Source: Bacteroidota bacterium
Lineage (GTDB): Bacteria; Bacteroidota; Ignavibacteria; UBA10030; UBA6906
Reading direction: 5' to 3'
DNA length: 64,000 nt
Assembly (NCBI GenBank): GCA_030835135.1
Contig: JAUQWO010000075.1
Coordinates: 275,330 to 339,329 of the forward strand
Notes under the pieces: model-generated
Told to the model about the DNA's origin: nothing
The model's database searches: none
What the model saw: only the letters and a program-made list of their open reading frames with translations
Made by a program: the position numbers and the translations under genes
Part shown: piece after piece, positions 1 through 64,000 of the stretch
Numbering within the stretch: the stretch's first letter is position 1
Layout of the letters: each line of letters begins with the position of its first letter

Positions 1-336
1 CCAGGTCCCGCCAAGATCTGACGTCACGAAAAGACCTCGCTGCGTCGACGCAAAGAGCAGTGTGTCTTCCGGGAAAGACGGGTTGGAGACCTTTGCGAAA
101 CCATGGACAGAGCCCGATGTGAATCCGTTGTTGTGGGCTTCCCACAGGGACCCATTGTTCGTCGAACGAAACACTCCACCCCCTCCCGTTCCGGCAAAAA
201 GATTGTCCCCGATCCGGGCAATTGCCGTGACAGATCCTCCTCGTGGTCCGCTGGTGACCTCCCATTGCGATACCGCCGAACCAGCGGCAAGACACATCCC
301 CAGTGCGAGTGCAGAGATACAGAATAGATGGCTCAT
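1..336 (-). CDS. BNR/sialidase-like repeat surface protein, N-terminal part
   Basis: The frame is open from the ATG at 336 to the left edge, so only the first 112 codons are visible. It begins with a hydrophobic export signal ending near AVSQ. It continues with short beta-propeller repeats of the kind DNLFAGTGGGGVFRSTNNG and LFASTQRGLFVTSDLGGTW, where the S/T-x-D/N-x-G-x-T/L-W motif is the BNR (Asp-box) signature. The same repeat type fills the gene at 1467-3563, so the two are probably paralogues flanking tRNA-Thr. A T9SS sorting domain is expected beyond the window but is not seen. An in-frame GTG at 348 would add VSPR and give the signal peptide a positive charge, so it is an alternative start. 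The function is unknown beyond a likely secreted or cell-surface propeller. Confidence 0.75.
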   Translation of the reverse strand, partial: MSHLFCISALALGMCLAAGSAVSQWEVTSGPRGGSVTAIARIGDNLFAGTGGGGVFRSTNNGSLWEAHNNGFTSGSVHGFAKVSNPSFPEDTLLFASTQRGLFVTSDLGGTW

Positions 337-348
337 CCGTGGGCTCAC

Positions 349-722
349 GTTATCGATGTCGTGGAGGAGGGTGTGCGGTCGGAAAGCAGAAAGCCTCTTC
401 CACCAACCGCGGGCGAAAGAGGTCTGTGCAGGTATCCTGTCTGCGATTCCCCCGGGTCACAAACTGACACTTCAAAGATACGAGGCTATAATTCGATGCG
501 CAAGGATAATATTTTGGTGGTTGCGAAATGACCAGGACGGCAGAGACCAAACCGGCAATTTCCGACGCGGGTCCGGATAGAATCCGCTTCACCGTCCGCC
601 ATCACTTTCCATCCGATGCATCTCGTGGTGTTCGGTCTTTGCTAGCACTGATCTCCAGAACATGGTTCCGCCCGTGATGCCGGAAGACAATTGCAGAGTT
701 TGGTGACAACCAGATTCTTAAA
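349..722. other. Intergenic, no gene seen
   Basis: Short open frames exist on both strands but none has a recognisable product or ribosome binding site. The interval separates the divergent BNR gene and tRNA-Thr and holds the promoter candidates for both directions. Confidence 0.5.
475..503 (-). promoter_or_regulatory. sigma70-type promoter candidate for the BNR gene
   Basis: On the minus strand TTGCGC and TATCTT are separated by 17 bases. They lie about 140 bases upstream of the ATG at 336. The -10 and the spacing match other promoters in this window, but the -35 is only a partial match. Confidence 0.4.
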
Positions 723-751
723 TTGACTATCTGAGCGAGAATGCATATATT
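723..751 (+). promoter_or_regulatory. Promoter of tRNA-Thr
   Basis: TTGACT and TATATT are separated by exactly 17 bases, ending 63 bases before the tRNA. This is a near-consensus sigma70-type promoter and one of the best in the window. Confidence 0.7.
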
Positions 752-814
752 GTGTCGGGCAATGGAAAACGCAACAGACAGAGCCCCGGCAGGGTGCTAA
801 AGCCCATGCCAAAC

Positions 815-890
815 GCTGGCGTAGCTCAGCTGGTAGAGCAGCTGATTCGTAATCAGCAGGTCGACGGTTCAAATCCGCCCGCCAGCTCCA
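815..890 (+). tRNA. tRNA-Thr (anticodon CGT)
   Basis: A 76-base cloverleaf can be folded by eye. The acceptor arm pairs GCTGGCG with CGCCAGC, the D arm contains GTAGCTCAGCTGGTAGAGC, and the anticodon stem GCTGA/TCAGC closes loop TTCGTAA. The T arm loop is TTCAAAT and has one A-C mismatch in the stem. The 3' CCA is encoded. The anticodon CGT reads ACG, so the tRNA carries threonine. Confidence 0.95.
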
Positions 891-932
891 AAATGACAGG
901 ACTTAGCGCAACGCGCTAAGTCCTTGTCATTT
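891..932 (+). terminator. Long hairpin directly after tRNA-Thr
   Basis: The arms AAATGACAGGACTTAGCGC (891-909) and the sequence from 913 to 932 pair along about 19 bases with a single bulged A, leaving a 3-base loop. The strand after the hairpin is T-rich (TTTT). It sits immediately after the CCA end, so it most likely ends tRNA transcription. Confidence 0.6.
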
Positions 933-936
933 TGAG

Positions 937-963
937 AGTCCCGCCCGGTTTTTGGGCGGGGCT
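937..963 (+). terminator. Second hairpin after tRNA-Thr
   Basis: CCCGCCC (940-946) pairs with GGGCGGG (954-960) around loop GGTTTTT, extended by three weaker pairs. The T-run lies in the loop and not after the stem, so this may be a backup terminator or another structural element. Confidence 0.4.
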
Positions 964-1239
964 CCAAACCCACCTCTCGACGCTCCCTCATTATCACTTC
1001 GATCTTGTCAACTGAGTATCACCCTGCAGATGACGCTGGATGATACCGCGGGTTATGTTCTCGGGGTGTTGCATCCGTTTCCTTGATTCAATATGTCAGG
1101 TGCAGATTCGCGAAAAAACTTGCTGTGCAAGTGCCTCGGTATGGGACCAAGATAAGACAGCACCATATCGCAATACTTGCGCATACTTGGTATTGAACGC
1201 TGACTGGTTCAATGCCAGCCGAGTGTACAATGAAAAACG
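964..1239. other. Intergenic, no gene seen
   Basis: The stretch between the tRNA hairpins and the promoter at 1240 carries only short open frames without a convincing start or motif. Confidence 0.5.
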
Positions 1240-1268
1240 TTGACAATCCGCTCGCCCGGCCTTATCTT
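1240..1268 (+). promoter_or_regulatory. Promoter of the BNR-repeat T9SS gene
   Basis: A consensus TTGACA is followed after 17 bases by TATCTT. The pair lies about 200 bases upstream of the ATG at 1467, leaving a long untranslated leader. Confidence 0.6.
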
Positions 1269-1466
1269 CATGCAACACTATCGGGGGAACGATGGAAAAG
1301 GATATGCCTCTTGTCCAGATGTCATAGGATGAGAGGCATTTGTGTGTCCGGTAATTCTTAGCGCAGCAAGGTGATACCCGTCGTTGCACGGCGCCTTCGG
1401 CTGGTTAGCGTCCAGCTGCAGCGTTGGCACCACATTCCCCGCCGACTTCAAGGGGGCTCTCAACTC

Positions 1467-3563
1467 ATGTCATCCTCACACGGGGGGTTGGCTATCATTT
1501 CGTTCGTCCACAGAATTATACCATTTGCTGCGCTGCTCCTTTTCGGTTGGTCCGATGGGTGGAGCGGCTGGATCCATACAAGCGGTCCGGCGAGCGTTAC
1601 GGTATCCACCCTGGCCGCCAACGATTCGTGCCTGTTTGCTGGCACGTCATATCACGGGATATATCGGTCAACAAATGGGGGCAGAACCTGGGTATCGTCG
1701 AGTCCCGAACTGTCACGGAAAAACGTTCTGGCGCTGACTATCGTGCGAAGCCATATCTTCGCAGGGACAGAGCATGATGGGGTCTTCCGATCGGATGACA
1801 ACGGAGAATCCTGGACACAGTTCAATAACGGATTGGTCACTCCAAAGGTGCAAGTCTTTGCTGTATTGGGGGATCGTCTGTTCGCCGGGACGACGTGGGG
1901 CGGGATCTTCATTTCCACGGACCTGGGTGAGAGTTGGCAGAAGTCAGATTCAGGTTTGACCGGACCCAACGTTCTGACGTTTCACGTACGGGGGGCAAAC
2001 ATTTTTGCAGGCACGAACGGTGGCTTGTTCGTGTCCACAAACCAGGGTGGACGGTGGGAGAGAGTCGGATCAGGACTGATCGGGGCGAGTATTCTTGGGG
2101 TGGACTTCATGGGAGCGCGCATGTTTGCGGCGGGGGGGACTGTGGTCTACATGTCCACCGATGAGGGAATCAGCTGGTCCACGACGGTCCTGGGTTCCCG
2201 GACCGTTTTCCTTAGCGGCATCATGCACACAGATTCAACACTGTTTGCGACGACATTCGGGGGTGGTGTCTTCAGTTCCGAAGACAGCGGCAAGAGTTGG
2301 AAGCAGAGAAATGCCGGACTGATGGGCCGCGATGTCTACACGACCCTTCGACACGATTCGCTCATGTTCGTTGGCACCAACGCCGGGGTGTTCGCCTCCG
2401 CGAATGAAGGGGGATCGTGGATGGAGTTGAATTCCGCGCTGGTCCACCGGGGTGTTGAACGACTGGCTGTTTCGGACGGGAAGATCTTTGCTCTTGGATG
2501 GGTCGGGGCTTTTGTGACAACGGATCGAGGCGAGCACTGGGGGCTCTTGTCTCCCCCGGCGACCTTCACGAGCCCGGGTGCTATTGGGGTTTCGGGTTCG
2601 AACCTGCTCATCAGTTATTGGCGTGGGGTGAGTTGCTGGCCTGGATATGGCGGAGGTGGGGACACGATGAAGGTGAGCCTGGGCGGCACGCGAATAGCGG
2701 CCTTCTTCGCCTCAGGGTCTCGGGTTTTTGCCGCTGGCGATTACGGCATTTTCAAGTCCCAGGACGGCGGTTCAACTTGGGCCAGGGTCGATTCAGAGTT
2801 GACGCGTTTTGGATCATATAGAGCGCTCCATGCTGCAGCAGATCGGGTCTTTGCCGGGCTGACGATGGGAGGCGTCGCCATATCCACTGATGGGGGAGGT
2901 CACTGGGCAGTCACCGATTCCGGATTACCAGAGGCCTCCATTATTGCTTTTGCGGGGTCAACAATCGGTCCATTCGGAGGGTCGTCCGAAGGGATCTTCC
3001 GGTTCAATGGTGACCGTGAGGCGTGGACCGACGTCAGTGAAGGACTACCTGACCGGAGGGTATCGGCATTAGTTGGCACCGGTGAATCACTTTTTGCAGG
3101 CACATCGAGCGGTATGGTGTTTCTGTCGAGAGACCGGGGTACGACGTGGTCGACCGTGAATGATGGTGCGCTTTTCGGCGTCATTCTGGATCTGGTATTA
3201 GACGATTCCTGTCTCTACGTTTCCGGTGCCGAAGGCGTATGGCGGCGCCCTCTGTCAGAGATGATCTCGATCATGGGTGTGCCACCGGGTGAGATACCGC
3301 ATGCGTTCATTCTGCATCAGAACTACCCGAACCCCTTCAATCCGTCGACGACAATCCGCTACGGGCTCCCAGCACGATCGCATGTAGCGCTCACGGTTTT
3401 CAACACCCTTGGGCAGCAGGTAACTACGCTTGTCTCCGGCGACCAAGATCCAGGCTACCACGAAATCAAGTTCGACGGCGCGAACCTCCCAAGCGGCGTG
3501 TACTTCTATCGCATGCAGGCGGGGGCATACACGGAGACGCGCAAGGTGTTGCTCGTCCGATGA
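1467..3563 (+). CDS. Secreted BNR-repeat protein with T9SS type A sorting domain
   Basis: A 698-residue surface protein. I start it at the ATG at 1467 because AGGGGG precedes it by about 11 bases and a signal peptide follows (FVHRIIPFAALLLFGW); the frame is open further upstream but that part looks non-coding. Most of the protein consists of repeats of about 40 residues with LFAGT...GGVFxSxDxGxSW cores, the Asp-box pattern of sialidase/sortilin/Ycf48-type beta-propellers. The last 80 residues are a T9SS type A sorting domain (NYPNPFNPSTTIRYGLP to ETRKVLLVR), which directs export across the outer membrane and surface attachment. No catalytic residues of sialidases were recognised, so a binding or structural role is more likely than hydrolysis. 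It has its own promoter and a hairpin downstream. Confidence 0.9.
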   Translation: MSSSHGGLAIISFVHRIIPFAALLLFGWSDGWSGWIHTSGPASVTVSTLAANDSCLFAGTSYHGIYRSTNGGRTWVSSSPELSRKNVLALTIVRSHIFAGTEHDGVFRSDDNGESWTQFNNGLVTPKVQVFAVLGDRLFAGTTWGGIFISTDLGESWQKSDSGLTGPNVLTFHVRGANIFAGTNGGLFVSTNQGGRWERVGSGLIGASILGVDFMGARMFAAGGTVVYMSTDEGISWSTTVLGSRTVFLSGIMHTDSTLFATTFGGGVFSSEDSGKSWKQRNAGLMGRDVYTTLRHDSLMFVGTNAGVFASANEGGSWMELNSALVHRGVERLAVSDGKIFALGWVGAFVTTDRGEHWGLLSPPATFTSPGAIGVSGSNLLISYWRGVSCWPGYGGGGDTMKVSLGGTRIAAFFASGSRVFAAGDYGIFKSQDGGSTWARVDSELTRFGSYRALHAAADRVFAGLTMGGVAISTDGGGHWAVTDSGLPEASIIAFAGSTIGPFGGSSEGIFRFNGDREAWTDVSEGLPDRRVSALVGTGESLFAGTSSGMVFLSRDRGTTWSTVNDGALFGVILDLVLDDSCLYVSGAEGVWRRPLSEMISIMGVPPGEIPHAFILHQNYPNPFNPSTTIRYGLPARSHVALTVFNTLGQQVTTLVSGDQDPGYHEIKFDGANLPSGVYFYRMQAGAYTETRKVLLVR

Positions 3564-3629
3564 CTTTTGCATCATGAGGTAGGGAAGGGCTCGGTTTGTT
3601 CAACGGGCCCTTTCCATGTCAACAGAAAA

Positions 3630-3651
3630 CCCGACATCGGGGGATGTCGGG
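3630..3651 (+). terminator. Hairpin downstream of BNR gene
   Basis: CCCGACATC (3630-3638) and GATGTCGGG (3643-3651) form a perfect 9-bp stem with a GGGG loop, 67 bases after the stop codon. A weaker stem (AAGGGC with GCCCTT, about 3585-3612) lies just before it. No long T-run follows. Confidence 0.5.
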
Positions 3652-3984
3652 ATCGACCGTCCAAGTGCACACGCTGGGGGCGAAGTGCGAACGGACCTCC
3701 ACAACACATTGCCGCGGATGGGGCCTGCAACGCAGCACCAATCCTTGGCTTGACAGTCACGTTCGGATTTCTTATGCTTTCTCATCGGAAGCAAGGGGAG
3801 AGGGTGATCCTGAAGGAAGTCGCTTCGCGAAGCTTGCAGCGAATGAGCTCACCATCGGGCGAATTGAGGCAGCATCTCTCGCCATCCTCGTTGCGCCTTG
3901 GTTGAGGAAGTGCTTTCCCCGCCATCCCACAGATCATGCTGTACGTCCAATTGATAGGCTTTCCTTGGCCAAGGCGCCCTTCCT
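3652..3984. other. Intergenic leader region
   Basis: No convincing gene is seen. The stretch holds a promoter candidate at 3750-3778 and a leader of about 200 bases before the ATG at 3985. Confidence 0.5.
3750..3778 (+). promoter_or_regulatory. Promoter candidate for the small T9SS protein
   Basis: TTGACA and TATGCT are separated by 17 bases. The start codon at 3985 lies about 205 bases downstream. Confidence 0.55.
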
Positions 3985-4440
3985 ATGAAGCACCTTCTGC
4001 TCCTCTTCATTTTCGGCAGCACCTGCCTTCAAGCTCAGACCTATCGTATGCACATCCACATGAAAAGTGGAGTCACTGCCACTATTCCGCTGCGGGATGT
4101 CAGCAAGGTTACATTCACGGGGCTTACAGAGGTGAGGGATGATCGAGTCCTGGGGGTAGTCCGTGATCTCTCGCTACTTCAGAATTTTCCTAATCCCTTC
4201 AATCCAACAACCACTATCGAGTATCAACTTCCGGTGGCCGGAACGGTTCAGATCCGCATGTTCAATCTGGCAGGCCAATTGGTGCGGGTTCTAGATGAGG
4301 GATACCGGTCGGCTGGGACTCATTCGATGGTTTGGGACGGATCTGATGAAGCCGGCCGTACATTGGCGAGTGGTGTCTACGTCTACCAAATCGCCTTCGG
4401 CAACGATCGCATAGCCAAAAAGCTGGTTTTCCTCAAATGA
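3985..4440 (+). CDS. Small secreted T9SS type A protein
   Basis: A 151-residue exported protein in three parts. Residues 1-18 are a signal peptide (MKHLLLLFIFGSTCLQAQ). Residues 19-50 are a short module (IHMKSGVTATIPLRDVSKVTF) that recurs at the start of the next gene. Residues 60-151 are a FlgD-like Ig fold of the T9SS type A sorting class (NFPNPFNPTTTIEYQLP to KKLVFLK). Apart from the short N-terminal module, nothing is carried between signal and sorting domain, so this is either a minimal surface protein or a gene that lost its cargo domain. The base composition is more AT-rich than in the rest of the window. It probably shares a transcript with the gene that starts 33 bases downstream. 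Confidence 0.8.
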   Translation: MKHLLLLFIFGSTCLQAQTYRMHIHMKSGVTATIPLRDVSKVTFTGLTEVRDDRVLGVVRDLSLLQNFPNPFNPTTTIEYQLPVAGTVQIRMFNLAGQLVRVLDEGYRSAGTHSMVWDGSDEAGRTLASGVYVYQIAFGNDRIAKKLVFLK

Positions 4441-4473
4441 GTAGCGTCGAGTGCCCAGAATAGGAGCGGCCCA

Positions 4474-5250
4474 ATGAAGTGTATGGTATTTGTCATTGCT
4501 TCATTTGCAATTTCGCAATCAGCATATCCTCAGACAATGATCATTCACAAAAGCGATCATTCGACGATCAGTCTTCATATGTACGAGATCGACAGTATTA
4601 CGTACTCTGCAGTCCCGAACCAGGCTCTCCAGTTCAATGGCACCTCCGATTATGTCCGCTTACCGTCGGGTTCGTCTTTGACCTCCTTTGGAACTCACAT
4701 CACAATCGAGGCGTGGATCAAGACTCTGGGAAGTGGGGGCGGCTTGGTGATCGCTTCGGGAAATGAAAATGAGTATACTCTGGCGATTTTGCCGAGTGGT
4801 AAAGTGGGAGCGACGATGGTAAACGTGAATCCTCAGACGGACGCGCTGTTCATAGGTCGAGCAACGCTGGCCACCAATAACTGGTATCATATCGCAGTGA
4901 CTTATGACGGGGCGATGGAAACCATCTTGATTAACGGCATTATCGATACTGCATTCTCAACCTCTGGCAATATCAGTTCAGCACAGATTGTGGAGAACAT
5001 CTCCTTAGGCTGCTACAGTGCCACCAACCATACACTCCACAATACCTTCCTGAATGGTCTGCTCGATGAAGTAAGAATATGGAATGTCACGCGAACGCCA
5101 GGTCAAATTCAATCCACCATCAATGCGGAGTTGTCGGGTAGTGAGCCAGGGCTAGTGGGTTACTGGAGATTGAATGGAGATGCCAAAGACGCTTCCCCGA
5201 ACGGCAACCATGGGACAATCTTCGGGAGTCCCACATTTGCAGATCGTTGA
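4474..5250 (+). CDS. Secreted LamG-domain (concanavalin A-like) protein
   Basis: A 258-residue exported protein with an AGGAG ribosome site 8 bases before the ATG. Residues 1-20 form a signal peptide ending YPQ. Residues 22-45 repeat the short module of the preceding gene (IIHKSDHSTISLHMYEIDSI). Residues 50-255 are a LamG-like jelly-roll: ALQFNGTSDYVRLPS, then ITIEAWIKT, then WYHIAVTYDG, then LLDEVRIWNVTRTPGQIQ, then GLVGYWRLNGDAKDASPNGNHG. LamG domains bind glycans or proteins outside the cell. It has no T9SS sorting domain, unlike its neighbours, so it may be periplasmic, or the sorting domain may have been lost. The AT-rich composition suggests a different origin from the flanking core genes. 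Confidence 0.85.
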   Translation: MKCMVFVIASFAISQSAYPQTMIIHKSDHSTISLHMYEIDSITYSAVPNQALQFNGTSDYVRLPSGSSLTSFGTHITIEAWIKTLGSGGGLVIASGNENEYTLAILPSGKVGATMVNVNPQTDALFIGRATLATNNWYHIAVTYDGAMETILINGIIDTAFSTSGNISSAQIVENISLGCYSATNHTLHNTFLNGLLDEVRIWNVTRTPGQIQSTINAELSGSEPGLVGYWRLNGDAKDASPNGNHGTIFGSPTFADR

Positions 5251-5353
5251 CTAGTAATCATGCATGACCAAAGGGAGAGCGTGGGGAAGGTGAGGCCTCA
5301 TCCTTGAGAGATGGCGGAGGCTTCTTCATAGCAACGGAACCTTTGCGAGGTTG

Positions 5354-6160
5354 ATGAGCCGAATCATGCAACATCTTCATATCGTACAAGGCGGGATCGA
5401 GAATGGGGATAAGGGAAGGCTCGAACGGGCCTCGGGAACTCGCACATGGATGCGTTCCTGGATTGTCCCGAAATCGGTGCGCCGCGGTGACGATGTAATC
5501 ATCCACGTGGGTAAGTTCGGGCTATTTGCCACTGCCGTGATTGCCTCACCTCCGATCAAGCGATCTGATTGGAGGAACAGGTATGGTGCCGCAATAGAGA
5601 AGATACGTCTGATCGAGCCACCAGTCTCTCTTGCTGCGGTCAAGCGATTTGTGCCTGATGTCACCTGGGCGAGATACCCCCGGAGCATTACAACCCCTTC
5701 GCGGAAGGTTGCTGTGAAGCTCCTGTTGTTGATTGAGAGGCGCCGCAAACAGAAATGTCCTGAAGCGATCGATCGACAGTTCATTCAAGAGGCCAACCTC
5801 GATGAGCTTCGCGCAATAGCACTTCTTCGGTCAAGGACTCGTCTTTTGGGACAATCCTCGAAGGCGGTACAATATGCTCGTTCGGAGGCGATTCGCTTGT
5901 ATGTACTAACTCGAGCGAAGGGGAAGTGTGAGGGATGCGGCAAACCCGCTCCATTTGTTAACCGGGAAGGGCGACCGTATATCGAACCACACCACGTTAC
6001 TCGCGTGGCTGACGGAGGTCCAGATCATCCCTCACGAGTAATCGGCTTGTGTCCGAATTGTCATCAGAGGGCACATCATTCGATCGACAGGAAGGAGTTC
6101 AACCGAAAGCTAAGAGCGAGGCTTGTGCGATTGGACCACCCTTGGCGGAAGTCCGGTTGA
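5354..6160 (+). CDS. HNH endonuclease with N-terminal PUA/EVE-like domain
   Basis: 268 residues. The C-terminal part (about 170-265) is an HNH nuclease: CEGCGKPAPF, then EPHHVTRVADGGPDHPSRVIGLCPNCHQRAHH, with zinc-binding CxxC pairs and the His-His/Asn/His metal site. The N-terminal part (about 15-150) has the look of a PUA/EVE-like fold: WIVPKSVRRGDDVIIHVG, then GLFATAVIASPP, then YGAAIEKIRLIEPP, then YPRSITTP. In such proteins the N-terminal domain is thought to read modified bases and the HNH domain to cut DNA, which would make this a modification-dependent restriction enzyme. HNH is certain; the N-terminal assignment is an inference from pattern. No methyltransferase is adjacent. The gene lies in the AT-rich stretch after tRNA-Thr, in keeping with transfer. 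Confidence 0.8.
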   Translation: MSRIMQHLHIVQGGIENGDKGRLERASGTRTWMRSWIVPKSVRRGDDVIIHVGKFGLFATAVIASPPIKRSDWRNRYGAAIEKIRLIEPPVSLAAVKRFVPDVTWARYPRSITTPSRKVAVKLLLLIERRRKQKCPEAIDRQFIQEANLDELRAIALLRSRTRLLGQSSKAVQYARSEAIRLYVLTRAKGKCEGCGKPAPFVNREGRPYIEPHHVTRVADGGPDHPSRVIGLCPNCHQRAHHSIDRKEFNRKLRARLVRLDHPWRKSG

Positions 6161-6243
6161 GGGGAAGCGTTCACACCGTCCCTCTATTGATTGTCTATGT
6201 GCTACCTGCGCCCATAATCAGGGGAGGTACTACGGATTCTCGA

Positions 6244-6483
6244 ATGTCACGAACGAATCGCAATGCGACACCTGACGCCTGCTCCCTTTGTGGCTCCTCC
6301 CGCATTGCCACGATCCTATACGGCATGCCTGCCTTCACACCGGAACTTCAGCAACAGCTCGACGCTGGTGAAGTCGTCTTGGGGGGATGTTGCATCGGAG
6401 ACAATGATCCTCAGTGGCAATGTCGCGACTGCAAGGCATATCTGCCCATAGGCGCAGATCTACTCGATTCAGAAGAGGATTGA
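6244..6483 (+). CDS. Small zinc-ribbon-like protein
   Basis: 79 residues from the ATG at 6244; the frame is open further upstream, but that part overlaps the HNH gene and looks non-coding. Four cysteine positions stand out: CSLCGSS near the start, then GGCCIGDNDPQWQCRDC. This gives two CxxC knuckles and a CC pair, typical of a small zinc ribbon. The middle (YGMPAFTPELQQQLDAGEVVLGG) matches a widespread uncharacterised bacterial family as I remember it. Function unknown. The stop codon is in the same frame as the next open frame and an AGGAGAGG ribosome site overlaps its end, so the two are likely cotranscribed. Confidence 0.65.
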   Translation: MSRTNRNATPDACSLCGSSRIATILYGMPAFTPELQQQLDAGEVVLGGCCIGDNDPQWQCRDCKAYLPIGADLLDSEED

Positions 6484-6495
6484 AGGAGAGGAACA

Positions 6496-6750
6496 ATTGA
6501 CAAACTTCGGAGCGATGCCGCGCACCAACGCCGAGCACTCCAGGTGCTGATGATGGTCCATGAAATCCACAAGGTGGGATACCAGATGCTGCGCATCGCC
6601 CCCGGGATGTCACCATCAGACGGGTATTGGCGCTGCGGAATCACACCTACAGAGAATATCATGGACAATCGACTGCCAAACATACCGGAAGTTAAGAGAA
6701 CGCCCCGATACTTGGGGCGCTTCCATATTTACCTCGGGCTCTCGGAGTGA
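6496..6750 (+). CDS. Small conserved protein, start unclear (ATT or internal GTG)
   Basis: The open frame begins right after the stop of the zinc-ribbon gene. Its protein, IDKLRSDAAHQRRALQVL then MMVHEIHKVGYQMLRIAPGM then SPSDGYWRCGITP, looks like a real folded family. No ATG, GTG or TTG in this frame precedes codon ATT at 6496, yet an AGGAGAGG sequence lies at the right distance upstream. The first standard start in frame is GTG at 6544, which would remove the conserved N-terminus. Either ATT is used, or this copy has lost its start. The C-terminus (RTPRYLGRFHIYLGLSE) runs through a GC hairpin (CGCCCC/GGGGCG at 6701-6716) and does not look conserved, so the 3' end may also be damaged. 84 codons. 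Confidence 0.45.
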   Translation: MDKLRSDAAHQRRALQVLMMVHEIHKVGYQMLRIAPGMSPSDGYWRCGITPTENIMDNRLPNIPEVKRTPRYLGRFHIYLGLSE

Positions 6751-6759
6751 ACATCGCGA

Positions 6760-6982
6760 GATCGATCCCTGGGATATCGTTGATGGACCAGTGCACCGTG
6801 TTTATGGCTGCAATCGCATCCCCCGGAGCGAATACTCTATCATCACGCGGGTAACATCTTCCGTGGATCCTGGCCAGAACGAGGTCAAGTTCGATGGCTG
6901 GTATCTCCCGAGCGAAGTGTATTTCTTTCGCATACAGGCGGGGAATTCTCTCAAGACGAGGAAGCTCTTGCAGGTAGTCTGA
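6760..6982 (+). pseudogene. Remnant of a T9SS type A sorting domain
   Basis: The last 35 codons before the stop at 6982 read DPGQNEVKFDGWYLPSEVYF then FRIQAGNSLKTRKLLQVV, clearly the end of a T9SS sorting domain (compare GYHEIKFDGANLPSGVYFYR in the gene at 1467). Upstream of this the expected NYPNPFNPSTTI core is missing and only scraps such as DGPVHRVYG remain. There is no signal peptide or start. It is a decayed 3' end of a former secreted-protein gene. Confidence 0.65.
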
Positions 6983-7141
6983 AGGGGTGGCATGGCAGGA
7001 CTTCGCATTGTACCGTGACCACAATCCCGCTGTTCGGGCGAGGCTCGCTGGATCTCCAGTGCCTCCCGCTTGGTGCTTGAGCGAACATCAGATTCACACC
7101 TGAGATCCCAGGCACCCGCCCGTCGAGCGGATACTGCGGAG
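6983..7141. other. Convergent gap, no feature seen
   Basis: Short sequence between the decayed sorting domain and the end of the minus-strand T9SS gene. No clear hairpin was found. Confidence 0.4.
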
Positions 7142-8581
7142 TCAGCGGATCAGCGTCATGCGCTTCACAACGTGCGAACCATTCGTGGCGAGCGAGTAGA
7201 AATACACACCCGACGGTAGCCTCGACGCGTCAAATGCCATTCCGTACACCCGCGATGCTTCCGCGGTCCCGTCGAAGAGCATTGCTACTTCTTCGCCGGT
7301 CAGCGAATGCACACGGAGAACCACGCGCCCGGTTTCGGGGACTGTGAAGCTGATCCTGGTGATCGGGTTGAACGGGTTTGGATAGTTCTGTTCAAGGACC
7401 AGACTTGCGGGGACGCGGTCAACGACTTGAAGAACCGTCTGATCGCACGCCACAGATGGACCGACGTGGCGCGTGCCATCCAGATCGATCTGGCATAGCC
7501 GGTAATACCACAGACCTCCACTCACTGTCGCGTCGCTGTACACGTACCGCTGCGGCTGGATGGTCGTCCCATGTCCCGCGATGAAGCTCCCTGGAAGGAC
7601 CGCAAACCCCGCACGCCCATCCGACGACCGTTCGACCTCGAAGCCATAGTTGTTCGTTTCGGTGAGGGTTTCCCATTCCAGACGGACCGATCCGCCGGAC
7701 GCACGGACAGCATGGAATGATGCGATCTGGACTGGCAGGTCAGGCCCCGTGGCGAAGAGGTCCACGAGCGCACTGTCGCCAGAGGAAAATACTGTTGAGG
7801 ACGTCGGCCATTGGTAGTCTGCCGTCATGTCGGTGAACTCCTCCGATGTGCCGGTTCTCCAGAGCCGATAGGAGATCGCATGTCCCTGTACGAATCCGTC
7901 GACACCCGGAGTCCCCGGATCGTCACGGGAAACGGTCACGAACTGACCCGACCCCGCATAGTCTTCGAAGTAGACCGAGCCCACACAGATATCGCCATCG
8001 TAGACACCGACCTCGTCTCCCCACCGCAATGGGATCCAATCGATCGCGACCATCGCGAATGAGATCTTCATCGGAAGGTACGGCATGCCATTCCACACCG
8101 GCGCGAAGTGCCGCGCTTCGCTTGGCAGGATAGAAAAAAGAGCGTCACCCTCGTCCGAAATCTCAGGATGCGCAACATCCGAGATGCGGACCCTGCAGGT
8201 GTATGAGGGTGATTCCGGCACGGTCCAGGCGTAGGACCCGGATGCCGCGGGAACACTGGCGGTGATCTCGCGCCATCCGATCGGTGCATAATAGGAGTAC
8301 TCGATCCGAACATCGCTCACTTCGCTGCTGCTCCATCGGATGGTCCAGACCGTTCCCGCCTGAAGAGTCTCATCGAGGTAGGGTGAGAGTAGCGTAATAG
8401 TAGGGGAGAGTGTTGTCCCCGGAGACCACTGCCGGTCGACCGGGGCCTGCTGCCCCGCCTGCAGGGATCCGCCCGACGGATCGCGGGGGAGAGGGTCGCC
8501 CGATCCAAGAGTTGAGGACCACAATGAAGTTGAGCAAAGGAGGAACAACCCTGTCCAGAGGATCCCTGCCGGATGACGCAT
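7142..8581 (-). CDS. Secreted T9SS type A protein with Ig-like and Fn3-like domains
   Basis: 479 residues. Two ATGs lie 6 bases apart; I chose the one at 8581 because AAGGAG then sits 6 bases upstream. Residues 1-22 are a signal peptide (GILWTGLFLLCSTSLWS). Residues about 65-165 resemble the Ser/Thr-rich Ig-like (Kre9/KNH-type) domain: ITLLSPYLDETLQAGTVW then TIRWSS, and later YTCRVRISDVAHPEISDEGD. A middle region (170-290) contains a domain with WIPLRWGDEVGVYDGDICVG, commonly found in surface proteins of this lineage. Residues about 295-390 resemble Fn3 (LEWETLTETNNYGFEVERS, then YYRLCQIDLDG). The last 85 residues are a T9SS sorting domain (NYPNPFNPITRISFTVP to KRMTLIR). It is probably a surface adhesin; no enzyme domain is visible. 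Confidence 0.85.
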   Translation of the reverse strand: MRHPAGILWTGLFLLCSTSLWSSTLGSGDPLPRDPSGGSLQAGQQAPVDRQWSPGTTLSPTITLLSPYLDETLQAGTVWTIRWSSSEVSDVRIEYSYYAPIGWREITASVPAASGSYAWTVPESPSYTCRVRISDVAHPEISDEGDALFSILPSEARHFAPVWNGMPYLPMKISFAMVAIDWIPLRWGDEVGVYDGDICVGSVYFEDYAGSGQFVTVSRDDPGTPGVDGFVQGHAISYRLWRTGTSEEFTDMTADYQWPTSSTVFSSGDSALVDLFATGPDLPVQIASFHAVRASGGSVRLEWETLTETNNYGFEVERSSDGRAGFAVLPGSFIAGHGTTIQPQRYVYSDATVSGGLWYYRLCQIDLDGTRHVGPSVACDQTVLQVVDRVPASLVLEQNYPNPFNPITRISFTVPETGRVVLRVHSLTGEEVAMLFDGTAEASRVYGMAFDASRLPSGVYFYSLATNGSHVVKRMTLIR

Positions 8582-8647
8582 GATCATCTCCTTGTTCGGA
8601 GAGCGTTGGCGAGAATAGCGCAGCGATTGATGCTGCTGTCGTGCTTC

Positions 8648-8677
8648 AAGATACGGTCCAGTCACGACAATTGCCAA
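8648..8677 (-). promoter_or_regulatory. Promoter candidate for the T9SS gene at 7142-8581
   Basis: On the minus strand TTGGCA and TATCTT are 18 bases apart, about 65 bases upstream of the start codon. Confidence 0.35.
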
Positions 8678-8722
8678 CGGAACAGGTTCCGAGTTCCTTC
8701 TGCGATCATGTGCTCAGCGGAA

Positions 8723-8748
8723 CAGGCAGAGCTGCCTGCCCCCCCCCC
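8723..8748. repeat. Short palindrome followed by a run of ten C
   Basis: CAGGCAG (8723-8729) and CTGCCTG (8732-8738) form an inverted repeat, directly followed by ten consecutive C residues (8739-8748) on the plus strand. It lies between a minus-strand promoter region and the end of the next minus-strand gene. Confidence 0.6.
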
Positions 8749-8822
8749 GCCAATGGAGTGTATCGGTCATGAGAATCGCGTGGGACGACCGCTCCAGGAA
8801 CTACCGGCAGGTGTCACCCATG

Positions 8823-9086
8823 TCAGCTCACTTCCTGATGCATCGCTGCCACCTTCTCCGCCTGAAACTTGGTGAGCCGCACCACCCGCGCCTGGTTCCT
8901 CAGGAACGGCGGGACGCTCAGCATGGCTTCCCCCTTGTCTTCGGCCTCGAGTGTCGCCCACCCGGTGTGCTCCCCGTCCTTGCACCCCCAGTCAAAATGG
9001 ACGAGGTACCCGGATGCGAGGACCTCCTTCAGGGCACGGACACAATCCCCTGCCGTGTGATTCGAGATGACGAGAAATCGCTTCAT
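8823..9086 (-). CDS. Conserved 87-residue protein of unknown function
   Basis: The protein (MKRFLVISNHTAGDCVRALK, then YLVHFDWGCKDGEHTGWATLEAEDK, then LRNQARVVRLTKFQAEKVAAMHQ) reads as a small alpha/beta domain, perhaps ferredoxin-like, with a conserved-looking His/Cys-containing N-terminus. There is no signal peptide or membrane segment. It starts 17 bases after the receiver-thioredoxin reductase-like gene and is probably cotranscribed with it, which suggests a link to that redox-signalling pair. I do not recognise a function. Confidence 0.7.
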   Translation of the reverse strand: MKRFLVISNHTAGDCVRALKEVLASGYLVHFDWGCKDGEHTGWATLEAEDKGEAMLSVPPFLRNQARVVRLTKFQAEKVAAMHQEVS

Positions 9087-9103
9087 GGTGGTGTGCCTCG
9101 CTG

Positions 9104-10765
9104 TTAGACCGTTTCGAGATATTTGTGGATCGAATGGATCGCCGCTGAACCTTCTCCGACCGCCATCGCGACACGCCGGTTTGCGTTGGCCCGCACGTCC
9201 CCGGCTGCGAATACTCCCGGTACGCTCGTCTCGAACATCAGCGGCTCACGTTGCAGTGTCCATCCCCTGGGTCGCCCGTTGGCCTTCGGGAGATCGGGGC
9301 CGGTGAAGATGAAGCCCTTCTCGTTCCGCTCAAGAAAGTCCGCGACAAGGTCAGAGCGGGGCGCCGTCCCGATGAAGATGAACATCGCTGCCGCGGCCAG
9401 CACGCGCGTTGCCCCGCTCTCCACATCGCGGAGCGTCACCTCTTCGAGATGTCCATTGCCGCCCAGACCCACGACCTCCGCCCGCGCGATCACACTGACA
9501 TTCGGCGTTGCCTCGATCCGTTCCACCAGATAGTGAGCCATCGCCGGACGGAGTCCCGCGCCCCTCACGACGATCGTCACCGTACGCGCATAGCGGGAGA
9601 AGAACAGTGCTCCCTGACCGGCGGAATTTGCCCCACCGATGATGCATACGTCTCTGTCGCGATACAGGACCGCTTCACTCAATGCTGCACCATAGTAGAC
9701 ACCGCACCCCTGATACCTCCCGATGTTCGGGACATCGAGCGTGCGTACCGACTGTCCGGTCGTAAGGACGATGACGTACGAGGAGATCTCCCTGCCATCG
9801 GCCAGACGGATGGTCCTGTACGGGTCGTTCCTGCAGATGGCAACGGCCTCCTGTGCCGTGATGATCTCTGCCCCGAACCTCCGGGCCTGTGCCGTCGCCC
9901 GCTGTGCCAGGTCCGCACCTGTGACTCCGTTCGGAAAGCCGAGATAGTTCTCGATCCGGGAGCTGGTTCCGGCCTGTCCTCCCGGCGCATGCTGTTCGAT
10001 GAGCACAGCCCGCAGCCCCTCCGACGCTGCATACACTGCACACGCCAAACCTGCGGGACCGCCTCCGACAATGATCACGTCATAGAACTCACGGGTGGGC
10101 GAGGTATGGAGTCCGGCACGTTCGGCGACCTGGGCGTTCGTGGGTGCCACGAGGTGGGTTCCATCAGGGAAGAACAGGACGGGAAGTCGCGCGGTGCCGC
10201 CAGGCAGGGCTGCAACCAGTGCACGCATGGAGGCGTCCTGGTCAATGTCGATCCACTGATACGGTACGAGATTGCGCGAGAGGAATTCGCGGACGGTATG
10301 GCTCGCGGGGGAAAATTGAGCCCCCGCGATCCGGATCCCGTCAAAGGGCACGGGGGCATGGCTCTTCCATTCGGCGAGCAGGTCGTCCAGCACCGGATAT
10401 AATCTCTCCTCCGGCGGGTCCCATGGCTTCATGAGATAGTGGTCCAGCCCGATGCTGTTGATGCTCTCGATCGCCGCTTCGGTGTCCGCGTAGGCGGTCA
10501 GCAGGACCTTCCTAGCATCCGGGAAGAGGGTGCGGAGTTCCGCGAGGAGCTTCGTCCCCGATATCCCTGGCATGCGCTGGTCGACCAGGAACAGGGCGAT
10601 GGGTGTGCCCCGTTGCTTCAGTTGGCGTGCGGACTCCAGGGCCTCCTTGCCGGACGCTGCCTTCACGACGCGGTAGTCGGCACGATACTGCTTCTGGAGG
10701 TCCTGCGCCACCGCGGTCAGCACTTGAGGATCGTCGTCAACAGCCAGGATCACTGGTTTCGCCAC
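9104..10765 (-). CDS. Receiver domain fused to thioredoxin reductase-like flavoprotein
   Basis: 553 residues starting at GTG 10765 after an AGGAGGG site. Residues 1-125 are a response-regulator receiver: acidic pocket VDDD, phospho-acceptor Asp62 in LVDQRMPG, Thr in LLTAYAD, and Lys in YLMKPWD. Residues about 140-220 resemble a thioredoxin/glutaredoxin-type fold (VPYQWIDIDQD, then LPVLFFPDGT) without a CxxC pair. Residues 228-553 are a thioredoxin reductase-type flavoprotein: FAD site GGGPAGLACAVYAASEG, nucleotide site CIIGGANSAGQGALFFSRYA, and the C-terminal FAD motif GVFAAGDVR. The redox CxxC expected between the FAD and NADPH halves is replaced by GCGVYYGAALSEA, so it cannot act as an ordinary thioredoxin reductase. 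It lies head-to-head with a histidine kinase, which is the obvious candidate phosphodonor. Cytoplasmic. Confidence 0.9.
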   Translation of the reverse strand: MAKPVILAVDDDPQVLTAVAQDLQKQYRADYRVVKAASGKEALESARQLKQRGTPIALFLVDQRMPGISGTKLLAELRTLFPDARKVLLTAYADTEAAIESINSIGLDHYLMKPWDPPEERLYPVLDDLLAEWKSHAPVPFDGIRIAGAQFSPASHTVREFLSRNLVPYQWIDIDQDASMRALVAALPGGTARLPVLFFPDGTHLVAPTNAQVAERAGLHTSPTREFYDVIIVGGGPAGLACAVYAASEGLRAVLIEQHAPGGQAGTSSRIENYLGFPNGVTGADLAQRATAQARRFGAEIITAQEAVAICRNDPYRTIRLADGREISSYVIVLTTGQSVRTLDVPNIGRYQGCGVYYGAALSEAVLYRDRDVCIIGGANSAGQGALFFSRYARTVTIVVRGAGLRPAMAHYLVERIEATPNVSVIARAEVVGLGGNGHLEEVTLRDVESGATRVLAAAAMFIFIGTAPRSDLVADFLERNEKGFIFTGPDLPKANGRPRGWTLQREPLMFETSVPGVFAAGDVRANANRRVAMAVGEGSAAIHSIHKYLETV

Positions 10766-10932
10766 AATCCCTCCTCTTCATCCTCTGAATGAAAATGAGA
10801 ACAGGGGAAGACCCGGAAAGGTTCTCTCCTGAGGGGCGTTCCGGGAGCAAATCGGGACCCGTTGATGTTCCCATTGGGAGGCCCGGACGGGGCGTGCGGG
10901 GCCTCAGAATGGCCACTTCCGGGAAGGGAACC

Positions 10933-12330
10933 ATGACGACGGCGGAGATCGTGGAGAAACTCGTTGCGCACCGGACCATCGGTCGGGCACCCCGGCATGA
11001 GTTGGAGTGGATCGCATCGCACGGGCGGCTCCGCCTCATCGAACAGGGAGAAATGATCTTCCGTTCGAACGAGATCGTTGATGGTCTCTATATCATCTTC
11101 GCGGGGAAGGTGGCGCTGTATGTGCAACGTGGCACCGGGGTCCGCAAGATGATGGAGTGGGGACCGGGGGAAGTGTCAGGGACGCTTCCGTATTCTCGCA
11201 TGACCACGCCCCCCGGGGACTCCCTCGCCGAGGAGCCGGTTGAGTCCGTCACCATCCCCCGGGAGATGTTCCCGGAACTGACGCGAGACTGTCCTGTGGT
11301 CACCGGGATCCTCGTGAATGTCATGACCGACCGCGCGAGGAGGTTCACGTCGGTGGACCTGCGCGATGAGAAGATGATGTCGCTGGGAAAACTCGCCGCC
11401 GGACTGGCCCACGAAGTGAATAACCCGGCGTCTGCGTCCTTGCGCCATGCACAGGAATTGGAGGAAACCCTCGAGGAGTCGGAGACGTCGGCCCGGGCGC
11501 TGCTTCACGCGGAGTTGAGCCCGGCACAACGCGAGGCCATCGACCGGTTCGTGGGGGCGTGCAAGAGATTGAAGGCCGATGCGGAGATGTCGGGCCTGGA
11601 CCTTGCCGACCGCGAGGACGCGCTCGCGGCATGGCTCGGGAAGCATGCTGCCGATGAGGCGCTTGCGCCTGCGCTGGCACGGACGGGTGCGACGATCAGC
11701 GACCTGGACGGATTGGGATCGGCGCTGGGCGATGGGGTGCTTGAGCCGGCGCTCCGATGGATCGCATCCACGTGCTCCGCACGCATACTGGCAGTCGACA
11801 TCGAGCGGGTGTCACGCCGCATCAGCGAACTCGTGTCAGCTGTGCGGGGCTTCACGAACATGGACAAGGAGCTTGACGTCGCGGGAGTGGACATCCAGCG
11901 TGGGCTCCGGGATACCGTGGCGATGCTCCGGGGCAAGGCGAAGCAGAAGTCGATCCGCATGTCGCTTGATGTTCCCGACGACCTTCCCCCGGTCCGCGGA
12001 TATGCCGCCGAACTGAACCAGGTCTGGATGAATCTGATCGACAACGCCATCGACGCGGTGTCCGATCAGGGGCACATCGCCGTTGCGGCCTCACTCGTCG
12101 CGCCGGACGTGATCGTTACAGTGACGGACGATGGTCCCGGCATTCCGATGGACATCAGGGAGCAGATCTTCGATCCGTTCTTTACGACCAAGCCTGTTGG
12201 AGAAGGCACCGGCCTCGGCCTGGATATCGTCCGGAAGGTCGCGCACTGGCACAATGGCGATGTTACGGTTGACTCGAAACCGGGCAACACGGTCTTCCGG
12301 GTGCGGCTGCCGATCGGTGGTCCGGGTTAA
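10933..12330 (+). CDS. Histidine kinase with N-terminal cyclic-nucleotide-binding domain
   Basis: 465 residues. I start at ATG 10933 because GGGAAGGGAA precedes it closely; in-frame ATGs at 10789 and 10909 are possible but less well placed. Residues about 15-140 are a cNMP-binding (CRP/FNR-type) domain ([20 protein letters not shown], then FAGKVALYV, then [10 protein letters not shown]). The kinase core follows: an H-box in [18 protein letters not shown], a long helical segment, then the HATPase domain with N-box [11 protein letters not shown]1-box DDGPGIP, F-box FFTTKPVG and G2-box GTGLGLDIV. No transmembrane segment is seen, so it senses a cytoplasmic signal. It is divergent from the receiver-TrxR fusion, which lacks a kinase of its own. 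The pairing is an inference from position. Confidence 0.9.
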
Positions 12331-12415
12331 CCATTGCCCCCGGCGTCAGACACGTCGCTGCAAAGGATATCGGAGGTAGCACCAACGTTGAATCAGTGAT
12401 CATCAGGAGGATGTC

Positions 12416-13060
12416 GTGGGCAAAGTGCGCGTTGCGAGTTTTTCAGTGTCCATCGATGGGTTTGGCGCGGGGCCTGACCAGAGCCTGCAGGAGCCGCTCG
12501 GTGTCGGGGGGATGGAGCTCCACCAGTGGGTCTTCCCGACCGCAACGTTCCAGCGTATGCATGGCGACGGGAGCGGGACCACGGGCATCGATGACGATCT
12601 TGCGTCACGGGGCTTTCACAACCTCGGCGCGTGGATCCTGGGACGGAACATGTTCGGACCCGTCCGCGGACCGTGGCCGGATCTCTCCTGGAAAGGGTGG
12701 TGGGGTGACGAACCGCCGTACCATACCCCGGTGTTCGTCCTCACCCATCATGCGCGTGAACCGCTCGTCATGAAGGGTGGCACGACCTTCCACTTCGTCA
12801 CGACGGGGATCCATGATGCGCTGGACCTTGCGCGCAAGGCCGCGAACGGGCGGGATGTGCGTCTGGGCGGGGGAGTCGCCACCGTGCAACAGTACCTCCG
12901 CGAAGGTCTGATCGATGAACTGCACCTCGCCGTCGCTCCTGTGGTCCTCGGGGCGGGCGAGAACCTGTTCGCCGGCATCGACATGCGTGCCCTCGGGTAC
13001 CAGTGCGTGGAACACGTGGCCACGGAGAAGGCGACGCATGTCGTGATCAGAAAGCGGTGA
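12416..13060 (+). CDS. RibD C-terminal/dihydrofolate reductase-family protein
   Basis: 214 residues from a GTG at 12416, chosen because AGGAGG lies 6 bases upstream. The protein has the DHFR/RibD-C fold: an N-terminal strand VRVASFSVSIDGFGAG, a nucleotide-contacting segment AWILGRNMFGPVRGPW, FVLTHHAREP, the glycine-rich turn VRLGGGVATVQQYLREGLI, and DELHLAVAPVVLGAGENLF. Members of this family are NAD(P)H-dependent reductases of pterin-like or unknown substrates and are often stand-alone, as here. It follows the histidine kinase by 85 bases and may share its transcript. The precise substrate cannot be told. Confidence 0.85.
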   Translation: MGKVRVASFSVSIDGFGAGPDQSLQEPLGVGGMELHQWVFPTATFQRMHGDGSGTTGIDDDLASRGFHNLGAWILGRNMFGPVRGPWPDLSWKGWWGDEPPYHTPVFVLTHHAREPLVMKGGTTFHFVTTGIHDALDLARKAANGRDVRLGGGVATVQQYLREGLIDELHLAVAPVVLGAGENLFAGIDMRALGYQCVEHVATEKATHVVIRKR

Positions 13061-13068
13061 GACAGCAG

Positions 13069-13097
13069 TTGATATTACGTCTCCCGCTGGTTATCTT
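13069..13097 (+). promoter_or_regulatory. Promoter of the sugar operon
   Basis: TTGATA and TATCTT are separated by 17 bases, starting 9 bases after the stop of the RibD-like gene and about 200 bases before the MFS start. Confidence 0.6.
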
Positions 13098-13296
13098 TTC
13101 CCATCTCATCACCTCACCTCCTTCCTGCGCTTCCCGGTGGTCCGTCGTTCGGGACCCCCTTTCTCCAGGGTAGGCGTCCGGTCGAGAACTCTTCTGTGCA
13201 GGCCCCGTCCCATGCAGAGGAGAACGCCGCGCCGCGACCTGGCAGGTGAGCCAACAACGAACCGTTACTCTCACATCCACCGGTCAGGAGTGTGGC

Positions 13297-14616
13297 ATGG
13301 CGTCTTCACCCTCGGTACCGCTCGCGGCTCAGGCAAACGGCGACACGCGCAATTACACCTTTGCCCTGGTCGTCCTCACGTCGCTGTTCTTCATGTGGGG
13401 ATTCCTGACCTGCCTGAATGATATCCTCATCCCGCATCTCAAGGCGGTCTTCACGCTGAACTATACGCAGGTGATGCTGATCCAGTTCAGCTTCTTTACG
13501 GCCTACGCGATCGTGTCGATCCCCGCCGGCTTTCTCGTCGAGAGGGTTGGCTACAAGTATGGGATCGTCGTGGGGCTTCTCACCGCTGGCGCCGGATGCC
13601 TGCTCTTCTACCCCGCGGCCGGCATGCAGTCGTATGGCATGTTCCTCGCGGCCCTGTTCGTACTTGCCGCCGGGATCACGGTCCTCCAGGTCGCGGCGAA
13701 TCCCTACGTCGCCATCCTTGGCCGCCCCGAGACGGCATCGAGCAGATTGAGCCTCTCGCAGGCCATCAATTCTCTCGGCCATACGATCGCGCCGTACATC
13801 GGCTCGCTCCTCATTCTCTCCGTGGCCGTGAAGACCGCCGATGAACTGGCAGCGATGACCCCGCAGCAGATAGGATCCTACCAGCTGGCGGAAGCGAGTG
13901 CGGTCCAGACCCCGTACCTCTGGCTGGCAGGCATCCTGATCCTGATCGCCGTGGTCTTCGCCATCATCAAACTGCCGAAGATCGAGGCCGCGGATGTGGC
14001 CTCCAGTGGCGAGGCCGGGGGGAACCTCCACGACCTCCACCACAGTGCGTGGGGATACAAACACCTCGTCCTCGGCGCCGTGGGCATCTTCCTGTATGTC
14101 GGTGCGGAGGTGTCGATCGGCAGCTTCCTCGTGAACTACTTTGGCCAGAGCGACATCGCCGGCCTGGATCCCGCCGATGCCGGGAAGTTCGTGTCGTTCT
14201 ATTGGGGCGCCGCCATGGTCGGCCGTTTCATTGGCTCCGCGGTCCAACGCTCCGTCAGTCCGGCGAAGGTCCTCGTCGTCAATGCATTCATCGCCGCGGG
14301 CCTCGTCGTGCTCTCCATGGTGTCGTTCGGTCAGGTCGCGATGTGGTCGATCCTGGCGGTCGGACTCTTCAACTCCATCATGTTCCCGACGATCTTCACG
14401 CTGGCGATCAATGGTCTGGGCAAGCATACCGGACAGGCCTCCGGCATTCTCTGCACGGCGATCGTGGGCGGCGCGATCGTGCCCGTGGTGCAGGGATACT
14501 TCGCGGACACCATCGGGATCCACCATGCCTTCTTCATCCCGGTCCTGTGCTATCTGTATGTGGCCTACTATGGCGTGAAGGGGCATACGCCGTCGCTCCT
14601 TTCCGCGAAGGCCTGA
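13297..14616 (+). CDS. MFS sugar:H+ symporter (FucP/GluP-like)
   Basis: 439 residues with about 12 hydrophobic segments. I start at ATG 13297, which has an AGGAG 8 bases upstream; the open frame extends to a GTG at 13246. The first helix contains [19 protein letters not shown], close to the Phe-x-x-W-G-x-x-x-x-x-N-D signature of the L-fucose/glucose/galactose permease group, and helix 4-5 carries [20 protein letters not shown] followed by [12 protein letters not shown]. These hexose permeases sit in the inner membrane and use the proton gradient. The next two genes are a ROK kinase and an SMP-30 lactonase, consistent with uptake and phosphorylation or oxidation of one sugar. The exact sugar is not determinable. 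Confidence 0.9.
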
Positions 14617-14617
14617 T

Positions 14618-15727
14618 ATGGATCTCCGCAACGACGAACGGATCGTGATGACCCTCGATGCCGGAGGGACGAATTCGGTCTTCACGGCGATCCGGTCGGG
14701 GGAACCGGTCCTGGACGAGATCGTTCTGCCCACGCGCGGCGAGAACCTGAACGATTGCCTTGCGATGATGATCGACGGCTTCACGAAGGTTCGGGCACGA
14801 CTCCCGTATCCGCCCGTGGCGATCAGCTTCGCGTTCCCTGGCCCCGCCGACTATCCGAACGGCATCATCGGCGATCTGCTCAACCTGCCGGGCTTCCGCG
14901 GTGGCGTCCCCCTCGGTCCGATCCTCGCCATGGAGTTCGGCCTGCCGGTCTACATCAACAACGACGGCGACCTGTATGCGTACGGGGAAGCGATCGCAGG
15001 GTTCCTGCCCTATGTGAACGGTCTCCTGGAGAAGGCCGGGAGCCCGAAGCGCTACAAGAACCTCCTCGGACTGACGCTGGGCACGGGATTCGGAGCAGGC
15101 ATCGTGCGCGCGGGAGAGTTGTTCCTCGGCGACAATTCGATCGCGGGGGAGATCTGGTTGCTCAGGAACAAGATGGATCCCCGCACCAATATTGAGGAGC
15201 ATGCGAGCATCCGCGCGGTCAGGAGGATGTACGCACGGGCCGCCGGCATTGCCGAAGATGCGGCCCCGTCGCCCAGGGAGATCTTTGCGATAGGGATGGG
15301 GGAGCAGTCCGGCGATCGTGCCGCTGCGGTGGGTGCATTCGCTGCCATGGCCGAAGCGGTGGGCGATGCGATCGCGAATGCCGTCACGTTGGTCGATGGG
15401 CTCGTCGTGATCGGTGGCGGATTGTCCGGTGCCGCACCGCTCTTCCTCCCGAAGATCATCGACGAAATGAACGGCACGTTCGTGAAACCCGACGGCTCTG
15501 CGCTCCGCCGGCTCGTGGCCACTGTGTACAACCTGGAAGATGACGCCCAGCGTGAACGCTTCCTGCAAGGTTCGACACGCGAGATCGCCATTCCGGGGAC
15601 GCCCCGCACGCTGCGCTACGACCCGGAAATGCGGATCGGGGTGGGCATCTCCCGTATCGGCACAAGCAAGGCGATCGCGATCGGGGCATATGCGTTCGCC
15701 CTGCGATCGATCGACACGCATCCGTGA
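14618..15727 (+). CDS. ROK-family sugar kinase homologue
   Basis: 369 residues, starting 2 bases after the permease stop, so translationally linked. The ATP-binding motif is VMTLDAGGTNSVFTAI, followed by AISFAFPGPADY, the catalytic-region segment GLPVYINNDGDLYAYGE, LGLTLGTGFGAGIV, and the C-terminal ATP site LVDGLVVIGGGLSG. Asp in NNDGD is the expected catalytic base. The usual ROK zinc motif (CxCGxxGCxE) is absent; the corresponding stretch is AGEIWLLRNKMDPRTNIEEH, so this is a divergent ROK member. It probably phosphorylates the hexose brought in by the preceding permease. The downstream gene starts 18 bases after the stop. Confidence 0.88.
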   Translation: MDLRNDERIVMTLDAGGTNSVFTAIRSGEPVLDEIVLPTRGENLNDCLAMMIDGFTKVRARLPYPPVAISFAFPGPADYPNGIIGDLLNLPGFRGGVPLGPILAMEFGLPVYINNDGDLYAYGEAIAGFLPYVNGLLEKAGSPKRYKNLLGLTLGTGFGAGIVRAGELFLGDNSIAGEIWLLRNKMDPRTNIEEHASIRAVRRMYARAAGIAEDAAPSPREIFAIGMGEQSGDRAAAVGAFAAMAEAVGDAIANAVTLVDGLVVIGGGLSGAAPLFLPKIIDEMNGTFVKPDGSALRRLVATVYNLEDDAQRERFLQGSTREIAIPGTPRTLRYDPEMRIGVGISRIGTSKAIAIGAYAFALRSIDTHP

Positions 15728-15744
15728 ACCGATCCCGAGGAACC

Positions 15745-16920
15745 ATGAGCCGTCAGATCATGCGGGCCACTGTCGCGATCACCCTCCTCGTTGTCGCGGG
15801 CATCTGTGCTGCGCAGACCACCAGCGGCACGCTCGAACGCGTGTGCACAGGGTTTCAGTTCGTTGAAGGTCCCGTCTGGAAGGACGGCGTCGGACTCCTG
15901 TTCAGTGATGTCTGGCCCTCTACCATCCACCGGTGGTCTCCCGTCGACTCCGCGGTGTCCCTCTATTTGAAACCATCGGACAGCTCCAACGGACTGACGT
16001 ACGACCGGCAGGGGCGCCTCATCCTCACCCAGATGCAGCAGCGCCGCGTCTCCCGTCAGGAGACCGATGGCTCGATCACGCCACTCGTATCCACGTTCCG
16101 CGGCAAACGCTTCAATTCTCCAAATGATATCGTCGTTTCTTCAACGGGTGCCGTCTTCTTCACCGACCCCGACTTCAATGTGCCGCCCGGGCAGGCGAAG
16201 GAACTTGCCTTCAAAGGTATCTACCGGCTCAGCCCGTCAGGGGCGATCCAGCTCGTTGATAGCACGTTCGACAAGCCGAATGGCATCTGCTTCTCCCCGG
16301 ACGAGAAGCTCCTGTATGTGAACGAGTCCGCCCAGCACAAGATCTATGTCTGGGATGTCGTGAACGATTCAACGTTCACGAACAAGCGGCTGTTCTACAC
16401 GATACCACAGAATGGGTATGCCGACGGGATGAAGGCCGATTCTTCGGGCAACATCTACTGCACGGGTCCGGGCGGGGTCTGGGTGGTCTCTCCCGCGGGC
16501 ACGTACATCACCCTGATCAGCACGCCGGAGGCACCTGCGAATTGTGCGTGGGGCGATGCAGACCGGAAGACGCTCTTCATCACCGCAAGGTCCAGCGTCT
16601 ATCGGATCCGCCCCGGGATCTCGACCGGAGTGCGGGTCGGGATGCGAACCCCCGAAGGATCCTGCGAACTCAGTGAGGGCTACCCGAATCCATTCAATCC
16701 TTCATGCGAGGTCCGGTACCATCTGCCGGAATCGCGGTCCGTCCGTATTGCGGTGTGCGATCTGTTCGGACGTGAGGTATCCGTCCTCGTTGATGAGCAG
16801 AAACCGGCGGGAGAGTACACTGCGCAATTCGACGCGGAGGGGATCGCCAGCGGCATCTATCTCTGCCGGATGCAGTCAGGATCGTTCGTCGAGTCGCGGA
16901 AACTTCTTCTCGTCAAGTAG
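15745..16920 (+). CDS. Secreted SMP-30/gluconolactonase-like protein with T9SS domain
   Basis: 391 residues from the ATG at 15745 (GAGGAA just upstream). Residues 1-23 are a signal peptide. Residues 25-295 are a six-bladed SMP-30/gluconolactonase propeller with the typical phrases FVEGPVW, GLLFSDV, SNGLTYDRQGRLILTQ, NSPNDIVVSSTGAVFFTDP, KPNGICFSPDEKLLYVNES, YADGMKADSSGNIYCTGPGG. The metal-binding Glu, Asn and Asp positions (EGP, SPND, DGM) are kept, so lactone hydrolysis is plausible. The last 80 residues are a T9SS sorting domain (GYPNPFNPSCEVRYHLP to SRKLLLVK). It closes the permease-ROK operon, so extracellular lactone hydrolysis may feed it. The final 65 bases and the 3' flank are nearly identical to those of the gene ending at 18798. 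Confidence 0.88.
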   Translation: MSRQIMRATVAITLLVVAGICAAQTTSGTLERVCTGFQFVEGPVWKDGVGLLFSDVWPSTIHRWSPVDSAVSLYLKPSDSSNGLTYDRQGRLILTQMQQRRVSRQETDGSITPLVSTFRGKRFNSPNDIVVSSTGAVFFTDPDFNVPPGQAKELAFKGIYRLSPSGAIQLVDSTFDKPNGICFSPDEKLLYVNESAQHKIYVWDVVNDSTFTNKRLFYTIPQNGYADGMKADSSGNIYCTGPGGVWVVSPAGTYITLISTPEAPANCAWGDADRKTLFITARSSVYRIRPGISTGVRVGMRTPEGSCELSEGYPNPFNPSCEVRYHLPESRSVRIAVCDLFGREVSVLVDEQKPAGEYTAQFDAEGIASGIYLCRMQSGSFVESRKLLLVK

Positions 16921-16943
16921 TAGGCAGTGCCGGTTCTCGCGGG

Positions 16944-17115
16944 GGGCGCAGCATGCTGCGCCCGTGCATGTGATGCATGCTGACCAGCGCCGAATACAGT
17001 TGCATCGTGGACTGATCGATGGGTCGTCGTTGCTGCCGCGCAGTCGACGGTGCGGGTCCGTGTAGGGGCGCAGCATGCTGCGCCCGTGCATGAGAGGCGT
17101 GCTGGCCAGCCCCTG
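16944..17115 (+). repeat. Composite repeat element, copy 1
   Basis: The element has a palindrome GGGCGCAGCATGCTGCGCCC at 16944-16963, a 30-base unit like GTGCATGTGATGC...CCAGCGCCG, a core with TGATCGATGGG and CGTCGTT...GCGCAGTCGACGG, and a second palindrome copy at 17062-17085. It starts 23 bases after the SMP-30 stop codon. The same ordered elements occur at 18818-19126. Confidence 0.85.
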
Positions 17116-17358
17116 CGCGTGTTGGGAGGCCATCGTTCCAGGTGCCATCGTTGCGCAACGCCACCCCCTTGACATTGGTCACGCCCCGGTGTATATTCCT
17201 GCGTCGCTATCACACTCTTCATTTATCTGGGGGCTTCCCGCCACACTGCTACAGTGCAACATGTTGTCATGTTGATCAACTGAGGCACTCACCGTCACCT
17301 CTCGGTACTAGGCTTTACCCACATAGCTGTCATTCCACAACAACCTGACAGGTGGATC
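17116..17358. other. Intergenic leader of the C25-like gene
   Basis: No gene is seen. It holds a strong promoter (17169-17197) followed by a leader of about 150 bases. Confidence 0.5.
17169..17197 (+). promoter_or_regulatory. Promoter of the C25-like gene
   Basis: Consensus TTGACA and TATATT separated by 17 bases. Confidence 0.65.
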
Positions 17359-18798
17359 ATGTCCTGGACCCTCCGCTGTGCCCTCTTTGTATCATTGCTC
17401 GTGATGGTTTCCACCCTTGCTGCACCCCCTGCCGTCGCTCAATGGTTCACCGGAACGCTTGCGGATCCCGTGAACCGGGCGGACTACGTGATCATCACCA
17501 CCGAACAGTTTGTCCCCGCCGTCGCACCGCTCGCGACCCTGCGCGGCACGGCCAATGGCTACGAAGTCATGATCATTCTCGTGGACTCCATCACGGCGCA
17601 GTTCCATCGCGCCACGCCGGACAGCGCGATACGGGACCTCATCGTCACTATGGTGGACCAGTGGCAACAACCCCGCCCGCGCTTCTGTCTGCTGGCCGGG
17701 GCTGTGGGACATGTTCCATCGCACAGCAAACCGAGCCCATTTCTGCCGACGTTGGGTGAGGATCCGGTTCTCATCGACCAATGGTTCGTGACGCGGGATG
17801 GCGTCGTGATGCCATTTCCGGCACCGCTGCTGGCACTGGGGCGATTGCCCGCATGGACGACAGACGATATGGAGGCCATGGTGAGCAAGACGGTCGCCTA
17901 TGAACAGGCGGTACCCGGGGCATGGGCCCGACGCGCCATTGCGTTGGCCGATTCATCGGACATGGGTGTGATGGAGGAGGAAGCGATGATGTACCAGCAA
18001 GCGCTCGTCCCGGGGTGGCCCGATACGGTATCCGTGCATCTGCGGCCCGGCTCTCCATTCTATCGCACTCCGGCGGCATTTCGGGCGCTCTGGGGTGAAG
18101 GGAGCGCTTTCGTGTCCCTGGTCGGCCATCAGAACTGGCAGCGATTCTCCGCGTGGTATTTCGCGGCGTCGGATGCGGAATCGCTCAAGGCCGGTACCGG
18201 GCTCCCCGTGTGCCTCTTCATTGGCGGACAACAGTTCGAAAATCCCGATACGATCTCGATGGCGGTTGCGTTGCTGCGTGCGCACGGACGCGGGGCGGTG
18301 TGTGCGGTGGCGCCTGCGGGTCTCATGTCTCTGTTCTCCGGGGGTCAATTTGTACAGGCTCTGTATGGCTATTTAGCCAGCCATCCAACGGATCCGATCG
18401 GCTTGGCCTGGAAAGCGGCTCTGAGCGATAGGCGGGACGAGATCGATGAGCGTTGGACCCTCCTCGGGGACCCTGCGCTGGTCGTGAAGAGAGGGCAACT
18501 CGCTTCGACTCCTGATCCGGTCCCAACGGGGCCTGCGGGGTTCGCGCTGATGCAGAACTACCCGAATCCGTTCAACCCTTCGACGACCATCCGCTACGCT
18601 GTTCCGTCGGCATCATTCGTTACGGTCAGGGTGTACAATACTCTCGGGGAAGAGGTTGCGACGCTGGTTGATGGCGTGCAGGAAGCGGGTTTGCATGAGG
18701 TGCGGTTCGATGCGCCGACACTGGCGACGGGGGTCTATCTCTGCCGGATGCAGTCAGGTTCGTTCGTCGAGGCCCGGAAACTTCTTCTTGTCAAGTAG
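17359..18798 (+). CDS. Gingipain (peptidase C25)-like secreted protein, probably altered active site
   Basis: 479 residues. Residues 1-28 are a signal peptide. Residues about 40-375 resemble the C25 caspase-like fold: ADYVIITTEQFVPAVAPLA, a YEVMIILVDSI strand, AIRDLIVTMVDQW, FCLLAGAVGHVP, LALGRLPAWTTDDMEAMVSK, then FVSLVGHQNWQRF and the end signature RWTLLGDPALVVK. In active gingipains the catalytic His lies in GHG and the Cys in a short SCxxGxF motif. Here the His region reads GHQNW and the second reads VCLFIGGQQF, with the Cys shifted, so proteolysis is doubtful. The last 85 residues are a T9SS sorting domain. Flanked by both copies of the composite repeat. Confidence 0.75.
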   Translation: MSWTLRCALFVSLLVMVSTLAAPPAVAQWFTGTLADPVNRADYVIITTEQFVPAVAPLATLRGTANGYEVMIILVDSITAQFHRATPDSAIRDLIVTMVDQWQQPRPRFCLLAGAVGHVPSHSKPSPFLPTLGEDPVLIDQWFVTRDGVVMPFPAPLLALGRLPAWTTDDMEAMVSKTVAYEQAVPGAWARRAIALADSSDMGVMEEEAMMYQQALVPGWPDTVSVHLRPGSPFYRTPAAFRALWGEGSAFVSLVGHQNWQRFSAWYFAASDAESLKAGTGLPVCLFIGGQQFENPDTISMAVALLRAHGRGAVCAVAPAGLMSLFSGGQFVQALYGYLASHPTDPIGLAWKAALSDRRDEIDERWTLLGDPALVVKRGQLASTPDPVPTGPAGFALMQNYPNPFNPSTTIRYAVPSASFVTVRVYNTLGEEVATLVDGVQEAGLHEVRFDAPTLATGVYLCRMQSGSFVEARKLLLVK

Positions 18799-18817
18799 TC
18801 GGCAGTGCCGGTTCTCG

Positions 18818-19126
18818 CGGGGGCGCAGCATGCTGCGCCCCTACACGTGAGGCGTGTCTGGTCAGCGCCCGTGCATGTGATGCGTGTCTGGCCAGTGCCC
18901 GTGCATGTGAGGCGTGTCTGGTCAGCGCCGAACACGGTTGCATCGTGAACTGATCGATGGGCATCGTGAATTGATCGATGGGTCGTCGTTGTTGCCGCGC
19001 AGTCGACGGTGCGGGTCCGTGTAGGGGCGCAGCATGCTGCGCCCCTACACGTGAGGCGTGTCTGGCCAGTGCCCGTGCATGTGAGGCGTGTCTGACCAGC
19101 GCCGAACACGGTTGCATCGTGAACTG
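18818..19126 (+). repeat. Composite repeat element, copy 2 (with 30-base tandem units)
   Basis: The order is palindrome (18819-18840), three exact-length 30-base tandem units at 18841-18870, 18871-18900 and 18901-18930 (consensus GTGCATGTGAGGCGTGTCTG then GYCAGYGCCC), a core with doubled TGATCGATGGG, a 28-base perfect palindrome at 19021-19048, and two more 30-base units at 19045-19104. It ends a few bases before the stop codon of the lactate dehydrogenase. It fills the whole gap between the two genes. Confidence 0.9.
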
Positions 19127-19129
19127 CAT

Positions 19130-20083
19130 TCACCGGAGAAGGCGGTAGGTCTCCTGGAGCTTCTCTCCCGACCGCCGGAACCCTTCGGCTTCATCGTTGC
19201 TGAGGTTGAGCGCGAGCACCTCTTCGATGCCCTGACGGCCGACGACCGACGGCAGGCTGAGGCACATGTCATGCACGCCATGTGCCCCGGTCACGAGCGT
19301 GGAGACCGGGAGGACCCGGCGGTAGTCTCCGAGGATCGCCTCGACGATGGAGACCAGGCCGAGCCCGATGGCATAGTACGTCGCCCCCTTTCGCTTGATG
19401 ATCTCGTACGCCGCATCGCGTACACGGATGAAAATGTCGTCCATGTCCTTCTGATCATACCGGCGGTTCTTCAGCGGTGCGAATTCCTGCAGCCGCACGC
19501 CGCCGATGTTGGCCATGCTCCATACCGGGATCTCGCTGTCCCCATGCTCTCCGATGATGTACGCGTGCACGCTCTGCGTGTCGACACCATAGTACTGTCC
19601 GAGCAGGAAACGGAACCGCGACGTGTCGAGGATCGTCCCCGATCCAATCACCCGGGAGGAGGGGAGTCCGGACACCTCCAGCGCGATGTGCGTGAGGATG
19701 TCCACGGGATTGGTTGCGATAAGGAGGATCACGCCCGGGTTCGCCTTCACGATCCGTGGCACGATGTCGCGGAAGATCGCTGCATTCCTGCCGAGGAGGT
19801 CCAGCCGCGACTCTCCCGGCCGCTGGCCGGTCCCCGCGGCGATGACGACGATACGGCATCCCGCAAGATCGTCATACGAGCCTGCCTCGATCTTCATGGG
19901 CCGGGCGAAGGAGAGCCCGTGTTCGAAATCCATCACCTCGCCCAGCGCCTTCTCATGATTCAGATCGACCAGTACCAGCCGGCTGGCAAGCCGTCGGATG
20001 ATGAGCGCATACGCGAACGACGTTCCCACCAGTCCCGTACCAACCAGCCCAACCTGACGCATGTCCATTGGCTCAGATGTCAT
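19130..20083 (-). CDS. ldh: L-lactate dehydrogenase
   Basis: 317 residues from the ATG at 20083 (GGGAGAG upstream). Interconverts pyruvate and L-lactate with NAD(H) in the cytoplasm. The Rossmann motif is VGLVGTGLVGTSFAYAL with an acidic VDLN strand end, indicating NAD. The substrate-specificity loop reads AGTGQRPGESRLDLL, where Gln marks lactate and not malate dehydrogenase (which has Arg). Catalytic residues are visible in ATNPVDILTHIA and IIGEHGDSEIPVWS (the His-Asp pair). The length fits the family. The gene follows the heme lipoprotein by 49 bases and may be its operon partner. Its 3' end abuts the composite repeat. Confidence 0.93.
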   Translation of the reverse strand: MTSEPMDMRQVGLVGTGLVGTSFAYALIIRRLASRLVLVDLNHEKALGEVMDFEHGLSFARPMKIEAGSYDDLAGCRIVVIAAGTGQRPGESRLDLLGRNAAIFRDIVPRIVKANPGVILLIATNPVDILTHIALEVSGLPSSRVIGSGTILDTSRFRFLLGQYYGVDTQSVHAYIIGEHGDSEIPVWSMANIGGVRLQEFAPLKNRRYDQKDMDDIFIRVRDAAYEIIKRKGATYYAIGLGLVSIVEAILGDYRRVLPVSTLVTGAHGVHDMCLSLPSVVGRQGIEEVLALNLSNDEAEGFRRSGEKLQETYRLLR

Positions 20084-20132
20084 GACTCTCCCGGAATGAT
20101 CCATCCATATCTGACCGTCTGCGTGGAGCGTT

Positions 20133-20645
20133 TCACGGATGGGTGTCGTTCATCCGCGTGAAGTCGGTGCCCGTGGAGTGGCAGCCGACACACCCGGTCC
20201 CCCTGCGGGAAGCGGAGATCTTGACCGCCCCGTTGCCATCCGTCTCCGACCAGATCCATCCGGACGACGATGCATTCTCCGCACGTCCAAGCTTGAACAT
20301 GTACGCGATGGTGGTCAACGTACTGCCCGTGTAGAGCTCTTTCACGATCAGAGAGGAATCGGGAAAGAGCGCTCCGGCCGCAACCCGTCCCGCCGCCGTG
20401 AGCTGGGTGGCAGCCCTCCGGTTATACCTCACCCGGACACGGGGCTCATGCGCGGTGGTGCTCCCCCCGGCGAGAGTGTCGGCGGTAAGGCCGAAAAACG
20501 TCCATCCGTCCGGAGCCCCCTGCATGGCATAGAGCTCCGCATCGGAAACGGAAAAGACAACCGGGGTGGGATCATTCCCGGCGTCGGTACACTGGATCGC
20601 CAGAAACGGCAGCGCCAGTAGGCATATGTTCGTCAGACGTCGCAT
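20133..20645 (-). CDS. Heme-binding lipoprotein, cytochrome P460-like
   Basis: 170 residues from the ATG at 20645. The N-terminus is a lipoprotein signal (MRRLTNICLLALPFLAIQC with the lipobox Cys at 19). The C-terminus has a single c-type heme site, GTGCVGCHSTGTDF, preceded by SGWIWSETDGNGAVKISASR. The CxxCH near the C-terminus and the trailing DF resemble cytochrome P460-family domains as I remember them. It would sit lipid-anchored in the periplasm and transfer electrons or bind a small ligand. The frame is open far upstream to 21599, but that part is antisense to the dehydrogenase gene and is not coding. Confidence 0.75.
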   Translation of the reverse strand: MRRLTNICLLALPFLAIQCTDAGNDPTPVVFSVSDAELYAMQGAPDGWTFFGLTADTLAGGSTTAHEPRVRVRYNRRAATQLTAAGRVAAGALFPDSSLIVKELYTGSTLTTIAYMFKLGRAENASSSGWIWSETDGNGAVKISASRRGTGCVGCHSTGTDFTRMNDTHP

Positions 20646-20900
20646 GGGAGGGTCAGGGCCTTTTATTGTACAACCACAACAGAGAAGGAAGGGGTTCCCG
20701 CCCCACGAAAGTCCCGGGCCTGTGGTGTCCGATGCGCACGCTGGATTCTGTCCCTCGGGCTCCGTACGTTTGATGATGAAGCCGCTCACTGCCAGAGCAT
20801 TGTCTCGTATCCACGCACATTCCCCCACCCGCACCACCTCAGTGTGTGGAAGGAGGAGGGGCTGTGCAATGTCGACCGTACGCATCCCGGGACCGGCCTT

Positions 20901-21938
20901 ATGAAAGCAGCTGTACTCACTGGTATCCACCGATTCGACGTGACAAGCGTCCCCACCCCGGAACTCGTGCACGATACCGACATCCGGATACGGATCATGA
21001 CCGTCGGGGTGTGTGGCTCGGACGTTCATTACTTCACCACAGGCAGGATCGGCTCCCAGATCGTGGAATTCCCGTTCACGATCGGACACGAGACAGCCGG
21101 CGTGGTGGATCGCATCGGCAGCAAGGTGACACGCGTCCGTCCCGGCCAGCGCATCGCCGTGGACCCCGCTGTATCCTGCGGCGAATGCGACCAGTGCAAG
21201 GCAGGCCGCGAGCATACCTGTCGCCGCCTTCTGTTCCTGGGATGCCCCGGACAGATCGAAGGCTGCCTTGGCGAATACCTCGTTCTGCCAGAGAAGTGCT
21301 GCTTCCCGATCCCGGACAGCATGACCTTCGTGCAGGCGACGCTGTCGGAACCGCTTGCCATCGGCGTGTATGCCGTGGAGCGGTCCGGCATCCGCGATGG
21401 CGCATCGGTCGGCATCCTGGGCGCCGGACCGATAGGCATGTCGGTCTTTCATGTCCTCCGTACGCGGAACCCCGCTCACATCATTGTCACGGAGAAGCTC
21501 GAATCGCGGCTGGCAATGGCGCGCGCCTTGCGTCCGGCCTGGTCGGGGAATCCGGACCGGGTGGATGTTGTTGCGGAGGTCGGACGCATCGAACCGCACA
21601 TGCTGGATATCGTGTTCGAGTGCAGCGGCGATCCGGCAGCTTCACTTCAGGGTGTGCAACTGCTGAAGCCGGGCGGAACACTCGTCATCGTGGGGATCCC
21701 GGAGGTCGATGAGATCGCCTTCCCGATCCACGAACTCCGCCGGAAGGAGATCACGATCCTCAACATCCGCCGCCAGGTGCATTGCACGCAGAAAGCACTC
21801 GACCTTCTCGCGAGCGGGGCGGTCGCGATGGATGCGATGGTAACACACTCATTCACGCTCGACCGGACACAGGATGCATTCGATCTCGTGTCGGGCTACA
21901 GGGACGGCGTGATGAAGGCAATGATCACGATCCCCTGA
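20901..21938 (+). CDS. Zinc-dependent polyol (sorbitol/xylitol-type) dehydrogenase
   Basis: 345 residues of the medium-chain dehydrogenase family. The catalytic zinc ligands are Cys in GVCGSDVHYF and His-Glu in IGHETAGVV. The structural zinc is bound by CGECDQCKAGREHTC with the usual C-x2-C-x2-C-x7-C spacing. The Rossmann turn is VGILGAGPIGMSV, with VTEKLESRLAMAR behind it. The CGSDVHYF and RRLLFLG segments resemble sorbitol/xylitol/L-threonine dehydrogenases. Reaction: NAD(P)-dependent oxidation of a polyol or sugar secondary alcohol in the cytoplasm. The start at 20901 aligns with the family N-terminus (MKAAVL); the longer open frame upstream is unlikely to be coding. The pentapeptide gene follows by 22 bases. 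Confidence 0.9.
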   Translation: MKAAVLTGIHRFDVTSVPTPELVHDTDIRIRIMTVGVCGSDVHYFTTGRIGSQIVEFPFTIGHETAGVVDRIGSKVTRVRPGQRIAVDPAVSCGECDQCKAGREHTCRRLLFLGCPGQIEGCLGEYLVLPEKCCFPIPDSMTFVQATLSEPLAIGVYAVERSGIRDGASVGILGAGPIGMSVFHVLRTRNPAHIIVTEKLESRLAMARALRPAWSGNPDRVDVVAEVGRIEPHMLDIVFECSGDPAASLQGVQLLKPGGTLVIVGIPEVDEIAFPIHELRRKEITILNIRRQVHCTQKALDLLASGAVAMDAMVTHSFTLDRTQDAFDLVSGYRDGVMKAMITIP

Positions 21939-21960
21939 CCGTAACCACCCGACACAACAG

Positions 21961-22620
21961 ATGAAGACCAGACCGTTACCGACCGTGGCCGCGCCGCGCA
22001 TCCCGAAGGACATTGCTCCCTATGACGGAGGCGAACTTGACGGGTCAATGGAGATCCTCCGGGTCCGTTGCACCGATATCGATGCCACCGGCCGGGCGAT
22101 CACCGGATTGACGCTGGACCAGGTCCACGCGCACCGGGTGCTCATGAACCGCGCACGGTTGTCCTCGGCGCGTCTGTTCGATGTGCAGTGCGAAGCCTCG
22201 GATCTTTCGGCCTCCTCGTGGCAGCGGCCCCGCTGGCAACGTGTGCTGTTCAAGGGATGCAAGTTGACCGGTGCGCAGTTCACCACGCTTGCCGGGACCG
22301 ATGTGGCATTCCAGGAGTGTACGCTGGATGGCGCGATCTTCTCGGGCGGCAAACTCAAGGGTGTCCACTTTGAGCGGTGCCGGATGGCACGCGTGGTCTT
22401 CGACAGGGTGGAGCTTGGCAACGCTACGTTCCGTCGATGCGATTGTACTGGAATGGACCTCACGGGGAGCGTGCTGCAGAGTGTGGATCTGCGTGATTCG
22501 GACATCCCCGACATCAGGATCGAGGCAGGGCAGTTCAAGGGCCTGACCATCGATCCCGCCCAGGCCGCGGAATTCATGGCCCAGCTCGGGTGTGTTGTCC
22601 AGTCCACGGACGATGCGTAG
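21961..22620 (+). CDS. Pentapeptide-repeat protein
   Basis: 219 residues. From about residue 60 to 190 the sequence follows the A(D/N)Lxx rhythm of pentapeptide repeats: MNRARLSSARLFDVQC, CEASDLSASSW, FKGCKLTGAQFTT, FQECTLDGAIFSGGKL, VHFERCRMARVVF, ATFRRCDCTGMDLTGSVLQ, VDLRDSDIPD. Such repeats fold into a right-handed quadrilateral beta-helix. Some members mimic DNA and protect gyrase, but most have no known job. The C-terminal helix (IDPAQAAEFMAQLGCVVQ) resembles that of McbG/Qnr-like stand-alone proteins. No signal peptide is seen, so it is probably cytoplasmic. Likely cotranscribed with the upstream dehydrogenase. Confidence 0.88.
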   Translation: MKTRPLPTVAAPRIPKDIAPYDGGELDGSMEILRVRCTDIDATGRAITGLTLDQVHAHRVLMNRARLSSARLFDVQCEASDLSASSWQRPRWQRVLFKGCKLTGAQFTTLAGTDVAFQECTLDGAIFSGGKLKGVHFERCRMARVVFDRVELGNATFRRCDCTGMDLTGSVLQSVDLRDSDIPDIRIEAGQFKGLTIDPAQAAEFMAQLGCVVQSTDDA

Positions 22621-22622
22621 GA

Positions 22623-22648
22623 CGGTGAACGGGATCTCCCGTTCACCG
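22623..22648. terminator. Bidirectional hairpin between convergent genes
   Basis: CGGTGAACGGG (22623-22633) and CCCGTTCACCG (22638-22648) form a perfect 11-bp stem with an ATCT loop, placed between the pentapeptide gene (plus) and the giant T9SS gene (minus). Confidence 0.7.
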
Positions 22649-22655
22649 CAACACA

Positions 22656-25600
22656 CTACCTCACCAGTGCGAGTTTGCGCGTCCCGGTGAACCCGTTCGC
22701 GTACATCCGGCAGAAGTAGATCCCGCTCGACAGTCCGGCTCCATCGAACACCAGTTCGTGATGACCGGCTACCATCCAACCCTCCTGCAGGAGTGCTACC
22801 CGCGCGCCAAGACTATTGTAGACCGCCACGTTCACCGGTCCATCCACTGCAAGACCGATACGGATCCGCGTCTCCGGGTTGAACGGATTGGGATAGTTGT
22901 GGTCCAGATAGGTGGCTCCCGGGATGAGGGAGCCGGTCTGTCCCGCCTCTTTGCCCACCACAGGATCCTCGGGGGAGATCCGCGCCGCGGTATTGAAGAA
23001 ATAGTCGATCAGTCCCGTGAACGCAGGCGAGGCCGACGGCGTGCTGCCCTGGTTCCCGAAAAACGGACCGATGGCAGTTGCCGTGAGTGTGTGCGCAAAC
23101 GTCACCCCGGTTGTCCAGGTGGTACCATTCAACGAATACGATCCGGTCCACTGGTTGGCGACACGCTTCACGCGCAGATAGAGCGGATTGGCGTTGGTGA
23201 TCGCCGCATCCTTCCGTACGGTGGGTGTATTTGCGACGAACGATGCGCTGAAGAACCGCGTGGATGAGGCATCCCGCACGAAATCGAAGCGCACGTAGTT
23301 CGCGGCATCCTGCTGCACCACGATGCCCTGGAACTGGTACCGCAGAGCAAGGGAGGATTCGAACTTCGCTTCCACCTCGAAGTTCGTGTTCGTCGTTGGC
23401 TGCATGATCCGGGGCGTGAAGTTACCGGTGTCCCAGGCATCGTGCGACGACCCCGCCGGGATGCTCACCGCAAGCCGTGCATTCACCGTCCCACTGCCGG
23501 TCAGTGCGAACGTTGAGACAGGTGCGGGGTTGACGACGGTCCACAATGCCGTGTTGAGCGTGGCCGAACGGAAGTCATCGGAGACGATGCCTCCGCTCGT
23601 GACGGACAGTGTTGCCACGTTGCTCGTGGCCGTCCCTGCGGTGTTCGATACCACACACCGGAACAGTGCCCCGCTGTCGGCCTTCGCGAGCACCGGCGTT
23701 GTATACGAGGCCGTTGTGGCACCGCTGATCGCGGTGGCGTTCCGCTGCCATTGGTAGGTGAGCGTGCCCGTGCCCGTCGCCGCCACCGAGAAGGTTGCGG
23801 TCTGTCCGACCGCCGCACTCACCGATGAGGGGTGCTGCGTGATGGTGGGCGGGATCGCGACGACGATCGTGTCGATCGCGAGGTTCTCGTACAGCAGGAC
23901 GCTGCTGTGGGTGTAGCCCACGGAGATCACGTCCAGGTCGCCGTCACCATCGATGTCCGTGGCGATCGTGCCGTCATGGTGTTCGTCGCCGGTGTAGATC
24001 AGGACCTGCTCCCAGGCTTTTCCCACGCCGTCCGCGTTGCGGAACATGATGAGCCGTTCATTGCCGAGGCGGGGATTGTTGTGCTCGCCCATCACGACGT
24101 CCGGGTCGCCGTCGCGATCAAAGTCCCGCACGCTGACGCTGTGCGGCCCGACGACATTGCCAATGATGTGCTCGGCCCACAGGCCCGTCGGATCCGCAGC
24201 TTGCTCATACCAGGCGAGTTTGCCGGCGGTGTCATGACCGTACCCGATCACGGCGTCCAGATCGCCGTCCCGGTCCATGTCCACGAGATAGTTCCTGTCG
24301 GGTTCACCGGTGGCAGGGACATGCAGAGCGAACGGGGTCCAGGCTCCTGCATCGTTGCGGAGCCAGGTAGTGCCCAACAGCATGTCCAGATCCCCGTCAC
24401 GGTCGATGTCCCCGTTGTCGATCCCTTCCCCGAGCGTCACGGTCGAGATCTGTCGCCATGTCCAGGTCTCGGTCTCAGGCAGGGCGGGTACGCTGATCAT
24501 ATGGACCCCGGTCACGCCGGCATCCCAATCAAGGGCCACCTCCAGAGGGCCTCCCGCCTGGAAACGGGCGGCACTCGCCCCCTGGGGAAACATACCGTCG
24601 CCTTGCTGGATGTTCGTCCGGACGGTGAAGACCCCGTTCCCGCTATTCTGCGCCCACGCGAAGGAGTCGTTGGCGGCATCCCCGACACCCTGCGTGCCCA
24701 GGATATCGGTGTCCCCATCTCCATCGAGGTCGTGAAGAAGGAACATAGTATTGAGAGGCGTACCGATGGTGTTTCGTTGCCATGCCAGTCCGATGTCACG
24801 GGGGTTCTTGTACCACCAGCCGCCTGCAACGATGTCCATGTACCCGTCACGGTCCATGTCTCCCGGGAGAACGAACAGTGCGATGGCCGGTATGCTGCTG
24901 TCGATGACCCTCCTCCGCCAGAGATTGAGCGGCAACATTCTCGTCCCCGTACCGCTATTGATCCATGCACGCACACCGGGGACCCCGGTGTCGTACGGCT
25001 TGGAGAGGATATCCAGATCGCCGTCACCGTCAAGATCCGCGACCCGCGATTCATGGTTGTCGATCCCGCTGGCGAGCTCGCGCAGCTGGAACATGCCCGT
25101 GCCATCCCCGCAGAAGATCCGGGTCTTTGCATCCGTATTGTTCAGCGTCATCATTTCCGCGGAGAAGACGTCCAGGGCGCCATCCCTGTCGATGTCAGCG
25201 ATCGCAAGGCTATGCGGGTTCTCCGAATCGTAACCCAGCAGGTCGTGCGGACTCCAGGTCGTTCCGTTCCACGCGTACCACCGGAGCGGACCAACCGTAT
25301 CGCCATTGCACATGATGATCTCCGGCCTCCCACCGGGGACAAGTTGTCCGACGGCAACCCGCCCGAAGTGCACCGTGCTGTCGATGATATTGACGACGAA
25401 GGTGGTCCCACCGCCATGCTTGTACCAGCTTCCCCCACTCACGAGATCGACTTTCCCGTCACCGTCCACGTCCGCGGTATCGAGGCCTTCCGAGTAGAGC
25501 CGTCCGGACAGGATCTGGGTCGCGGGCCAGGGTTGGGTGCTCTTCGGCGCGGCAGGTATCTCGGCCAGGAACAATTTATCGCCGCCCGGACGGGGCAGCT

Positions 25601-28600
25601 GGTTCCAGTAGACGAGCTCGGCCTGGCCATCACCATCGACGTCGGCGAAGATCATGTCGTGGTGCTGTGTGCCCCCGCTGTTCTTGATCAGCCGGCGTGT
25701 CCACGCACCTGTATACGAAGGATACGGGTTCTCCCACCACCAGATCAGACTGCTCTGGTAGTCGCCCCCGAAGACGATGTCCAGGTCGCCATCGTTGTCG
25801 ATATCGTGGAACGTACCGCCTGCTTCGATCGGAAGCAGCGTACTGTCGATCGTGAGAACGGTCCAGCCCGCGTAGGTGCGTTGGTACCACACGACGGACG
25901 GAGCCGTGGTGCGGTCTGCAATGACGAAGTCGTTCCACCCGTCCTTGTTGATATCGAGGACCAGGGATGCCGTGTGTTCCGTTCCGGTCGCCTTGGGCGG
26001 CGGCATGGTCCCGGCCGATGAGCTGAGCATGGTCCATGGGATCCCCCATGCTGGCGCTGATGTGATGGTCAGGATGGCCGCCGCGCTTGTGTCGCGCCCG
26101 TACTGGCTGCTCACGATGCACCGGAATGTGGCTCCATTGTCAGTGCTGACCGTCGCCGGTCCAAGATAGGACGGTCCGGTCGCTCCGGGGATGGCACTAC
26201 CATTCTTCTGCCATTGATAGCTGATGGTGCCGGAACCTGTGGCGGAGGCGCTGAACAGATACGTGCGGCCGAGCGGGACCGGTTGACTGAGCGGATCGGA
26301 AGTAACCGACGGCGGGACTCCCCCCACGGACAACACGGCTGTCGCACTGGTGTCCTTGCCTGCGTTGTTGCTCGCGATGCAGCGGAACCCCGCGCCGTCG
26401 TCGGCGAGCGTGATCGCCGGCGTCATGTACACCGTGTCGTTCGCCCCGGCGATCGGCAGACCGTTCTTTTGCCACTGGTAGACAAGCGGCGCGCTCCCCA
26501 TGGCCCTGACCGTGAACGTTGCCGTCTGACCGGTCTGTGCGCCCACGGACACCGGATCGTGCACGAAGACCGGCGGTTGGAGGGCCACACGCAACACGGC
26601 GTTGCGACTGGTGTCTGTCCCGAGGGTGTTCGCAACGATGCAGCGGTACCAGCTGCTGTCATCCGCCAGCGCCACGTCCGTGAGAGTGAGGGTGCGGGTG
26701 GTTGCTCCCGGTATCGGCGTGCCATTCTTCTCCCAGACATAGATCAATGGCAGCGTACCGGCTGCCGTGACCATGAAGGTTGCCGTCGACCATTCACCCA
26801 CGGTGGTATCGCGGGGCTCTCCCGTGAGAACCGCAGGAGCCTGCACGCGCAACAGGGCCGGTGCGCTGGTATCGGCGCCGAAGGCATTCGTGACGAATGC
26901 CTGATAGCGAGCGCTGTCGTCCGTTGCTTGTGCCGCACCGAGCGTGTACGAAGCGTTCGTCGCACCAGTGATCGTCGCGCCATTCCGTTTCCACTGGTAC
27001 AGGAGCGGCTGGGACCCGTCCGCGGTGACGCTGAAGGTGACGGCCGTCCCGAGGGCGACGGTCAATGGCACCGGGTCCGCGGTGATGACGGGAGCCGTCC
27101 CCGCATCTTCCGCGGTGATGGGAGCGTTGCGGTTGAAGAAATAGTCCACGAGGACCGCGGTGGCAGGCGGCGTGCTCCCTGCATTCCCGGCAAGGATGCC
27201 GGCCGCTGTCGCCGTCAGTGTCTGCGAGAAACTGGCGGTCTGTGTCCATGTGGCACCAGTGGACGACCACTGCTGCGTCCATTGGTTGCCGCTCCGGGTG
27301 AGGCGTATATACATCGGCACGGTCTTCGTTACCGCGGCGTCATATCTGACCGTTGGCGTTCCCGCGATCACCGAGGCGGCGAACACGCGGAGCACAGCAC
27401 CTTCACAGACGAAATCGAAGCGGATGTAGTTCGATGCGTCCTGTTCGACGATGATCCCCTGGAACTGATAGGGCAAGCTCAGGGTCGATTCGAATTTCGC
27501 TTCGAGAGCCATGTCGGCGTTGTTCACGGACTGCAGGACGCGGACGGCACCGTTCGTTCCCTCCCAGGCATCATGGGCGGAGCCGGCCGGGATCTGGATC
27601 GACAGGTACGCATTCGATGTCCCCGCTCCCGTTGTGGTCACTGTTGAGGGCGTACCGGGAAGCGTGGCGTGCCACCGTGCTGCGTCGAGTGTGGTGGTAT
27701 TGAAGTCATCGGAGACGACCACGCCCGTTGCCACCGTCAGCACCGCGGCATTGCTGGTGACGGACCCTGCCCGGTTCGACACGATGCACCAGAACGTTGC
27801 GCCATTGTCCGTCGTGGTCACCGGGGGAGTGGTATACGAGAAGGATGTTGCGCCGGAGATCGGACTTCCATTCTTCTGCCACTGATAGGAGAGCGGCGAC
27901 GGGCCTGCGGCGGTCACACTGAAGGTTGCGGCTGCGCCGGGACTGACGGATGCGGCAGCGGGTTGAGAGGTGATCGTTGGTGCCGATGGCGTCACGATCA
28001 GCACGGCCGCCGAGCTCGACGTGGAACCGTTCCCGTTCGTTACGATCACACGGAAGAGGGCGCCACTGTCCGCCATGGTGGCAGCCGTGATGGTATACGA
28101 AGATGCGGTTGCACCGGCAATGGCCGAGCCATTCCGCTGCCATTGGTAGCCGAGCGTCCCGGGCCCCGTGGCGGTGACCGAGAAGCTGGCCGCCGCGCCG
28201 TCCGCCACGGTGCGGTCTGACGGTTGTGCGGTGATCACGGGCGGGCTGGAACTCACCAGAAGAAGGGCAGGAGTGCTTGTGACGCTGCCATAGCTGTTGG
28301 TCACTGCAACGGTGAACAGGGCCCCGCTGTCGGCGGCCGTCGTTGGGGGCGTCGTGTAGCCGGAGGATGTGGCCCCGGTGATACTGAGGGCATTCTTCAT
28401 CCACTGATAGGAAAGAGGAGCTGTTCCTGTTGCGGTCACAGAGAAGGTCGCCGTCTGGCCGGCCGCGACAGATTGTGTCTGCGGCTGCGTGCTGATCGTT
28501 GGAGGCGTGGCCACGACGACCGGTGCGATCGATACGCTATCGAGATAGTAGCTGTCGCCCGCCCGGGCATAGGACGCGAAGTTGAACCGTAGCCGGGTAT

Positions 28601-29045
28601 CCGTCGTGGTGCCGGTGAACCCGCTCGCCACGAATTCCACGGAGAACATCCCCCAGCCGGCAGTGAGATTCATCCGTTTCGCGGCCAGCCCGAGGGACGT
28701 GGTGGCGGAGTTCTTCTGAACAGCCACTGCCACATCACGTGCGCTGGAGGAGTATCCGGCGAATGAGACCCGGTAGCGGGTACCTGCGGTGAGTGCAAAG
28801 CCGGACCGGTAGAGGAACATGGTCGTGCCGGTGCGGGTGATCGAGACCCGTCCGGCGTTCGATGAGAGATACCCGGGCGTCACGACCTGAAACGTTGCCG
28901 TGCCGGAGCTGGAGAGCGTCCAGCCGGTCGTGCCCGCTTCGAAATTGCCGTTGGTGAAAAGGGGGGTCTGCGACCGGGCGGTGGTCCACACACAGGTGAC
29001 ACACAGGACCGCGACAAGAGTGTGGATCCAAGCGGATCTGGCCAT
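22656..29045 (-). CDS. Giant T9SS surface protein with Ig-like, FG-GAP/VCBS and lectin-like domains
   Basis: 2129 residues from the ATG at 29045, chosen for the AGGGGAGGAA just upstream and the signal peptide ending TARSQ. Domain order (approximate): carbohydrate-binding-like module 27-180 (NGNFEAGTTGWTLSSSG, then YYLDSVSIAP); three Ig-like repeats 180-445 (GQTATFSVTATGTAPLSYQW type); a DUF1349-like concanavalin fold 447-640 (YQFQGIIVEQDASNYIRFDF); four more Ig-like repeats 645-1000; a long FG-GAP/VCBS integrin-like propeller region 1000-1725 with repeated DIDxDGDLDIV calcium loops; one Ig-like repeat; a second DUF1349-like domain 1818-2025; and a T9SS type A sorting domain (NYPNPFNPETRIRIGL to TRKLALVR). 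It is an exported adhesin or polysaccharide-binding protein. No hydrolase active site was recognised. Confidence 0.9.
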   Translation of the reverse strand: MARSAWIHTLVAVLCVTCVWTTARSQTPLFTNGNFEAGTTGWTLSSSGTATFQVVTPGYLSSNAGRVSITRTGTTMFLYRSGFALTAGTRYRVSFAGYSSSARDVAVAVQKNSATTSLGLAAKRMNLTAGWGMFSVEFVASGFTGTTTDTRLRFNFASYARAGDSYYLDSVSIAPVVVATPPTISTQPQTQSVAAGQTATFSVTATGTAPLSYQWMKNALSITGATSSGYTTPPTTAADSGALFTVAVTNSYGSVTSTPALLLVSSSPPVITAQPSDRTVADGAAASFSVTATGPGTLGYQWQRNGSAIAGATASSYTITAATMADSGALFRVIVTNGNGSTSSSAAVLIVTPSAPTITSQPAAASVSPGAAATFSVTAAGPSPLSYQWQKNGSPISGATSFSYTTPPVTTTDNGATFWCIVSNRAGSVTSNAAVLTVATGVVVSDDFNTTTLDAARWHATLPGTPSTVTTTGAGTSNAYLSIQIPAGSAHDAWEGTNGAVRVLQSVNNADMALEAKFESTLSLPYQFQGIIVEQDASNYIRFDFVCEGAVLRVFAASVIAGTPTVRYDAAVTKTVPMYIRLTRSGNQWTQQWSSTGATWTQTASFSQTLTATAAGILAGNAGSTPPATAVLVDYFFNRNAPITAEDAGTAPVITADPVPLTVALGTAVTFSVTADGSQPLLYQWKRNGATITGATNASYTLGAAQATDDSARYQAFVTNAFGADTSAPALLRVQAPAVLTGEPRDTTVGEWSTATFMVTAAGTLPLIYVWEKNGTPIPGATTRTLTLTDVALADDSSWYRCIVANTLGTDTSRNAVLRVALQPPVFVHDPVSVGAQTGQTATFTVRAMGSAPLVYQWQKNGLPIAGANDTVYMTPAITLADDGAGFRCIASNNAGKDTSATAVLSVGGVPPSVTSDPLSQPVPLGRTYLFSASATGSGTISYQWQKNGSAIPGATGPSYLGPATVSTDNGATFRCIVSSQYGRDTSAAAILTITSAPAWGIPWTMLSSSAGTMPPPKATGTEHTASLVLDINKDGWNDFVIADRTTAPSVVWYQRTYAGWTVLTIDSTLLPIEAGGTFHDIDNDGDLDIVFGGDYQSSLIWWWENPYPSYTGAWTRRLIKNSGGTQHHDMIFADVDGDGQAELVYWNQLPRPGGDKLFLAEIPAAPKSTQPWPATQILSGRLYSEGLDTADVDGDGKVDLVSGGSWYKHGGGTTFVVNIIDSTVHFGRVAVGQLVPGGRPEIIMCNGDTVGPLRWYAWNGTTWSPHDLLGYDSENPHSLAIADIDRDGALDVFSAEMMTLNNTDAKTRIFCGDGTGMFQLRELASGIDNHESRVADLDGDGDLDILSKPYDTGVPGVRAWINSGTGTRMLPLNLWRRRVIDSSIPAIALFVLPGDMDRDGYMDIVAGGWWYKNPRDIGLAWQRNTIGTPLNTMFLLHDLDGDGDTDILGTQGVGDAANDSFAWAQNSGNGVFTVRTNIQQGDGMFPQGASAARFQAGGPLEVALDWDAGVTGVHMISVPALPETETWTWRQISTVTLGEGIDNGDIDRDGDLDMLLGTTWLRNDAGAWTPFALHVPATGEPDRNYLVDMDRDGDLDAVIGYGHDTAGKLAWYEQAADPTGLWAEHIIGNVVGPHSVSVRDFDRDGDPDVVMGEHNNPRLGNERLIMFRNADGVGKAWEQVLIYTGDEHHDGTIATDIDGDGDLDVISVGYTHSSVLLYENLAIDTIVVAIPPTITQHPSSVSAAVGQTATFSVAATGTGTLTYQWQRNATAISGATTASYTTPVLAKADSGALFRCVVSNTAGTATSNVATLSVTSGGIVSDDFRSATLNTALWTVVNPAPVSTFALTGSGTVNARLAVSIPAGSSHDAWDTGNFTPRIMQPTTNTNFEVEAKFESSLALRYQFQGIVVQQDAANYVRFDFVRDASSTRFFSASFVANTPTVRKDAAITNANPLYLRVKRVANQWTGSYSLNGTTWTTGVTFAHTLTATAIGPFFGNQGSTPSASPAFTGLIDYFFNTAARISPEDPVVGKEAGQTGSLIPGATYLDHNYPNPFNPETRIRIGLAVDGPVNVAVYNSLGARVALLQEGWMVAGHHELVFDGAGLSSGIYFCRMYANGFTGTRKLALVR

Positions 29046-29082
29046 GATTCCTCCCCTGAGATCAGGCATGCGAGTGCGGTAG

Positions 29083-29099
29083 GGGCGGTGGCACCGCCC
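29083..29099. repeat. Short GC palindrome
   Basis: GGGCGGTG and CACCGCCC flank a single G. Together with the preceding TAG the sequence begins like the palindrome of the 17-19 kb repeat (TAGGGGCG), so it may be a relative of that family or a leader hairpin of the giant T9SS gene. Confidence 0.5.
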
Positions 29100-29123
29100 A
29101 CCAGCGGGTTCCATCGTGGTCTA

Positions 29124-29152
29124 TTGATAGGGTATTGCTTATTGATATTCAA
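29124..29152 (-). promoter_or_regulatory. Promoter candidate for the giant T9SS gene
   Basis: On the minus strand TTGAAT and TATCAA are separated by 17 bases, about 80 bases upstream of the ATG at 29045, with the GC palindrome in the leader. Confidence 0.35.
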
Positions 29153-29365
29153 TACATGTGGGCCCGCTCGCGGAAATATAGATGCAATGGGGTCGGGTGC
29201 GGAATCGCCGAAATCTGCCTCCATCGCCCGGGTCCGTCAGCCACCGCCTCCCACAGCAGTTCACCGCATTGTCCTGGCATCCCAGTTCCTTCCGTCTCTT
29301 CTTGGTTGGATCAATGGCATTCCGTACATTCATGCACAGCATCCGATACCAGGAAAGGTCTCGTC

Positions 29366-31402
29366 GTGAAACTCAGGACCGTCTCGTTAACCATAGCGTT
29401 GTCCGCCATGCTCATTGCATCCTGCTCCTCCCCCGAACAGAAACAGGAATTCCGCTGGACCGTCGACCGTTTCGCCGACATCAAGGTGATGCGCTATCAG
29501 GTCCCCGGGTTCACTGACCTGTCCCTCCGGCAGAAGAAACTCGTCTATTTCCTAAGTCAGGCCGCGTTGTGCGGCCGGGATATCCTCTTCGCCCAGAATG
29601 GGGCATACAACCTCGCGATCCGGAAGACCCTCGACGGCATTGTGGCTTCAGGGAAGATCGATCAGGCCACCCCGGAGTGGGCGGCGTTCATGACCTACAC
29701 GAAGCAGGTCTGGTTCGCCAACGGCATATATCACCACTATGGCAACGACAAGTTCGTCCCCGGGTTCTCCGAGACGTGGTTCCGCGCGGCGGTCGCTACG
29801 TGTGATCCGGGACTCCTTCCCGTGCGTCCGGGTACGAGTGTGGACGCACTCCTTGCTGAGATCTGTCCGGTCATGTTCGACCCCGCGATCCTCCCGAAGA
29901 AGATCAGTCAGGACGTATCGACCGACATGGTGCAGAACTCCGCGGTAACGTTCTACCGCGGCGTGACTGAGAACGAAGCGACGGCATTCTATGCGGGCAA
30001 GAAAGACCGCACGGATCCGGCGCCGCCCTCGTACGGACTCAATACGACCCTCGTGAAGGAGAACGGCAGGATCGTGGAGAAAGAATGGAAGGCCGATGGT
30101 GTGTATGGGCCTGCGATCCGTGAGATCATCACATGGTTGACCAGGGCTTCGACGGTCGCGGAGAACGACCACCAGCGGCGGACCATTGACACGCTCATCG
30201 CGTACTACACGAGCGGCGACCTGCGCGACTTCGATGCGTACAACATCCTCTGGTTGCAGGACACCTCTTCGAGTGTCGACTTTGTGAACGGCTTCATCGA
30301 GACCTACAATGACCCGCTTGGCATCAAGGCGTCGTGGGAATCGATCGTGAATTTCAAGGACGTGGCAGCGACGCGCAGGGCGGAGACGATCACGGCCAAC
30401 GCACAGTGGTTCGAGGACAATTCGCTGGTGGATCCCCGGTTCAAGAAGAAGGAGGTCCGGGGCGTCAGCGCGAAAGTGATCACGGTCGCCCAGCTCGGCG
30501 GCGACTGCTATCCGACCACCCCTATCGGGATCAATCTGCCGAACGCGGACTGGATCCGTGCCGCGCACGGTTCAAAATCCGTGACCCTCGAGAACATCAC
30601 GTACGCGTATGATCAGGCGGCGCGGGGGGACGGCTTCAACGAGGAATTCTGCAACTCGCCGGAGGACGTCCGTCTGCTGGAGCAGTACGGGTCACTGGTC
30701 GATAACCTGCACACGGACCTTCATGAGTGCGTCGGGCATGCATCCGGACAGCTGATGCCGGGCGTTGGCGTGGATGCCCTCAAGAACTACCATGCAACGA
30801 TCGAGGAGGCCCGGGCCGACCTGTTCGCACTCTACTATCTCATGGATCCCCGGCTGGTGGAGCTCGGCCTGCTGCCATCGCAGGATGCTGCCAGGGCCGG
30901 GTATATCGAACAGATCCTGAATGGGATCTTCACGCAACTCAAACGCATCGAACCGGGCAAGAACATCGAAGAGGCCCACATGCGCAACCGTCAGCTTATT
31001 GCGCGATGGTGTTTTGAGAAGGGCAAGGCGGAGACGGTGATCGCGCAGGAGCAGCGGGATGGGAAGACCTACTTCCGTATCACCGACTTCTCACGGCTGC
31101 GCGCCCTCTTCGGCGCCCTCCTGAAGGAGGTTCAGCGGATCAAGTCGGAAGGGGACTATGAGGGCGCGAAGGCACTCGTGGAAACCTATGGGGTGAAGGT
31201 GGATCCCGTGCTCCACCATGAGCTGCTGGCCCGCTACAAGAAACTGAACCTCGCACCCTATGGTGGATTCATGAACCCGGTGTTCACACCGGTCGAACAG
31301 AACGGAGAGATCACCGATATCCGCGTGACATTCCCTGAGGACTTCGTCGGACAGATGATGGAGTACGGGAAGAAGTATTCGTTCCTGTCGCCCTGGGATT
31401 GA
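29366..31402 (+). CDS. Dipeptidyl peptidase III-family lipoprotein (M49)
   Basis: 678 residues. I start at GTG 29366: AGGAAAGG lies 7 bases upstream and a lipoprotein signal follows (VKLRTVSLTIALSAMLIASC). The zinc motif is HECVGH at about residue 452, with the second glutamate-containing motif EEARADLFALYY about 28 residues later, which is the M49 arrangement HExxGH plus EExRAD. Other family phrases include VDFVNGFIETYNDPLG and GDCYPTTPIGINLPNADWIR. The family removes dipeptides from the N-terminus of peptides with a zinc ion. The lipobox places the enzyme on a membrane facing the periplasm or surface. It is monocistronic, with a strong hairpin downstream. Confidence 0.93.
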   Translation: MKLRTVSLTIALSAMLIASCSSPEQKQEFRWTVDRFADIKVMRYQVPGFTDLSLRQKKLVYFLSQAALCGRDILFAQNGAYNLAIRKTLDGIVASGKIDQATPEWAAFMTYTKQVWFANGIYHHYGNDKFVPGFSETWFRAAVATCDPGLLPVRPGTSVDALLAEICPVMFDPAILPKKISQDVSTDMVQNSAVTFYRGVTENEATAFYAGKKDRTDPAPPSYGLNTTLVKENGRIVEKEWKADGVYGPAIREIITWLTRASTVAENDHQRRTIDTLIAYYTSGDLRDFDAYNILWLQDTSSSVDFVNGFIETYNDPLGIKASWESIVNFKDVAATRRAETITANAQWFEDNSLVDPRFKKKEVRGVSAKVITVAQLGGDCYPTTPIGINLPNADWIRAAHGSKSVTLENITYAYDQAARGDGFNEEFCNSPEDVRLLEQYGSLVDNLHTDLHECVGHASGQLMPGVGVDALKNYHATIEEARADLFALYYLMDPRLVELGLLPSQDAARAGYIEQILNGIFTQLKRIEPGKNIEEAHMRNRQLIARWCFEKGKAETVIAQEQRDGKTYFRITDFSRLRALFGALLKEVQRIKSEGDYEGAKALVETYGVKVDPVLHHELLARYKKLNLAPYGGFMNPVFTPVEQNGEITDIRVTFPEDFVGQMMEYGKKYSFLSPWD

Positions 31403-31454
31403 CAACGCGGCGGTGAAGGGAGGGCGGGCAAGCGGTTGATCGGGCGCATACGGA

Positions 31455-31480
31455 GCGGGCCGGGAGTGATCCCGGCCCGC
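31455..31480. terminator. Strong hairpin between convergent genes
   Basis: GCGGGCCGGGA (31455-31465) and TCCCGGCCCGC (31470-31480) form an 11-bp perfect stem with a GTGA loop between the DPP III gene and the OmpA gene. No long T-run on either side. Confidence 0.65.
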
Positions 31481-31492
31481 GGTCGTTCCGGA

Positions 31493-32323
31493 CTATTGCT
31501 TCACCAGCTCCACCCGCCGGTTCCTCGCACGTCCTTCGTCCGTGTCGTTGGTGCTGACCGGCGCATACGGCCCGTTCCCGAATGCCTTGAGCCGGGCCGG
31601 AGCGATGCCGTGTCCGCCGACGAGCGCCTTCACCACAGCTTCCGCACGTCCCTGCGAGAGACGCATGTTGCTCTCGAGTCCGCCGACGTTGTCCGTGTGC
31701 CCGACCACGTACAACAACAGGGCCGGGTCCGCTTTCAGCAGCTTCGCCACTTCGGCGATCGCCGCATTGGATTCCGGCTTCAGGTCGGTCTTCCCCGTGT
31801 CGAACAGGATGCCGTTCACCGCGACGTGTCCGGTCTCCTTCAGGCCACGTGCAAGCGCGTCGGCATTGGCAACCACGTCCTGGTTCATGGCCTGCCGCTC
31901 GACGCTGATCACGGAATACTTGCCGGTGAATTCTGCAGCGACCTCGATCCAGATCTCCTTCCCATCGCGCAGCAGTTTTCCTGTGAGGTGGTTGTCGGAC
32001 TTCCATACCACGGTCCCCCCGATCGTTGCGAGTGCATTCTCGTGATTGCGGAGGATCGCCAGCGCGCTGGTCTTCTCCTGTGCCCGTGCCTGGGGATAGT
32101 AATACACCTTGAGGACCCGGCCTTCGATCGCTTCCCTCTTCCCGGGTCCAAGTTGGAATTTGAAAGCGTCGAACGCGCGGTCGTCGCAATGATGGACCCA
32201 GTAGGTGGGCATGCGCGTGAAGAGGGGGTGTTCCTTGCATCCCCGTGCGTCGGTTTGTACCTGTGCCGACAGGGGGAAGGCTGCAAGGAGAAGGAGGGTG
32301 CATGCGCGGACGAAGGTCTTCAT
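31493..32323 (-). CDS. OmpA-family outer membrane protein
   Basis: 276 residues. Signal peptide MKTFVRACTLLLLAAFPLSA. Residues about 25-165 form a domain with CKEHPLFTRMPTYWVHHCDD and a later EIWIEVAAEFTGKYSVISVE that is often found before OmpA domains in this lineage. Residues 165-276 are an OmpA C-terminal peptidoglycan-binding domain: ILFDTGKTDLKPESNAAIAE, LYVVGHTDNVGGLESNMRLS, GRAEAVVKALV, LKAFGNGPYAPVSTN and RARNRRVEL. The Asp and Arg that bind diaminopimelate are present. It probably tethers the outer membrane to the cell wall. The gene lies 15 bases downstream of the methyltransferase gene and may share its transcript. Confidence 0.9.
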   Translation of the reverse strand: MKTFVRACTLLLLAAFPLSAQVQTDARGCKEHPLFTRMPTYWVHHCDDRAFDAFKFQLGPGKREAIEGRVLKVYYYPQARAQEKTSALAILRNHENALATIGGTVVWKSDNHLTGKLLRDGKEIWIEVAAEFTGKYSVISVERQAMNQDVVANADALARGLKETGHVAVNGILFDTGKTDLKPESNAAIAEVAKLLKADPALLLYVVGHTDNVGGLESNMRLSQGRAEAVVKALVGGHGIAPARLKAFGNGPYAPVSTNDTDEGRARNRRVELVKQ

Positions 32324-32338
32324 GGTTCTGCCTTTCTT

Positions 32339-33001
32339 TCAGATGCCGGGTTTGTACAGTATCCAGCGGTTCGGTGCGTGATGGATCTCCAGCGAGTATT
32401 CTCTGGCAAAGCGGTTGACGGCACAGATGACACCGTACCAGGTCGTGTTCCAATCGTCTCCGAATAACACGCCACCCGGGCGCAGGATCGGCCAGTAGCT
32501 CTTCAGGTCGAGGTACACATCATCCTCTTCGTGACTGCCGTCCACATAGATCACATCGGCCTGGATCTTCTGTTTGGCGAACCAGCGGGCGCCGATCAGG
32601 CTGGTATTGGGGAAGGGCACGATATGGTCCTGGCAGCCACGGTTCATGACGTTGGCGAGGAACTGATAGAAGAGCATGGGATACCCGTTCCTGTAGTAGG
32701 GGTGCAATTCCCATCCCGGGTAATCCATCATATGCTCGAGGCCACCCAGCCACGTATCGACACACACGACCACGCCATCCACCTGACGGTTCCGCAGGGT
32801 CTCTGCCATCTGAATGGCACTGGAGCCTTTCCAGCTGCCCACTTCGATCACGAGTCGCGCGCCGGTGGACTCGACCACCTGCGAAATGACGGGGTCCCCT
32901 CCGCCTCCCTGGAGATCGAGGGGGAATGGGGTCGGGTCGAACCCCTCGTATGGGTTTCGCTTATGAATGAGTGCGCGGATGGTGGTTGCGAGTTGGGGCA
33001 T
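32339..33001 (-). CDS. Class I SAM-dependent methyltransferase-like protein
   Basis: 220 residues from the ATG at 33001; the frame is open further upstream but there is no ribosome site there. The SAM-binding motif I is LVIEVGSWKGSSAIQMAE, motif II VVCVDTWLGG, and the post-II strand ADVIYVDGSHEEDDVYLDLK followed by LRPGGVLFGDDW. This pattern (VDGSHxxxxVxxDLxxxxxLLxPGG) matches the Methyltransf_24-type family acting on small molecules, sugars or secondary metabolites. The target is not predictable. No signal peptide; cytoplasmic. Confidence 0.8.
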   Translation of the reverse strand: MPQLATTIRALIHKRNPYEGFDPTPFPLDLQGGGGDPVISQVVESTGARLVIEVGSWKGSSAIQMAETLRNRQVDGVVVCVDTWLGGLEHMMDYPGWELHPYYRNGYPMLFYQFLANVMNRGCQDHIVPFPNTSLIGARWFAKQKIQADVIYVDGSHEEDDVYLDLKSYWPILRPGGVLFGDDWNTTWYGVICAVNRFAREYSLEIHHAPNRWILYKPGI

Positions 33002-33185
33002 GGGGCGAGGCTCCGTGGTGGTGGGGAAGGATACGGAAGAATATGGAAAAGAGAAAGAGGGACAGCAGTTGAAGATCGAGGATTGACGGTCGAAGACCGT
33101 CGACGACAAGAGAGAGGGGGGGAAGCGCCCCTGCGACCAATCCCAAGTCCCGTGCGCTTCCTGACCCCTTTCTTTTCCAGAAGAG

Positions 33186-33764
33186 CTACTTGCCTGGCGG
33201 CGCCGGCTGTGGCACGAGGTTCTTGACCGGCGGAAGCGAGCGCAGATAGGCGAAGACGGCCTTCAGTTCACCATCCGACATCTGTGCGTAGTTCGTCCAG
33301 GGCATCGGCGGGAGGATCTGTCGTCCCGTGCCGTGATGCTTCCCCGTGCGCAAAGTCTTGATGAAGAGCTCTTCCGTCCACCCTCCGAGGCCGGTCGCAG
33401 GATCCGGCGTCAGGTTCGCGGCGTACGAGATTCCCCAGGGTCCAACCCAGGCGGTCATGTCGCCTGTCGTCATCGCCACCCACCGGTCGGGTGCCAGCAC
33501 ACCTTGCGGCACCGCCGGGGTGCCTGCTTCTGCAGGATGTCCGGAGAGGATCTTCATCGGGTGCGGGACCGGACCATTCGGGGACATCACCTTCGGTGAA
33601 TGGCAATCGTGACATCCGCCGACGGTGACAAGGTGCCGTCCCCGCTCGAGCAGTTCCTCTTTGGCCTCCTTCTCTCCCGCGATCGCCGCCCCACCGCTCC
33701 ATGCGGCGGTGCCCGCGAGTGCCAGTGCCACAAGTCCTATGATACTTCTCTGCGCTCTCTGCAT
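33186..33764 (-). CDS. Periplasmic mono-heme cytochrome c
   Basis: 192 residues with a Sec signal peptide (residues 1-29, ending AAIAG). One heme-attachment motif is visible, GGCHDCHSPKVMSPNGPVPH, and the probable distal Met ligand lies in ILPPMPWTNYAQMSDGELKA, a hallmark of class I cytochrome c domains with the terminal FAYLRSLPPVKN helix. It would carry electrons in the periplasm. The neighbours are not respiratory genes, so its partner is unknown. The upstream sequence carries a GGAGGAG ribosome site. Confidence 0.88.
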   Translation of the reverse strand: MQRAQRSIIGLVALALAGTAAWSGGAAIAGEKEAKEELLERGRHLVTVGGCHDCHSPKVMSPNGPVPHPMKILSGHPAEAGTPAVPQGVLAPDRWVAMTTGDMTAWVGPWGISYAANLTPDPATGLGGWTEELFIKTLRTGKHHGTGRQILPPMPWTNYAQMSDGELKAVFAYLRSLPPVKNLVPQPAPPGK

Positions 33765-33839
33765 GATGCTCCTCCCTGCTATGTGATGTGTAGTGGATGT
33801 ACCATGTGTGTGACAGGAATGCTATGAAGTGTCGGACGC

Positions 33840-34115
33840 TCAGTTCCCCCGGAACCGCACGGTGCATCCGGAACACAGTGTCGAGATCGCCCCCAGCAGG
33901 ACCTTGTGTTCATCCGAACGGAGGTAGTTGTTCAGTGCAACCCTTCCGTCCCATGCCTGGACGACCATGCCGTTGTTATCGCGTGCGCGAACGTAAAAGG
34001 CATACCGTGAGCATCCCGGCCGGGCGCGGATCATGCGTCCGAGACTCTTCAGTGTCTGTCGAATCTCCTGCCCTTTGGCCTCGCGGATCTTCAGCCGCAT
34101 ATGGAGTTCGATCAT
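33840..34115 (-). CDS. Antibiotic biosynthesis monooxygenase (ABM)-like protein
   Basis: 91 residues (MIELHMRLKIREAKGQEIRQ, then LGRMIRARPGCSRYAFYVRA, then VVQAWDGRVALNNYLRSDEH). The strand-helix-strand pattern and the closing W..xxxxxxYLxSxEH are those of the dimeric alpha/beta-barrel ABM fold. These small enzymes or heme/quinol-handling proteins vary widely in substrate. A GTG two codons upstream (34121) overlaps the stop codon of the adjacent sigma-54 activator fragment; that start would give coupled translation. I prefer the ATG because it aligns with the family. Confidence 0.7.
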   Translation of the reverse strand: MIELHMRLKIREAKGQEIRQTLKSLGRMIRARPGCSRYAFYVRARDNNGMVVQAWDGRVALNNYLRSDEHKVLLGAISTLCSGCTVRFRGN

Positions 34116-34117
34116 GC

Positions 34118-34390
34118 TCACGTCGCAGTGTCCCTGGCGGTGGTGTCTGCAACCCGGGAGTGTCGCACGTCGCGTACCGGTTTCATGAAGCGGCGGGCGT
34201 GCGGCGCAAGCCTGAATGGGATCGTACGATAAGGAGTGATGGCCCGGGTGAGGGAGGGGAAGCGGTGAGGCGCAACTCGTTCCATCCGGTACAGCACATA
34301 GCGCAGACTTTCGCTCTTGCCGATGATCTCTGCGTATTCCCCGCGGGCATTGACGACCTCCCGGAGCGAGGCAGTGTCGGGAGAGATCAT
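34118..34390 (-). pseudogene. Truncated fragment resembling a sigma-54 activator (NtrC type)
   Basis: 90 codons from an ATG at 34390. The segment LREVVNARGEYAEIIGKSES then LRYVLYRMERVAPHRF matches the linker and the first helix of sigma-54 AAA+ activator domains (IIGxSxxMRxVLxxIxRVA). Exactly where the Walker A motif (GESGTGKE) should follow, the sequence changes to an Arg/Pro-rich stretch (PSLTRAITPYRTIPFRLAPH) and stops. No ATPase or helix-turn-helix part remains. It is therefore a broken gene or a small leftover that cannot activate sigma-54. It lies directly upstream of the ABM-like gene. Confidence 0.6.
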
Positions 34391-34661
34391 GGTATCATGG
34401 CCAGGAGGCGCAAAGGCGGCCGTGGCATTCATGGGCGGTGCCGGAAATGGAATGAGAAGGAACGGTCGATGGTACGGGAAGAACCTACGTATTGAGGGAG
34501 GAAATGTCAAGTGGCCGTTGGACTCGATTTATTGATGAGGCAACGGGGCGGCGAATTGACTCATCAAAAATCGAGTCGAAATGGGATCGGTGCCCCCCGT
34601 GGCCGGTCGGGTCGAAACGCCCTCCACGTTGCGTCGCTTCGTTCGGGGTGACCTCCGCACC
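34391..34661. other. Intergenic region with inverted repeat
   Basis: No credible gene. It contains the 57-base inverted repeat at 34521-34577 and, further on, a stretch TCGCTTCGTTCGGGGTGACC that looks like a dispersed-repeat fragment. Confidence 0.5.
34521..34577. repeat. Imperfect inverted repeat, 18-bp arms
   Basis: GACTCGATTTATTGATGAG (34521-34539) is complementary to CTCATCAAAAATCGAGTC (34560-34577) except for one bulged A. The 20-base loop is GC-rich. It does not end an obvious plus-strand gene, so it is either an upstream regulatory structure or the terminal repeats of a tiny mobile element remnant. Confidence 0.75.
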
Positions 34662-34690
34662 TTGATTCTTCAGTGATTCTGTGGTACACT
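34662..34690 (+). promoter_or_regulatory. Promoter of the GH109-type gene
   Basis: TTGATT and TACACT with a 17-base spacer, about 40 bases before the ATG at 34732. Confidence 0.55.
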
Positions 34691-34731
34691 CGAAACATCA
34701 CACGCCTGTCCATGTCTCCGGGAGATGCCCT

Positions 34732-36081
34732 ATGAAGAAGATCGCCGTTCTCATGTGCTGTCTGGTGTTCCTCACAGCCACCGCTCCTGCGCAGGAGCAG
34801 GCCGCCGGAGTCCCGCCGCGTGCCAAAGGCCAGACCGATGTCCTGAAACTTGCCTGCCCCCCGATCGATACGGTCCGCATCGCGTTCGTCGGGCTCGGCG
34901 CCCGGGGGACCGATGCGGTTGGCCGCTACATGTCGATCGAAGGGGTGAAGGTCGTTGCACTCTGTGACCTGCTCCCGGACCGCGTCGATTCGTGTCAGGC
35001 GATCCTTGCGAGACATGGCAGGCCGGCAGCTGCCGGCTATAGCGGGGTGGATGGTTGGAAGCGGCTGTGCGAACGGAAGGATGTTGACCTCGTCTATGTG
35101 TGCACCCACTGGCAGCTCCACACGCCGGTCGCTGTCTACGCCATGGAGCATGGCAAGCATGCCGCGGTCGAGGTCCCCGCTGCGCTCACGCTCGAACAGT
35201 GCTGGCAACTGGTGAACACCGCGGAACGGACCCGCCGGCATTGCATGATGCTGGAGAATTGCTGCTATGATTTTTTCGAACTCGCGACGCTCCGCATGGC
35301 GCAGGAGGGCGTGTTCGGCGAGATCATGCACGTGGAGGGGGCGTACATCCATGACCTCCGCTGGCTGATGTTCGATGAGAAGAGCGGCTACTGGGACATG
35401 TGGCGGCTGAAGTACAACGCGGCTCATACCGGCGATCCGTATCCGACCCATGGTCTCGGTCCCGTGTGTCAGATCCTGAACATCCACCGGGGCGACCGTA
35501 TGAGCAGTCTGGTCTCGATGTCGTCGGACCAGGTCGGTCTGACGGCGCATGCGAAGGAGAAGTTCGGCGATACATCGGCCTATGCGAAGATCCCGTACCG
35601 GTTGGGCGACATGAATACGACGCTGGTCCGGACGGCACGGGGCAAGACGATCATGGTCCAGCACGACGTCACGAGTCCGCGTCCGTACAGCCGCATCCAT
35701 CTGGTGAGCGGCACGAAAGGCTTCGCCCAGAAGTATCCCGTGCAGCAGATCGCGCTGGAGCCCGATGGACACAGGGCGCTTGCACCGGCCCAGCGTGATT
35801 CCGTGTTGAAGCGGTACGAGCATCCCTTCGTGACGAAGATCGGCGAGATCGCAAAGAAGGTGGGGGGTCATGGCGGTATGGACTACATCATGGACTATCG
35901 CCTGATCTACTGCCTGCGTCATGGCCTCCCCCTGGATGAGGATGTGTATGACGCCGCGGAGTGGTCAAGCATCATCCCGCTTTCCGAACAGTCCGTGCTG
36001 AAGGGTTCTGCACCGGTGAGCATCCCGGATTTCACCCGGGGGGCCTGGAAGAAGCTGAACGGTCTCACGTTCGCGGAGTGA
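34732..36081 (+). CDS. Secreted Gfo/Idh/MocA oxidoreductase-type glycosidase, GH109-like
   Basis: 449 residues from ATG 34732 (GGGAGA upstream). Residues 1-21 are a Sec signal peptide. Residues about 48-170 form a Rossmann domain (VRIAFVGLGARGTDAVGRYM, VVALCDLLPDRV, DVDLVYVCTHWQLHTPVAVY, HAAVEVPAALTLEQCW). The second half has the phrases VEGAYIHDLRW, TGDPYPTHGLGPVCQILNIH, and GGHGGMDYIMDYRLIY, which I associate with family GH109. GH109 enzymes hydrolyse alpha-N-acetylgalactosaminides using a tightly bound NAD+ that is oxidised and reduced in the cycle. It would act outside the cytoplasm on host or environmental glycans. No sugar-transport gene is adjacent. Confidence 0.85.
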   Translation: MKKIAVLMCCLVFLTATAPAQEQAAGVPPRAKGQTDVLKLACPPIDTVRIAFVGLGARGTDAVGRYMSIEGVKVVALCDLLPDRVDSCQAILARHGRPAAAGYSGVDGWKRLCERKDVDLVYVCTHWQLHTPVAVYAMEHGKHAAVEVPAALTLEQCWQLVNTAERTRRHCMMLENCCYDFFELATLRMAQEGVFGEIMHVEGAYIHDLRWLMFDEKSGYWDMWRLKYNAAHTGDPYPTHGLGPVCQILNIHRGDRMSSLVSMSSDQVGLTAHAKEKFGDTSAYAKIPYRLGDMNTTLVRTARGKTIMVQHDVTSPRPYSRIHLVSGTKGFAQKYPVQQIALEPDGHRALAPAQRDSVLKRYEHPFVTKIGEIAKKVGGHGGMDYIMDYRLIYCLRHGLPLDEDVYDAAEWSSIIPLSEQSVLKGSAPVSIPDFTRGAWKKLNGLTFAE

Positions 36082-36190
36082 GTGTGTATCGTTGCCTCTC
36101 TGCAGCAGGTTCTCTGCTTTCTCTCTGGCGCTCGCGCGCCTCCGGGAGGCGGGAGAGGGGCGCATCGGACTATCAGGAACCCTATCGACC

Positions 36191-36538
36191 ATGGCCCTTC
36201 AGAAACGATTGCACGCGCTCGAAGATCTCAAAGCGCTCCTCCCTGACGCAGGCCCAGAGGTCCCGGACCGGGCCGGGAAGCGGCCGGGTGCCGTGACCGA
36301 TGGCAAGGGACGGCAGGTACGCGTCCGCCTGGAGACGGGTGGAAGAAAGGGGAAGACGGTCACCGTGGTCTCCGGATTGGGTCACGACCCGCACACCATG
36401 GAACGCATCGCCCGGGCCCTGAAACAGCACTGTGGTGCAGGCGGGACCGTCAAGGAAGGCACGATCGAGATCCAGGGCGATCAGCGTGAACGCGTAGAGA
36501 CCTACCTCCAGCAGAGCGGGTATGTCGTCCGCCGATAG
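36191..36538 (+). CDS. yciH: SUI1/eIF1-like translation factor YciH
   Basis: 115 residues from ATG 36191. The C-terminal 80 residues are a SUI1 domain: VRVRLETGGRKGKTVTVVSG, then RIARALKQHCGAGGTVKEGT, then IEIQGDQRERVETYLQQSGY. The KxxCGxGGTxKxGxIEIQGD segment is the family hallmark. In bacteria YciH binds the small ribosomal subunit near the P site and is thought to adjust initiation fidelity under stress. The size is typical of bacterial YciH. No gene lies close upstream, and no clear promoter was found in the 110-base gap. Confidence 0.92.
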   Translation: MALQKRLHALEDLKALLPDAGPEVPDRAGKRPGAVTDGKGRQVRVRLETGGRKGKTVTVVSGLGHDPHTMERIARALKQHCGAGGTVKEGTIEIQGDQRERVETYLQQSGYVVRR

Positions 36539-36567
36539 GAGGAGATCGCGGTACTGCGGCTCCATGG

Positions 36568-36596
36568 TTGATTCTGGCCTCTCTTCCTCATATCTT
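36568..36596 (+). promoter_or_regulatory. Promoter of the tandem response-regulator genes
   Basis: TTGATT and TATCTT with a 17-base spacer, 60 bases before the ATG at 36656. Confidence 0.6.
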
Positions 36597-36655
36597 GCAC
36601 ATGATGTGGCCGGTTGGTACATCCAATCCCCATTTTGCCGAGGGCCGGCGGACCG

Positions 36656-37048
36656 ATGAACTGCCTTATAGTAGAAGACGACCCGACGGGTCTTGCCCTG
36701 CTCGAACGGTATCTGAAGCCCTTCGGCAAGATCACGACGGCAGTGGATGGTCTGCAGGCCGTTCAGGTGTTCCGGGAAGCGGTGGAACGGGGCGATGCGT
36801 TCCAGTTCGTCTGCCTGGACATCATGCTCCCCGGAATGGACGGCCAGCATGTCCTCCGGGAGATGCGGGCGATCGAAAAGGAACGCGGACTCACCGGGAA
36901 GACCGCGGCGCGGGTCGTCATGACGACCGCGCTCGATGATAAGGAAAATCTGCTTGAGGCGATCGCGATGTGTGATGCGTATCTCGTCAAGCCGATCCAT
37001 ATGTCCGATCTGATGTTCTATCTCCAACGCTTCGGCCTCGCGCGGTGA
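36656..37048 (+). CDS. Single-domain response regulator (CheY-like), first of a tandem pair
   Basis: 130 residues, a stand-alone receiver. Acidic residues lie in LIVEDDPTG, the phospho-acceptor Asp in VCLDIMLPGMDGQHVL, the Thr in VVMTTALDDKENL and the Lys in DAYLVKPIHMSDL. No output domain is present. The insertion before strand 4 (AIEKERGLTGKTAARVVMTT) resembles regulators found with multi-component chemosensory or phosphorelay systems. A paralogue follows 57 bases later, and no kinase is adjacent, so the phosphodonor must be encoded elsewhere. Confidence 0.92.
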   Translation: MNCLIVEDDPTGLALLERYLKPFGKITTAVDGLQAVQVFREAVERGDAFQFVCLDIMLPGMDGQHVLREMRAIEKERGLTGKTAARVVMTTALDDKENLLEAIAMCDAYLVKPIHMSDLMFYLQRFGLAR

Positions 37049-37104
37049 ACGCCGCGAGCCGGGGTGCGTGCGCGAACGGTACAGCGTAGGATCCAGGAGC
37101 TTCC

Positions 37105-37494
37105 ATGAATGCGTTGGTTGTCGATGACGATTTTGCCAGCCGGATGGTCATACAACGATACCTGTTGTCGTTTGGCTCTACCGATGTCGCCACCGACGGC
37201 GTGGAAGCCGTGACGCTGTTCAAGGCCGCGCTGGAGAAGAAGCAGCATTACGATCTTGTCTGTCTGGATATCATGCTCTCGCGCAAGAGCGGCCAGGCGG
37301 TGCTGAAGGAGGTCCGGCAGCTGGAGGCGGACTTCGGGATCCCCGACAAGAAACGGGCGCGCATCATCATGGTCTCCGCACTCGGCGATCGCGAAACGGT
37401 GATGGAAGCCATTCAGCGCTGCGATGCGTATCTCGTGAAGCCGATCCAGATGGCCGACCTGGTGGCACACCTCAAACGGTTCGGCCTTGTGTAA
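37105..37494 (+). CDS. Single-domain response regulator (CheY-like), second of a tandem pair
   Basis: 129 residues, with an AGGAG ribosome site. Same architecture as the preceding gene: ALVVDDDFASRMV, acceptor Asp in VCLDIMLSRKSGQAVL, Ser in IIMVSALGDRETV, Lys in DAYLVKPIQMADL. The two proteins share the CDAYLVKPI segment and the long loop before strand 4, so they arose by tandem duplication. The acceptor Asp is kept in both, but the following PGMDG has changed to SRKSG here, which may alter partner choice. Confidence 0.92.
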   Translation: MNALVVDDDFASRMVIQRYLLSFGSTDVATDGVEAVTLFKAALEKKQHYDLVCLDIMLSRKSGQAVLKEVRQLEADFGIPDKKRARIIMVSALGDRETVMEAIQRCDAYLVKPIQMADLVAHLKRFGLV

Positions 37495-37551
37495 CACGTG
37501 CGACCGGGTGCGTTGCCGGCCGCACCAGACGGTGGTTCGCTCTCTCGTTCC

Positions 37552-37893
37552 ATGACCTATCCCGATCTTTGCGCCGCACTGTACGCACATGCCGGTGAAC
37601 TCCTCGATGATTACGGACGTTCGTCATCGCAGGGGAACGATCGCGGCGTACTCGTGTTCTTTCCCGATGATTACAGCGATGCGCAGGACTTCGCAGGCGT
37701 CCACTACGCTTTCTACACCGCTGAGCATCTGGCCCGGGAACTCTTTCAGGGGGAACTTCCGGCGGGTCTGGCCGATCTCCTCATACCGTTCGTCCCCGGC
37801 GAGGAATGCCCGGTCTGTATCGTCGAACCACCCGACACCACGGGCCGGCATCCCATTCACATCCACCGCGTCACCCGCTTCCATTTCAATTGA
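37552..37893 (+). CDS. Conserved 113-residue protein of unknown function
   Basis: The protein starts MTYPDLCAALYAHAGELLDD and continues with GVLVFFPDDYSDAQDFAGVH, FYTAEHLARELF and FVPGEECPVCIVEP, ending TGRHPIHIHRVTRFHFN. There is no signal peptide and no motif I recognise. A single CPVC pair could be a redox or metal site, and the C-terminal H-x-H-x-H pattern could bind a metal, but both are guesses. It lies 18 bases before the YpdA-like reductase, so the two are probably cotranscribed and possibly linked by thiol chemistry. Confidence 0.6.
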   Translation: MTYPDLCAALYAHAGELLDDYGRSSSQGNDRGVLVFFPDDYSDAQDFAGVHYAFYTAEHLARELFQGELPAGLADLLIPFVPGEECPVCIVEPPDTTGRHPIHIHRVTRFHFN

Positions 37894-37911
37894 TCACGAG
37901 TGAGTGTTCCG

Positions 37912-38886
37912 ATGAACGATGTCATCATCATAGGTGCGGGCCCCGCGGGCCTCGCCTGCGCCATCGCGGCGATGCGTGCCGGTCTCAGCTGCACCATCGT
38001 GGAACAGGGAAGTGTCGCCGACGCGATCCGCCGTTTCCCCGTGACCATGACCTGGTTCTCCACGCCCGAACTTCTTGAGATCGGAGATGTTCCATTCGTC
38101 ATCCCGACTGTCCGTCCGACCCGGATCGATACCCTCAACTATTACCTGCGGGTGGCCCGGCAGTTCAGGCTCGATATCCGCAATCACGAACGCGTGACCG
38201 ATATCCGGCGGAATGCGGCGGGTGGTTTCGTGGTGCACACCGCCACCGGCGCAACGTTCGAAGGTGTTCATGTCGTCATCGCCACGGGCTATTTCGATCA
38301 TCCGGTGCGTCTGGGAGTGCCGGGGGAGGATCTGGCCCATGTGCGGTACTACTATGACGAACCATTCCCGTACGCGGGGAAACAGGTCGTTGTCGTTGGA
38401 GGCCGGAATTCCGCTGTCGAGACGGCACTCGATCTCTTCCGCCATGATGCCCGGGTCACCCTTGTGCACCGCGGTCCAACCCTGAGCCAGGGGGTGAAGT
38501 ACTGGATCCAGCCGGATTGCGAGAACCGGATCAAAGCAGGGCAGATCAAGGCGATCTTCAGAGCGACCGTGCGGTCGATCGCTCCCGGCACAGTGAAGGT
38601 TGCTGTCGGTGGTGGGGAGCAGTCGATCCCGGCGGACTTCGTATTCGTGATGGCAGGCTTCGGGCCTGATTCCGTGCTCCTCCGCAGGGTCGGGGTGGAA
38701 CTGGATCCTGAGACGCTGGCCCCGCGGGTGTCGGGAGACGCATTCGAAACGAATGTCCCCGGCCTCTTCGTGGCCGGCTCCGTCGTGGCAGGGAAAAATA
38801 CCAACACCATATTCGTCGAGAATGGCCGTCTCCACGGGGAGACGATCATCCGGGCGATCCTGGCTCGCCGGAACCGGATTTCTTGA
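37912..38886 (+). CDS. ypdA: YpdA-type flavoprotein disulfide reductase
   Basis: 324 residues from the ATG at 37912 (a GTG four codons earlier is possible). The FAD motif is VIIIGAGPAGLACAIAAMRAG and the NADPH motif VVVVGGRNSAVETALDLFR, with the family phrases TWFSTPELLEIGDVPF, TRIDTLNYYLRVARQF, GYFDHPVRLGVPGEDL and SYGxxE-like downstream parts ending VAGSVVAGKNTNTIFVENGR. These match the YpdA group, which in Firmicutes reduces bacillithiol disulfide and in this lineage probably reduces a related low-molecular-weight thiol. No CxxC is present, as expected for YpdA. Cytoplasmic. It starts 18 bases after the unknown 113-residue gene. Confidence 0.88.
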   Translation: MNDVIIIGAGPAGLACAIAAMRAGLSCTIVEQGSVADAIRRFPVTMTWFSTPELLEIGDVPFVIPTVRPTRIDTLNYYLRVARQFRLDIRNHERVTDIRRNAAGGFVVHTATGATFEGVHVVIATGYFDHPVRLGVPGEDLAHVRYYYDEPFPYAGKQVVVVGGRNSAVETALDLFRHDARVTLVHRGPTLSQGVKYWIQPDCENRIKAGQIKAIFRATVRSIAPGTVKVAVGGGEQSIPADFVFVMAGFGPDSVLLRRVGVELDPETLAPRVSGDAFETNVPGLFVAGSVVAGKNTNTIFVENGRLHGETIIRAILARRNRIS

Positions 38887-38911
38887 TTCTTGCACGCCCT
38901 TTTCGTACTTT
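38883..38911 (+). promoter_or_regulatory. Promoter of atpD
   Basis: TTGATT and TACTTT with a 17-base spacer, 55 bases before the atpD start. It overlaps the last codon of the YpdA-like gene. Confidence 0.55.
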
Positions 38912-38957
38912 TGATGTCAATATGCAGCTTTCCCCGTCCCACTGGATCAGACACTGA

Positions 38958-40376
<1,419 letters not shown>

Positions 40377-40392
40377 TCCAGGAGCGTACCGC

Positions 40393-40803
40393 ATGTTCGA
40401 CCGACCGTTTGCAGTAGAGATCATCACCCCCGAGCAGACCGTGCTGAAGGTCCAGGCCGTCAGTATCAGCGCGCCGGGGGTCCAGGGAGGCTTCCAGGTC
40501 CTGTATGGCCACGCGCCGCTTCTCTCGTCACTCGGGCCGGGTAAGGTCCAGGTGCAGGAGGAGGGCGGGGTGACGCATGTGTACGCGACCGGCGGTGGCT
40601 TTCTCGAAGTGCGTGACAACCACGTGATCGCCATGCTGGACAGTGCGGAGCGTGTTGAAGACATCGATGTGGAGCGTGCGCGGGCAGCCCGCGACCGTGC
40701 GGCAGAACGCCTGCGGAAGCACGACGCGCATGTCGATGCCGTACGTGCCGAGGCAGCACTCCATCGGGCCATCAACCGTCTGCGTATCGCAGGCGTGTCC
40801 TGA
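40393..40803 (+). CDS. atpC: ATP synthase F1 subunit epsilon
   Basis: 136 residues. The N-terminal beta-sandwich reads AVEIITPEQTVLKVQAVSIS, GGFQVLYGHAPLLSSLGPGK and ATGGGFLEVRDNHVIAMLDS, and the C-terminal helical hairpin is rich in Ala/Arg (RARAARDRAAERLRKHDA). Epsilon regulates ATP hydrolysis and couples the rotor to F1. It is immediately downstream of atpD with an AGGAG ribosome site overlapping the atpD stop. The sugar nucleotidyltransferase gene follows after 31 bases. Confidence 0.96.
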   Translation: MFDRPFAVEIITPEQTVLKVQAVSISAPGVQGGFQVLYGHAPLLSSLGPGKVQVQEEGGVTHVYATGGGFLEVRDNHVIAMLDSAERVEDIDVERARAARDRAAERLRKHDAHVDAVRAEAALHRAINRLRIAGVS

Positions 40804-40834
40804 CCCCCAACCTTTCCATCCGGAACTCATAGGC

Positions 40835-41923
40835 ATGTCCACAGTCTTTGGCGTCATCATGGCCGGTGGGGTCGGTACCCGCTTCTGGCCCCGCAGCAGG
40901 GAGAAGACGCCGAAACAGGCGCTCGAGATCACCGGGAAGGAAACGATGATCCAGAGCACCGCCGGTCGTCTGACACGCATGATCGACCCCCGCCATCTGT
41001 ACATCATCACGAATAAGATGCAGCGGGCCCTCCTCGCAAAGCAACTTTCGTACGTTCCCGAAGACAACATCCTGGATGAACCGGTCGGGCGCAACACGGC
41101 CCCGTGCATCGGTCTCGCTGCGCTGCACTGCCGCCGCGCCGATCCCGATGCGATCATGGTCGTCCTGCCGGCGGACCACGTCATCCAGAATGACGAGGAG
41201 TTCCTCCGCATCCTTGGCGTTGCCGCCGGGACCGCGAACGAATCCGCGAGTCTCCTGACGATCGGGATCAAACCCCGTCACCCCGAGACCGGCTACGGAT
41301 ATATCCAGGTCTTTACCGAGCCCGGTGACCACAACCCCTATGCGGCACGCGGGGTGATGAAGGTAAAGACGTTCGCCGAGAAACCGAATCTGCCGACCGC
41401 CCAGATGTTCCTCGAAAGCGGCGACTTCCTCTGGAACAGCGGCATGTTCGTCTGGCGCGCCGACGCCATCCTCAGCGAGATCCAGCGCCTGCTGCCTGAA
41501 CTGCATGCCGAGCTGATGAAGATCGATCAGACCATCGGGACCCCGCACTACGCCGCTGCGGTGGAGCAGGCCTACGGCATCATCCGCAGCATCTCCATCG
41601 ACTATGGCATCATGGAGAAGTCGGAACGGGTGTATTGCATCCCGGGCGACTTCGGGTGGAGCGATATCGGCTCCTGGGATGAGGTGTACCGCATCTCCGG
41701 GAAGGATTCCGGTGGCAATACGATCACCGGCTCGGTGATCCAGAAGGATACGAAGAATTGCTATGTGTATTCGCCGGGCAAGGTGGTCGCGACGATCGGG
41801 GTGGAAGATCTCATCATCGTGAACACCGATGATGCGCTGCTGATCTGCAAACGGGAACGTTCGCAGGAAGTGAAGGAGATCGCGGACTACCTGAAGCGCA
41901 AGCAGATGAACGACTATCTGTGA
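40835..41923 (+). CDS. Mannose-1-phosphate guanylyltransferase
   Basis: 362 residues from the ATG at 40835; the open frame upstream overlaps atpC in another frame. The nucleotide-binding signature is IMAGGVGTRFWPRSREKTPKQ (shown in part: GGxGTRFWPxS...PKQ), followed by the ADHVI loop in VLPADHVIQNDEEF, the sugar-phosphate site GYGYIQV, FAEKPN, and FLWNSGMFVWRADAI. The reaction makes GDP-mannose from GTP and mannose-1-phosphate for polysaccharide and glycoprotein synthesis. It lacks the C-terminal phosphomannose isomerase domain of bifunctional forms. It is in the atpDC operon by position, and rlpA starts 2 bases after its stop. Confidence 0.92.
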   Translation: MSTVFGVIMAGGVGTRFWPRSREKTPKQALEITGKETMIQSTAGRLTRMIDPRHLYIITNKMQRALLAKQLSYVPEDNILDEPVGRNTAPCIGLAALHCRRADPDAIMVVLPADHVIQNDEEFLRILGVAAGTANESASLLTIGIKPRHPETGYGYIQVFTEPGDHNPYAARGVMKVKTFAEKPNLPTAQMFLESGDFLWNSGMFVWRADAILSEIQRLLPELHAELMKIDQTIGTPHYAAAVEQAYGIIRSISIDYGIMEKSERVYCIPGDFGWSDIGSWDEVYRISGKDSGGNTITGSVIQKDTKNCYVYSPGKVVATIGVEDLIIVNTDDALLICKRERSQEVKEIADYLKRKQMNDYL

Positions 41924-41925
41924 GC

Positions 41926-42366
41926 ATGGTGCGGCGCGCCCTCCGGACATCCGTGGTGTTGTGCATGCTGCTGCTCACCGGATGCGGTACCACGTCGCCC
42001 CGCTTCACCTCGTCTCCCCGGCCCCCGTCGCGCGACGAGTCGGTGCATCAGCTGTCCGGCATTGCCTCGTACTATGCACACGAGTTCGATGGCAAGCCGA
42101 CGGCCAACGGCGAAGTGTACGATATGCATCAGCTCACGGCGGCGCACAGGACGTTGCCGTTCAATTCGCGGGTGCGCGTGACGAACCAGACCACGGGGGT
42201 GTCGGTCGTGGTCCGCATCAACGACCGCGGGCCGTTCAAGAATGACCGGGTCATCGACCTCTCACTCGCCGCGGCGCAGAAGATAGGTCTCATCGCACAG
42301 GGCACAGGGCCGGTCCGGCTCGACGTCCTGGAACTCGGATCAACCGGAACACCGGTACCAGAATGA
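41926..42366 (+). CDS. rlpA: RlpA-like septal lytic transglycosylase lipoprotein
   Basis: 146 residues. Lipoprotein signal MVRRALRTSVVLCMLLLTGC. The double-psi beta-barrel follows: GIASYYAHEFDGKPTANGE, LTAAHRTLPFNSRVRVTNQT, VVVRINDRGPF, RVIDLSLAAAQKIGL. These segments contain the family's conserved Glu/His/Asp positions. RlpA cleaves denuded glycan strands during septation or binds them. The SPOR domain found in some RlpA proteins is missing. The ATG at 41926 is 2 bases after the previous stop and the 3' end overlaps the next gene by 4 bases, so all are one operon. Confidence 0.92.
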   Translation: MVRRALRTSVVLCMLLLTGCGTTSPRFTSSPRPPSRDESVHQLSGIASYYAHEFDGKPTANGEVYDMHQLTAAHRTLPFNSRVRVTNQTTGVSVVVRINDRGPFKNDRVIDLSLAAAQKIGLIAQGTGPVRLDVLELGSTGTPVPE

Positions 42367-43013
42367 AACGCCAGCTTCTCACAGAACAGGATGTCCGTTG
42401 CGCTGCAGGGAAGGGGAAGACCCGCCTGACCGTGCCGCGTGCCACGATCGTGACCCCGCTCGCGGCGGATGCCGCCCTCGAGAAGAAGATCACGATCGAG
42501 CGGACGGACAACGTGCCGGTCGTCCCGTCAGCTGCCACCGGTACGGTGCCGGCCGCTGACATGCCGTCGGTCGCGATCGGGTCCGATCATGGCGGGTTCG
42601 CGCTGAAGGCGGAGCTGATCGAGTTCATGACGGCGATGGGTGTGCGCGTGGAGGATGTCGGGACACGGAGCACGGAGGCGTGCGACTACCCCGACTTCGC
42701 CCATGCCGTGGCCGTGCGTGTGGCCGGCGGCGGAGCGGCGCTCGGGATCATGATCGATGGCGCAGGGATCGGGTCCTGCATGACGGTGAACAAGGTGCCG
42801 GGGATCCTCGGTGCATGCTGTGTGAATGAGTTCATGGCGCGCAACGCGCGTGAGCACAACAATGCGAATGTGCTCACACTCGGCAGCCGCGTGATCGGCA
42901 TCGAGGTCGCAAAGGGCATCGTGAACGTCTTTCTGCGCACACCCTTTGCGGGCGGACGGCATGCGGCGCGCGTGCAGAAGATCCTGGGGGTGGAGAAGAA
43001 ATACCGCCCCTGA
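42363..43013 (+). CDS. rpiB: Ribose-5-phosphate isomerase B with EutQ-like N-terminal segment
   Basis: 216 residues. The C-terminal 145 residues (from MPSVAIGSDHGGFALKAELI) are a complete RpiB/LacAB isomerase: DHGGF, the EDVGTRSTEACDYPDFAH segment, IMIDGAGIGSCMTVNKVPGI with Cys replaced region GIG, and ANVLTLGSRVIG. The reaction interconverts ribose-5-phosphate and ribulose-5-phosphate or related aldoses. The first 70 residues are extra: RQLLTEQDVRCAAGKGKTRL then VPRATIVTPLAADAALEKKI, resembling the N-terminus of EutQ and similar microcompartment-associated proteins (LITxxDIRAA...IITPxA), followed by an Ala/Pro linker. No microcompartment shell gene is in the window. A 4-base ATGA overlap links it to rlpA. 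A terminator follows. Confidence 0.88.
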   Translation: MKRQLLTEQDVRCAAGKGKTRLTVPRATIVTPLAADAALEKKITIERTDNVPVVPSAATGTVPAADMPSVAIGSDHGGFALKAELIEFMTAMGVRVEDVGTRSTEACDYPDFAHAVAVRVAGGGAALGIMIDGAGIGSCMTVNKVPGILGACCVNEFMARNAREHNNANVLTLGSRVIGIEVAKGIVNVFLRTPFAGGRHAARVQKILGVEKKYRP

Positions 43014-43047
43014 ACCTGGATGGCGGACGAACGATGGGATGTGACGG

Positions 43048-43081
43048 GAGACCGGTCGAGAGATCGGTCTCTATCATTTTT
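43048..43081 (+). terminator. Rho-independent terminator of the atpD-rpiB operon
   Basis: GAGACCG (43048-43054) pairs with CGGTCTC (43065-43071), followed by TATCATTTTT. It lies 35 bases after the rpiB stop. Confidence 0.75.
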
Positions 43082-43383
43082 GCACCGACCATGCGGTCAT
43101 CTGGTCAATAATCGACCTGAAAAAATCTGCGAATGGTGAATCTGGCCTGGAATGGGCCCGATTTTCATGGCACAGCGCTTGCAAGTCTTATCGGCGAGCA
43201 ACTTTGCCCCCTGTATCCGTGTTATATATGAGAAGTAGGATCGGTCTGTACAAGCTGTTGGTCACCGTTCTTTGGTAACGACTTCCGTTGTAAGGAGTTG
43301 GACGGACAGCACCTCCCTGGTACGAGGATATGGGGACAGCGTCGATCACAGGTTACGACATCATCGACCCGGAAGGACATCTC
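43082..43383. other. Intergenic leader of the lytic transglycosylase gene
   Basis: No gene is seen. It contains the sigma-54-type promoter (43168-43183) and about 190 bases of untranslated leader. No clear activator-binding inverted repeat was recognised upstream of the promoter. Confidence 0.5.
43168..43183 (+). promoter_or_regulatory. Sigma-54-type promoter
   Basis: TGGCACAGCGCTTGCA matches the sigma-54 consensus TGGCAC-N5-TTGCA. The GG of the -24 element and the GC of the -12 element are separated by exactly 10 bases. The predicted start is about 190 bases before the lytic transglycosylase ATG. Confidence 0.6.
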
Positions 43384-44124
43384 ATGCTGAAGCAACGCAT
43401 TCTGATCGCCCTCTTCTCGGCTGCGCTTCTCGCCGGTTGTACGCCCTTTGGCGACGGCGGATTGCGCAAGACCGGGTTGGATCGGTCGCAGGGGAACCCG
43501 GCGGCACCCGCAGCCTCGCTGCAGGATGCTGGCCGATCCGCCCCGCTGATCGATGCTTCAACGCGTGCGATCGTGCACATGTATGGTGCCACGATCAAAC
43601 AGAACGCTGAACGCAATGGCTTCGACTGGCGGCTCGTGCTCGCCACCATGAAACAGGAATCGCGCTTTTCGCCCACGGCGGAGAGTGGCCGCGGTGCGTT
43701 CGGGCTCATGCAGCTGATGCCGAGCACGAGCGAAGAGATCGCCCGCGATCTGGCGATCGAGGACCTCAGCCACCCGAGCAACAACATCCGCGGCGGCGTG
43801 TACTACATGCGCCAATTGTATGATCTCTTCAAGGGAGCCCCGGAGGCCGACCGCATCAAACTGACCCTTGCCGCGTACAATGCGGGGATCGGCCGTGTCT
43901 ATGATGCGCAGGAGCTTGCGGCGTATCTGCACGAGGACCCGCTGGCGTGGGAGTCGATCCGCGATATGCTCCCGTTGCTCTCGCGGCGCTATGATTCACT
44001 CCACCGGAGCGTGTGGGATGGTGAGAAGCCGAGGGCAGGATATTTTGGGAACGCCCGGGAGACGGTGAAGTACGTGGAGAACGTGATGGCTCACTACGAC
44101 GAGTACCGTTTGATGCTCAACTGA
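43384..44124 (+). CDS. Lytic transglycosylase lipoprotein (SLT/MltC-type)
   Basis: 246 residues from ATG 43384; the frame opens 18 codons earlier without a ribosome site. The lipoprotein signal is LKQRILIALFSAALLAGC. The SLT domain has the catalytic Glu in ATMKQESRFSPTAES, then GRGAFGLMQLMPSTSEEIAR, NIRGGVYYMRQLYDLF and LTLAAYNAGIGRVYDAQELA, the full set of goose-lysozyme-like motifs. It cleaves peptidoglycan with formation of 1,6-anhydro ends, from the outer membrane. The gene is monocistronic and is preceded by a sigma-54-type promoter, suggesting that it is induced by a specific signal. Confidence 0.92.
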   Translation: MLKQRILIALFSAALLAGCTPFGDGGLRKTGLDRSQGNPAAPAASLQDAGRSAPLIDASTRAIVHMYGATIKQNAERNGFDWRLVLATMKQESRFSPTAESGRGAFGLMQLMPSTSEEIARDLAIEDLSHPSNNIRGGVYYMRQLYDLFKGAPEADRIKLTLAAYNAGIGRVYDAQELAAYLHEDPLAWESIRDMLPLLSRRYDSLHRSVWDGEKPRAGYFGNARETVKYVENVMAHYDEYRLMLN

Positions 44125-44182
44125 TGAGGACCTGATCCGGAGCGGTCACGACCGCAGCCGGACGGCAGGAACGAACAAACGA

Positions 44183-44233
44183 AAGACCCGGAGAGAGGGA
44201 AGCGCATGTGCGCCCACCCTGTCTCCGGGTCTT
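44183..44233. terminator. Hairpin between convergent genes
   Basis: AAGACCCGGAGA (44183-44194) and TCTCCGGGTCTT (44222-44233) pair perfectly over 12 bases, with a shorter inner GCGCATGTGCGC palindrome. It separates the lytic transglycosylase gene from the pyruvoyl arginine decarboxylase gene and may end transcription both ways. Confidence 0.6.
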
Positions 44234-44260
44234 CGCGTTCGTACCGCCCGATCTCCCCGA

Positions 44261-44806
44261 TCAGGGGAGGAGGATCGCACATGCCACGACGGTCGTCCAG
44301 ATGCCGTCCTTGTGGCCTTCCGCCGACTGTGTCACGTTGTAGGTCTTGACGATCTTGCCGCTCATCTTGTAGACCTTCTCGCGTTCATCCCAGCCAAGCA
44401 TCGGGTCGAATTCCACGCCCAGGGTGCTGGCCAGCATCGTCGCGGCAAGGTCTTCGGCATATTCGCCGGCCTTCTCGTCGGTCTCGCCGAACGGATGGTG
44501 CTCGGAGAGGTATCCGTACTGACTGTTGTCCGCGGGGGTGGCGACGCCGATCGACGCCGCCACGAGGCGGTTCGGTTCGTTGGTCGCATTCCGCGCCATC
44601 ACGGCGAACGTGATCTGCCCGGGCTGGAGCTGCTTCAGTCCGTCTTCCGTCGGGATCCGTTTGCACCCCGGGGGATAAATGCTGGACACGGTGACAAGAT
44701 TGCACTTCTCGATCTTGGCGTCGCGCAGGGCCAATTCGAAGGACTGCAGATAGTCCTTATGACGGCCTACCCCCTTGGTGAAGAATATCTTGGACGGGAC
44801 GTACAC
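44261..44806 (-). CDS. pdaD: Pyruvoyl-dependent arginine decarboxylase
   Basis: 181 residues starting at GTG 44806 with GAGGAA upstream. Residues [20 protein letters not shown], then [16 protein letters not shown], then [14 protein letters not shown], then [20 protein letters not shown] and [15 protein letters not shown] match the PdaD family. Self-cleavage is expected at the Ser-Ser pair in VSSIYPP, giving a beta chain and a pyruvoyl-bearing alpha chain. The enzyme converts arginine to agmatine for polyamine synthesis without PLP. It follows tyrS by 43 bases and is the last gene of the smpB-tyrS-pdaD run. Confidence 0.93.
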
Positions 44807-44849
44807 TTCCTCATCTCCCTTTCTCTAAGTCACATGTTGATGTCGGCGA

Positions 44850-46076
44850 TCACGGTTCACCGGGCAGGACGCGCGTGAACTTGCGCTTCCCAACCTTCAC
44901 GATGACGCCCTTGCTGAAGTCGATGACCGCTGCCGGATCGGCGATACGCTGGCCATCCACGGAGACGCCTCCCTGTTCGATCAGGCGCCGGGCCTCACCC
45001 TTCGATGAAGCCATCCCTGTGTCCGTCAGGATCTGCACGATCACCGCCGATGTGCCGGCGCACCGGCTCTCCGGGATCTCATCGGGCAGGTCCTTCTTGA
45101 CGAAAATGCGGTCGAATTCTTCCTCCGCTGCTGTCGCCGCCGCGGGAGAATGATACAATGCCACCAGTTCACGCGCAAGCCGGCGCTTGAGATCGCGCGG
45201 GTTCGCCGTGCCTTTGTCGAACTGTTGGCGGACCTCCGCGAGCTCCGTGGCCGGCATCGTGGTGGCCAGGAGCATGTAGTCGTAGATCAGCGTGTCCGGG
45301 ATCGACAGGGTCTTGCCATAGATCTGCTGCGGCTCATCGCTGATGCCGATGTAGTTGTCGAGCGACTTGCTCATCTTCTCGACACCGTCCGTGCCGGCAA
45401 GGATGGGCATCGTCAGCGTCACCTGCGGGTCCTGCCCGAACTCGCGCTGGATGTCGCGTCCGACCAGCAGATTGAACTTCTGGTCCGTGCCGCCGAGCTC
45501 AACATCCGACCGTACGGCAACGGAATCCATCGCCTGGGCGAGAGGATAGAGGAGTTCGTGCATGCTGATCGGCTCGCCCGCCTTGTACCGCTTCTCGAAA
45601 TCGTCGCGCTCCAGCATCCGGGCCACGGTGTATTTGCCGCCGAGACTGATGACATCCGCAAAGCTCATCTTGCCGAGCCATTCGGAGTTGTACACCATCT
45701 CGATCTTCTTCCCGGCGAGGATCTTTGTCGCCTGCTCGAAGTACGACTGCCCGTTCTTGCGGGTGGCGTCGAGGGTCAGGGCAGGGCGGGTCTTGTTGCG
45801 GCCGGACGGGTCGCCGATCATGCCGGTGAAATCGCCGACGATCAGGATCGCGTGATGACCGAGGTCCTGGAATTGACGCAGCTTGCGGAGCACAACGGAA
45901 TGGCCAAGATGCAGATCGGGGCGGCTCGGGTCACAGCCGAGCTTGATCCTGAGGGGCTTGTGTGCCTGGAGAGATGACTCGATCTTTCGGGCGAGGTCTT
46001 CTTCACGGATGATCTCGGCGGCACCGCGCCTGATCACATCCATTTGCTCGTTCAGAGGTGGAAACTGCTCGATCAT
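44850..46076 (-). CDS. tyrS: Tyrosyl-tRNA synthetase
   Basis: 408 residues. Class I synthetase: the HIGH-type motif is PDLHLGHSVVLRKL, the KMSKS motif is VEKMSKSLDNYIG, and the tyrosine pocket includes IVGDFTGMIGDPSGRN and GGTDQKFNLLVGRD. The C-terminal S4-type RNA-binding domain reads SSKGEARRLIEQGGVSVDGQ. It attaches tyrosine to tRNA-Tyr. The length and the DPSGRNKTRP segment place it in the bacterial TyrRS group with HLGH (TyrZ-like). Its ATG lies directly after the smpB stop codon. Confidence 0.97.
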   Translation of the reverse strand: MIEQFPPLNEQMDVIRRGAAEIIREEDLARKIESSLQAHKPLRIKLGCDPSRPDLHLGHSVVLRKLRQFQDLGHHAILIVGDFTGMIGDPSGRNKTRPALTLDATRKNGQSYFEQATKILAGKKIEMVYNSEWLGKMSFADVISLGGKYTVARMLERDDFEKRYKAGEPISMHELLYPLAQAMDSVAVRSDVELGGTDQKFNLLVGRDIQREFGQDPQVTLTMPILAGTDGVEKMSKSLDNYIGISDEPQQIYGKTLSIPDTLIYDYMLLATTMPATELAEVRQQFDKGTANPRDLKRRLARELVALYHSPAAATAAEEEFDRIFVKKDLPDEIPESRCAGTSAVIVQILTDTGMASSKGEARRLIEQGGVSVDGQRIADPAAVIDFSKGVIVKVGKRKFTRVLPGEP

Positions 46077-46541
46077 CTACCGTGCATAATTCCTTCTAAT
46101 GTCCCGCTCCGCCTCCCGGCGCGCGATGTCTTCCCTGCGGTCGTGTTCGCGCTTGCCGCGACAGATCCCGATGAGGACCTTTGCGAGGCGGTTGTGGAAA
46201 TACACTTTCAATGGAACAAGGGTCAGACCCGCTTCACCCAGCCGTCCGGTGATCTTGCGGATCTCCTTCCTGTGAAGGAGGAGCTTCCGCTTCCGGAGGG
46301 GATCGACGTTGGCGTAACTCCCCTGTTCGTACGGGCTGACGTGCATGCCGTTCAGCCACACTTCGCCGTCCTTGATCTGAGCCCATGCTTCGGCGATGTT
46401 CGCATTTCCCAAACGGAGCGATTTGACCTCCGTTCCGGTCAGCACGATACCCGCCTCGAAGGAATCAAGGACAATGTACTCGTGTCGAGCTTTGCGGTTG
46501 GTCGCGACGGCTCTATCTTCCGCCGTCTCCTTCTGTGCCAT
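46077..46541 (-). CDS. smpB: tmRNA-binding protein SmpB
   Basis: 154 residues from the ATG at 46541; the frame stays open further upstream but that part is antisense to the histidine kinase gene. Typical segments: RKARHEYIVLDSFEAGIVLT, GTEVKSLRLGNANIAEAWAQ, GEVWLNGMHVSPYEQGS, RKRKLLLHRKEIRKITG, GLTLVPLKVYFHNRLAKVLI. The C-terminal basic tail (KREHDRREDIARREAERDIR) is the part that enters the empty mRNA channel. SmpB brings tmRNA to stalled ribosomes in trans-translation. tmRNA itself is not seen in this window. Strong promoter upstream. Confidence 0.97.
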   Translation of the reverse strand: MAQKETAEDRAVATNRKARHEYIVLDSFEAGIVLTGTEVKSLRLGNANIAEAWAQIKDGEVWLNGMHVSPYEQGSYANVDPLRKRKLLLHRKEIRKITGRLGEAGLTLVPLKVYFHNRLAKVLIGICRGKREHDRREDIARREAERDIRRNYAR

Positions 46542-46565
46542 CGTCCCGTCGGTTTTTGCCCGCAT

Positions 46566-46594
46566 AGTATACCGAAATCCGATAGGAAAAGCAA
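46566..46594 (-). promoter_or_regulatory. Promoter of the smpB-tyrS-pdaD run
   Basis: On the minus strand TTGCTT and TATACT with a 17-base spacer, 25 bases before the smpB ATG. Confidence 0.65.
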
Positions 46595-46652
46595 TGCTCT
46601 GGCGCGGCACGATGAGAAACCGTATATTCTCCGAACCACCGGAGAGCTTCCT

Positions 46653-49142
46653 ATGCCTCTGTCCCAGTTCCTCCGCCGGCCGGTTGTTCTCCTCGATCTC
46701 CTCGCTCTGGTCATCTGCTGTGCGGGGATCCTGCATATCCACCAGAAAGCCGGCCTGGGGATCGGCTTGATCGAGTCTGCGCATCAGATCGTCGTAGACC
46801 GTGTCACCGATGACCGTGCACACCCGGCTCTTCATCCCGGTGACCGCCTTGCAGCGCTCGACGGGCAGAACATTGCATACGTCGAGGATGTGGAATTCCT
46901 TCTCGATCTGCGCCATATCGGCGATACCGTTACGTGTACCGTGGAGCGTGCCGCTGGCAGGGAAACCCTTCCCGTCGCACTTGTGCCGTACTACTCAACG
47001 TCGTATCTGGTCATTGTCATCCTGGTGAGCTCCCTCTTTTATATCGTCGGGGTGTTCGTCCGATTCCGCCGGCCGGATGATCCTGCCGCACGGGTGTACC
47101 ACGCCGGTTCGGTCGGGACCGCCGTGATGCTTTCCACGACGTGGGGGCATCTCGGTCCTCCCCCCGAAGTGACCGGTGTCGTGCTCCGCATGGTGTTCTC
47201 CTCGGCCTACGTGTTCGTTCCCGTCTTCTTTCTTCATTTCGTACGCCTGTTCCCCCGGGCCCGCGGGCTCCATGCCGGCCGTATCATCCAGGCCGCACTG
47301 TATCTTCTCGCTGCCGTGCTTGCCGGAGCGAGCAGCGCGTCGTTCCTGGCCGCCGCACAGACCGGCCTGGTGACCGATTTCCATGTGCACCTCACGCTCT
47401 TCACCCTCACACGATATTTTCTGATCGCGCTTGTGCTCGCCGGACTGGTCGGCATCCGGCACTCGTACGTCCATGCCGGCGATGAGCCGGAGCGGCGCAG
47501 GCTCCGCTGGGTTGTCTGGGGACTCTTCGTCGGGTTCATCCCGTTCGTCGGGCTCTGGGTCATCCCCTCGATCGCGCTGTCGTATCCCCTCGTCCCGGAA
47601 GAGGTCATGCTGCTGGCCTCCGGCGCCATCCCGGTCGCCTTCGGCATCTCCATCGTCCGCTATCACATCATGGATGTGGACCTGCTCCTCGGGCGCAGTG
47701 TGGTCTACACCATCGTGATGGGGGCGCTCATACTCATCTACGCCATCATCGTCGGCGGAGCAGCAGCCCTGGCAACCACGATGGCGCACGAACCCTCCGT
47801 GATCGTTCCCGCCGTTGCTGCGATCATCATGGCGCTCTCGTTCGAACCGCTGCGCCGCGGAGTGCAGAACGTCGTGGACCGGCGCTACTTCCGGGTGCGC
47901 TACAATTTCCGGTTGGAAGGGCGACGCCTCCTCGACGGCATCGTGCGATCGCATTCCCTCGGGTCGCTGGGGGAACGGATCATCACGGACCTCCCCGGCG
48001 TGATCCCGATGGAGAAGCTGGCACTGCTGCTCACGCACAGGGACACGGGAACGTTCGAGGTCCTCGCATCGTCCGGTTGCGATGAAGAAGACTCATTGCC
48101 GGTACAGGTGCAGGATATCTGGTCGGGTGAGCGCGGACCCCTGGGCAGTGCGGAGTTCATCGAGCCAGGCCTTCCGTATGCGACCATGCCGCCGCAGGTG
48201 CGGGAGCGATGGGGCATCGTCCTGGCGATCCCGATGGTGGCAAAGGAACAGCCGTCCCTCACGGCCATGCTGGTCTGCGGACGGAAGCGCGCCGGCACGC
48301 GATTCAGCAACGAGGATGTGGACCTCCTCACGACGGTGTGCGGGAGCGCGGGGACCGAGATCGAGCGCATCCTCCTCACCCGGGCATACCTCGAATTGCA
48401 GCAGGCCGAAGAACGGTTGAAAGTGTTGAACGCCATGAAATCGGACTTCGTGTCGTACGTCTCACACGACCTCCGCACACCGCTCACCTCGATCAAGATG
48501 TACGCCGAACTCCTGCGGGCGAGAGTGCCACGGCTCGACCGTAAGGCGATGGACCATCTTGCGGTGATCCAGGGGGAGGCGGACCGCCTGAACCGCATGG
48601 TGACGACCATCCTGGATTCCGCGCGCATCGAACAGGGAGCGGTTCAGTACACCCTGCAGACGGTGGACCTGCGCAAGGCGATACGCACGGTCCTGCGCCT
48701 GATGTCGTATCAATTCACGAAGGAAGGCGTCGCCATCGATCTGCACCTGCCTCCCGGCCGTGCGCCGTTATGGGTGCATGCCGACCCCGATGCGGTGCGT
48801 GAAGCGTTGCTGAATCTCCTCACGAACGCGATGAAGTATTCCCCCAACGACAAGCACATTACGATCGCGGCGGCCCGCACCCGTTCGGGGATCGCTCTTC
48901 GCGTGCGCGACCGGGGGATCGGGATCCGACAGGAGGTGGTGCCGCACCTCTTCGACAAATTCTATCGCGATCCCTCGTTGCCCGGGAAGGTCCAGGGCGT
49001 CGGGATCGGCCTGTCCGTTGTGAAACATATCATGGATGCGCACGGCGGCAGGGTGGAGGTGCAGAGCGCACCCGGACAGGGCTCGGAATTCAGTCTCATC
49101 TTTCCCACATCACAGCGCACACCCGGGGGTCAGAGAACATGA
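46653..49142 (+). CDS. Large membrane histidine kinase (PDZ-like, multi-TM, GAF-like, HisKA, HATPase)
   Basis: 829 residues from the ATG at 46653 (GGAGAG upstream); the open frame reaches back to 46044, antisense to smpB, and is not coding. Order: one TM helix (about 9-28); a periplasmic PDZ-like segment (HPALHPGDRLAALDGQNIAY, then TCTVERAAGRETLPVALVP); about seven TM helices to residue 400; a GAF-like domain up to about 580; a coiled linker; HisKA with the phospho-His near residue 608 (SYVSHDLRTPLTSIKM); and HATPase with NLLTNAMKYSPNDKH, VRDRGIGIRQE, LFDKFYRDPS and GVGIGLSVVKHI. The PDZ plus membrane-helix arrangement suggests sensing of envelope proteins or ligands. A 4-base ATGA overlap with the next gene defines the partner regulator. 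Confidence 0.9.
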   Translation: MPLSQFLRRPVVLLDLLALVICCAGILHIHQKAGLGIGLIESAHQIVVDRVTDDRAHPALHPGDRLAALDGQNIAYVEDVEFLLDLRHIGDTVTCTVERAAGRETLPVALVPYYSTSYLVIVILVSSLFYIVGVFVRFRRPDDPAARVYHAGSVGTAVMLSTTWGHLGPPPEVTGVVLRMVFSSAYVFVPVFFLHFVRLFPRARGLHAGRIIQAALYLLAAVLAGASSASFLAAAQTGLVTDFHVHLTLFTLTRYFLIALVLAGLVGIRHSYVHAGDEPERRRLRWVVWGLFVGFIPFVGLWVIPSIALSYPLVPEEVMLLASGAIPVAFGISIVRYHIMDVDLLLGRSVVYTIVMGALILIYAIIVGGAAALATTMAHEPSVIVPAVAAIIMALSFEPLRRGVQNVVDRRYFRVRYNFRLEGRRLLDGIVRSHSLGSLGERIITDLPGVIPMEKLALLLTHRDTGTFEVLASSGCDEEDSLPVQVQDIWSGERGPLGSAEFIEPGLPYATMPPQVRERWGIVLAIPMVAKEQPSLTAMLVCGRKRAGTRFSNEDVDLLTTVCGSAGTEIERILLTRAYLELQQAEERLKVLNAMKSDFVSYVSHDLRTPLTSIKMYAELLRARVPRLDRKAMDHLAVIQGEADRLNRMVTTILDSARIEQGAVQYTLQTVDLRKAIRTVLRLMSYQFTKEGVAIDLHLPPGRAPLWVHADPDAVREALLNLLTNAMKYSPNDKHITIAAARTRSGIALRVRDRGIGIRQEVVPHLFDKFYRDPSLPGKVQGVGIGLSVVKHIMDAHGGRVEVQSAPGQGSEFSLIFPTSQRTPGGQRT

Positions 49143-49975
49143 AGCGCATTCTCGTCGTTGAAGACGATGCCGCGATCAGGAACGGACTGGAAGAGGTCCT
49201 GGCCGCGGAACACTATCAGGTCCTGATCGCCGCGAACGGCACCCAGGCACTGAGCCTGGGCAAGAAGGAGAACCTGGATGTGATCATCCTGGACCTCGGC
49301 CTGCCGGATATCAATGGCGAGGATGTCTGTCAGCAGCTCCGGGATGCCGGCGTCCCCACCCCGATCCTCATGCTCACGAGCAAGAGTCAGGAGATGGACA
49401 AGGTGATGGGGCTGGAGAAGGGCGCGGACGACTATATGACGAAGCCCTTCAGTGTCCGCGAGTTGGTCGCGCGGCTGCGTGCACTTCTGCGCAGGGAGCG
49501 GGGCGTGAAGAAGGACCTGGAGGAGTACGCATTCGGTGCGGCCGTCGTGGATTTCAAGAAGCAGGAAGCCACGTTCGCCGGGAAGCCCGTCAAACTGTCG
49601 GTGCGTGAATACGCGGTGCTGAAATACCTCATCATGCATGAGGGTGAGGTGGTGACGCGGGACATGCTGTTGAACGATGTCTGGGGGTACGAACAATTCC
49701 CGACCACGCGCACGGTGGACAATTATATCCTCGCGCTCCGCAAGAAACTCGAAGGGAAGACCACGGCGGCGAGGCACATCCTGACGGTCCATACGGCAGG
49801 ATACAAGTTCGTCAGAGAGAAGGACGAAGGTACAGGGGAGAAGAAAGAGGCGAAGGCGCAGCAGGAAGAAGGATCGAGCAAGGGCAAAGGAAAGAAGCAA
49901 CGTGCGGCGAGTGGGATCGCCGGGGGGGACAAGAAGCGCTCAGCGACAAGAAAGGACAATACACCGAGATCCTGA
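49139..49975 (+). CDS. OmpR-family response regulator with lysine-rich tail
   Basis: 278 residues. Receiver 1-115: acidic pair VVEDDAAIR, acceptor Asp in VIILDLGLPDINGED, Thr/Ser in LMLTSKSQE, Lys in YMTKPFSVREL. Winged-helix DNA-binding domain about 125-225: KLSVREYAVLKYLIMHEGEV, VWGYEQFPTTRTVDNYILAL, RKKLEG and LTVHTAGYKFV. After the usual OmpR end, a tail of about 50 residues rich in Lys/Glu/Gly/Arg follows (EKKEAKAQQEEGSSKGKGKK, then DKKRSATRKDNTPRS). It is the cytoplasmic partner of the preceding kinase. The tail could add non-specific DNA binding or be unstructured. Confidence 0.93.
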   Translation: MKRILVVEDDAAIRNGLEEVLAAEHYQVLIAANGTQALSLGKKENLDVIILDLGLPDINGEDVCQQLRDAGVPTPILMLTSKSQEMDKVMGLEKGADDYMTKPFSVRELVARLRALLRRERGVKKDLEEYAFGAAVVDFKKQEATFAGKPVKLSVREYAVLKYLIMHEGEVVTRDMLLNDVWGYEQFPTTRTVDNYILALRKKLEGKTTAARHILTVHTAGYKFVREKDEGTGEKKEAKAQQEEGSSKGKGKKQRAASGIAGGDKKRSATRKDNTPRS

Positions 49976-50041
49976 CAGGGGACTGCGGGTCCCGTGCGCT
50001 CCGGCTGAGGAGGATCAGGCATTGCTGAGCACGGCAGGACT

Positions 50042-50068
50042 CCCCCTGGCCTTTCAACGGGCAGGGGG
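50042..50068. terminator. Hairpin between convergent genes
   Basis: CCCCCTG (50042-50048) pairs with CAGGGGG (50062-50068) in the gap between the OmpR-type gene (plus) and the radical SAM gene (minus). No T-run. Confidence 0.45.
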
Positions 50069-50102
50069 CTCCCCGGCGCCCCGACCCCGCTGCCGTCTCC
50101 CT

Positions 50103-51500
50103 TCAGGCCACTGCTCGCATGTTCGCCTGCCGGCTCACCGTAGACCGCCCCGGCCCCTGCGCGATCCGCACCTGAGCGTGATGCCGCTGGAACACCGACA
50201 GCTTGAAGTAGATCCCCGACGAGATCGCCAGGCGGAACGCGAAGCGCACGATGCTCTCATGTCGTTCCTGCATCCACAGGAACCGCCACCACCGGCGGAT
50301 GATCGCACGCCACCCGTAGAACCCCAGCACCACCGTGCGGTAGGCGGCATGGATCTGTTCAGGGGTGAGGTGCTTGTGCCGGAAGACCAGATGGTCGCCC
50401 TCGTAGTGTGAGAGGTCGTCGTCCACAAGCCGGCCCTCGTCAACGATCTTCCGGTACAGCGGTGTGCCATAGATCGGGATCGCGATAGAGGGGAGGATGA
50501 CCATCGTCCCGACCTCTTCCAGCAGCGCCGGGAGCCTGCGGTAATACTCCTCCGTGTCCTCATCCAGCGCGAACATGAGCCCCGTGAAGGTGAGGATGCC
50601 GAGGCGGTGCAGCTTCGCGAACGCCCCGCGGTATTCTCCGACGTTGTTCTGCCGCTTCTGCACGTCGTTCAGGCTCTCCGGCGACAGCGATTCCATTCCG
50701 ATGAATGCCATGCGCCCTCCGGCTTTCGCCAATGCCTCGACGAACGCATTGTCACGCAGTGAATCGATGGAGAACTGCGCACCCAGCGCCCAGAGCTTCA
50801 GCTTCGCGATCTCGCCGAGGAGCTCCTTCGCATACTTCAGATCGCCGCCCAGGTTGTTGTCCAGCAGCATCGCCAGCTTGCGCTTGTACCATGGCACTCC
50901 CCGGGTGTTGGTCAGGTCGCGGATCACGTCCGTGATCGGACGGGTGCGATGCGGTGCGCGCTTGATGTTGAGTGCGCAATAGGTGCACGGGTGCGGACAG
51001 CCACGCGTGGCCTCCGTGACGATCGGGGTGGCGTATGCCGGTTCGGCAAGATCGTATCGCGGCGGGGGCATGCCGTCGAGGCAGCTATCCAATGGTGCAT
51101 CATAGCGCGGCCGCAATCGTCCTGCAACGAGGTCCTCCACCATGCGCGGCCACATCTGCTGCGCTTCGCCCACGAGGATCGCATCGAAGTGCGGTTGCAC
51201 CTCCTCCGGGAACGTGGAGGCGAACTTGCCTCCCCCGATCACCGTCTTGCCCATGGCCCGAAACCGTGCGGCCACCTCGTATGCATGCGGTGCAAGGTAA
51301 TCCATGAAGCTCAGTGCGATGCATTGCGCCGGTGTCGCATAGTCGATGGGACGCACCATCTCGTGGAGAACCTCGACATCCACGAAGGGCGGTGTCAGGG
51401 CTGCCAGCAGGAGTCCGGGCAACGGGGGGGCCGGACTCTGCGCGTAGTACGGGTTGTCCTCGCCGAGGTTCTGGAAAAGGACGATGATCTGGATCGTCAT
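50103..51500 (-). CDS. B12-binding-domain radical SAM enzyme
   Basis: 465 residues from the ATG at 51500. Residues 1-135 resemble the cobalamin-binding fold placed before many radical SAM domains (IIVLFQNLGEDNPYYAQS, PLPGLLLAALTPPFVDVEVL, GKTVIGGGKFASTFPEEVQP, DAILVGEAQQMWP), but the DxHxxG cobalamin ligand motif is not evident. The radical SAM domain follows: TEATRGCPHPCTYCALNIKR holds the CxxxCxxC cluster ligands, then LAMLLDNNLGGDLKYAKELL, FIGMESLSPESLNDVQKRQN and FTGLMFALDEDTEEYYRRLP. Such enzymes use S-adenosylmethionine for methylation, cyclisation or C-C bond formation on unreactive carbons. Last gene of the 50-56 kb operon; 4 bases after the oxoamine synthase. Substrate unknown. Confidence 0.88.
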   Translation of the reverse strand: MTIQIIVLFQNLGEDNPYYAQSPAPPLPGLLLAALTPPFVDVEVLHEMVRPIDYATPAQCIALSFMDYLAPHAYEVAARFRAMGKTVIGGGKFASTFPEEVQPHFDAILVGEAQQMWPRMVEDLVAGRLRPRYDAPLDSCLDGMPPPRYDLAEPAYATPIVTEATRGCPHPCTYCALNIKRAPHRTRPITDVIRDLTNTRGVPWYKRKLAMLLDNNLGGDLKYAKELLGEIAKLKLWALGAQFSIDSLRDNAFVEALAKAGGRMAFIGMESLSPESLNDVQKRQNNVGEYRGAFAKLHRLGILTFTGLMFALDEDTEEYYRRLPALLEEVGTMVILPSIAIPIYGTPLYRKIVDEGRLVDDDLSHYEGDHLVFRHKHLTPEQIHAAYRTVVLGFYGWRAIIRRWWRFLWMQERHESIVRFAFRLAISSGIYFKLSVFQRHHAQVRIAQGPGRSTVSRQANMRAVA

Positions 51501-51504
51501 CCGC

Positions 51505-52824
51505 TCAGGCTGCGTGCAGACGGGTCGTGCCATGGTCCGTGCCCTCCTGGTTGTGCCGGCATGCGTGCCATACCTCGCCGACGGCCCTGGTGAGCCGTTC
51601 GATGTCGTCGCCGGTATGTGTCGCCATGATGCTGATGCGGAACCGTTGCTGCGTGACCGGCACCGCCGGGTATTCGATCGAATTCACGAAGATGCCTTTC
51701 TCATGGAAGAGCCGCGATGCGTGACGGATGTCCATCCACGCCGGCACGATGAGCGGAATGATCGCGGTCTCCGGGTGGACATCGAAGCCAATGCGGTTCA
51801 GGCACGCCGCGGCGTACGCGATGTTCTGCTTCAGGTGCCACCGGCGCTCGGGCTCCTGCTCCAGCACATCGAGTCCGGCGAGCACCGTGGCGACCACCAC
51901 GGGCGAGAGCGAGGCCGAGAACATGTACGGCCGTGCGAAATAGCGGAGATAATCGATCACGGGCTTCGGGCCGGCGATGAAGCCGCCGGTGACCGCGAAG
52001 GTCTTGCTGAACGTGCCCATACTGATGGCGATCGCGTCCTTGACTCCGAAGTGCTCTGCCGTGCCGCCGCCATTGGCTCCCATCACGCCCGTGCCGTGGG
52101 CGTCATCGACGAGAAGCATCGCATCGAATTCCCTGCATACTGCGACGAGCTCCGGCAACGGGGCCAGGTCGCCATCCATGGAGTAGACGCCTTCGACCGC
52201 AACGTACCGGTCGCCTGTTCTCTCGGTTCCTGCTGCCACAAGCAACGCGCGCAGTGCGTTCAGATCGTTATGGGGGAAGCAGTGCGCCTGCACACCGGCC
52301 ATCTTCATGCCATCGCAGAACGATGCGTGGCTGTACGCGTCGTAGTAGACCGTGTCCGTCTTCTGCATGAGTCCGGCCACCAGACCCACATTCGCTGCAT
52401 AGCCGCTGGCGAACACGAGGGCATCCTCGGTCCCTTTCAGGGCCGCCAGCCGCTGCTCGAGCTCACGGTGGAGCGTGGTATACCCGTTGAGCAGCGGCGG
52501 GCCGCCGACCCCGGCGCCGAATTCCTCCAGCGCCGCCGCGGTGCGTGCGCGCAGATGCGGATGGGTGGCGAGGCCGAGATAGTTATTGGAGCCGAACATG
52601 AGCATGGGCCGCGTCGCCCCGGTGGCCGGATCAGCGACCCGGACCTCCCGGTCGGCTGCCGATGTGATGCAACGCCGCGTCAGAAGTTCACCGTGCTCTT
52701 CGAGGTCCCGGAGGAACCCACCGAAGAACCGCGTTCGGTCGGCAAGCCGCATGTGACGACCGCGGAGCAGCATGTCCCGCAGATCGAAATTCTCCCCACC
52801 TCGGTACTCCTGCTCGTGTGTCAT
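51505..52824 (-). CDS. Alpha-oxoamine synthase (serine palmitoyltransferase/KBL-like)
   Basis: 439 residues with an AGGAGA ribosome site. PLP-dependent enzyme that condenses an acyl-CoA with an amino acid and releases CO2. Key segments: MLMFGSNNYLGLATHPHLRA, GVGGPPLLNGYTTLHRELEQ, FASGYAANVGLVAGL, YDAYSHASFCDGMKMAG, LVDDAHGTGVMG, and the PLP lysine in SMGTFSKTFAVTGGFI. The order fits the AOS group (BioF, KBL, HemA, SPT). An N-terminal extension of about 70 residues (RHMRLADRTRFFGGFLRDLE) favours SPT-like enzymes over BioF. Neither biotin nor sphingolipid companion genes are nearby, but a lipid-kinase homologue and a prenyltransferase are in the same operon. Cytoplasmic. Confidence 0.9.
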   Translation of the reverse strand: MTHEQEYRGGENFDLRDMLLRGRHMRLADRTRFFGGFLRDLEEHGELLTRRCITSAADREVRVADPATGATRPMLMFGSNNYLGLATHPHLRARTAAALEEFGAGVGGPPLLNGYTTLHRELEQRLAALKGTEDALVFASGYAANVGLVAGLMQKTDTVYYDAYSHASFCDGMKMAGVQAHCFPHNDLNALRALLVAAGTERTGDRYVAVEGVYSMDGDLAPLPELVAVCREFDAMLLVDDAHGTGVMGANGGGTAEHFGVKDAIAISMGTFSKTFAVTGGFIAGPKPVIDYLRYFARPYMFSASLSPVVVATVLAGLDVLEQEPERRWHLKQNIAYAAACLNRIGFDVHPETAIIPLIVPAWMDIRHASRLFHEKGIFVNSIEYPAVPVTQQRFRISIMATHTGDDIERLTRAVGEVWHACRHNQEGTDHGTTRLHAA

Positions 52825-52893
52825 GACCGGATCTCCTGTTGTTCAACCTGGTGCAATGTACCTGACGCAAGCACCCGGCATGTCATGTTTTTG

Positions 52894-53934
52894 TCACGAA
52901 GCTGTAGAATCCTGCGCGGACGCGGCGATTCCCAGCAGCTCCGCGATGTAGGCCTGCACGGTGCCGCCATCGGGTGGATCCATGTTACGGATGACAGCCC
53001 GGTGGTCGGGGCCGAACGACCCAACCCCGGGGATCACGATCCTGTCGCGTTCCGTAGCTGTCCCGATGTACCGGCATTCTCTTCCGGCAACGAGGATCGG
53101 CGCACGGTGGGGTGGTGTCACCGACGGAGAGAGGGCGAAGACCAATTCGAATTCACCATGCGGCCCTGCAAGAAACAGCCACGGTGGCAGGCCCATCGCC
53201 TCTGCGACCGCGAGGGTCTCATCACCGAGAATTGCATTCCATGTCTGTGGGAGTTCGAACCCGACGCCGTTCAACCGTGCGAGCTGGTCCAGCGTCGCCA
53301 GCAGCCCGTCGCTGGTGTCCATACACGCCGACGCAAGGCCGCGGAGAGCGCGGCCTTCACGGAGCCGTGCCGTGGGGAGGTACGAGGGCGACCGGGATGC
53401 TCCCGAAAGCAGCGCCGCCGCAAACGCATTGCCCGCGCCGAGCTGGCCCGTACAATAGATGCTGTCGCCCGGACGGATGCCGATGCGTGTGAGCGCGGGA
53501 GTGCCGCTCACAGCACCGACCGCGGTGCCGGTGAGTTGCAGCCGGTCTCCAGTATTAGTGTCGCCGCCCAAGACCCAGCTTCCGCACGCCGAACACGCGT
53601 CATGGATCCCTTCCTGAACACGGGCGATCGCCGGCGGATCCATCGCGGTGGGAAAGGTCTCGGCGATGAGGATGCCCAACGGTTCCGCACCCACCGCGGC
53701 GATATCGCTGAAATTCGCCATCACCAGCATCCATCCGGCCAGCCACGGATCGGCATAGAGCCCGGAGGCGATCTCTTCAGCAATGGTATCGGTCGTCAGG
53801 GCCAGCGTATGATCATCACCAAGGCGAAGCAGCTCGGCATCGCTGTGCTGCAGCTCGTTGAGCTGGCGGGGCGATCGGCTGAAGCGCTGGGTGAGAGATG
53901 CGATCATTGCGAGTTCACGGACGTTCGTTGTCAT
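52894..53934 (-). CDS. ThiL/AIR synthase-like ATP-dependent kinase
   Basis: 346 residues of the PurM/ThiL fold. Metal and nucleotide-binding residues appear in LGDDHTLALTTDTIAEEI, VMANFSDIAAVGAEPLGILI, VLGGDTNTGDRLQLTGTAVG, GDSIYCTGQLGAGNAFAAAL and ACMDTSDGLLATLDQLARLN. The SDG and GGDTN motifs are those of thiamine-monophosphate kinase. The sequence deviates from usual ThiL in the C-terminal third and its neighbours have nothing to do with thiamine, so it more likely phosphorylates a pathway intermediate or carries out an AIR synthase-like ATP-dependent step. The start overlaps the lipid-kinase stop by 4 bases. Confidence 0.85.
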   Translation of the reverse strand: MTTNVRELAMIASLTQRFSRSPRQLNELQHSDAELLRLGDDHTLALTTDTIAEEIASGLYADPWLAGWMLVMANFSDIAAVGAEPLGILIAETFPTAMDPPAIARVQEGIHDACSACGSWVLGGDTNTGDRLQLTGTAVGAVSGTPALTRIGIRPGDSIYCTGQLGAGNAFAAALLSGASRSPSYLPTARLREGRALRGLASACMDTSDGLLATLDQLARLNGVGFELPQTWNAILGDETLAVAEAMGLPPWLFLAGPHGEFELVFALSPSVTPPHRAPILVAGRECRYIGTATERDRIVIPGVGSFGPDHRAVIRNMDPPDGGTVQAYIAELLGIAASAQDSTAS

Positions 53935-54857
53935 GGACAGACCTTCAGTGCCTGTGGAACTACCTCGAAGCGCACAGATGACGCGCGCACGGTCTCCCCG
54001 TCGAATTCAATGGCGATGGGGGCGGGGGAGGACAACGTGATCGACGGGGTCGACCAGGAGCGGACCCCGGGAAGACCACCGGTCGTTCCGTGCAGGAGCG
54101 ATCGGAGGAGCTGGATCCGCCGGGGGATATCCATCCCTTCGCACGCGACCACCGTGAAACGGCCGTTCTCGTAATCCCGTTCGGCGTCGTAGTGAAGTTC
54201 TCCCGAGAAGAAGGGACTCTTCAGGATGCCGATGTTCGTGAGGGCCAGATCGACCGGCCTCGACCCGGGGACGGTGATGGTCACGGGGGCATTCTTGTAC
54301 GCGACCAATGATGTCAATGCCGCATAGGTGATCGCGGCGGACACGCTTACGCGCTTGAGCACTCTGAGAATTGGTCCGGGTGCATTGAACCGGGAATTCC
54401 CCTCGGCCGTGATCCCTGCGCTGGCGTTGAGGAAGAAGTATCTGGTCGTTTTCTGACCCTCCGATCCGATCGTGATCCGTCCGGCATCGCACCGGGATGC
54501 GCGCGAGAAGTCGAGACGCGCCGGGATCCCGTCGATTGATCCGGCCTCACTCCGTGGCTTATGAAAGTCGTTGCTCGATCCAAGTCCGATGGCTCCGAGG
54601 GTGATCGTTCCAGCGTATGCGGAAGATGCGCTCAGCAATGCGTTGACAACGGCATTCGCTGTGCCGTCGCCGCCTGCTGCAACGACACGCCGATCGGCCG
54701 ATCCGAAGCATGAAGCCAGTCCCCGGGCAATGGCATCGGGACCAGCCATCACCACGGTCCGGAATGCGCCGAAGCGGTCGCGCATGGCCGGCTCAATCCG
54801 GCGCCATTTCATCAGGCCCGTGCCGGCGCCCGAACGGGGATTGACGAAGACGATCAT
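53931..54857 (-). CDS. Diacylglycerol/sphingosine kinase-family lipid kinase
   Basis: 308 residues from ATG 54857 (the open frame extends far upstream but is then antisense or overlaps the UbiA gene). Segments: MIVFVNPRSGAGTGLMKW, VVAAGGDGTANAVVNALL (the GGDGT nucleotide motif), LGAIGLGSSNDFHK, GRITIGSEGQKTTRYFFLNA and the C-terminal AIEFDGETVRASSVRFEVVP. This is the DAGK catalytic fold (YegS/DgkB/sphingosine kinase), which transfers phosphate from ATP to a lipid hydroxyl. The protein has no membrane segment. Both ends overlap the neighbouring genes by 4 bases, showing tight coupling to UbiA and the ThiL-like gene. Confidence 0.9.
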   Translation of the reverse strand: MIVFVNPRSGAGTGLMKWRRIEPAMRDRFGAFRTVVMAGPDAIARGLASCFGSADRRVVAAGGDGTANAVVNALLSASSAYAGTITLGAIGLGSSNDFHKPRSEAGSIDGIPARLDFSRASRCDAGRITIGSEGQKTTRYFFLNASAGITAEGNSRFNAPGPILRVLKRVSVSAAITYAALTSLVAYKNAPVTITVPGSRPVDLALTNIGILKSPFFSGELHYDAERDYENGRFTVVACEGMDIPRRIQLLRSLLHGTTGGLPGVRSWSTPSITLSSPAPIAIEFDGETVRASSVRFEVVPQALKVCP

Positions 54858-55813
54858 ATCTGACTCACTTCCGTCCGAGAGGAGAGGACGAGTTGAAATG
54901 TGCCATAGAACAGGAGCAACGGGATCGTCCACAGCGGATGCATGGCCGCGATCGCGGCAGAGAGCATGATGATGTAGCTCTCCACCACGAGGCGGATCGG
55001 TGCATGGGCTGTGCGGTCGTCGGTGTTCCGGTGAAGCAGGATCTGCGCTCTGATCGATAGCCACAGCCCCCAGCCGGACAGCAGGATCCCCGGTGCGGCA
55101 TCCCAGGCCGATGCCCACGTGCGTTGCAGGTTCCAGAGGTGGAGCAGCAGACCGGCAAGCGCGGCGGCGGCGAACAGATCGCTGACGATCGCTGCCGCTC
55201 TCCGCCCGAACACGACCGGGAACGTATGGTAGCCCGTCTGGCGGTCGGCCTCGATGTCCTTGAAGTATCCCGCGATGACGAAGTTGGCATAGCCGGCGAA
55301 CGCAACGACCATCAACGGGATGATCGTGCCGGGCAGTGCAGGAGAGGATCCATCGGTTCCCGCAAAGTATCCCATAAGAAAGAGGACGGACACGATCCAT
55401 GCATTGTACCACGGGCCGCCCCACCAGCGGCGTTTGAACCACGTGTATGTTGCGAGTCCGCCGACCGCAAGGGCGCCGAACGCGAGATTGATCGTGTTCC
55501 CTGCCGCAAAGAGGACCGAGCAGAGCGTGAGTCCGAGCAGACTCGTGATGAGCACTGCCCTCCGGCTGATGGTCCCCTGCACCAGCGGACGGTACGGAGC
55601 GGAGATCGCATCGGTGTCCGTCTGGAAGCAATCGGTGAGTGCCTGCCCGAATCCGTACGAAAGAAAGGATGCGATGAACACCGGAATGATCACCGCCGGC
55701 GGCACGTGTCCGGCGGCGGCAACGCCGGCGAGTCCGGTGATCCCCGAAAGGAACAACAGATACGGCCTCATGGTGATGAGCATGGCCCTGGTGAACTGTG
55801 CTGTCGTGTGCAT
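54854..55813 (-). CDS. UbiA-family prenyltransferase
   Basis: 319 residues from ATG 55813, with GGAGG 6 bases upstream. About eight or nine hydrophobic helices. The two aspartate-rich motifs of the family are DCFQTDTDAISAPYRPLVQG (DxxxD form) and FKDIEADRQTGYHTFPVVFG. The SAPYRPLVQGTIS stretch resembles chlorophyll synthase-like and archaeal lipid-type UbiA members more than ubiquinone enzymes. The reaction attaches an isoprenoid diphosphate to an aromatic ring, sugar or lipid headgroup in the inner membrane. It is the first gene of the minus-strand operon; a weak promoter-like pair lies upstream. Confidence 0.9.
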   Translation of the reverse strand: MHTTAQFTRAMLITMRPYLLFLSGITGLAGVAAAGHVPPAVIIPVFIASFLSYGFGQALTDCFQTDTDAISAPYRPLVQGTISRRAVLITSLLGLTLCSVLFAAGNTINLAFGALAVGGLATYTWFKRRWWGGPWYNAWIVSVLFLMGYFAGTDGSSPALPGTIIPLMVVAFAGYANFVIAGYFKDIEADRQTGYHTFPVVFGRRAAAIVSDLFAAAALAGLLLHLWNLQRTWASAWDAAPGILLSGWGLWLSIRAQILLHRNTDDRTAHAPIRLVVESYIIMLSAAIAAMHPLWTIPLLLFYGTFQLVLSSRTEVSQI

Positions 55814-56224
55814 CGGGTCCTCCATTGGTTGCTGATCCAACCTACGGGATCGGGTGCCCGGGGATGTCATGGAAAGGTCATATCGGGGTCAACGGATCAC
55901 GGGAGCGTGTTCTTCCGGAATTGCGTCGGGTGGCTGACAGTGTGCGTTTCATCCGTGGTCTGACAGAGATAGCGCTTCCTTGTGGAATTCAGTATGTTGC
56001 GCGCGGGAGAGGGGCCCGGTCACAGTGCAAACCATCCGCGAACGAGTGCGCGGTGCAGATGGACCCGCACCACATCATCCGCCGGGTGGGTCATCGGAGA
56101 CGCGGGACCTTGACGATCCCGCGGGGGGATTTGTTGCACGGCTGTGACAGCTTTGTGACATATGCAGAGGGGGTGCGTGTATCTTTGTGCTGTCCACACC
56201 ATACCACCACAACGGAGGATCATC
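55814..56224. other. Divergent intergenic region
   Basis: Separates the UbiA operon (minus) and the phospholipase C-like gene (plus). No gene is seen. A possible minus-strand promoter (TTGACC, 17 bases, TGACAT; 55864-55892) is only a partial match. On the plus strand nothing better than TATCTT near 56180 was found. Confidence 0.4.
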
Positions 56225-57511
56225 ATGGACACTGCAAAGAAATTGCTCGTTGCTTCGGTCGTGCTGCTTGTTGCGGCGCAGAGTGCATTCTCCTGGGGGA
56301 ATGCAACACACGTCTACTTCGCGAAGGAACTCGGTACCCGCTTCGGACTCATGAATGCCCATGAGATGTATGGGGCCGTCCTGCCCGATGCGTTCAACTT
56401 CATGTTCGACGCGAATGGACAGATCCTGTACGATGCCACTCACCATCAGTTTCTTCCCTTGTATCAGAACGCCTGGAAGCCGGCGCTGAAGTCCACCGGC
56501 TTCGGGTTCGTTTCGCACAATGATACCTGGGGTGCGGACTACACCGCGCATCACAGCGCCTTCACCTCGCCGGGCGAAGGATATGCGATCGCCAAGGGTG
56601 CGGTGCTGGCACCGCAACTCATTCCCGTGCTCGTACAGATCCTCACCAACGCCGGCCTCCCCTCACCCGATGCCGAATACGTGGCGGGTGCGCTGGCGCC
56701 GGAGATGGGGCACGACCTGAGCGAGACGGCGGTGGACCTCCTGGTCCGGAGGAATCTGGATCGTGCCGTTGGTATGCGGATGATGGCCGCGGCGCAGACG
56801 CGTCCCGCGGACGTGCCTCAGCTGCTTGCCACGACCTACGGTCCGGGACTTGCGGCCGCAACAGGCGTGTCGGAGGCGGAAGCCCGGGCGCTGATCATCG
56901 GCGCGGAGAATGATTACAGGACGCTCATCACGCAATACGGGTTGGCCTTCACGCTTGCCGAGCCGAAGACCATTGCGATGCTGGCGGCGCAGACCGCGCC
57001 GGTTGCGGAGATGCTCATCGAAGCGAATGTCGGGGGCGTCGATGTGACCGTGACGGCGGAGCAGGTCGCCGGTTTCATCCAGGCTGCGATCACGGTCGTG
57101 GAGCCCGATTACAGGCGCGAGCTTGCTGCGACGCTCCGGTTCGTCGAACGCAGCATGCGCGAGCACGGCGTCCGGCCGGTGTTCTTTGGCTTTGCATGCG
57201 ATGAGAACGGGGGCGAGGTGCCGTCGACGGATGCCGCGACGGCTCCGGAGGAGTTCAGCCTTGGCCAGAATTACCCGAACCCCTTCAACCCGTCCACGAC
57301 GATCGCGTATGCGGTACCTGCGGATGCGAGGGTGTCGCTGCGCGTGTATAACACGCTCGGCGAACAGGTTGCCACGCTCGTCGATGAGCTGCTTCCTGCC
57401 GGGCAGCATCAGTCGACCTGGCACGCTGCCGGCATGCCGAGCGGGCTGTACTTCTACAAGCTCGAGAGTGCCGGTGTGACGATGACGAAGCGGATGATGC
57501 TCGTGAAGTAG
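56225..57511 (+). CDS. Secreted zinc-dependent phospholipase C-like protein with T9SS domain
   Basis: 428 residues from ATG 56225, with GGAGG upstream. Residues 1-22 are a signal peptide ending AFS. The mature protein begins WGNATHVYFAKELGTRF, like zinc-dependent phospholipase C proteins that start with a metal-binding Trp and a nearby His. Further candidate zinc ligands are His in DATHHQFLP, VSHNDTWGADYTAHHSAF and LAPEMGHDLSETAVD. The last 85 residues are a T9SS type A sorting domain (NYPNPFNPSTTIAYAVP to KRMMLVK). The likely activity is phosphodiester hydrolysis of lipids on the cell surface, but the zinc assignment rests on motif reading only. A hairpin follows at 57553. Confidence 0.75.
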   Translation: MDTAKKLLVASVVLLVAAQSAFSWGNATHVYFAKELGTRFGLMNAHEMYGAVLPDAFNFMFDANGQILYDATHHQFLPLYQNAWKPALKSTGFGFVSHNDTWGADYTAHHSAFTSPGEGYAIAKGAVLAPQLIPVLVQILTNAGLPSPDAEYVAGALAPEMGHDLSETAVDLLVRRNLDRAVGMRMMAAAQTRPADVPQLLATTYGPGLAAATGVSEAEARALIIGAENDYRTLITQYGLAFTLAEPKTIAMLAAQTAPVAEMLIEANVGGVDVTVTAEQVAGFIQAAITVVEPDYRRELAATLRFVERSMREHGVRPVFFGFACDENGGEVPSTDAATAPEEFSLGQNYPNPFNPSTTIAYAVPADARVSLRVYNTLGEQVATLVDELLPAGQHQSTWHAAGMPSGLYFYKLESAGVTMTKRMMLVK

Positions 57512-57552
57512 GGGCACGGTACCCGGAAAGCAGATCATGCGGGAAAGGAATG

Positions 57553-57579
57553 GGCAGGGGTCATGCATTGGCTCCTGCC
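57553..57579 (+). terminator. Hairpin downstream of the phospholipase C-like gene
   Basis: GGCAGG (57553-57558) and CCTGCC (57574-57579) pair, extended by one or two weaker pairs, and are followed by TGTTT. Confidence 0.45.
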
Positions 57580-58204
57580 TGTTTGCTCTGGGCAGCTGCG
57601 CCCCTCTTGACGCATGTCACACCAGGCGTGGATCCCGCGTGAGGGAGGCTGTGACGCCGAACACAACGTGTCGGGCATCTCTACAATCTCAACTTTCTGA
57701 TATTGACAACGCGATGCGATTTTGTTACACTTGTCCAGGACGGTATCGTATTTCTGGTAATTGTCCCGTTGTCTGCGCCATGCGGTAGCCTTCTACAACA
57801 CCCTCCAACCCGAACGAAGGCAGGTTCAAGTGTGGCAACCAGAGGTGAAGTGAACCTTGCAGTGCTGAAAGCGTGAGTGACCTCGATCAGGGTCGCGATG
57901 GGGAGCTGTCTGTGCATGACGAGTGCGCCACCTGATCAGGGATAGAACATCCCCGTGGTATCTGTACCTCTTCTCTATGGTTGTGCTTCGTGTCTGAACT
58001 CTGAAACCACTTCAACGGATCCGGCCTCCGTGCTGGCCTCCGGGGGCATCATATTCGCTGATCATGCCCTCTCCGGACGTTTCGCTCATGCGGCATCCGG
58101 CGGGGTCGAACATCCTTGCAACCGTCGGTGAATGGATTCACCTTCTTCACGGCATATCGGGGCAATCACTCAATCATCAAGCCACCACTTCGCTGGAGGG
58201 TATC
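57580..58204. other. Intergenic leader of the giant surface-protein gene
   Basis: No credible gene. It contains a strong promoter at 57703-57731 followed by about 470 bases of leader, unusually long. No riboswitch fold was recognised. Confidence 0.5.
57703..57731 (+). promoter_or_regulatory. Promoter of the giant surface-protein gene
   Basis: Consensus TTGACA and TACACT with a 17-base spacer. Confidence 0.6.
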
Positions 58205-61200
58205 ATGCGCGTGTACACGAGTTTGTGCACTCATCGCATGCTTTGGTTGGTCGTGCTTTTCGCAGGGATTCTCGGCATGGGAAGTTCCCATGCCTCAGCG
58301 GCAAATATCAGTTCGACGAAGACCGGGAACTGGAGCGATCCCAGTGTGTGGAGTGGCGGGGTCGTGCCTGCCGCCACGGACAATGTCACCATCGTCTCGC
58401 CGCATATCGTCACGATGAATGCGGACGGCAGCGTCGCGAACCTCACGGTGAACTCCGGGGGTACGCTGCAATTCAACTCTACCACCACACCGTACACTCT
58501 TGCTCTCCAACCTGCGGGTATCGTAACGGTGAGCGGAACCCTGGACCTGGGGATCCTCGGTACGCTGGTGACGGGCGCGAGCGGCAGCACGACGCTGACC
58601 ATGGGGAGTTCCGCCAATCTGATCACCTCCAATGCAACCACGGATGCGGCGGGTGCTCTCGGACCGGGTGCAACCTCCTCGTTGCGGACACAGGGGACAG
58701 GGACATGGGTTCTCACGTCGGTCGGTACCGCGGGAACTGTCACGTACAAAGGAACGGGGAGCACCCCCTACGTGATCACCGACCGCAACTACAACAATCT
58801 CTCCCTTGGTAGCGGTGGGGTGTTCACCTGGACGCTCGCAGCGGACCGCGCGATCGCCGGGACGTTGCTCGGCCCGCTATCAACACGGCTCTTCCTTGTG
58901 GGAACCTCGAACCTCTTTCTGGGCGGGAACCTGAATACGCAGTTCTCTGTGAGCCCCGCCGGGTTCGATCAGGGGGGCGTCACGTTGGTCCTGAACGGTT
59001 CGGCCGCTCAGTTCATGAATCACAACGGTCCACCCTTGGGGACCGTCACCATCAATAAGGCGGCCGGCACGGTCACCACGTTCTATGCCTCAACGGTGAA
59101 TGGTCCCTTCACCATCACGGCCGGCACATTCAACCCGACACATGCCTTTGTGTTCAATGGGCCGGTGGTGAACAACGGTTCGTTCTCTCCTCAGGCCCTC
59201 ACCTTCAATGGCTCGTTCACGAACACGGGGACATTCACGCCACTGGGCAATCAGACGTTCAAGGGTGACTTCACCAACAGCGGAACATTCACGACAGGCG
59301 GATCGACCATGTTCTTCAGTGGCACCGCTCTCCAGGCGATCGGCGGGTCGGGGGCGTTGACGTTTGCCGGGATGAACGTGAACAACGCCGCAGGCGTCAC
59401 GCTCAACAGGGCGCTCACCGTGTCGTCGACGTTGACCCTGACCGCAGGCGTGCTGCATCTCACCAATCCCCTGACGATGGCCTCCGCGAGTACTATCTCC
59501 CGCTTCGGCGCCGGCAGTCTGAACGGGTCGCCGACCTTCGCGGGGACGGTCAATTTGATCTATGGCAACAGCATCACTGCACCGACCATCACGCCGGGAT
59601 CGGAACTGCCATCTTCTGCGACCGCGCTGGCGAATTTCACGGTCAGCGGGACGACGGTGCATCTGGACCGTGACATAACGGTGAACGGTGTCCTGTCTCT
59701 CTCGGGCGCTGCGGCGGTGTTGCATGCAGGCACGTTCTCCATCACCATGAACGGCAGCTGGGCGAACAGTGCGTCGGTGACGGCATTTGCTTCCGGCACC
59801 GGGACGGTGACCTTTGCCGGAAACGCGAACCGCACGATCTCCGGGTCGTCGGCGACGACGTTCAACGATCTGACCGTCGCTCTCGGTGCGGCGAACTCCC
59901 TGACCCTGACGACGGCACCAACGGTGAACGGTGCGTTGACCATTACGGGTGGTTCCGTGATGCAGTCCACCGGGACCCTGACACTCAAGGGGGACCTGCT
60001 CAACAATGCGGGGGCAACGGCGTATAGCGGTGGGTCCGGCACAGTCTCCTTCGCCGGTCCCGCTGCACAGTCCCTGGGCGGGACATTCCCGACATCCTTC
60101 TACCGCCTGACGCTCAACAATGCTTCCGGCCTGACACTCGGTCAGAACGCGACGGTGACCAATGCGCTGACCCTTACGAACGGTGCGCTGGCAACCGGAC
60201 CGAACATGCTGATCCTGACGTCGACGGGGAGCGTTACGCGGACCTCCGGGTTTGTCACAGGGCAGTTGCAGAAGAACGTCGCGTCAGGTTCCAATGTCTC
60301 GCGGACGTTCGAGATCGGTTCGGGGGGGTTCTATGCGCCGGCGACGGTGGTGTTCGGATCCGTGAGCACGGCGGGCAATCTGGTCGCATCCACGGCAGGC
60401 GGCGAACATCCGGACATCGCGAATTCCGGTCTGGATGCTTCGAAGGATGTGAACCGTTCCTGGACGATAACGAACAGCGGCGTTGGCTTCTCGAGCTACA
60501 CTGCAACGTTCACGTACGGCGCGGCGGACGTCGACCCCCTCGCGGATCCGAATACGTTCGAAGTACGGAAGAAGGATGGGGCGGTCTGGTCTCCCACAGC
60601 GACGGGAACGCGAACCGCGACGAGCACCCAGGCCACCGGCCTGACGTCGTTCAGTGATTTCGCCGTCGGCACCGTGATCCCCACGACGCCGGCAAGCCCG
60701 GCTCCTGTTGCGCCGGCCAATGCGTCCGTCGACCGTCCGGTCATCGACACGCTGAAGTGGAATGCCGTGTATGGTGCGACGAGTTATGGTGTCGACGTTG
60801 CGACGGATGCGGGATTCGCGACCATCGTTCTGACCCAGACAGGCATCACCGCGACCACCTTCGGGATCCCATCGGCCCTGGCCAACAGTACGATGTACTA
60901 CTGGAGGGTGAACGCGACGAACGTTGCAGGGACGAGCGGCTGGTCAACGCCCTGGAGTTATACGACGATCATCGCCATCCCTCCGGCTCCTGTCCTCACC
61001 GCACCGGCCACTGGTGCCACGGAGGTTCCGACGACGCCGACCCTGACGTGGAGTCCTGCTGTCGGAGCCGCTACGTATCGCGTTCAGATCTCCCTGGATC
61101 CCGGCTTTTCGTCGACGGTCCTTGATGTGGCGGGCATTGCGGGGACCTCTCATCCGGTCTCCACACCCCTTGGCACCAGCACACAATACTACTGGCGCGT

Positions 61201-64000
61201 GAACGCGACGAATGTGGGTGGGACAGGCGTGTGGTCGGCCGGGAGCGGATTCACGACCGTCCTCGCCACGCCCGACGTCCCCGTGCTGACCGCGCCGGCA
61301 GATGGCGCGACCGGGGTCGCCGTAATGCCGGTGTTGACGTGGAATGCCGTGCCCGGTGTGGTGACCTACAAGGTCCAGATCGCCACCGATGCGGGATTCG
61401 CCTCCATCGTTCTGGATTCGAACATCACAGGGGTGGCGACGCTCACGCCGGCCGCCCCCCTGGCAGCGAGCACGGGACACTACTGGCGCGTGAACACCAC
61501 GAATTCCGGCGGCACGAGTGCCTGGTCGACAGTATGGAGTTTCACAACCCGCGCACCGACAACGATCACCAGCACCAAGACCGGCAATTGGAGCGACCCG
61601 ACGGTGTGGAACAGCGGATTCGTCCCCGGCTTTGGCGATGCAGTCACGGTTGCGACGGGCCACACGGTGAGCATGAATGCGAGCGGGAACCTCTCAACGC
61701 TGACGGTGACGGGTACGTTGCAGTTCAACAGCGCAACCCCATACACGCTGGCCATTGCCCCGGGTGGGATCGTCATGGTGAATGGCACGCTCGACCTGGG
61801 TGCACAGGGCATCCTGCAATCCGGCGGATCGGGTACGACCACCCTCACGATGGGTTCGACAGGTACTCTCGTCACATCCAACGCAACGGCAGATACCCTC
61901 GGTGCGCTTGGACCGGGGCCATTGTCCTCTCTCAGAAACGCCGGAACCGGTACATGGGCATTGCCCAACATGGCGTCAGCAGGAACGGTGACCTACAAAG
62001 GTTCAGGGACGAATCCGTATGTCATCACGGACCGGAGCTACAACAATCTTTCGATGAATAGCGGTGGTGCGTGGACCTGGACGCTAGGCGCCGACCGGAC
62101 GATCGCAGGTACGCTTCTCGGACCACTCTCGACGCGACTGTTCCTTGTCGGTACGTCGTCCATTTTCCTCGGCGGGAACCTGAACACACAGTTCTCGACG
62201 AGTCCGGCCGGTTTCAATCAGGGTGGCGTGACGATCGTGTTCAACGGGACTGGCTCGCAGTTCATGAACCACAACGGTCCGCCGCTCGGCAACATCGTGG
62301 TCAACCGCGTGAGTGGGTCAGTGACGACAGCCTATGCCTCCACGGTCAATGGTTCTTTCACGGTTACGTCCGGTGGGTTCAGCCCTTCGTACAGCTTCGT
62401 GTTCAACGGACCGGTCACGATCAACGGCTCATTCACGACCTCGGTCGCACAAACGTTCAAGGGGAATCTGACCAACAACGGCACGTTCACCGTGGGATCG
62501 GCGTCGACGACGTTCAGCGGAACGTCTCAGCAGACGATCACGGGATCGGCGGCGACCACCCTTGCCGCCGCAACGTTCAACAATCCCACCGGGATCGCGG
62601 TGAACGGCACGCTGACGGTCGGCGGCACGTTCACGCTGGGTGCCACCCCGCTATCGCTGGCCGGGGGAACCCTCACGCTGAACGGCGGCGTGAGTGTGAC
62701 TACCGGGAGCATCACCAGTGTGGCTGGTGCGACGGTTAACTACAATCAGGCGACAGCAGGACAGGCGATCGTCAAGGGTGACTATGGCAACCTCACCCTC
62801 AGCAACGCGAACAAGACCTTCCCGTCTGCCGGACCTGTCCGCATCGCGGGGGTGTTCACACCGGGGACCGCGACAGGCCATACGCTCACGGGGTCGACGA
62901 TCGAGTACAACGGGACGACCGCCCAGACCGCGCCTGCGGGGTTCGCGAGCTACAATGCTCTCGTACTCTCTAATCCCGCGGGGGTCTCACTTAACGGGAA
63001 CATCTCGCTCTCCGGAAACCTCACGGTGAACGGACCTGTGGATCCGCTGGCGACGACCTTCACCTTCACGGGAGCCACTGCTCAGACGGTTGCCGGCCCG
63101 GCGAATGCCGTCCTCTTCAATACCACGGTCAACAAGACCGCCAATGGCGTGACGTTGGCGACCGATCTTAATGTGCAGGGGACTCTTACTCTGACCTCGG
63201 GGTTGCTGACGGTCGCAGATCGGACACTCGGCCTGAGCAACCCGATCGCCGGTGTCTCCACCGGGCTGATCGCCGGGGGAACGTCATCGATCGTCATTGG
63301 TGGGACGGTAGCCGGCGTGGTCGTGCCCCCGCACATCACGGCTCTCAATGGTCTGACGGTGAACAATGCAAGCGGCAGTGCGTTGCAGGCGGATATGGAC
63401 CTGCAGGGGGGATTGACGCTGACGTCCGGCTATTTGATTGCCGGGGCTCATGCTCTGACGCTGCGTAACCCGATCGCAGGAACTCCGACCAACCTCCTTG
63501 CTGATTCAACAACCACCCTGACGATCGACGGCAGCGTGCCGGGCATCATCATCCCGTCGAGCGTTACGGGCCTGTCTGCGCTCACAATCAATAACCCGGC
63601 GGGTGTGTCCCTGGGTGGACCGCTGGCGGTGTCCGGTGCCCTGACATTGACGACGGGACGGTTGGCAACAGGGGCGCACACGTTGTTTGCGAAGGGTGCG
63701 GTCGTGGATGCCGATTCGGTGTCCTACGTCGCCGGCCAGTTGCAGCGTCCGGTCACGACCGGTGCATCGGTCATTGATTTTGCGATCGGCGACAGTGCCG
63801 TCTATGCTCCTGTTCAGGTGACATTCGCAAATGCCATCTCAGCGGGCACGCTGACCGGTGCAACGGTGCCGACCCTCCCGGGCCCGGCCGCGACGTCGGT
63901 CATCGATCCGGTGCAGAATGTGAAGCGGACCTGGTCTCTCACTGATAGCGGTGTGGCCGGGACATATGATGCGCTCTTCACATTCGCTCCGTCTGATGTC
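58205..64000 (+). CDS. Giant secreted beta-helix/autotransporter-like surface protein, N-terminal part
   Basis: The frame runs without a stop from ATG 58205 (GGAGGG upstream) to the right edge, 1932 codons so far. A signal peptide ends near SHASA. Module A begins at residue 36 (TKTGNWSDPSVWSGGVVPAA), a G8-like start common in surface proteins of this lineage, and is followed by Gly/Thr/Asn/Ser-rich strands (GTVTYKGTG, SLTLTTAPTVNGALTITGG) typical of a beta-helix. Three Fn3-like domains lie at about residues 820-1115 (TLKWNAVYGATSYGVDVATD, YYWRVNATN). Then module B repeats module A almost phrase by phrase (TKTGNWSDPTVWNSGFVPGF). Composition is poor in Cys and Lys. The C-terminal sorting domain, if any, lies outside the window. 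Confidence 0.85.
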   Translation, partial: MRVYTSLCTHRMLWLVVLFAGILGMGSSHASAANISSTKTGNWSDPSVWSGGVVPAATDNVTIVSPHIVTMNADGSVANLTVNSGGTLQFNSTTTPYTLALQPAGIVTVSGTLDLGILGTLVTGASGSTTLTMGSSANLITSNATTDAAGALGPGATSSLRTQGTGTWVLTSVGTAGTVTYKGTGSTPYVITDRNYNNLSLGSGGVFTWTLAADRAIAGTLLGPLSTRLFLVGTSNLFLGGNLNTQFSVSPAGFDQGGVTLVLNGSAAQFMNHNGPPLGTVTINKAAGTVTTFYASTVNGPFTITAGTFNPTHAFVFNGPVVNNGSFSPQALTFNGSFTNTGTFTPLGNQTFKGDFTNSGTFTTGGSTMFFSGTALQAIGGSGALTFAGMNVNNAAGVTLNRALTVSSTLTLTAGVLHLTNPLTMASASTISRFGAGSLNGSPTFAGTVNLIYGNSITAPTITPGSELPSSATALANFTVSGTTVHLDRDITVNGVLSLSGAAAVLHAGTFSITMNGSWANSASVTAFASGTGTVTFAGNANRTISGSSATTFNDLTVALGAANSLTLTTAPTVNGALTITGGSVMQSTGTLTLKGDLLNNAGATAYSGGSGTVSFAGPAAQSLGGTFPTSFYRLTLNNASGLTLGQNATVTNALTLTNGALATGPNMLILTSTGSVTRTSGFVTGQLQKNVASGSNVSRTFEIGSGGFYAPATVVFGSVSTAGNLVASTAGGEHPDIANSGLDASKDVNRSWTITNSGVGFSSYTATFTYGAADVDPLADPNTFEVRKKDGAVWSPTATGTRTATSTQATGLTSFSDFAVGTVIPTTPASPAPVAPANASVDRPVIDTLKWNAVYGATSYGVDVATDAGFATIVLTQTGITATTFGIPSALANSTMYYWRVNATNVAGTSGWSTPWSYTTIIAIPPAPVLTAPATGATEVPTTPTLTWSPAVGAATYRVQISLDPGFSSTVLDVAGIAGTSHPVSTPLGTSTQYYWRVNATNVGGTGVWSAGSGFTTVLATPDVPVLTAPADGATGVAVMPVLTWNAVPGVVTYKVQIATDAGFASIVLDSNITGVATLTPAAPLAASTGHYWRVNTTNSGGTSAWSTVWSFTTRAPTTITSTKTGNWSDPTVWNSGFVPGFGDAVTVATGHTVSMNASGNLSTLTVTGTLQFNSATPYTLAIAPGGIVMVNGTLDLGAQGILQSGGSGTTTLTMGSTGTLVTSNATADTLGALGPGPLSSLRNAGTGTWALPNMASAGTVTYKGSGTNPYVITDRSYNNLSMNSGGAWTWTLGADRTIAGTLLGPLSTRLFLVGTSSIFLGGNLNTQFSTSPAGFNQGGVTIVFNGTGSQFMNHNGPPLGNIVVNRVSGSVTTAYASTVNGSFTVTSGGFSPSYSFVFNGPVTINGSFTTSVAQTFKGNLTNNGTFTVGSASTTFSGTSQQTITGSAATTLAAATFNNPTGIAVNGTLTVGGTFTLGATPLSLAGGTLTLNGGVSVTTGSITSVAGATVNYNQATAGQAIVKGDYGNLTLSNANKTFPSAGPVRIAGVFTPGTATGHTLTGSTIEYNGTTAQTAPAGFASYNALVLSNPAGVSLNGNISLSGNLTVNGPVDPLATTFTFTGATAQTVAGPANAVLFNTTVNKTANGVTLATDLNVQGTLTLTSGLLTVADRTLGLSNPIAGVSTGLIAGGTSSIVIGGTVAGVVVPPHITALNGLTVNNASGSALQADMDLQGGLTLTSGYLIAGAHALTLRNPIAGTPTNLLADSTTTLTIDGSVPGIIIPSSVTGLSALTINNPAGVSLGGPLAVSGALTLTTGRLATGAHTLFAKGAVVDADSVSYVAGQLQRPVTTGASVIDFAIGDSAVYAPVQVTFANAISAGTLTGATVPTLPGPAATSVIDPVQNVKRTWSLTDSGVAGTYDALFTFAPSDV

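Follow-up and report, generated by a model that had tools for sequence, protein, structure and literature searches.

In the salvage of phytol to tocopherol (VTE5, VTE6 and HPT), an alcohol is converted to a phosphate and then to a diphosphate before a UbiA-type transfer, a logic like that of the gene cassette described here, although the kinases of phytol salvage belong to other families. Two further systems bear on the cassette enzymes: thiamine-monophosphate kinase (ThiL) catalyzes an in-line attack of the monophosphate on the gamma-phosphate of ATP (PMC6416309), and the radical SAM enzyme AprD4 acts together with the reductase AprD3 (PMC5461906). Literature searches found no paper joining the families of the cassette, consistent with a preliminary description of this DNA, which could name no pathway that uses them together.

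The window is the whole stretch of DNA that was analyzed, 64,000 nucleotides of an Ignavibacteria genome (Bacteroidota; GCA_030835135.1, contig JAUQWO010000075.1, positions 275,330 to 339,329). At 50103-55813 it carries a minus-strand set of five genes encoding a UbiA-type transferase, a DAGK/YegS-type kinase, a ThiL-like kinase, an alpha-oxoamine synthase (AOS) and a radical SAM enzyme. The UbiA/DAGK and DAGK/ThiL-like junctions are each a 4-base ATGA overlap, the ThiL-like and AOS genes are separated by 69 bp, and the AOS and radical SAM genes by 4 bases. The five packed genes and 4-base junctions of the preliminary description were confirmed in their open reading frames, frames and junctions, and its family assignments were borne out by Pfam and NCBIfam profiles, with a qualification for the B12 domain.

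46653..49142, plus strand: sensor histidine kinase (PDZ, GAF, HisKA, HATPase), partner of the response regulator; the frame is open from 46044, with 46653 the likely start
49139..49975, plus strand: OmpR/PhoB-type response regulator, convergent neighbor of the operon, with homologs beside other cassette loci
50103..51500, minus strand: radical SAM enzyme with N-terminal alpha/beta domain (Pfam Radical_SAM, 7.6e-11)
51505..52824, minus strand: AOS, assigned to the serine palmitoyltransferase (SPT) lineage in a clade of its own (Aminotran_1_2, 2e-55)
52894..53934, minus strand: ThiL-like kinase of the AIRS superfamily (AIRS, 5e-22; TIGR01379, 149 bits)
53931..54857, minus strand: DAGK/YegS-type lipid kinase (Pfam DAGK_cat, 3.1e-16, and YegS_C)
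54854..55813, minus strand: UbiA-superfamily membrane transferase (Pfam UbiA PF01040, E 3.5e-27)

Distribution and composition of the cassette

The same radical SAM subfamily was located at 43 loci in several phyla, hosted by Ignavibacteria/Bacteroidota, Kapaibacteria, Acidobacteriota (Aminicenantes), Gemmatimonadota, Cloacimonadota and WOR-3/Stahlbacteria. DAGK and ThiL-like genes are neighbors in most loci, and UbiA, DAGK and ThiL-like genes are all present in most that are sufficiently long, in at least eight gene orders. Orthologous cassettes occur in five relatives from two families of the same order. Among 391 relatives, UbiA and AOS share a genome in 22 (Fisher p ~4e-35, a value uncorrected for shared ancestry), and the evolutionary rates of the five proteins are correlated across loci (r 0.52-0.83). 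The linkage of these genes is far above chance. Conservation in relatives and across phyla rules out a local five-gene curiosity, and carriage by viruses or phages was rejected, with no match in viral contigs.

The conserved linkage, with genes kept together despite a reshuffled order, supports the earlier proposal of one dedicated lipid-type pathway. Joint conservation of the five genes holds as linkage in many phyla but not as a fixed unit, because the radical SAM gene is missing from five relatives with UbiA and AOS (L132-L136) and the AOS gene from Acidobacteriota and Gemmatimonadota loci. In the latter, a small four-helix membrane protein without a match in Pfam stands in place of the AOS, and the two are never found together. 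Most of these AOS-less carriers have an ordinary SPT-like gene elsewhere in the genome; none was found in the genome of L065. Judged from gene content, UbiA, DAGK and the ThiL-like kinase form a near-constant core, SDR reductases and the radical SAM enzyme are frequent partners, the latter dispensable, and the AOS is a variable feeding enzyme.

An SDR gene adjoins the radical SAM gene in many loci, and the wider cassette includes one or two SDR reductases. They are missing from the window operon, and a close relative of SDRb was not found in its genome (best 27% identity). One locus (L070) has an additional long-chain acyl-CoA ligase, and in three others (L061, L063, L065) genes for an HpnN-like MMPL transporter and LolA-like proteins adjoin the cassette, which fits an outer-membrane lipid. 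Homologs of the response regulator (45-81% identity) adjoin the cassette in ~20 loci, including one from Aminicenantes (L075), most with an adjacent histidine kinase. Relatives of the histidine kinase are also found in cassette-free genomes, and the pair proved not to be cassette-specific, being a common yet not exclusive neighbor. The two-component system beside the operon probably controls the cassette, with the response regulator as the likely regulator of the operon.

Properties of the cassette enzymes

The UbiA protein matches Pfam UbiA with 95.7 bits (cut-off 34.2), and its predicted structure (pLDDT 95) is nearest in fold to DGGGP synthase (6m31, E 2.6e-9), with ApUbiA (4od5, TM 0.70) and the membrane phosphoribosyltransferase 8j8j also among the matches. 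It lacks the two intact Asp-rich motifs of UbiA prenyltransferases (NxxxDxxxD and DxxxD-type), carrying TDCFQTDTD and GYFKDIEAD. Motif 1, canonically NDxxDxxxD, is TDCFQxDTD in almost every one of the 33 UbiA sequences, the T, the Q and the final D being invariant; motif 2 reads GYxKDxxAD across the 33 apart from small variations, a tyrosine replacing the first aspartate. The basic Y-x-x-x-K pair (Y123, K127) and the acids of both motifs are retained. The exchange of N and D for T60 and Q64 in motif 1 fits a diphosphate donor other than the common prenyl diphosphates, and could alternatively reflect a lost or different reaction. The UbiA assignment first made for this protein holds for family and fold, but it is doubtful that the enzyme carries out ordinary prenyl transfer, its Asp motif being altered throughout the family.

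The DAGK-type kinase matches DAGK_cat with 59.5 bits (cut-off 23.6) and its GGDGT and E-x-DGE motifs are conserved in 31 sequences. The ThiL-like kinase scores 149 bits against TIGR01379 (thiL), below the cut-off of 184, where true ThiLs within the same order score 270-317 bits; its nearest PDB entry is a TMP kinase (140 bits). The acids of its ATP/metal site (D32, D49, D77, D125, D206, D209) are invariant in 28 sequences. The thiamine-side motif (V/I/A)(E/A)G(x)HF is replaced by EEIxxG in nearly all of 29 sequences, and GG(D/E)(D/E)YEL of ThiL by G-x-HGEFEL in the family. In the genome of the window, no match to ThiE (PF02581) and no true ThiL were found; lacking ThiE, this genome would have no de novo TMP. 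These losses support the view of a borrowed kinase, and from its sequence the protein is not a thiamine enzyme.

The AOS falls below the cut-offs for both BioF (TIGR00858, 378 of 426 bits) and the CFB serine palmitoyltransferase (NF047600, 349 of 640 bits). Its nearest PDB entry is the Sphingobacterium SPT 3a2b (344 bits), with the CFAT structure 28eh, which bears on the cysteate-using AOS of the sulfonolipid/capnine pathway, lower at 256 bits. In the tree, the cassette sequences group with SPT (96/95) as a sister clade rather than within it, outside BioF, KBL and ALAS, and the PLP lysine Lys274 is invariant among them. Tree and cut-offs rule out a BioF or KBL function, which supports the preliminary description, and place the AOS by sequence in a clade of its own in the SPT lineage. 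A second SPT-like protein in this genome, adjoined by a CerR-like gene, also falls below the NF047600 cut-off (486 bits). A tetrapyrrole reading, with a BchE-like radical SAM enzyme, a ChlG-like UbiA and an ALAS-like AOS, was rejected on the separation of the AOS from ALAS and on scores far under the BchE and ChlG cut-offs.

The radical SAM enzyme is the most conserved member (39 sequences, 52-77% identity to the window protein), with C168, C172 and C175 of its CxxxCxxC motif (168-175) invariant. Its model (pLDDT 88) has an N-terminal alpha/beta domain and is nearest in fold to AprD4 (6fd2, E 2e-17, 18% identity), followed by MgmA and then TsrM. The B12 domain first ascribed to it survives only at the level of the modeled fold, as Pfam gave no B12-binding match and the NCBIfam B12/radical SAM models scored under cut-off. 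AprD4, the nearest solved relative, works as a radical SAM dehydratase, so the modeled fold does not by itself imply cobalamin use.

A predicted lipid pathway and its alternatives

Kept together in distant phyla, the gene set most likely builds a so far undescribed membrane lipid. In the reading that we favor, with a probability of about 0.35, two kinases act in series: the DAGK would phosphorylate a lipid alcohol, the ThiL-like kinase, whose family converts a monophosphate to a diphosphate, would add the second phosphate, and UbiA would use the alkyl diphosphate as donor, joining the chain to a membrane acceptor as pyrophosphate leaves. In AOS-type loci, including the window operon, the acceptor would be a sphingoid-type amino alcohol, formed by AOS condensation of an acyl-CoA with an amino acid and reduction by an SDR encoded elsewhere in this genome. 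The radical SAM enzyme and adjacent SDR may tailor the lipid, perhaps by hydroxyl removal or rearrangement like AprD4/AprD3. Prenyl diphosphates are made directly by cells, so the kinase route depends on an alcohol for which these genes include no known source. Moreover, it is usually an allylic diphosphate that is ionized in UbiA reactions, and the known mode of ionization would not apply to a saturated alkyl diphosphate. The AOS-less loci of two phyla also count against this scheme. Tentatively, the product may represent a new lipid class of several phyla, in which a UbiA whose donor site has been reworked links a sphingoid-type amino alcohol to a chain activated in turn by the two kinases, and the radical SAM enzyme tailors the result, the four-helix variant having another acceptor. 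The product in the title of the preliminary description, an unusual lipid or prenylated amino-lipid, remains a guess.

A prenylated sphingoid lipid, the guess of the preliminary description, is a somewhat unlikely alternative, in which the DAGK makes a base-1-phosphate, UbiA adds a chain from an ordinary prenyl diphosphate and the ThiL-like kinase later makes a head-group diphosphate. The base would come from the AOS and SDR, and its 1-phosphate resembles geranylgeranylglyceryl phosphate, with UbiA acting like DGGGP synthase. Sphingoid lipids are phosphorylated by DAGK-type kinases, and both the SPT lineage of the AOS and the closest solved UbiA folds, ApUbiA and the archaeal ether-lipid enzyme DGGGP synthase, favor this scheme. 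A ceramide kinase, moreover, functions in sphingolipid synthesis in Caulobacter (PMC11324152). However, TDCFQxDTD and the motif 2 tyrosine are unexpected for standard prenyl diphosphate use, the role of the ThiL-like kinase is left loose, and the AOS lies outside the universal core.

DPPR synthase, of the UbiA family, joins PRPP to decaprenyl phosphate. In a head-group pathway of this kind, the ThiL-like kinase would make a diphosphate donor, and UbiA would transfer its polar group to a ceramide- or sphingoid-phosphate produced by the DAGK. The 8j8j fold match and altered metal motif are in line with this improbable scheme, as is a divergent UbiA-ThiL-DAGK set (L137) in whose vicinity lie genes for an epimerase and an acyltransferase-like protein that resemble genes beside SPT elsewhere; the UbiA protein is, however, less similar to DPPR synthase than to DGGGP synthase, and no sugar-phosphate enzyme is linked to the cassette. 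Equally improbable are two overlaid functions, a UbiA-DAGK-ThiL-AOS lipid pathway and a separate SDR-linked radical SAM reaction often sharing its locus. L132-L136 would fit this arrangement, as would G104, where radical SAM and SDR genes (L048) lie apart from L137 on the same contig, but in several phyla most loci have the radical SAM gene next to the core, and the enzyme diverges in step with the AOS (r 0.83). That the ThiL-like protein, the only ThiL-type protein of its genome besides HypE, is the working thiamine kinase in an accidental operon position is highly improbable and was rejected on the missing ThiE, low score and lost motif, with most cassette-free relatives of the same family also lacking ThiE and true ThiL, G032 holding a true ThiL (309 bits) in addition to an AOS-radical SAM cassette locus, and linkage to UbiA and DAGK in several phyla.

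Relation to known systems

Shared by several phyla, with no matching pathway found, the cassette points to a widespread membrane lipid of undescribed structure, and its defined set of genes gives lipid discovery a starting point; many carriers belong to uncultured lineages, and little is known of the membrane lipids of these. Newly recognized from the sequences are the core trio, the exchange of AOS and four-helix protein, the SDR partners, the family-wide UbiA motif change and the dispensable radical SAM enzyme. The ThiL-like protein would be a thiamine-type kinase reused in apparent lipid chemistry, and the UbiA subfamily, with its fixed metal-motif change, a test case for donor switching in the superfamily.

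Similarly to bacterial ceramide synthesis (Spt, CerR, CerS and the kinase CpgB; Caulobacter, PMC11324152), the cassette has an SPT-lineage AOS and a lipid kinase, with an SDR/dehydrogenase partner in many loci and an acyl-CoA ligase in one. Its UbiA, ThiL-like kinase and radical SAM enzyme are additions to that pathway, and carriers such as the genome of the window have a separate SPT-like gene of the ordinary type beside a CerR-like gene. The ThiL-like kinase shares the AIRS fold and ATP/metal acids of ThiL, but has lost the substrate motif, has a C-terminal domain unrecognized by Pfam and lacks a TMP source. Compared with AprD4/AprD3, the apramycin diol dehydratase and reductase, the radical SAM enzyme has the nearest fold and in many loci an adjoining reductase gene, whereas the AprD4/AprD3 substrate is a sugar antibiotic and sequence similarity is low. 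Fold and family are common to the cassette UbiA, archaeal DGGGP synthase (6m31) and ApUbiA (4od5), from which it differs in T and Q at N and D of motif 1 and tyrosine for the first aspartate of motif 2. Unlike phytol salvage, whose order of reactions the favored two-kinase pathway would follow, the cassette is without aromatic acceptor genes, and its AOS and radical SAM enzyme have no counterpart there.

The operon and its conservation

The five minus-strand genes and tight junctions of the preliminary description were borne out by the open reading frames and coordinates of the window, and its family assignments were upheld by Pfam and NCBIfam.

Genes of the operon and its neighbors in the window
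46653-49142, plus strand: sensor histidine kinase with an N-terminal PDZ domain and a GAF domain
50103-51500, minus strand: radical SAM enzyme
51505-52824, minus strand: alpha-oxoamine synthase (AOS)
52894-53934, minus strand: ThiL-like kinase
53931-54857, minus strand: DAGK-type lipid kinase
54854-55813, minus strand: UbiA
56162-57511, plus strand: T9SS-sorted secreted protein, upstream of the operon and divergent from UbiA; an ortholog (52% identity) holds the same position in the relative G016 (locus L021)

ATGA overlaps join UbiA to DAGK and DAGK to the ThiL-like gene, 69 bp lie ahead of the AOS, and four bases separate AOS from radical SAM. No member reaches its own NCBIfam equivalog cut-off, which argues against their being ordinary ThiL, BioF, SPT or named UbiA enzymes. 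Downstream, and convergent with the operon, are a response regulator and the histidine kinase, whose family is frequent in the order and often adjoins the cassette; a related pair does so in about 20 loci, and relatives of the pair are also found without it. By eye, the N-terminal part of the T9SS-sorted protein (56162-57511) resembles zinc-dependent phospholipase C, with no Pfam support. Positions 1-8000 of the window, with a tRNA-Thr at 815-890, have a G+C of 0.54-0.56 against about 0.62 elsewhere and are possibly an inserted element.

Five relatives, drawn from two families within the order, have the same gene set, which in two of the five is split across contigs. The DAGK gene of L021 (7143-8140) is interrupted by ambiguous assembly bases, and the ThiL gene of another relative, G002, is divided between two contigs (L025, L027). 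Scanning 84,980 species genomes with a radical SAM alignment yielded 43 loci. Locus maps place the UbiA-DAGK-ThiL core with radical SAM in Ignavibacteria/Bacteroidota (Cyclobacteriaceae, Prolixibacteraceae), Acidobacteriota (Aminicenantes), Gemmatimonadota, Cloacimonadota, Stahlbacteria and WOR-3, phylum names that should be read cautiously for single loci as some MAG labels are possibly mis-binned; a Kapaibacteria locus (L067) carries ThiL-AOS-radical SAM, running to the contig end. At least eight gene orders were found among the mapped loci.

Examples of gene order
Window: UbiA-DAGK-ThiL-AOS-radical SAM
L057: radical SAM-ThiL-AOS-DAGK-UbiA
L068: ThiL-AOS-DAGK-UbiA-SDR-radical SAM
L060, L070, L072: AOS-UbiA-DAGK-ThiL-SDR-radical SAM
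L058, L075: DAGK-UbiA-ThiL-SDR-TM4-SDR-radical SAM
L141: UbiA-DAGK-ThiL-radical SAM-AOS

That the genes stay together despite this reshuffling is strong evidence of shared function, and judging from the linkage they almost certainly serve one pathway. The distribution is patchy (about 6% of 391 relatives): 21 genomes have the orthologous radical SAM (scores of at least 648 bits, the next best match being 283), 22 have UbiA, to which a divergent copy in G104 can be added, and 23 have AOS; UbiA and AOS coincide in 22.

Variable members of the cassette

The claim of a five-gene unit thus stands as to linkage across relatives, loci and several phyla, but not as to fixed membership. Five of the 391 genomes have UbiA and AOS without this radical SAM, in complete four-gene units (L132, L133, L134) or loci cut at contig ends (L135, L136), making radical SAM a frequent but dispensable partner. 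Immediately downstream of the four genes in L134 are DUF3419 (BtaA-like) and GNAT genes (3433-5531, minus strand); in L137 a single ORF (4282-6192, minus strand) in which an Omp85 barrel is fused with an endonuclease/exonuclease/phosphatase domain adjoins a divergent UbiA-ThiL-DAGK set.

AOS, too, is missing from some loci. In cassettes of Acidobacteriota, Gemmatimonadota and one further bacterium (L066) it is replaced by TM4, a small four-helix membrane protein without a Pfam match (L058:4648-5073, L061:6656-7156, L063:6795-7355 and 12 further loci). Among mapped non-duplicate loci, AOS occurs in 23, TM4 in 15 and both in none; whole-genome searches found TM4 in 5/5 TM4-type genomes tested and in 0/14 AOS-type genomes. 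Where TM4-type genomes were searched for an SPT-like AOS outside the cassette, almost every one had it. Both types are accompanied by SDR reductases, one adjoining radical SAM and one near UbiA or ThiL. The window operon has no SDR gene, and a search of its own genome for a close relative of the UbiA-side SDR found none.

Individual enzymes

The closest solved structure to the AOS is Sphingobacterium SPT (344 bits), followed by KBL/BioF (321), KBL (292), BioF (259) and cysteate acyltransferase (256). A 47-row tree, of the kind proposed in the preliminary description, sets the cassette AOS apart as a separate clade adjacent to SPT (pair support 96/95) and outside KBL (100/99), BioF and ALAS. 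A second clade close to SPT holds the Cloacimonadota/WOR-3 cassette sequences, which means that the cassette either acquired an AOS on two or more occasions or had its AOS replaced. Another, ordinary SPT-like gene in the genome of the window adjoins a CerR-like epimerase (L029). An unlinked AOS with an N-terminal extension, from a TM4-type Aminicenantes genome (L114:4674-5951, plus strand), is a long branch within a grouping with the cassette clade.

The predicted UbiA model (pLDDT 95) is closest to DGGGP synthase and ApUbiA. Its first motif reads T-D-C-F-Q-x-D-T-D across 33 sequences, with slight variation at C and F, against the canonical N-D-x-x-D-x-x-x-D, and its second has Tyr in place of the first Asp. 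Y123 and K127, presumably counterparts of diphosphate-binding residues in other UbiA enzymes, are invariant. We read this as a probable diphosphate site with changed metal binding, and perhaps a changed donor; transfer activity may also have been lost.

The suggestion of a borrowed kinase holds for the ThiL-like protein. ThiE was not found in its own genome, where HypE is the only other high-scoring AIRS relative, besides two weak matches, and no searched genome of the bacterium's family has a true ThiL; one genome, G032, has a true ThiL alongside an AOS-radical SAM cassette locus. Sequence comparison indicates that the acids holding ATP and metal are retained, and that the thiamine motif and C-terminal GG(D/E)(D/E)YEL are lost. 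ThiL forms its TMP site where its two domains meet (PMC6416309), and Pfam does not recognize the second domain here, which fits a changed substrate.

A putative lipid pathway

Going by family chemistry, the product is probably a membrane lipid; an acyl-CoA ligase within the L070 cassette, and HpnN-like MMPL transporter and LolA-like genes near L061, L063 and L065, fit a lipid bound for the outer membrane. The phosphate-on-phosphate chemistry of the ThiL fold and the tight DAGK-ThiL pairing lead us to infer phosphorylation in two steps. In our best single model (probability roughly 0.35), DAGK and the ThiL-like kinase would convert an alcohol to a diphosphate, UbiA would join this to an acceptor supplied, in the window's lineage, by AOS with an SDR, and radical SAM with an SDR would tailor the product. 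The main rival, which we consider somewhat less probable, has a sphingoid phosphate prenylated from standard prenyl-PP.

The preliminary description could name no pathway using all five families, and our literature search, which covered subscription journals and preprints only sparsely, likewise found no paper joining them. The enzyme families are already known and the entry enzyme is sphingolipid-type; that the cassette makes a lipid class not yet described is conceivable, if doubtful. Radical SAM is the best-conserved of the set, at 52-77% identity to the window's copy, and in fold it comes closest to AprD4 (E 2e-17), followed by MgmA and TsrM. AprD4 acts together with the reductase AprD3 (PMC5461906); here, many loci have an SDR gene ahead of radical SAM, and as a lead the two may work as AprD4 and AprD3 do.
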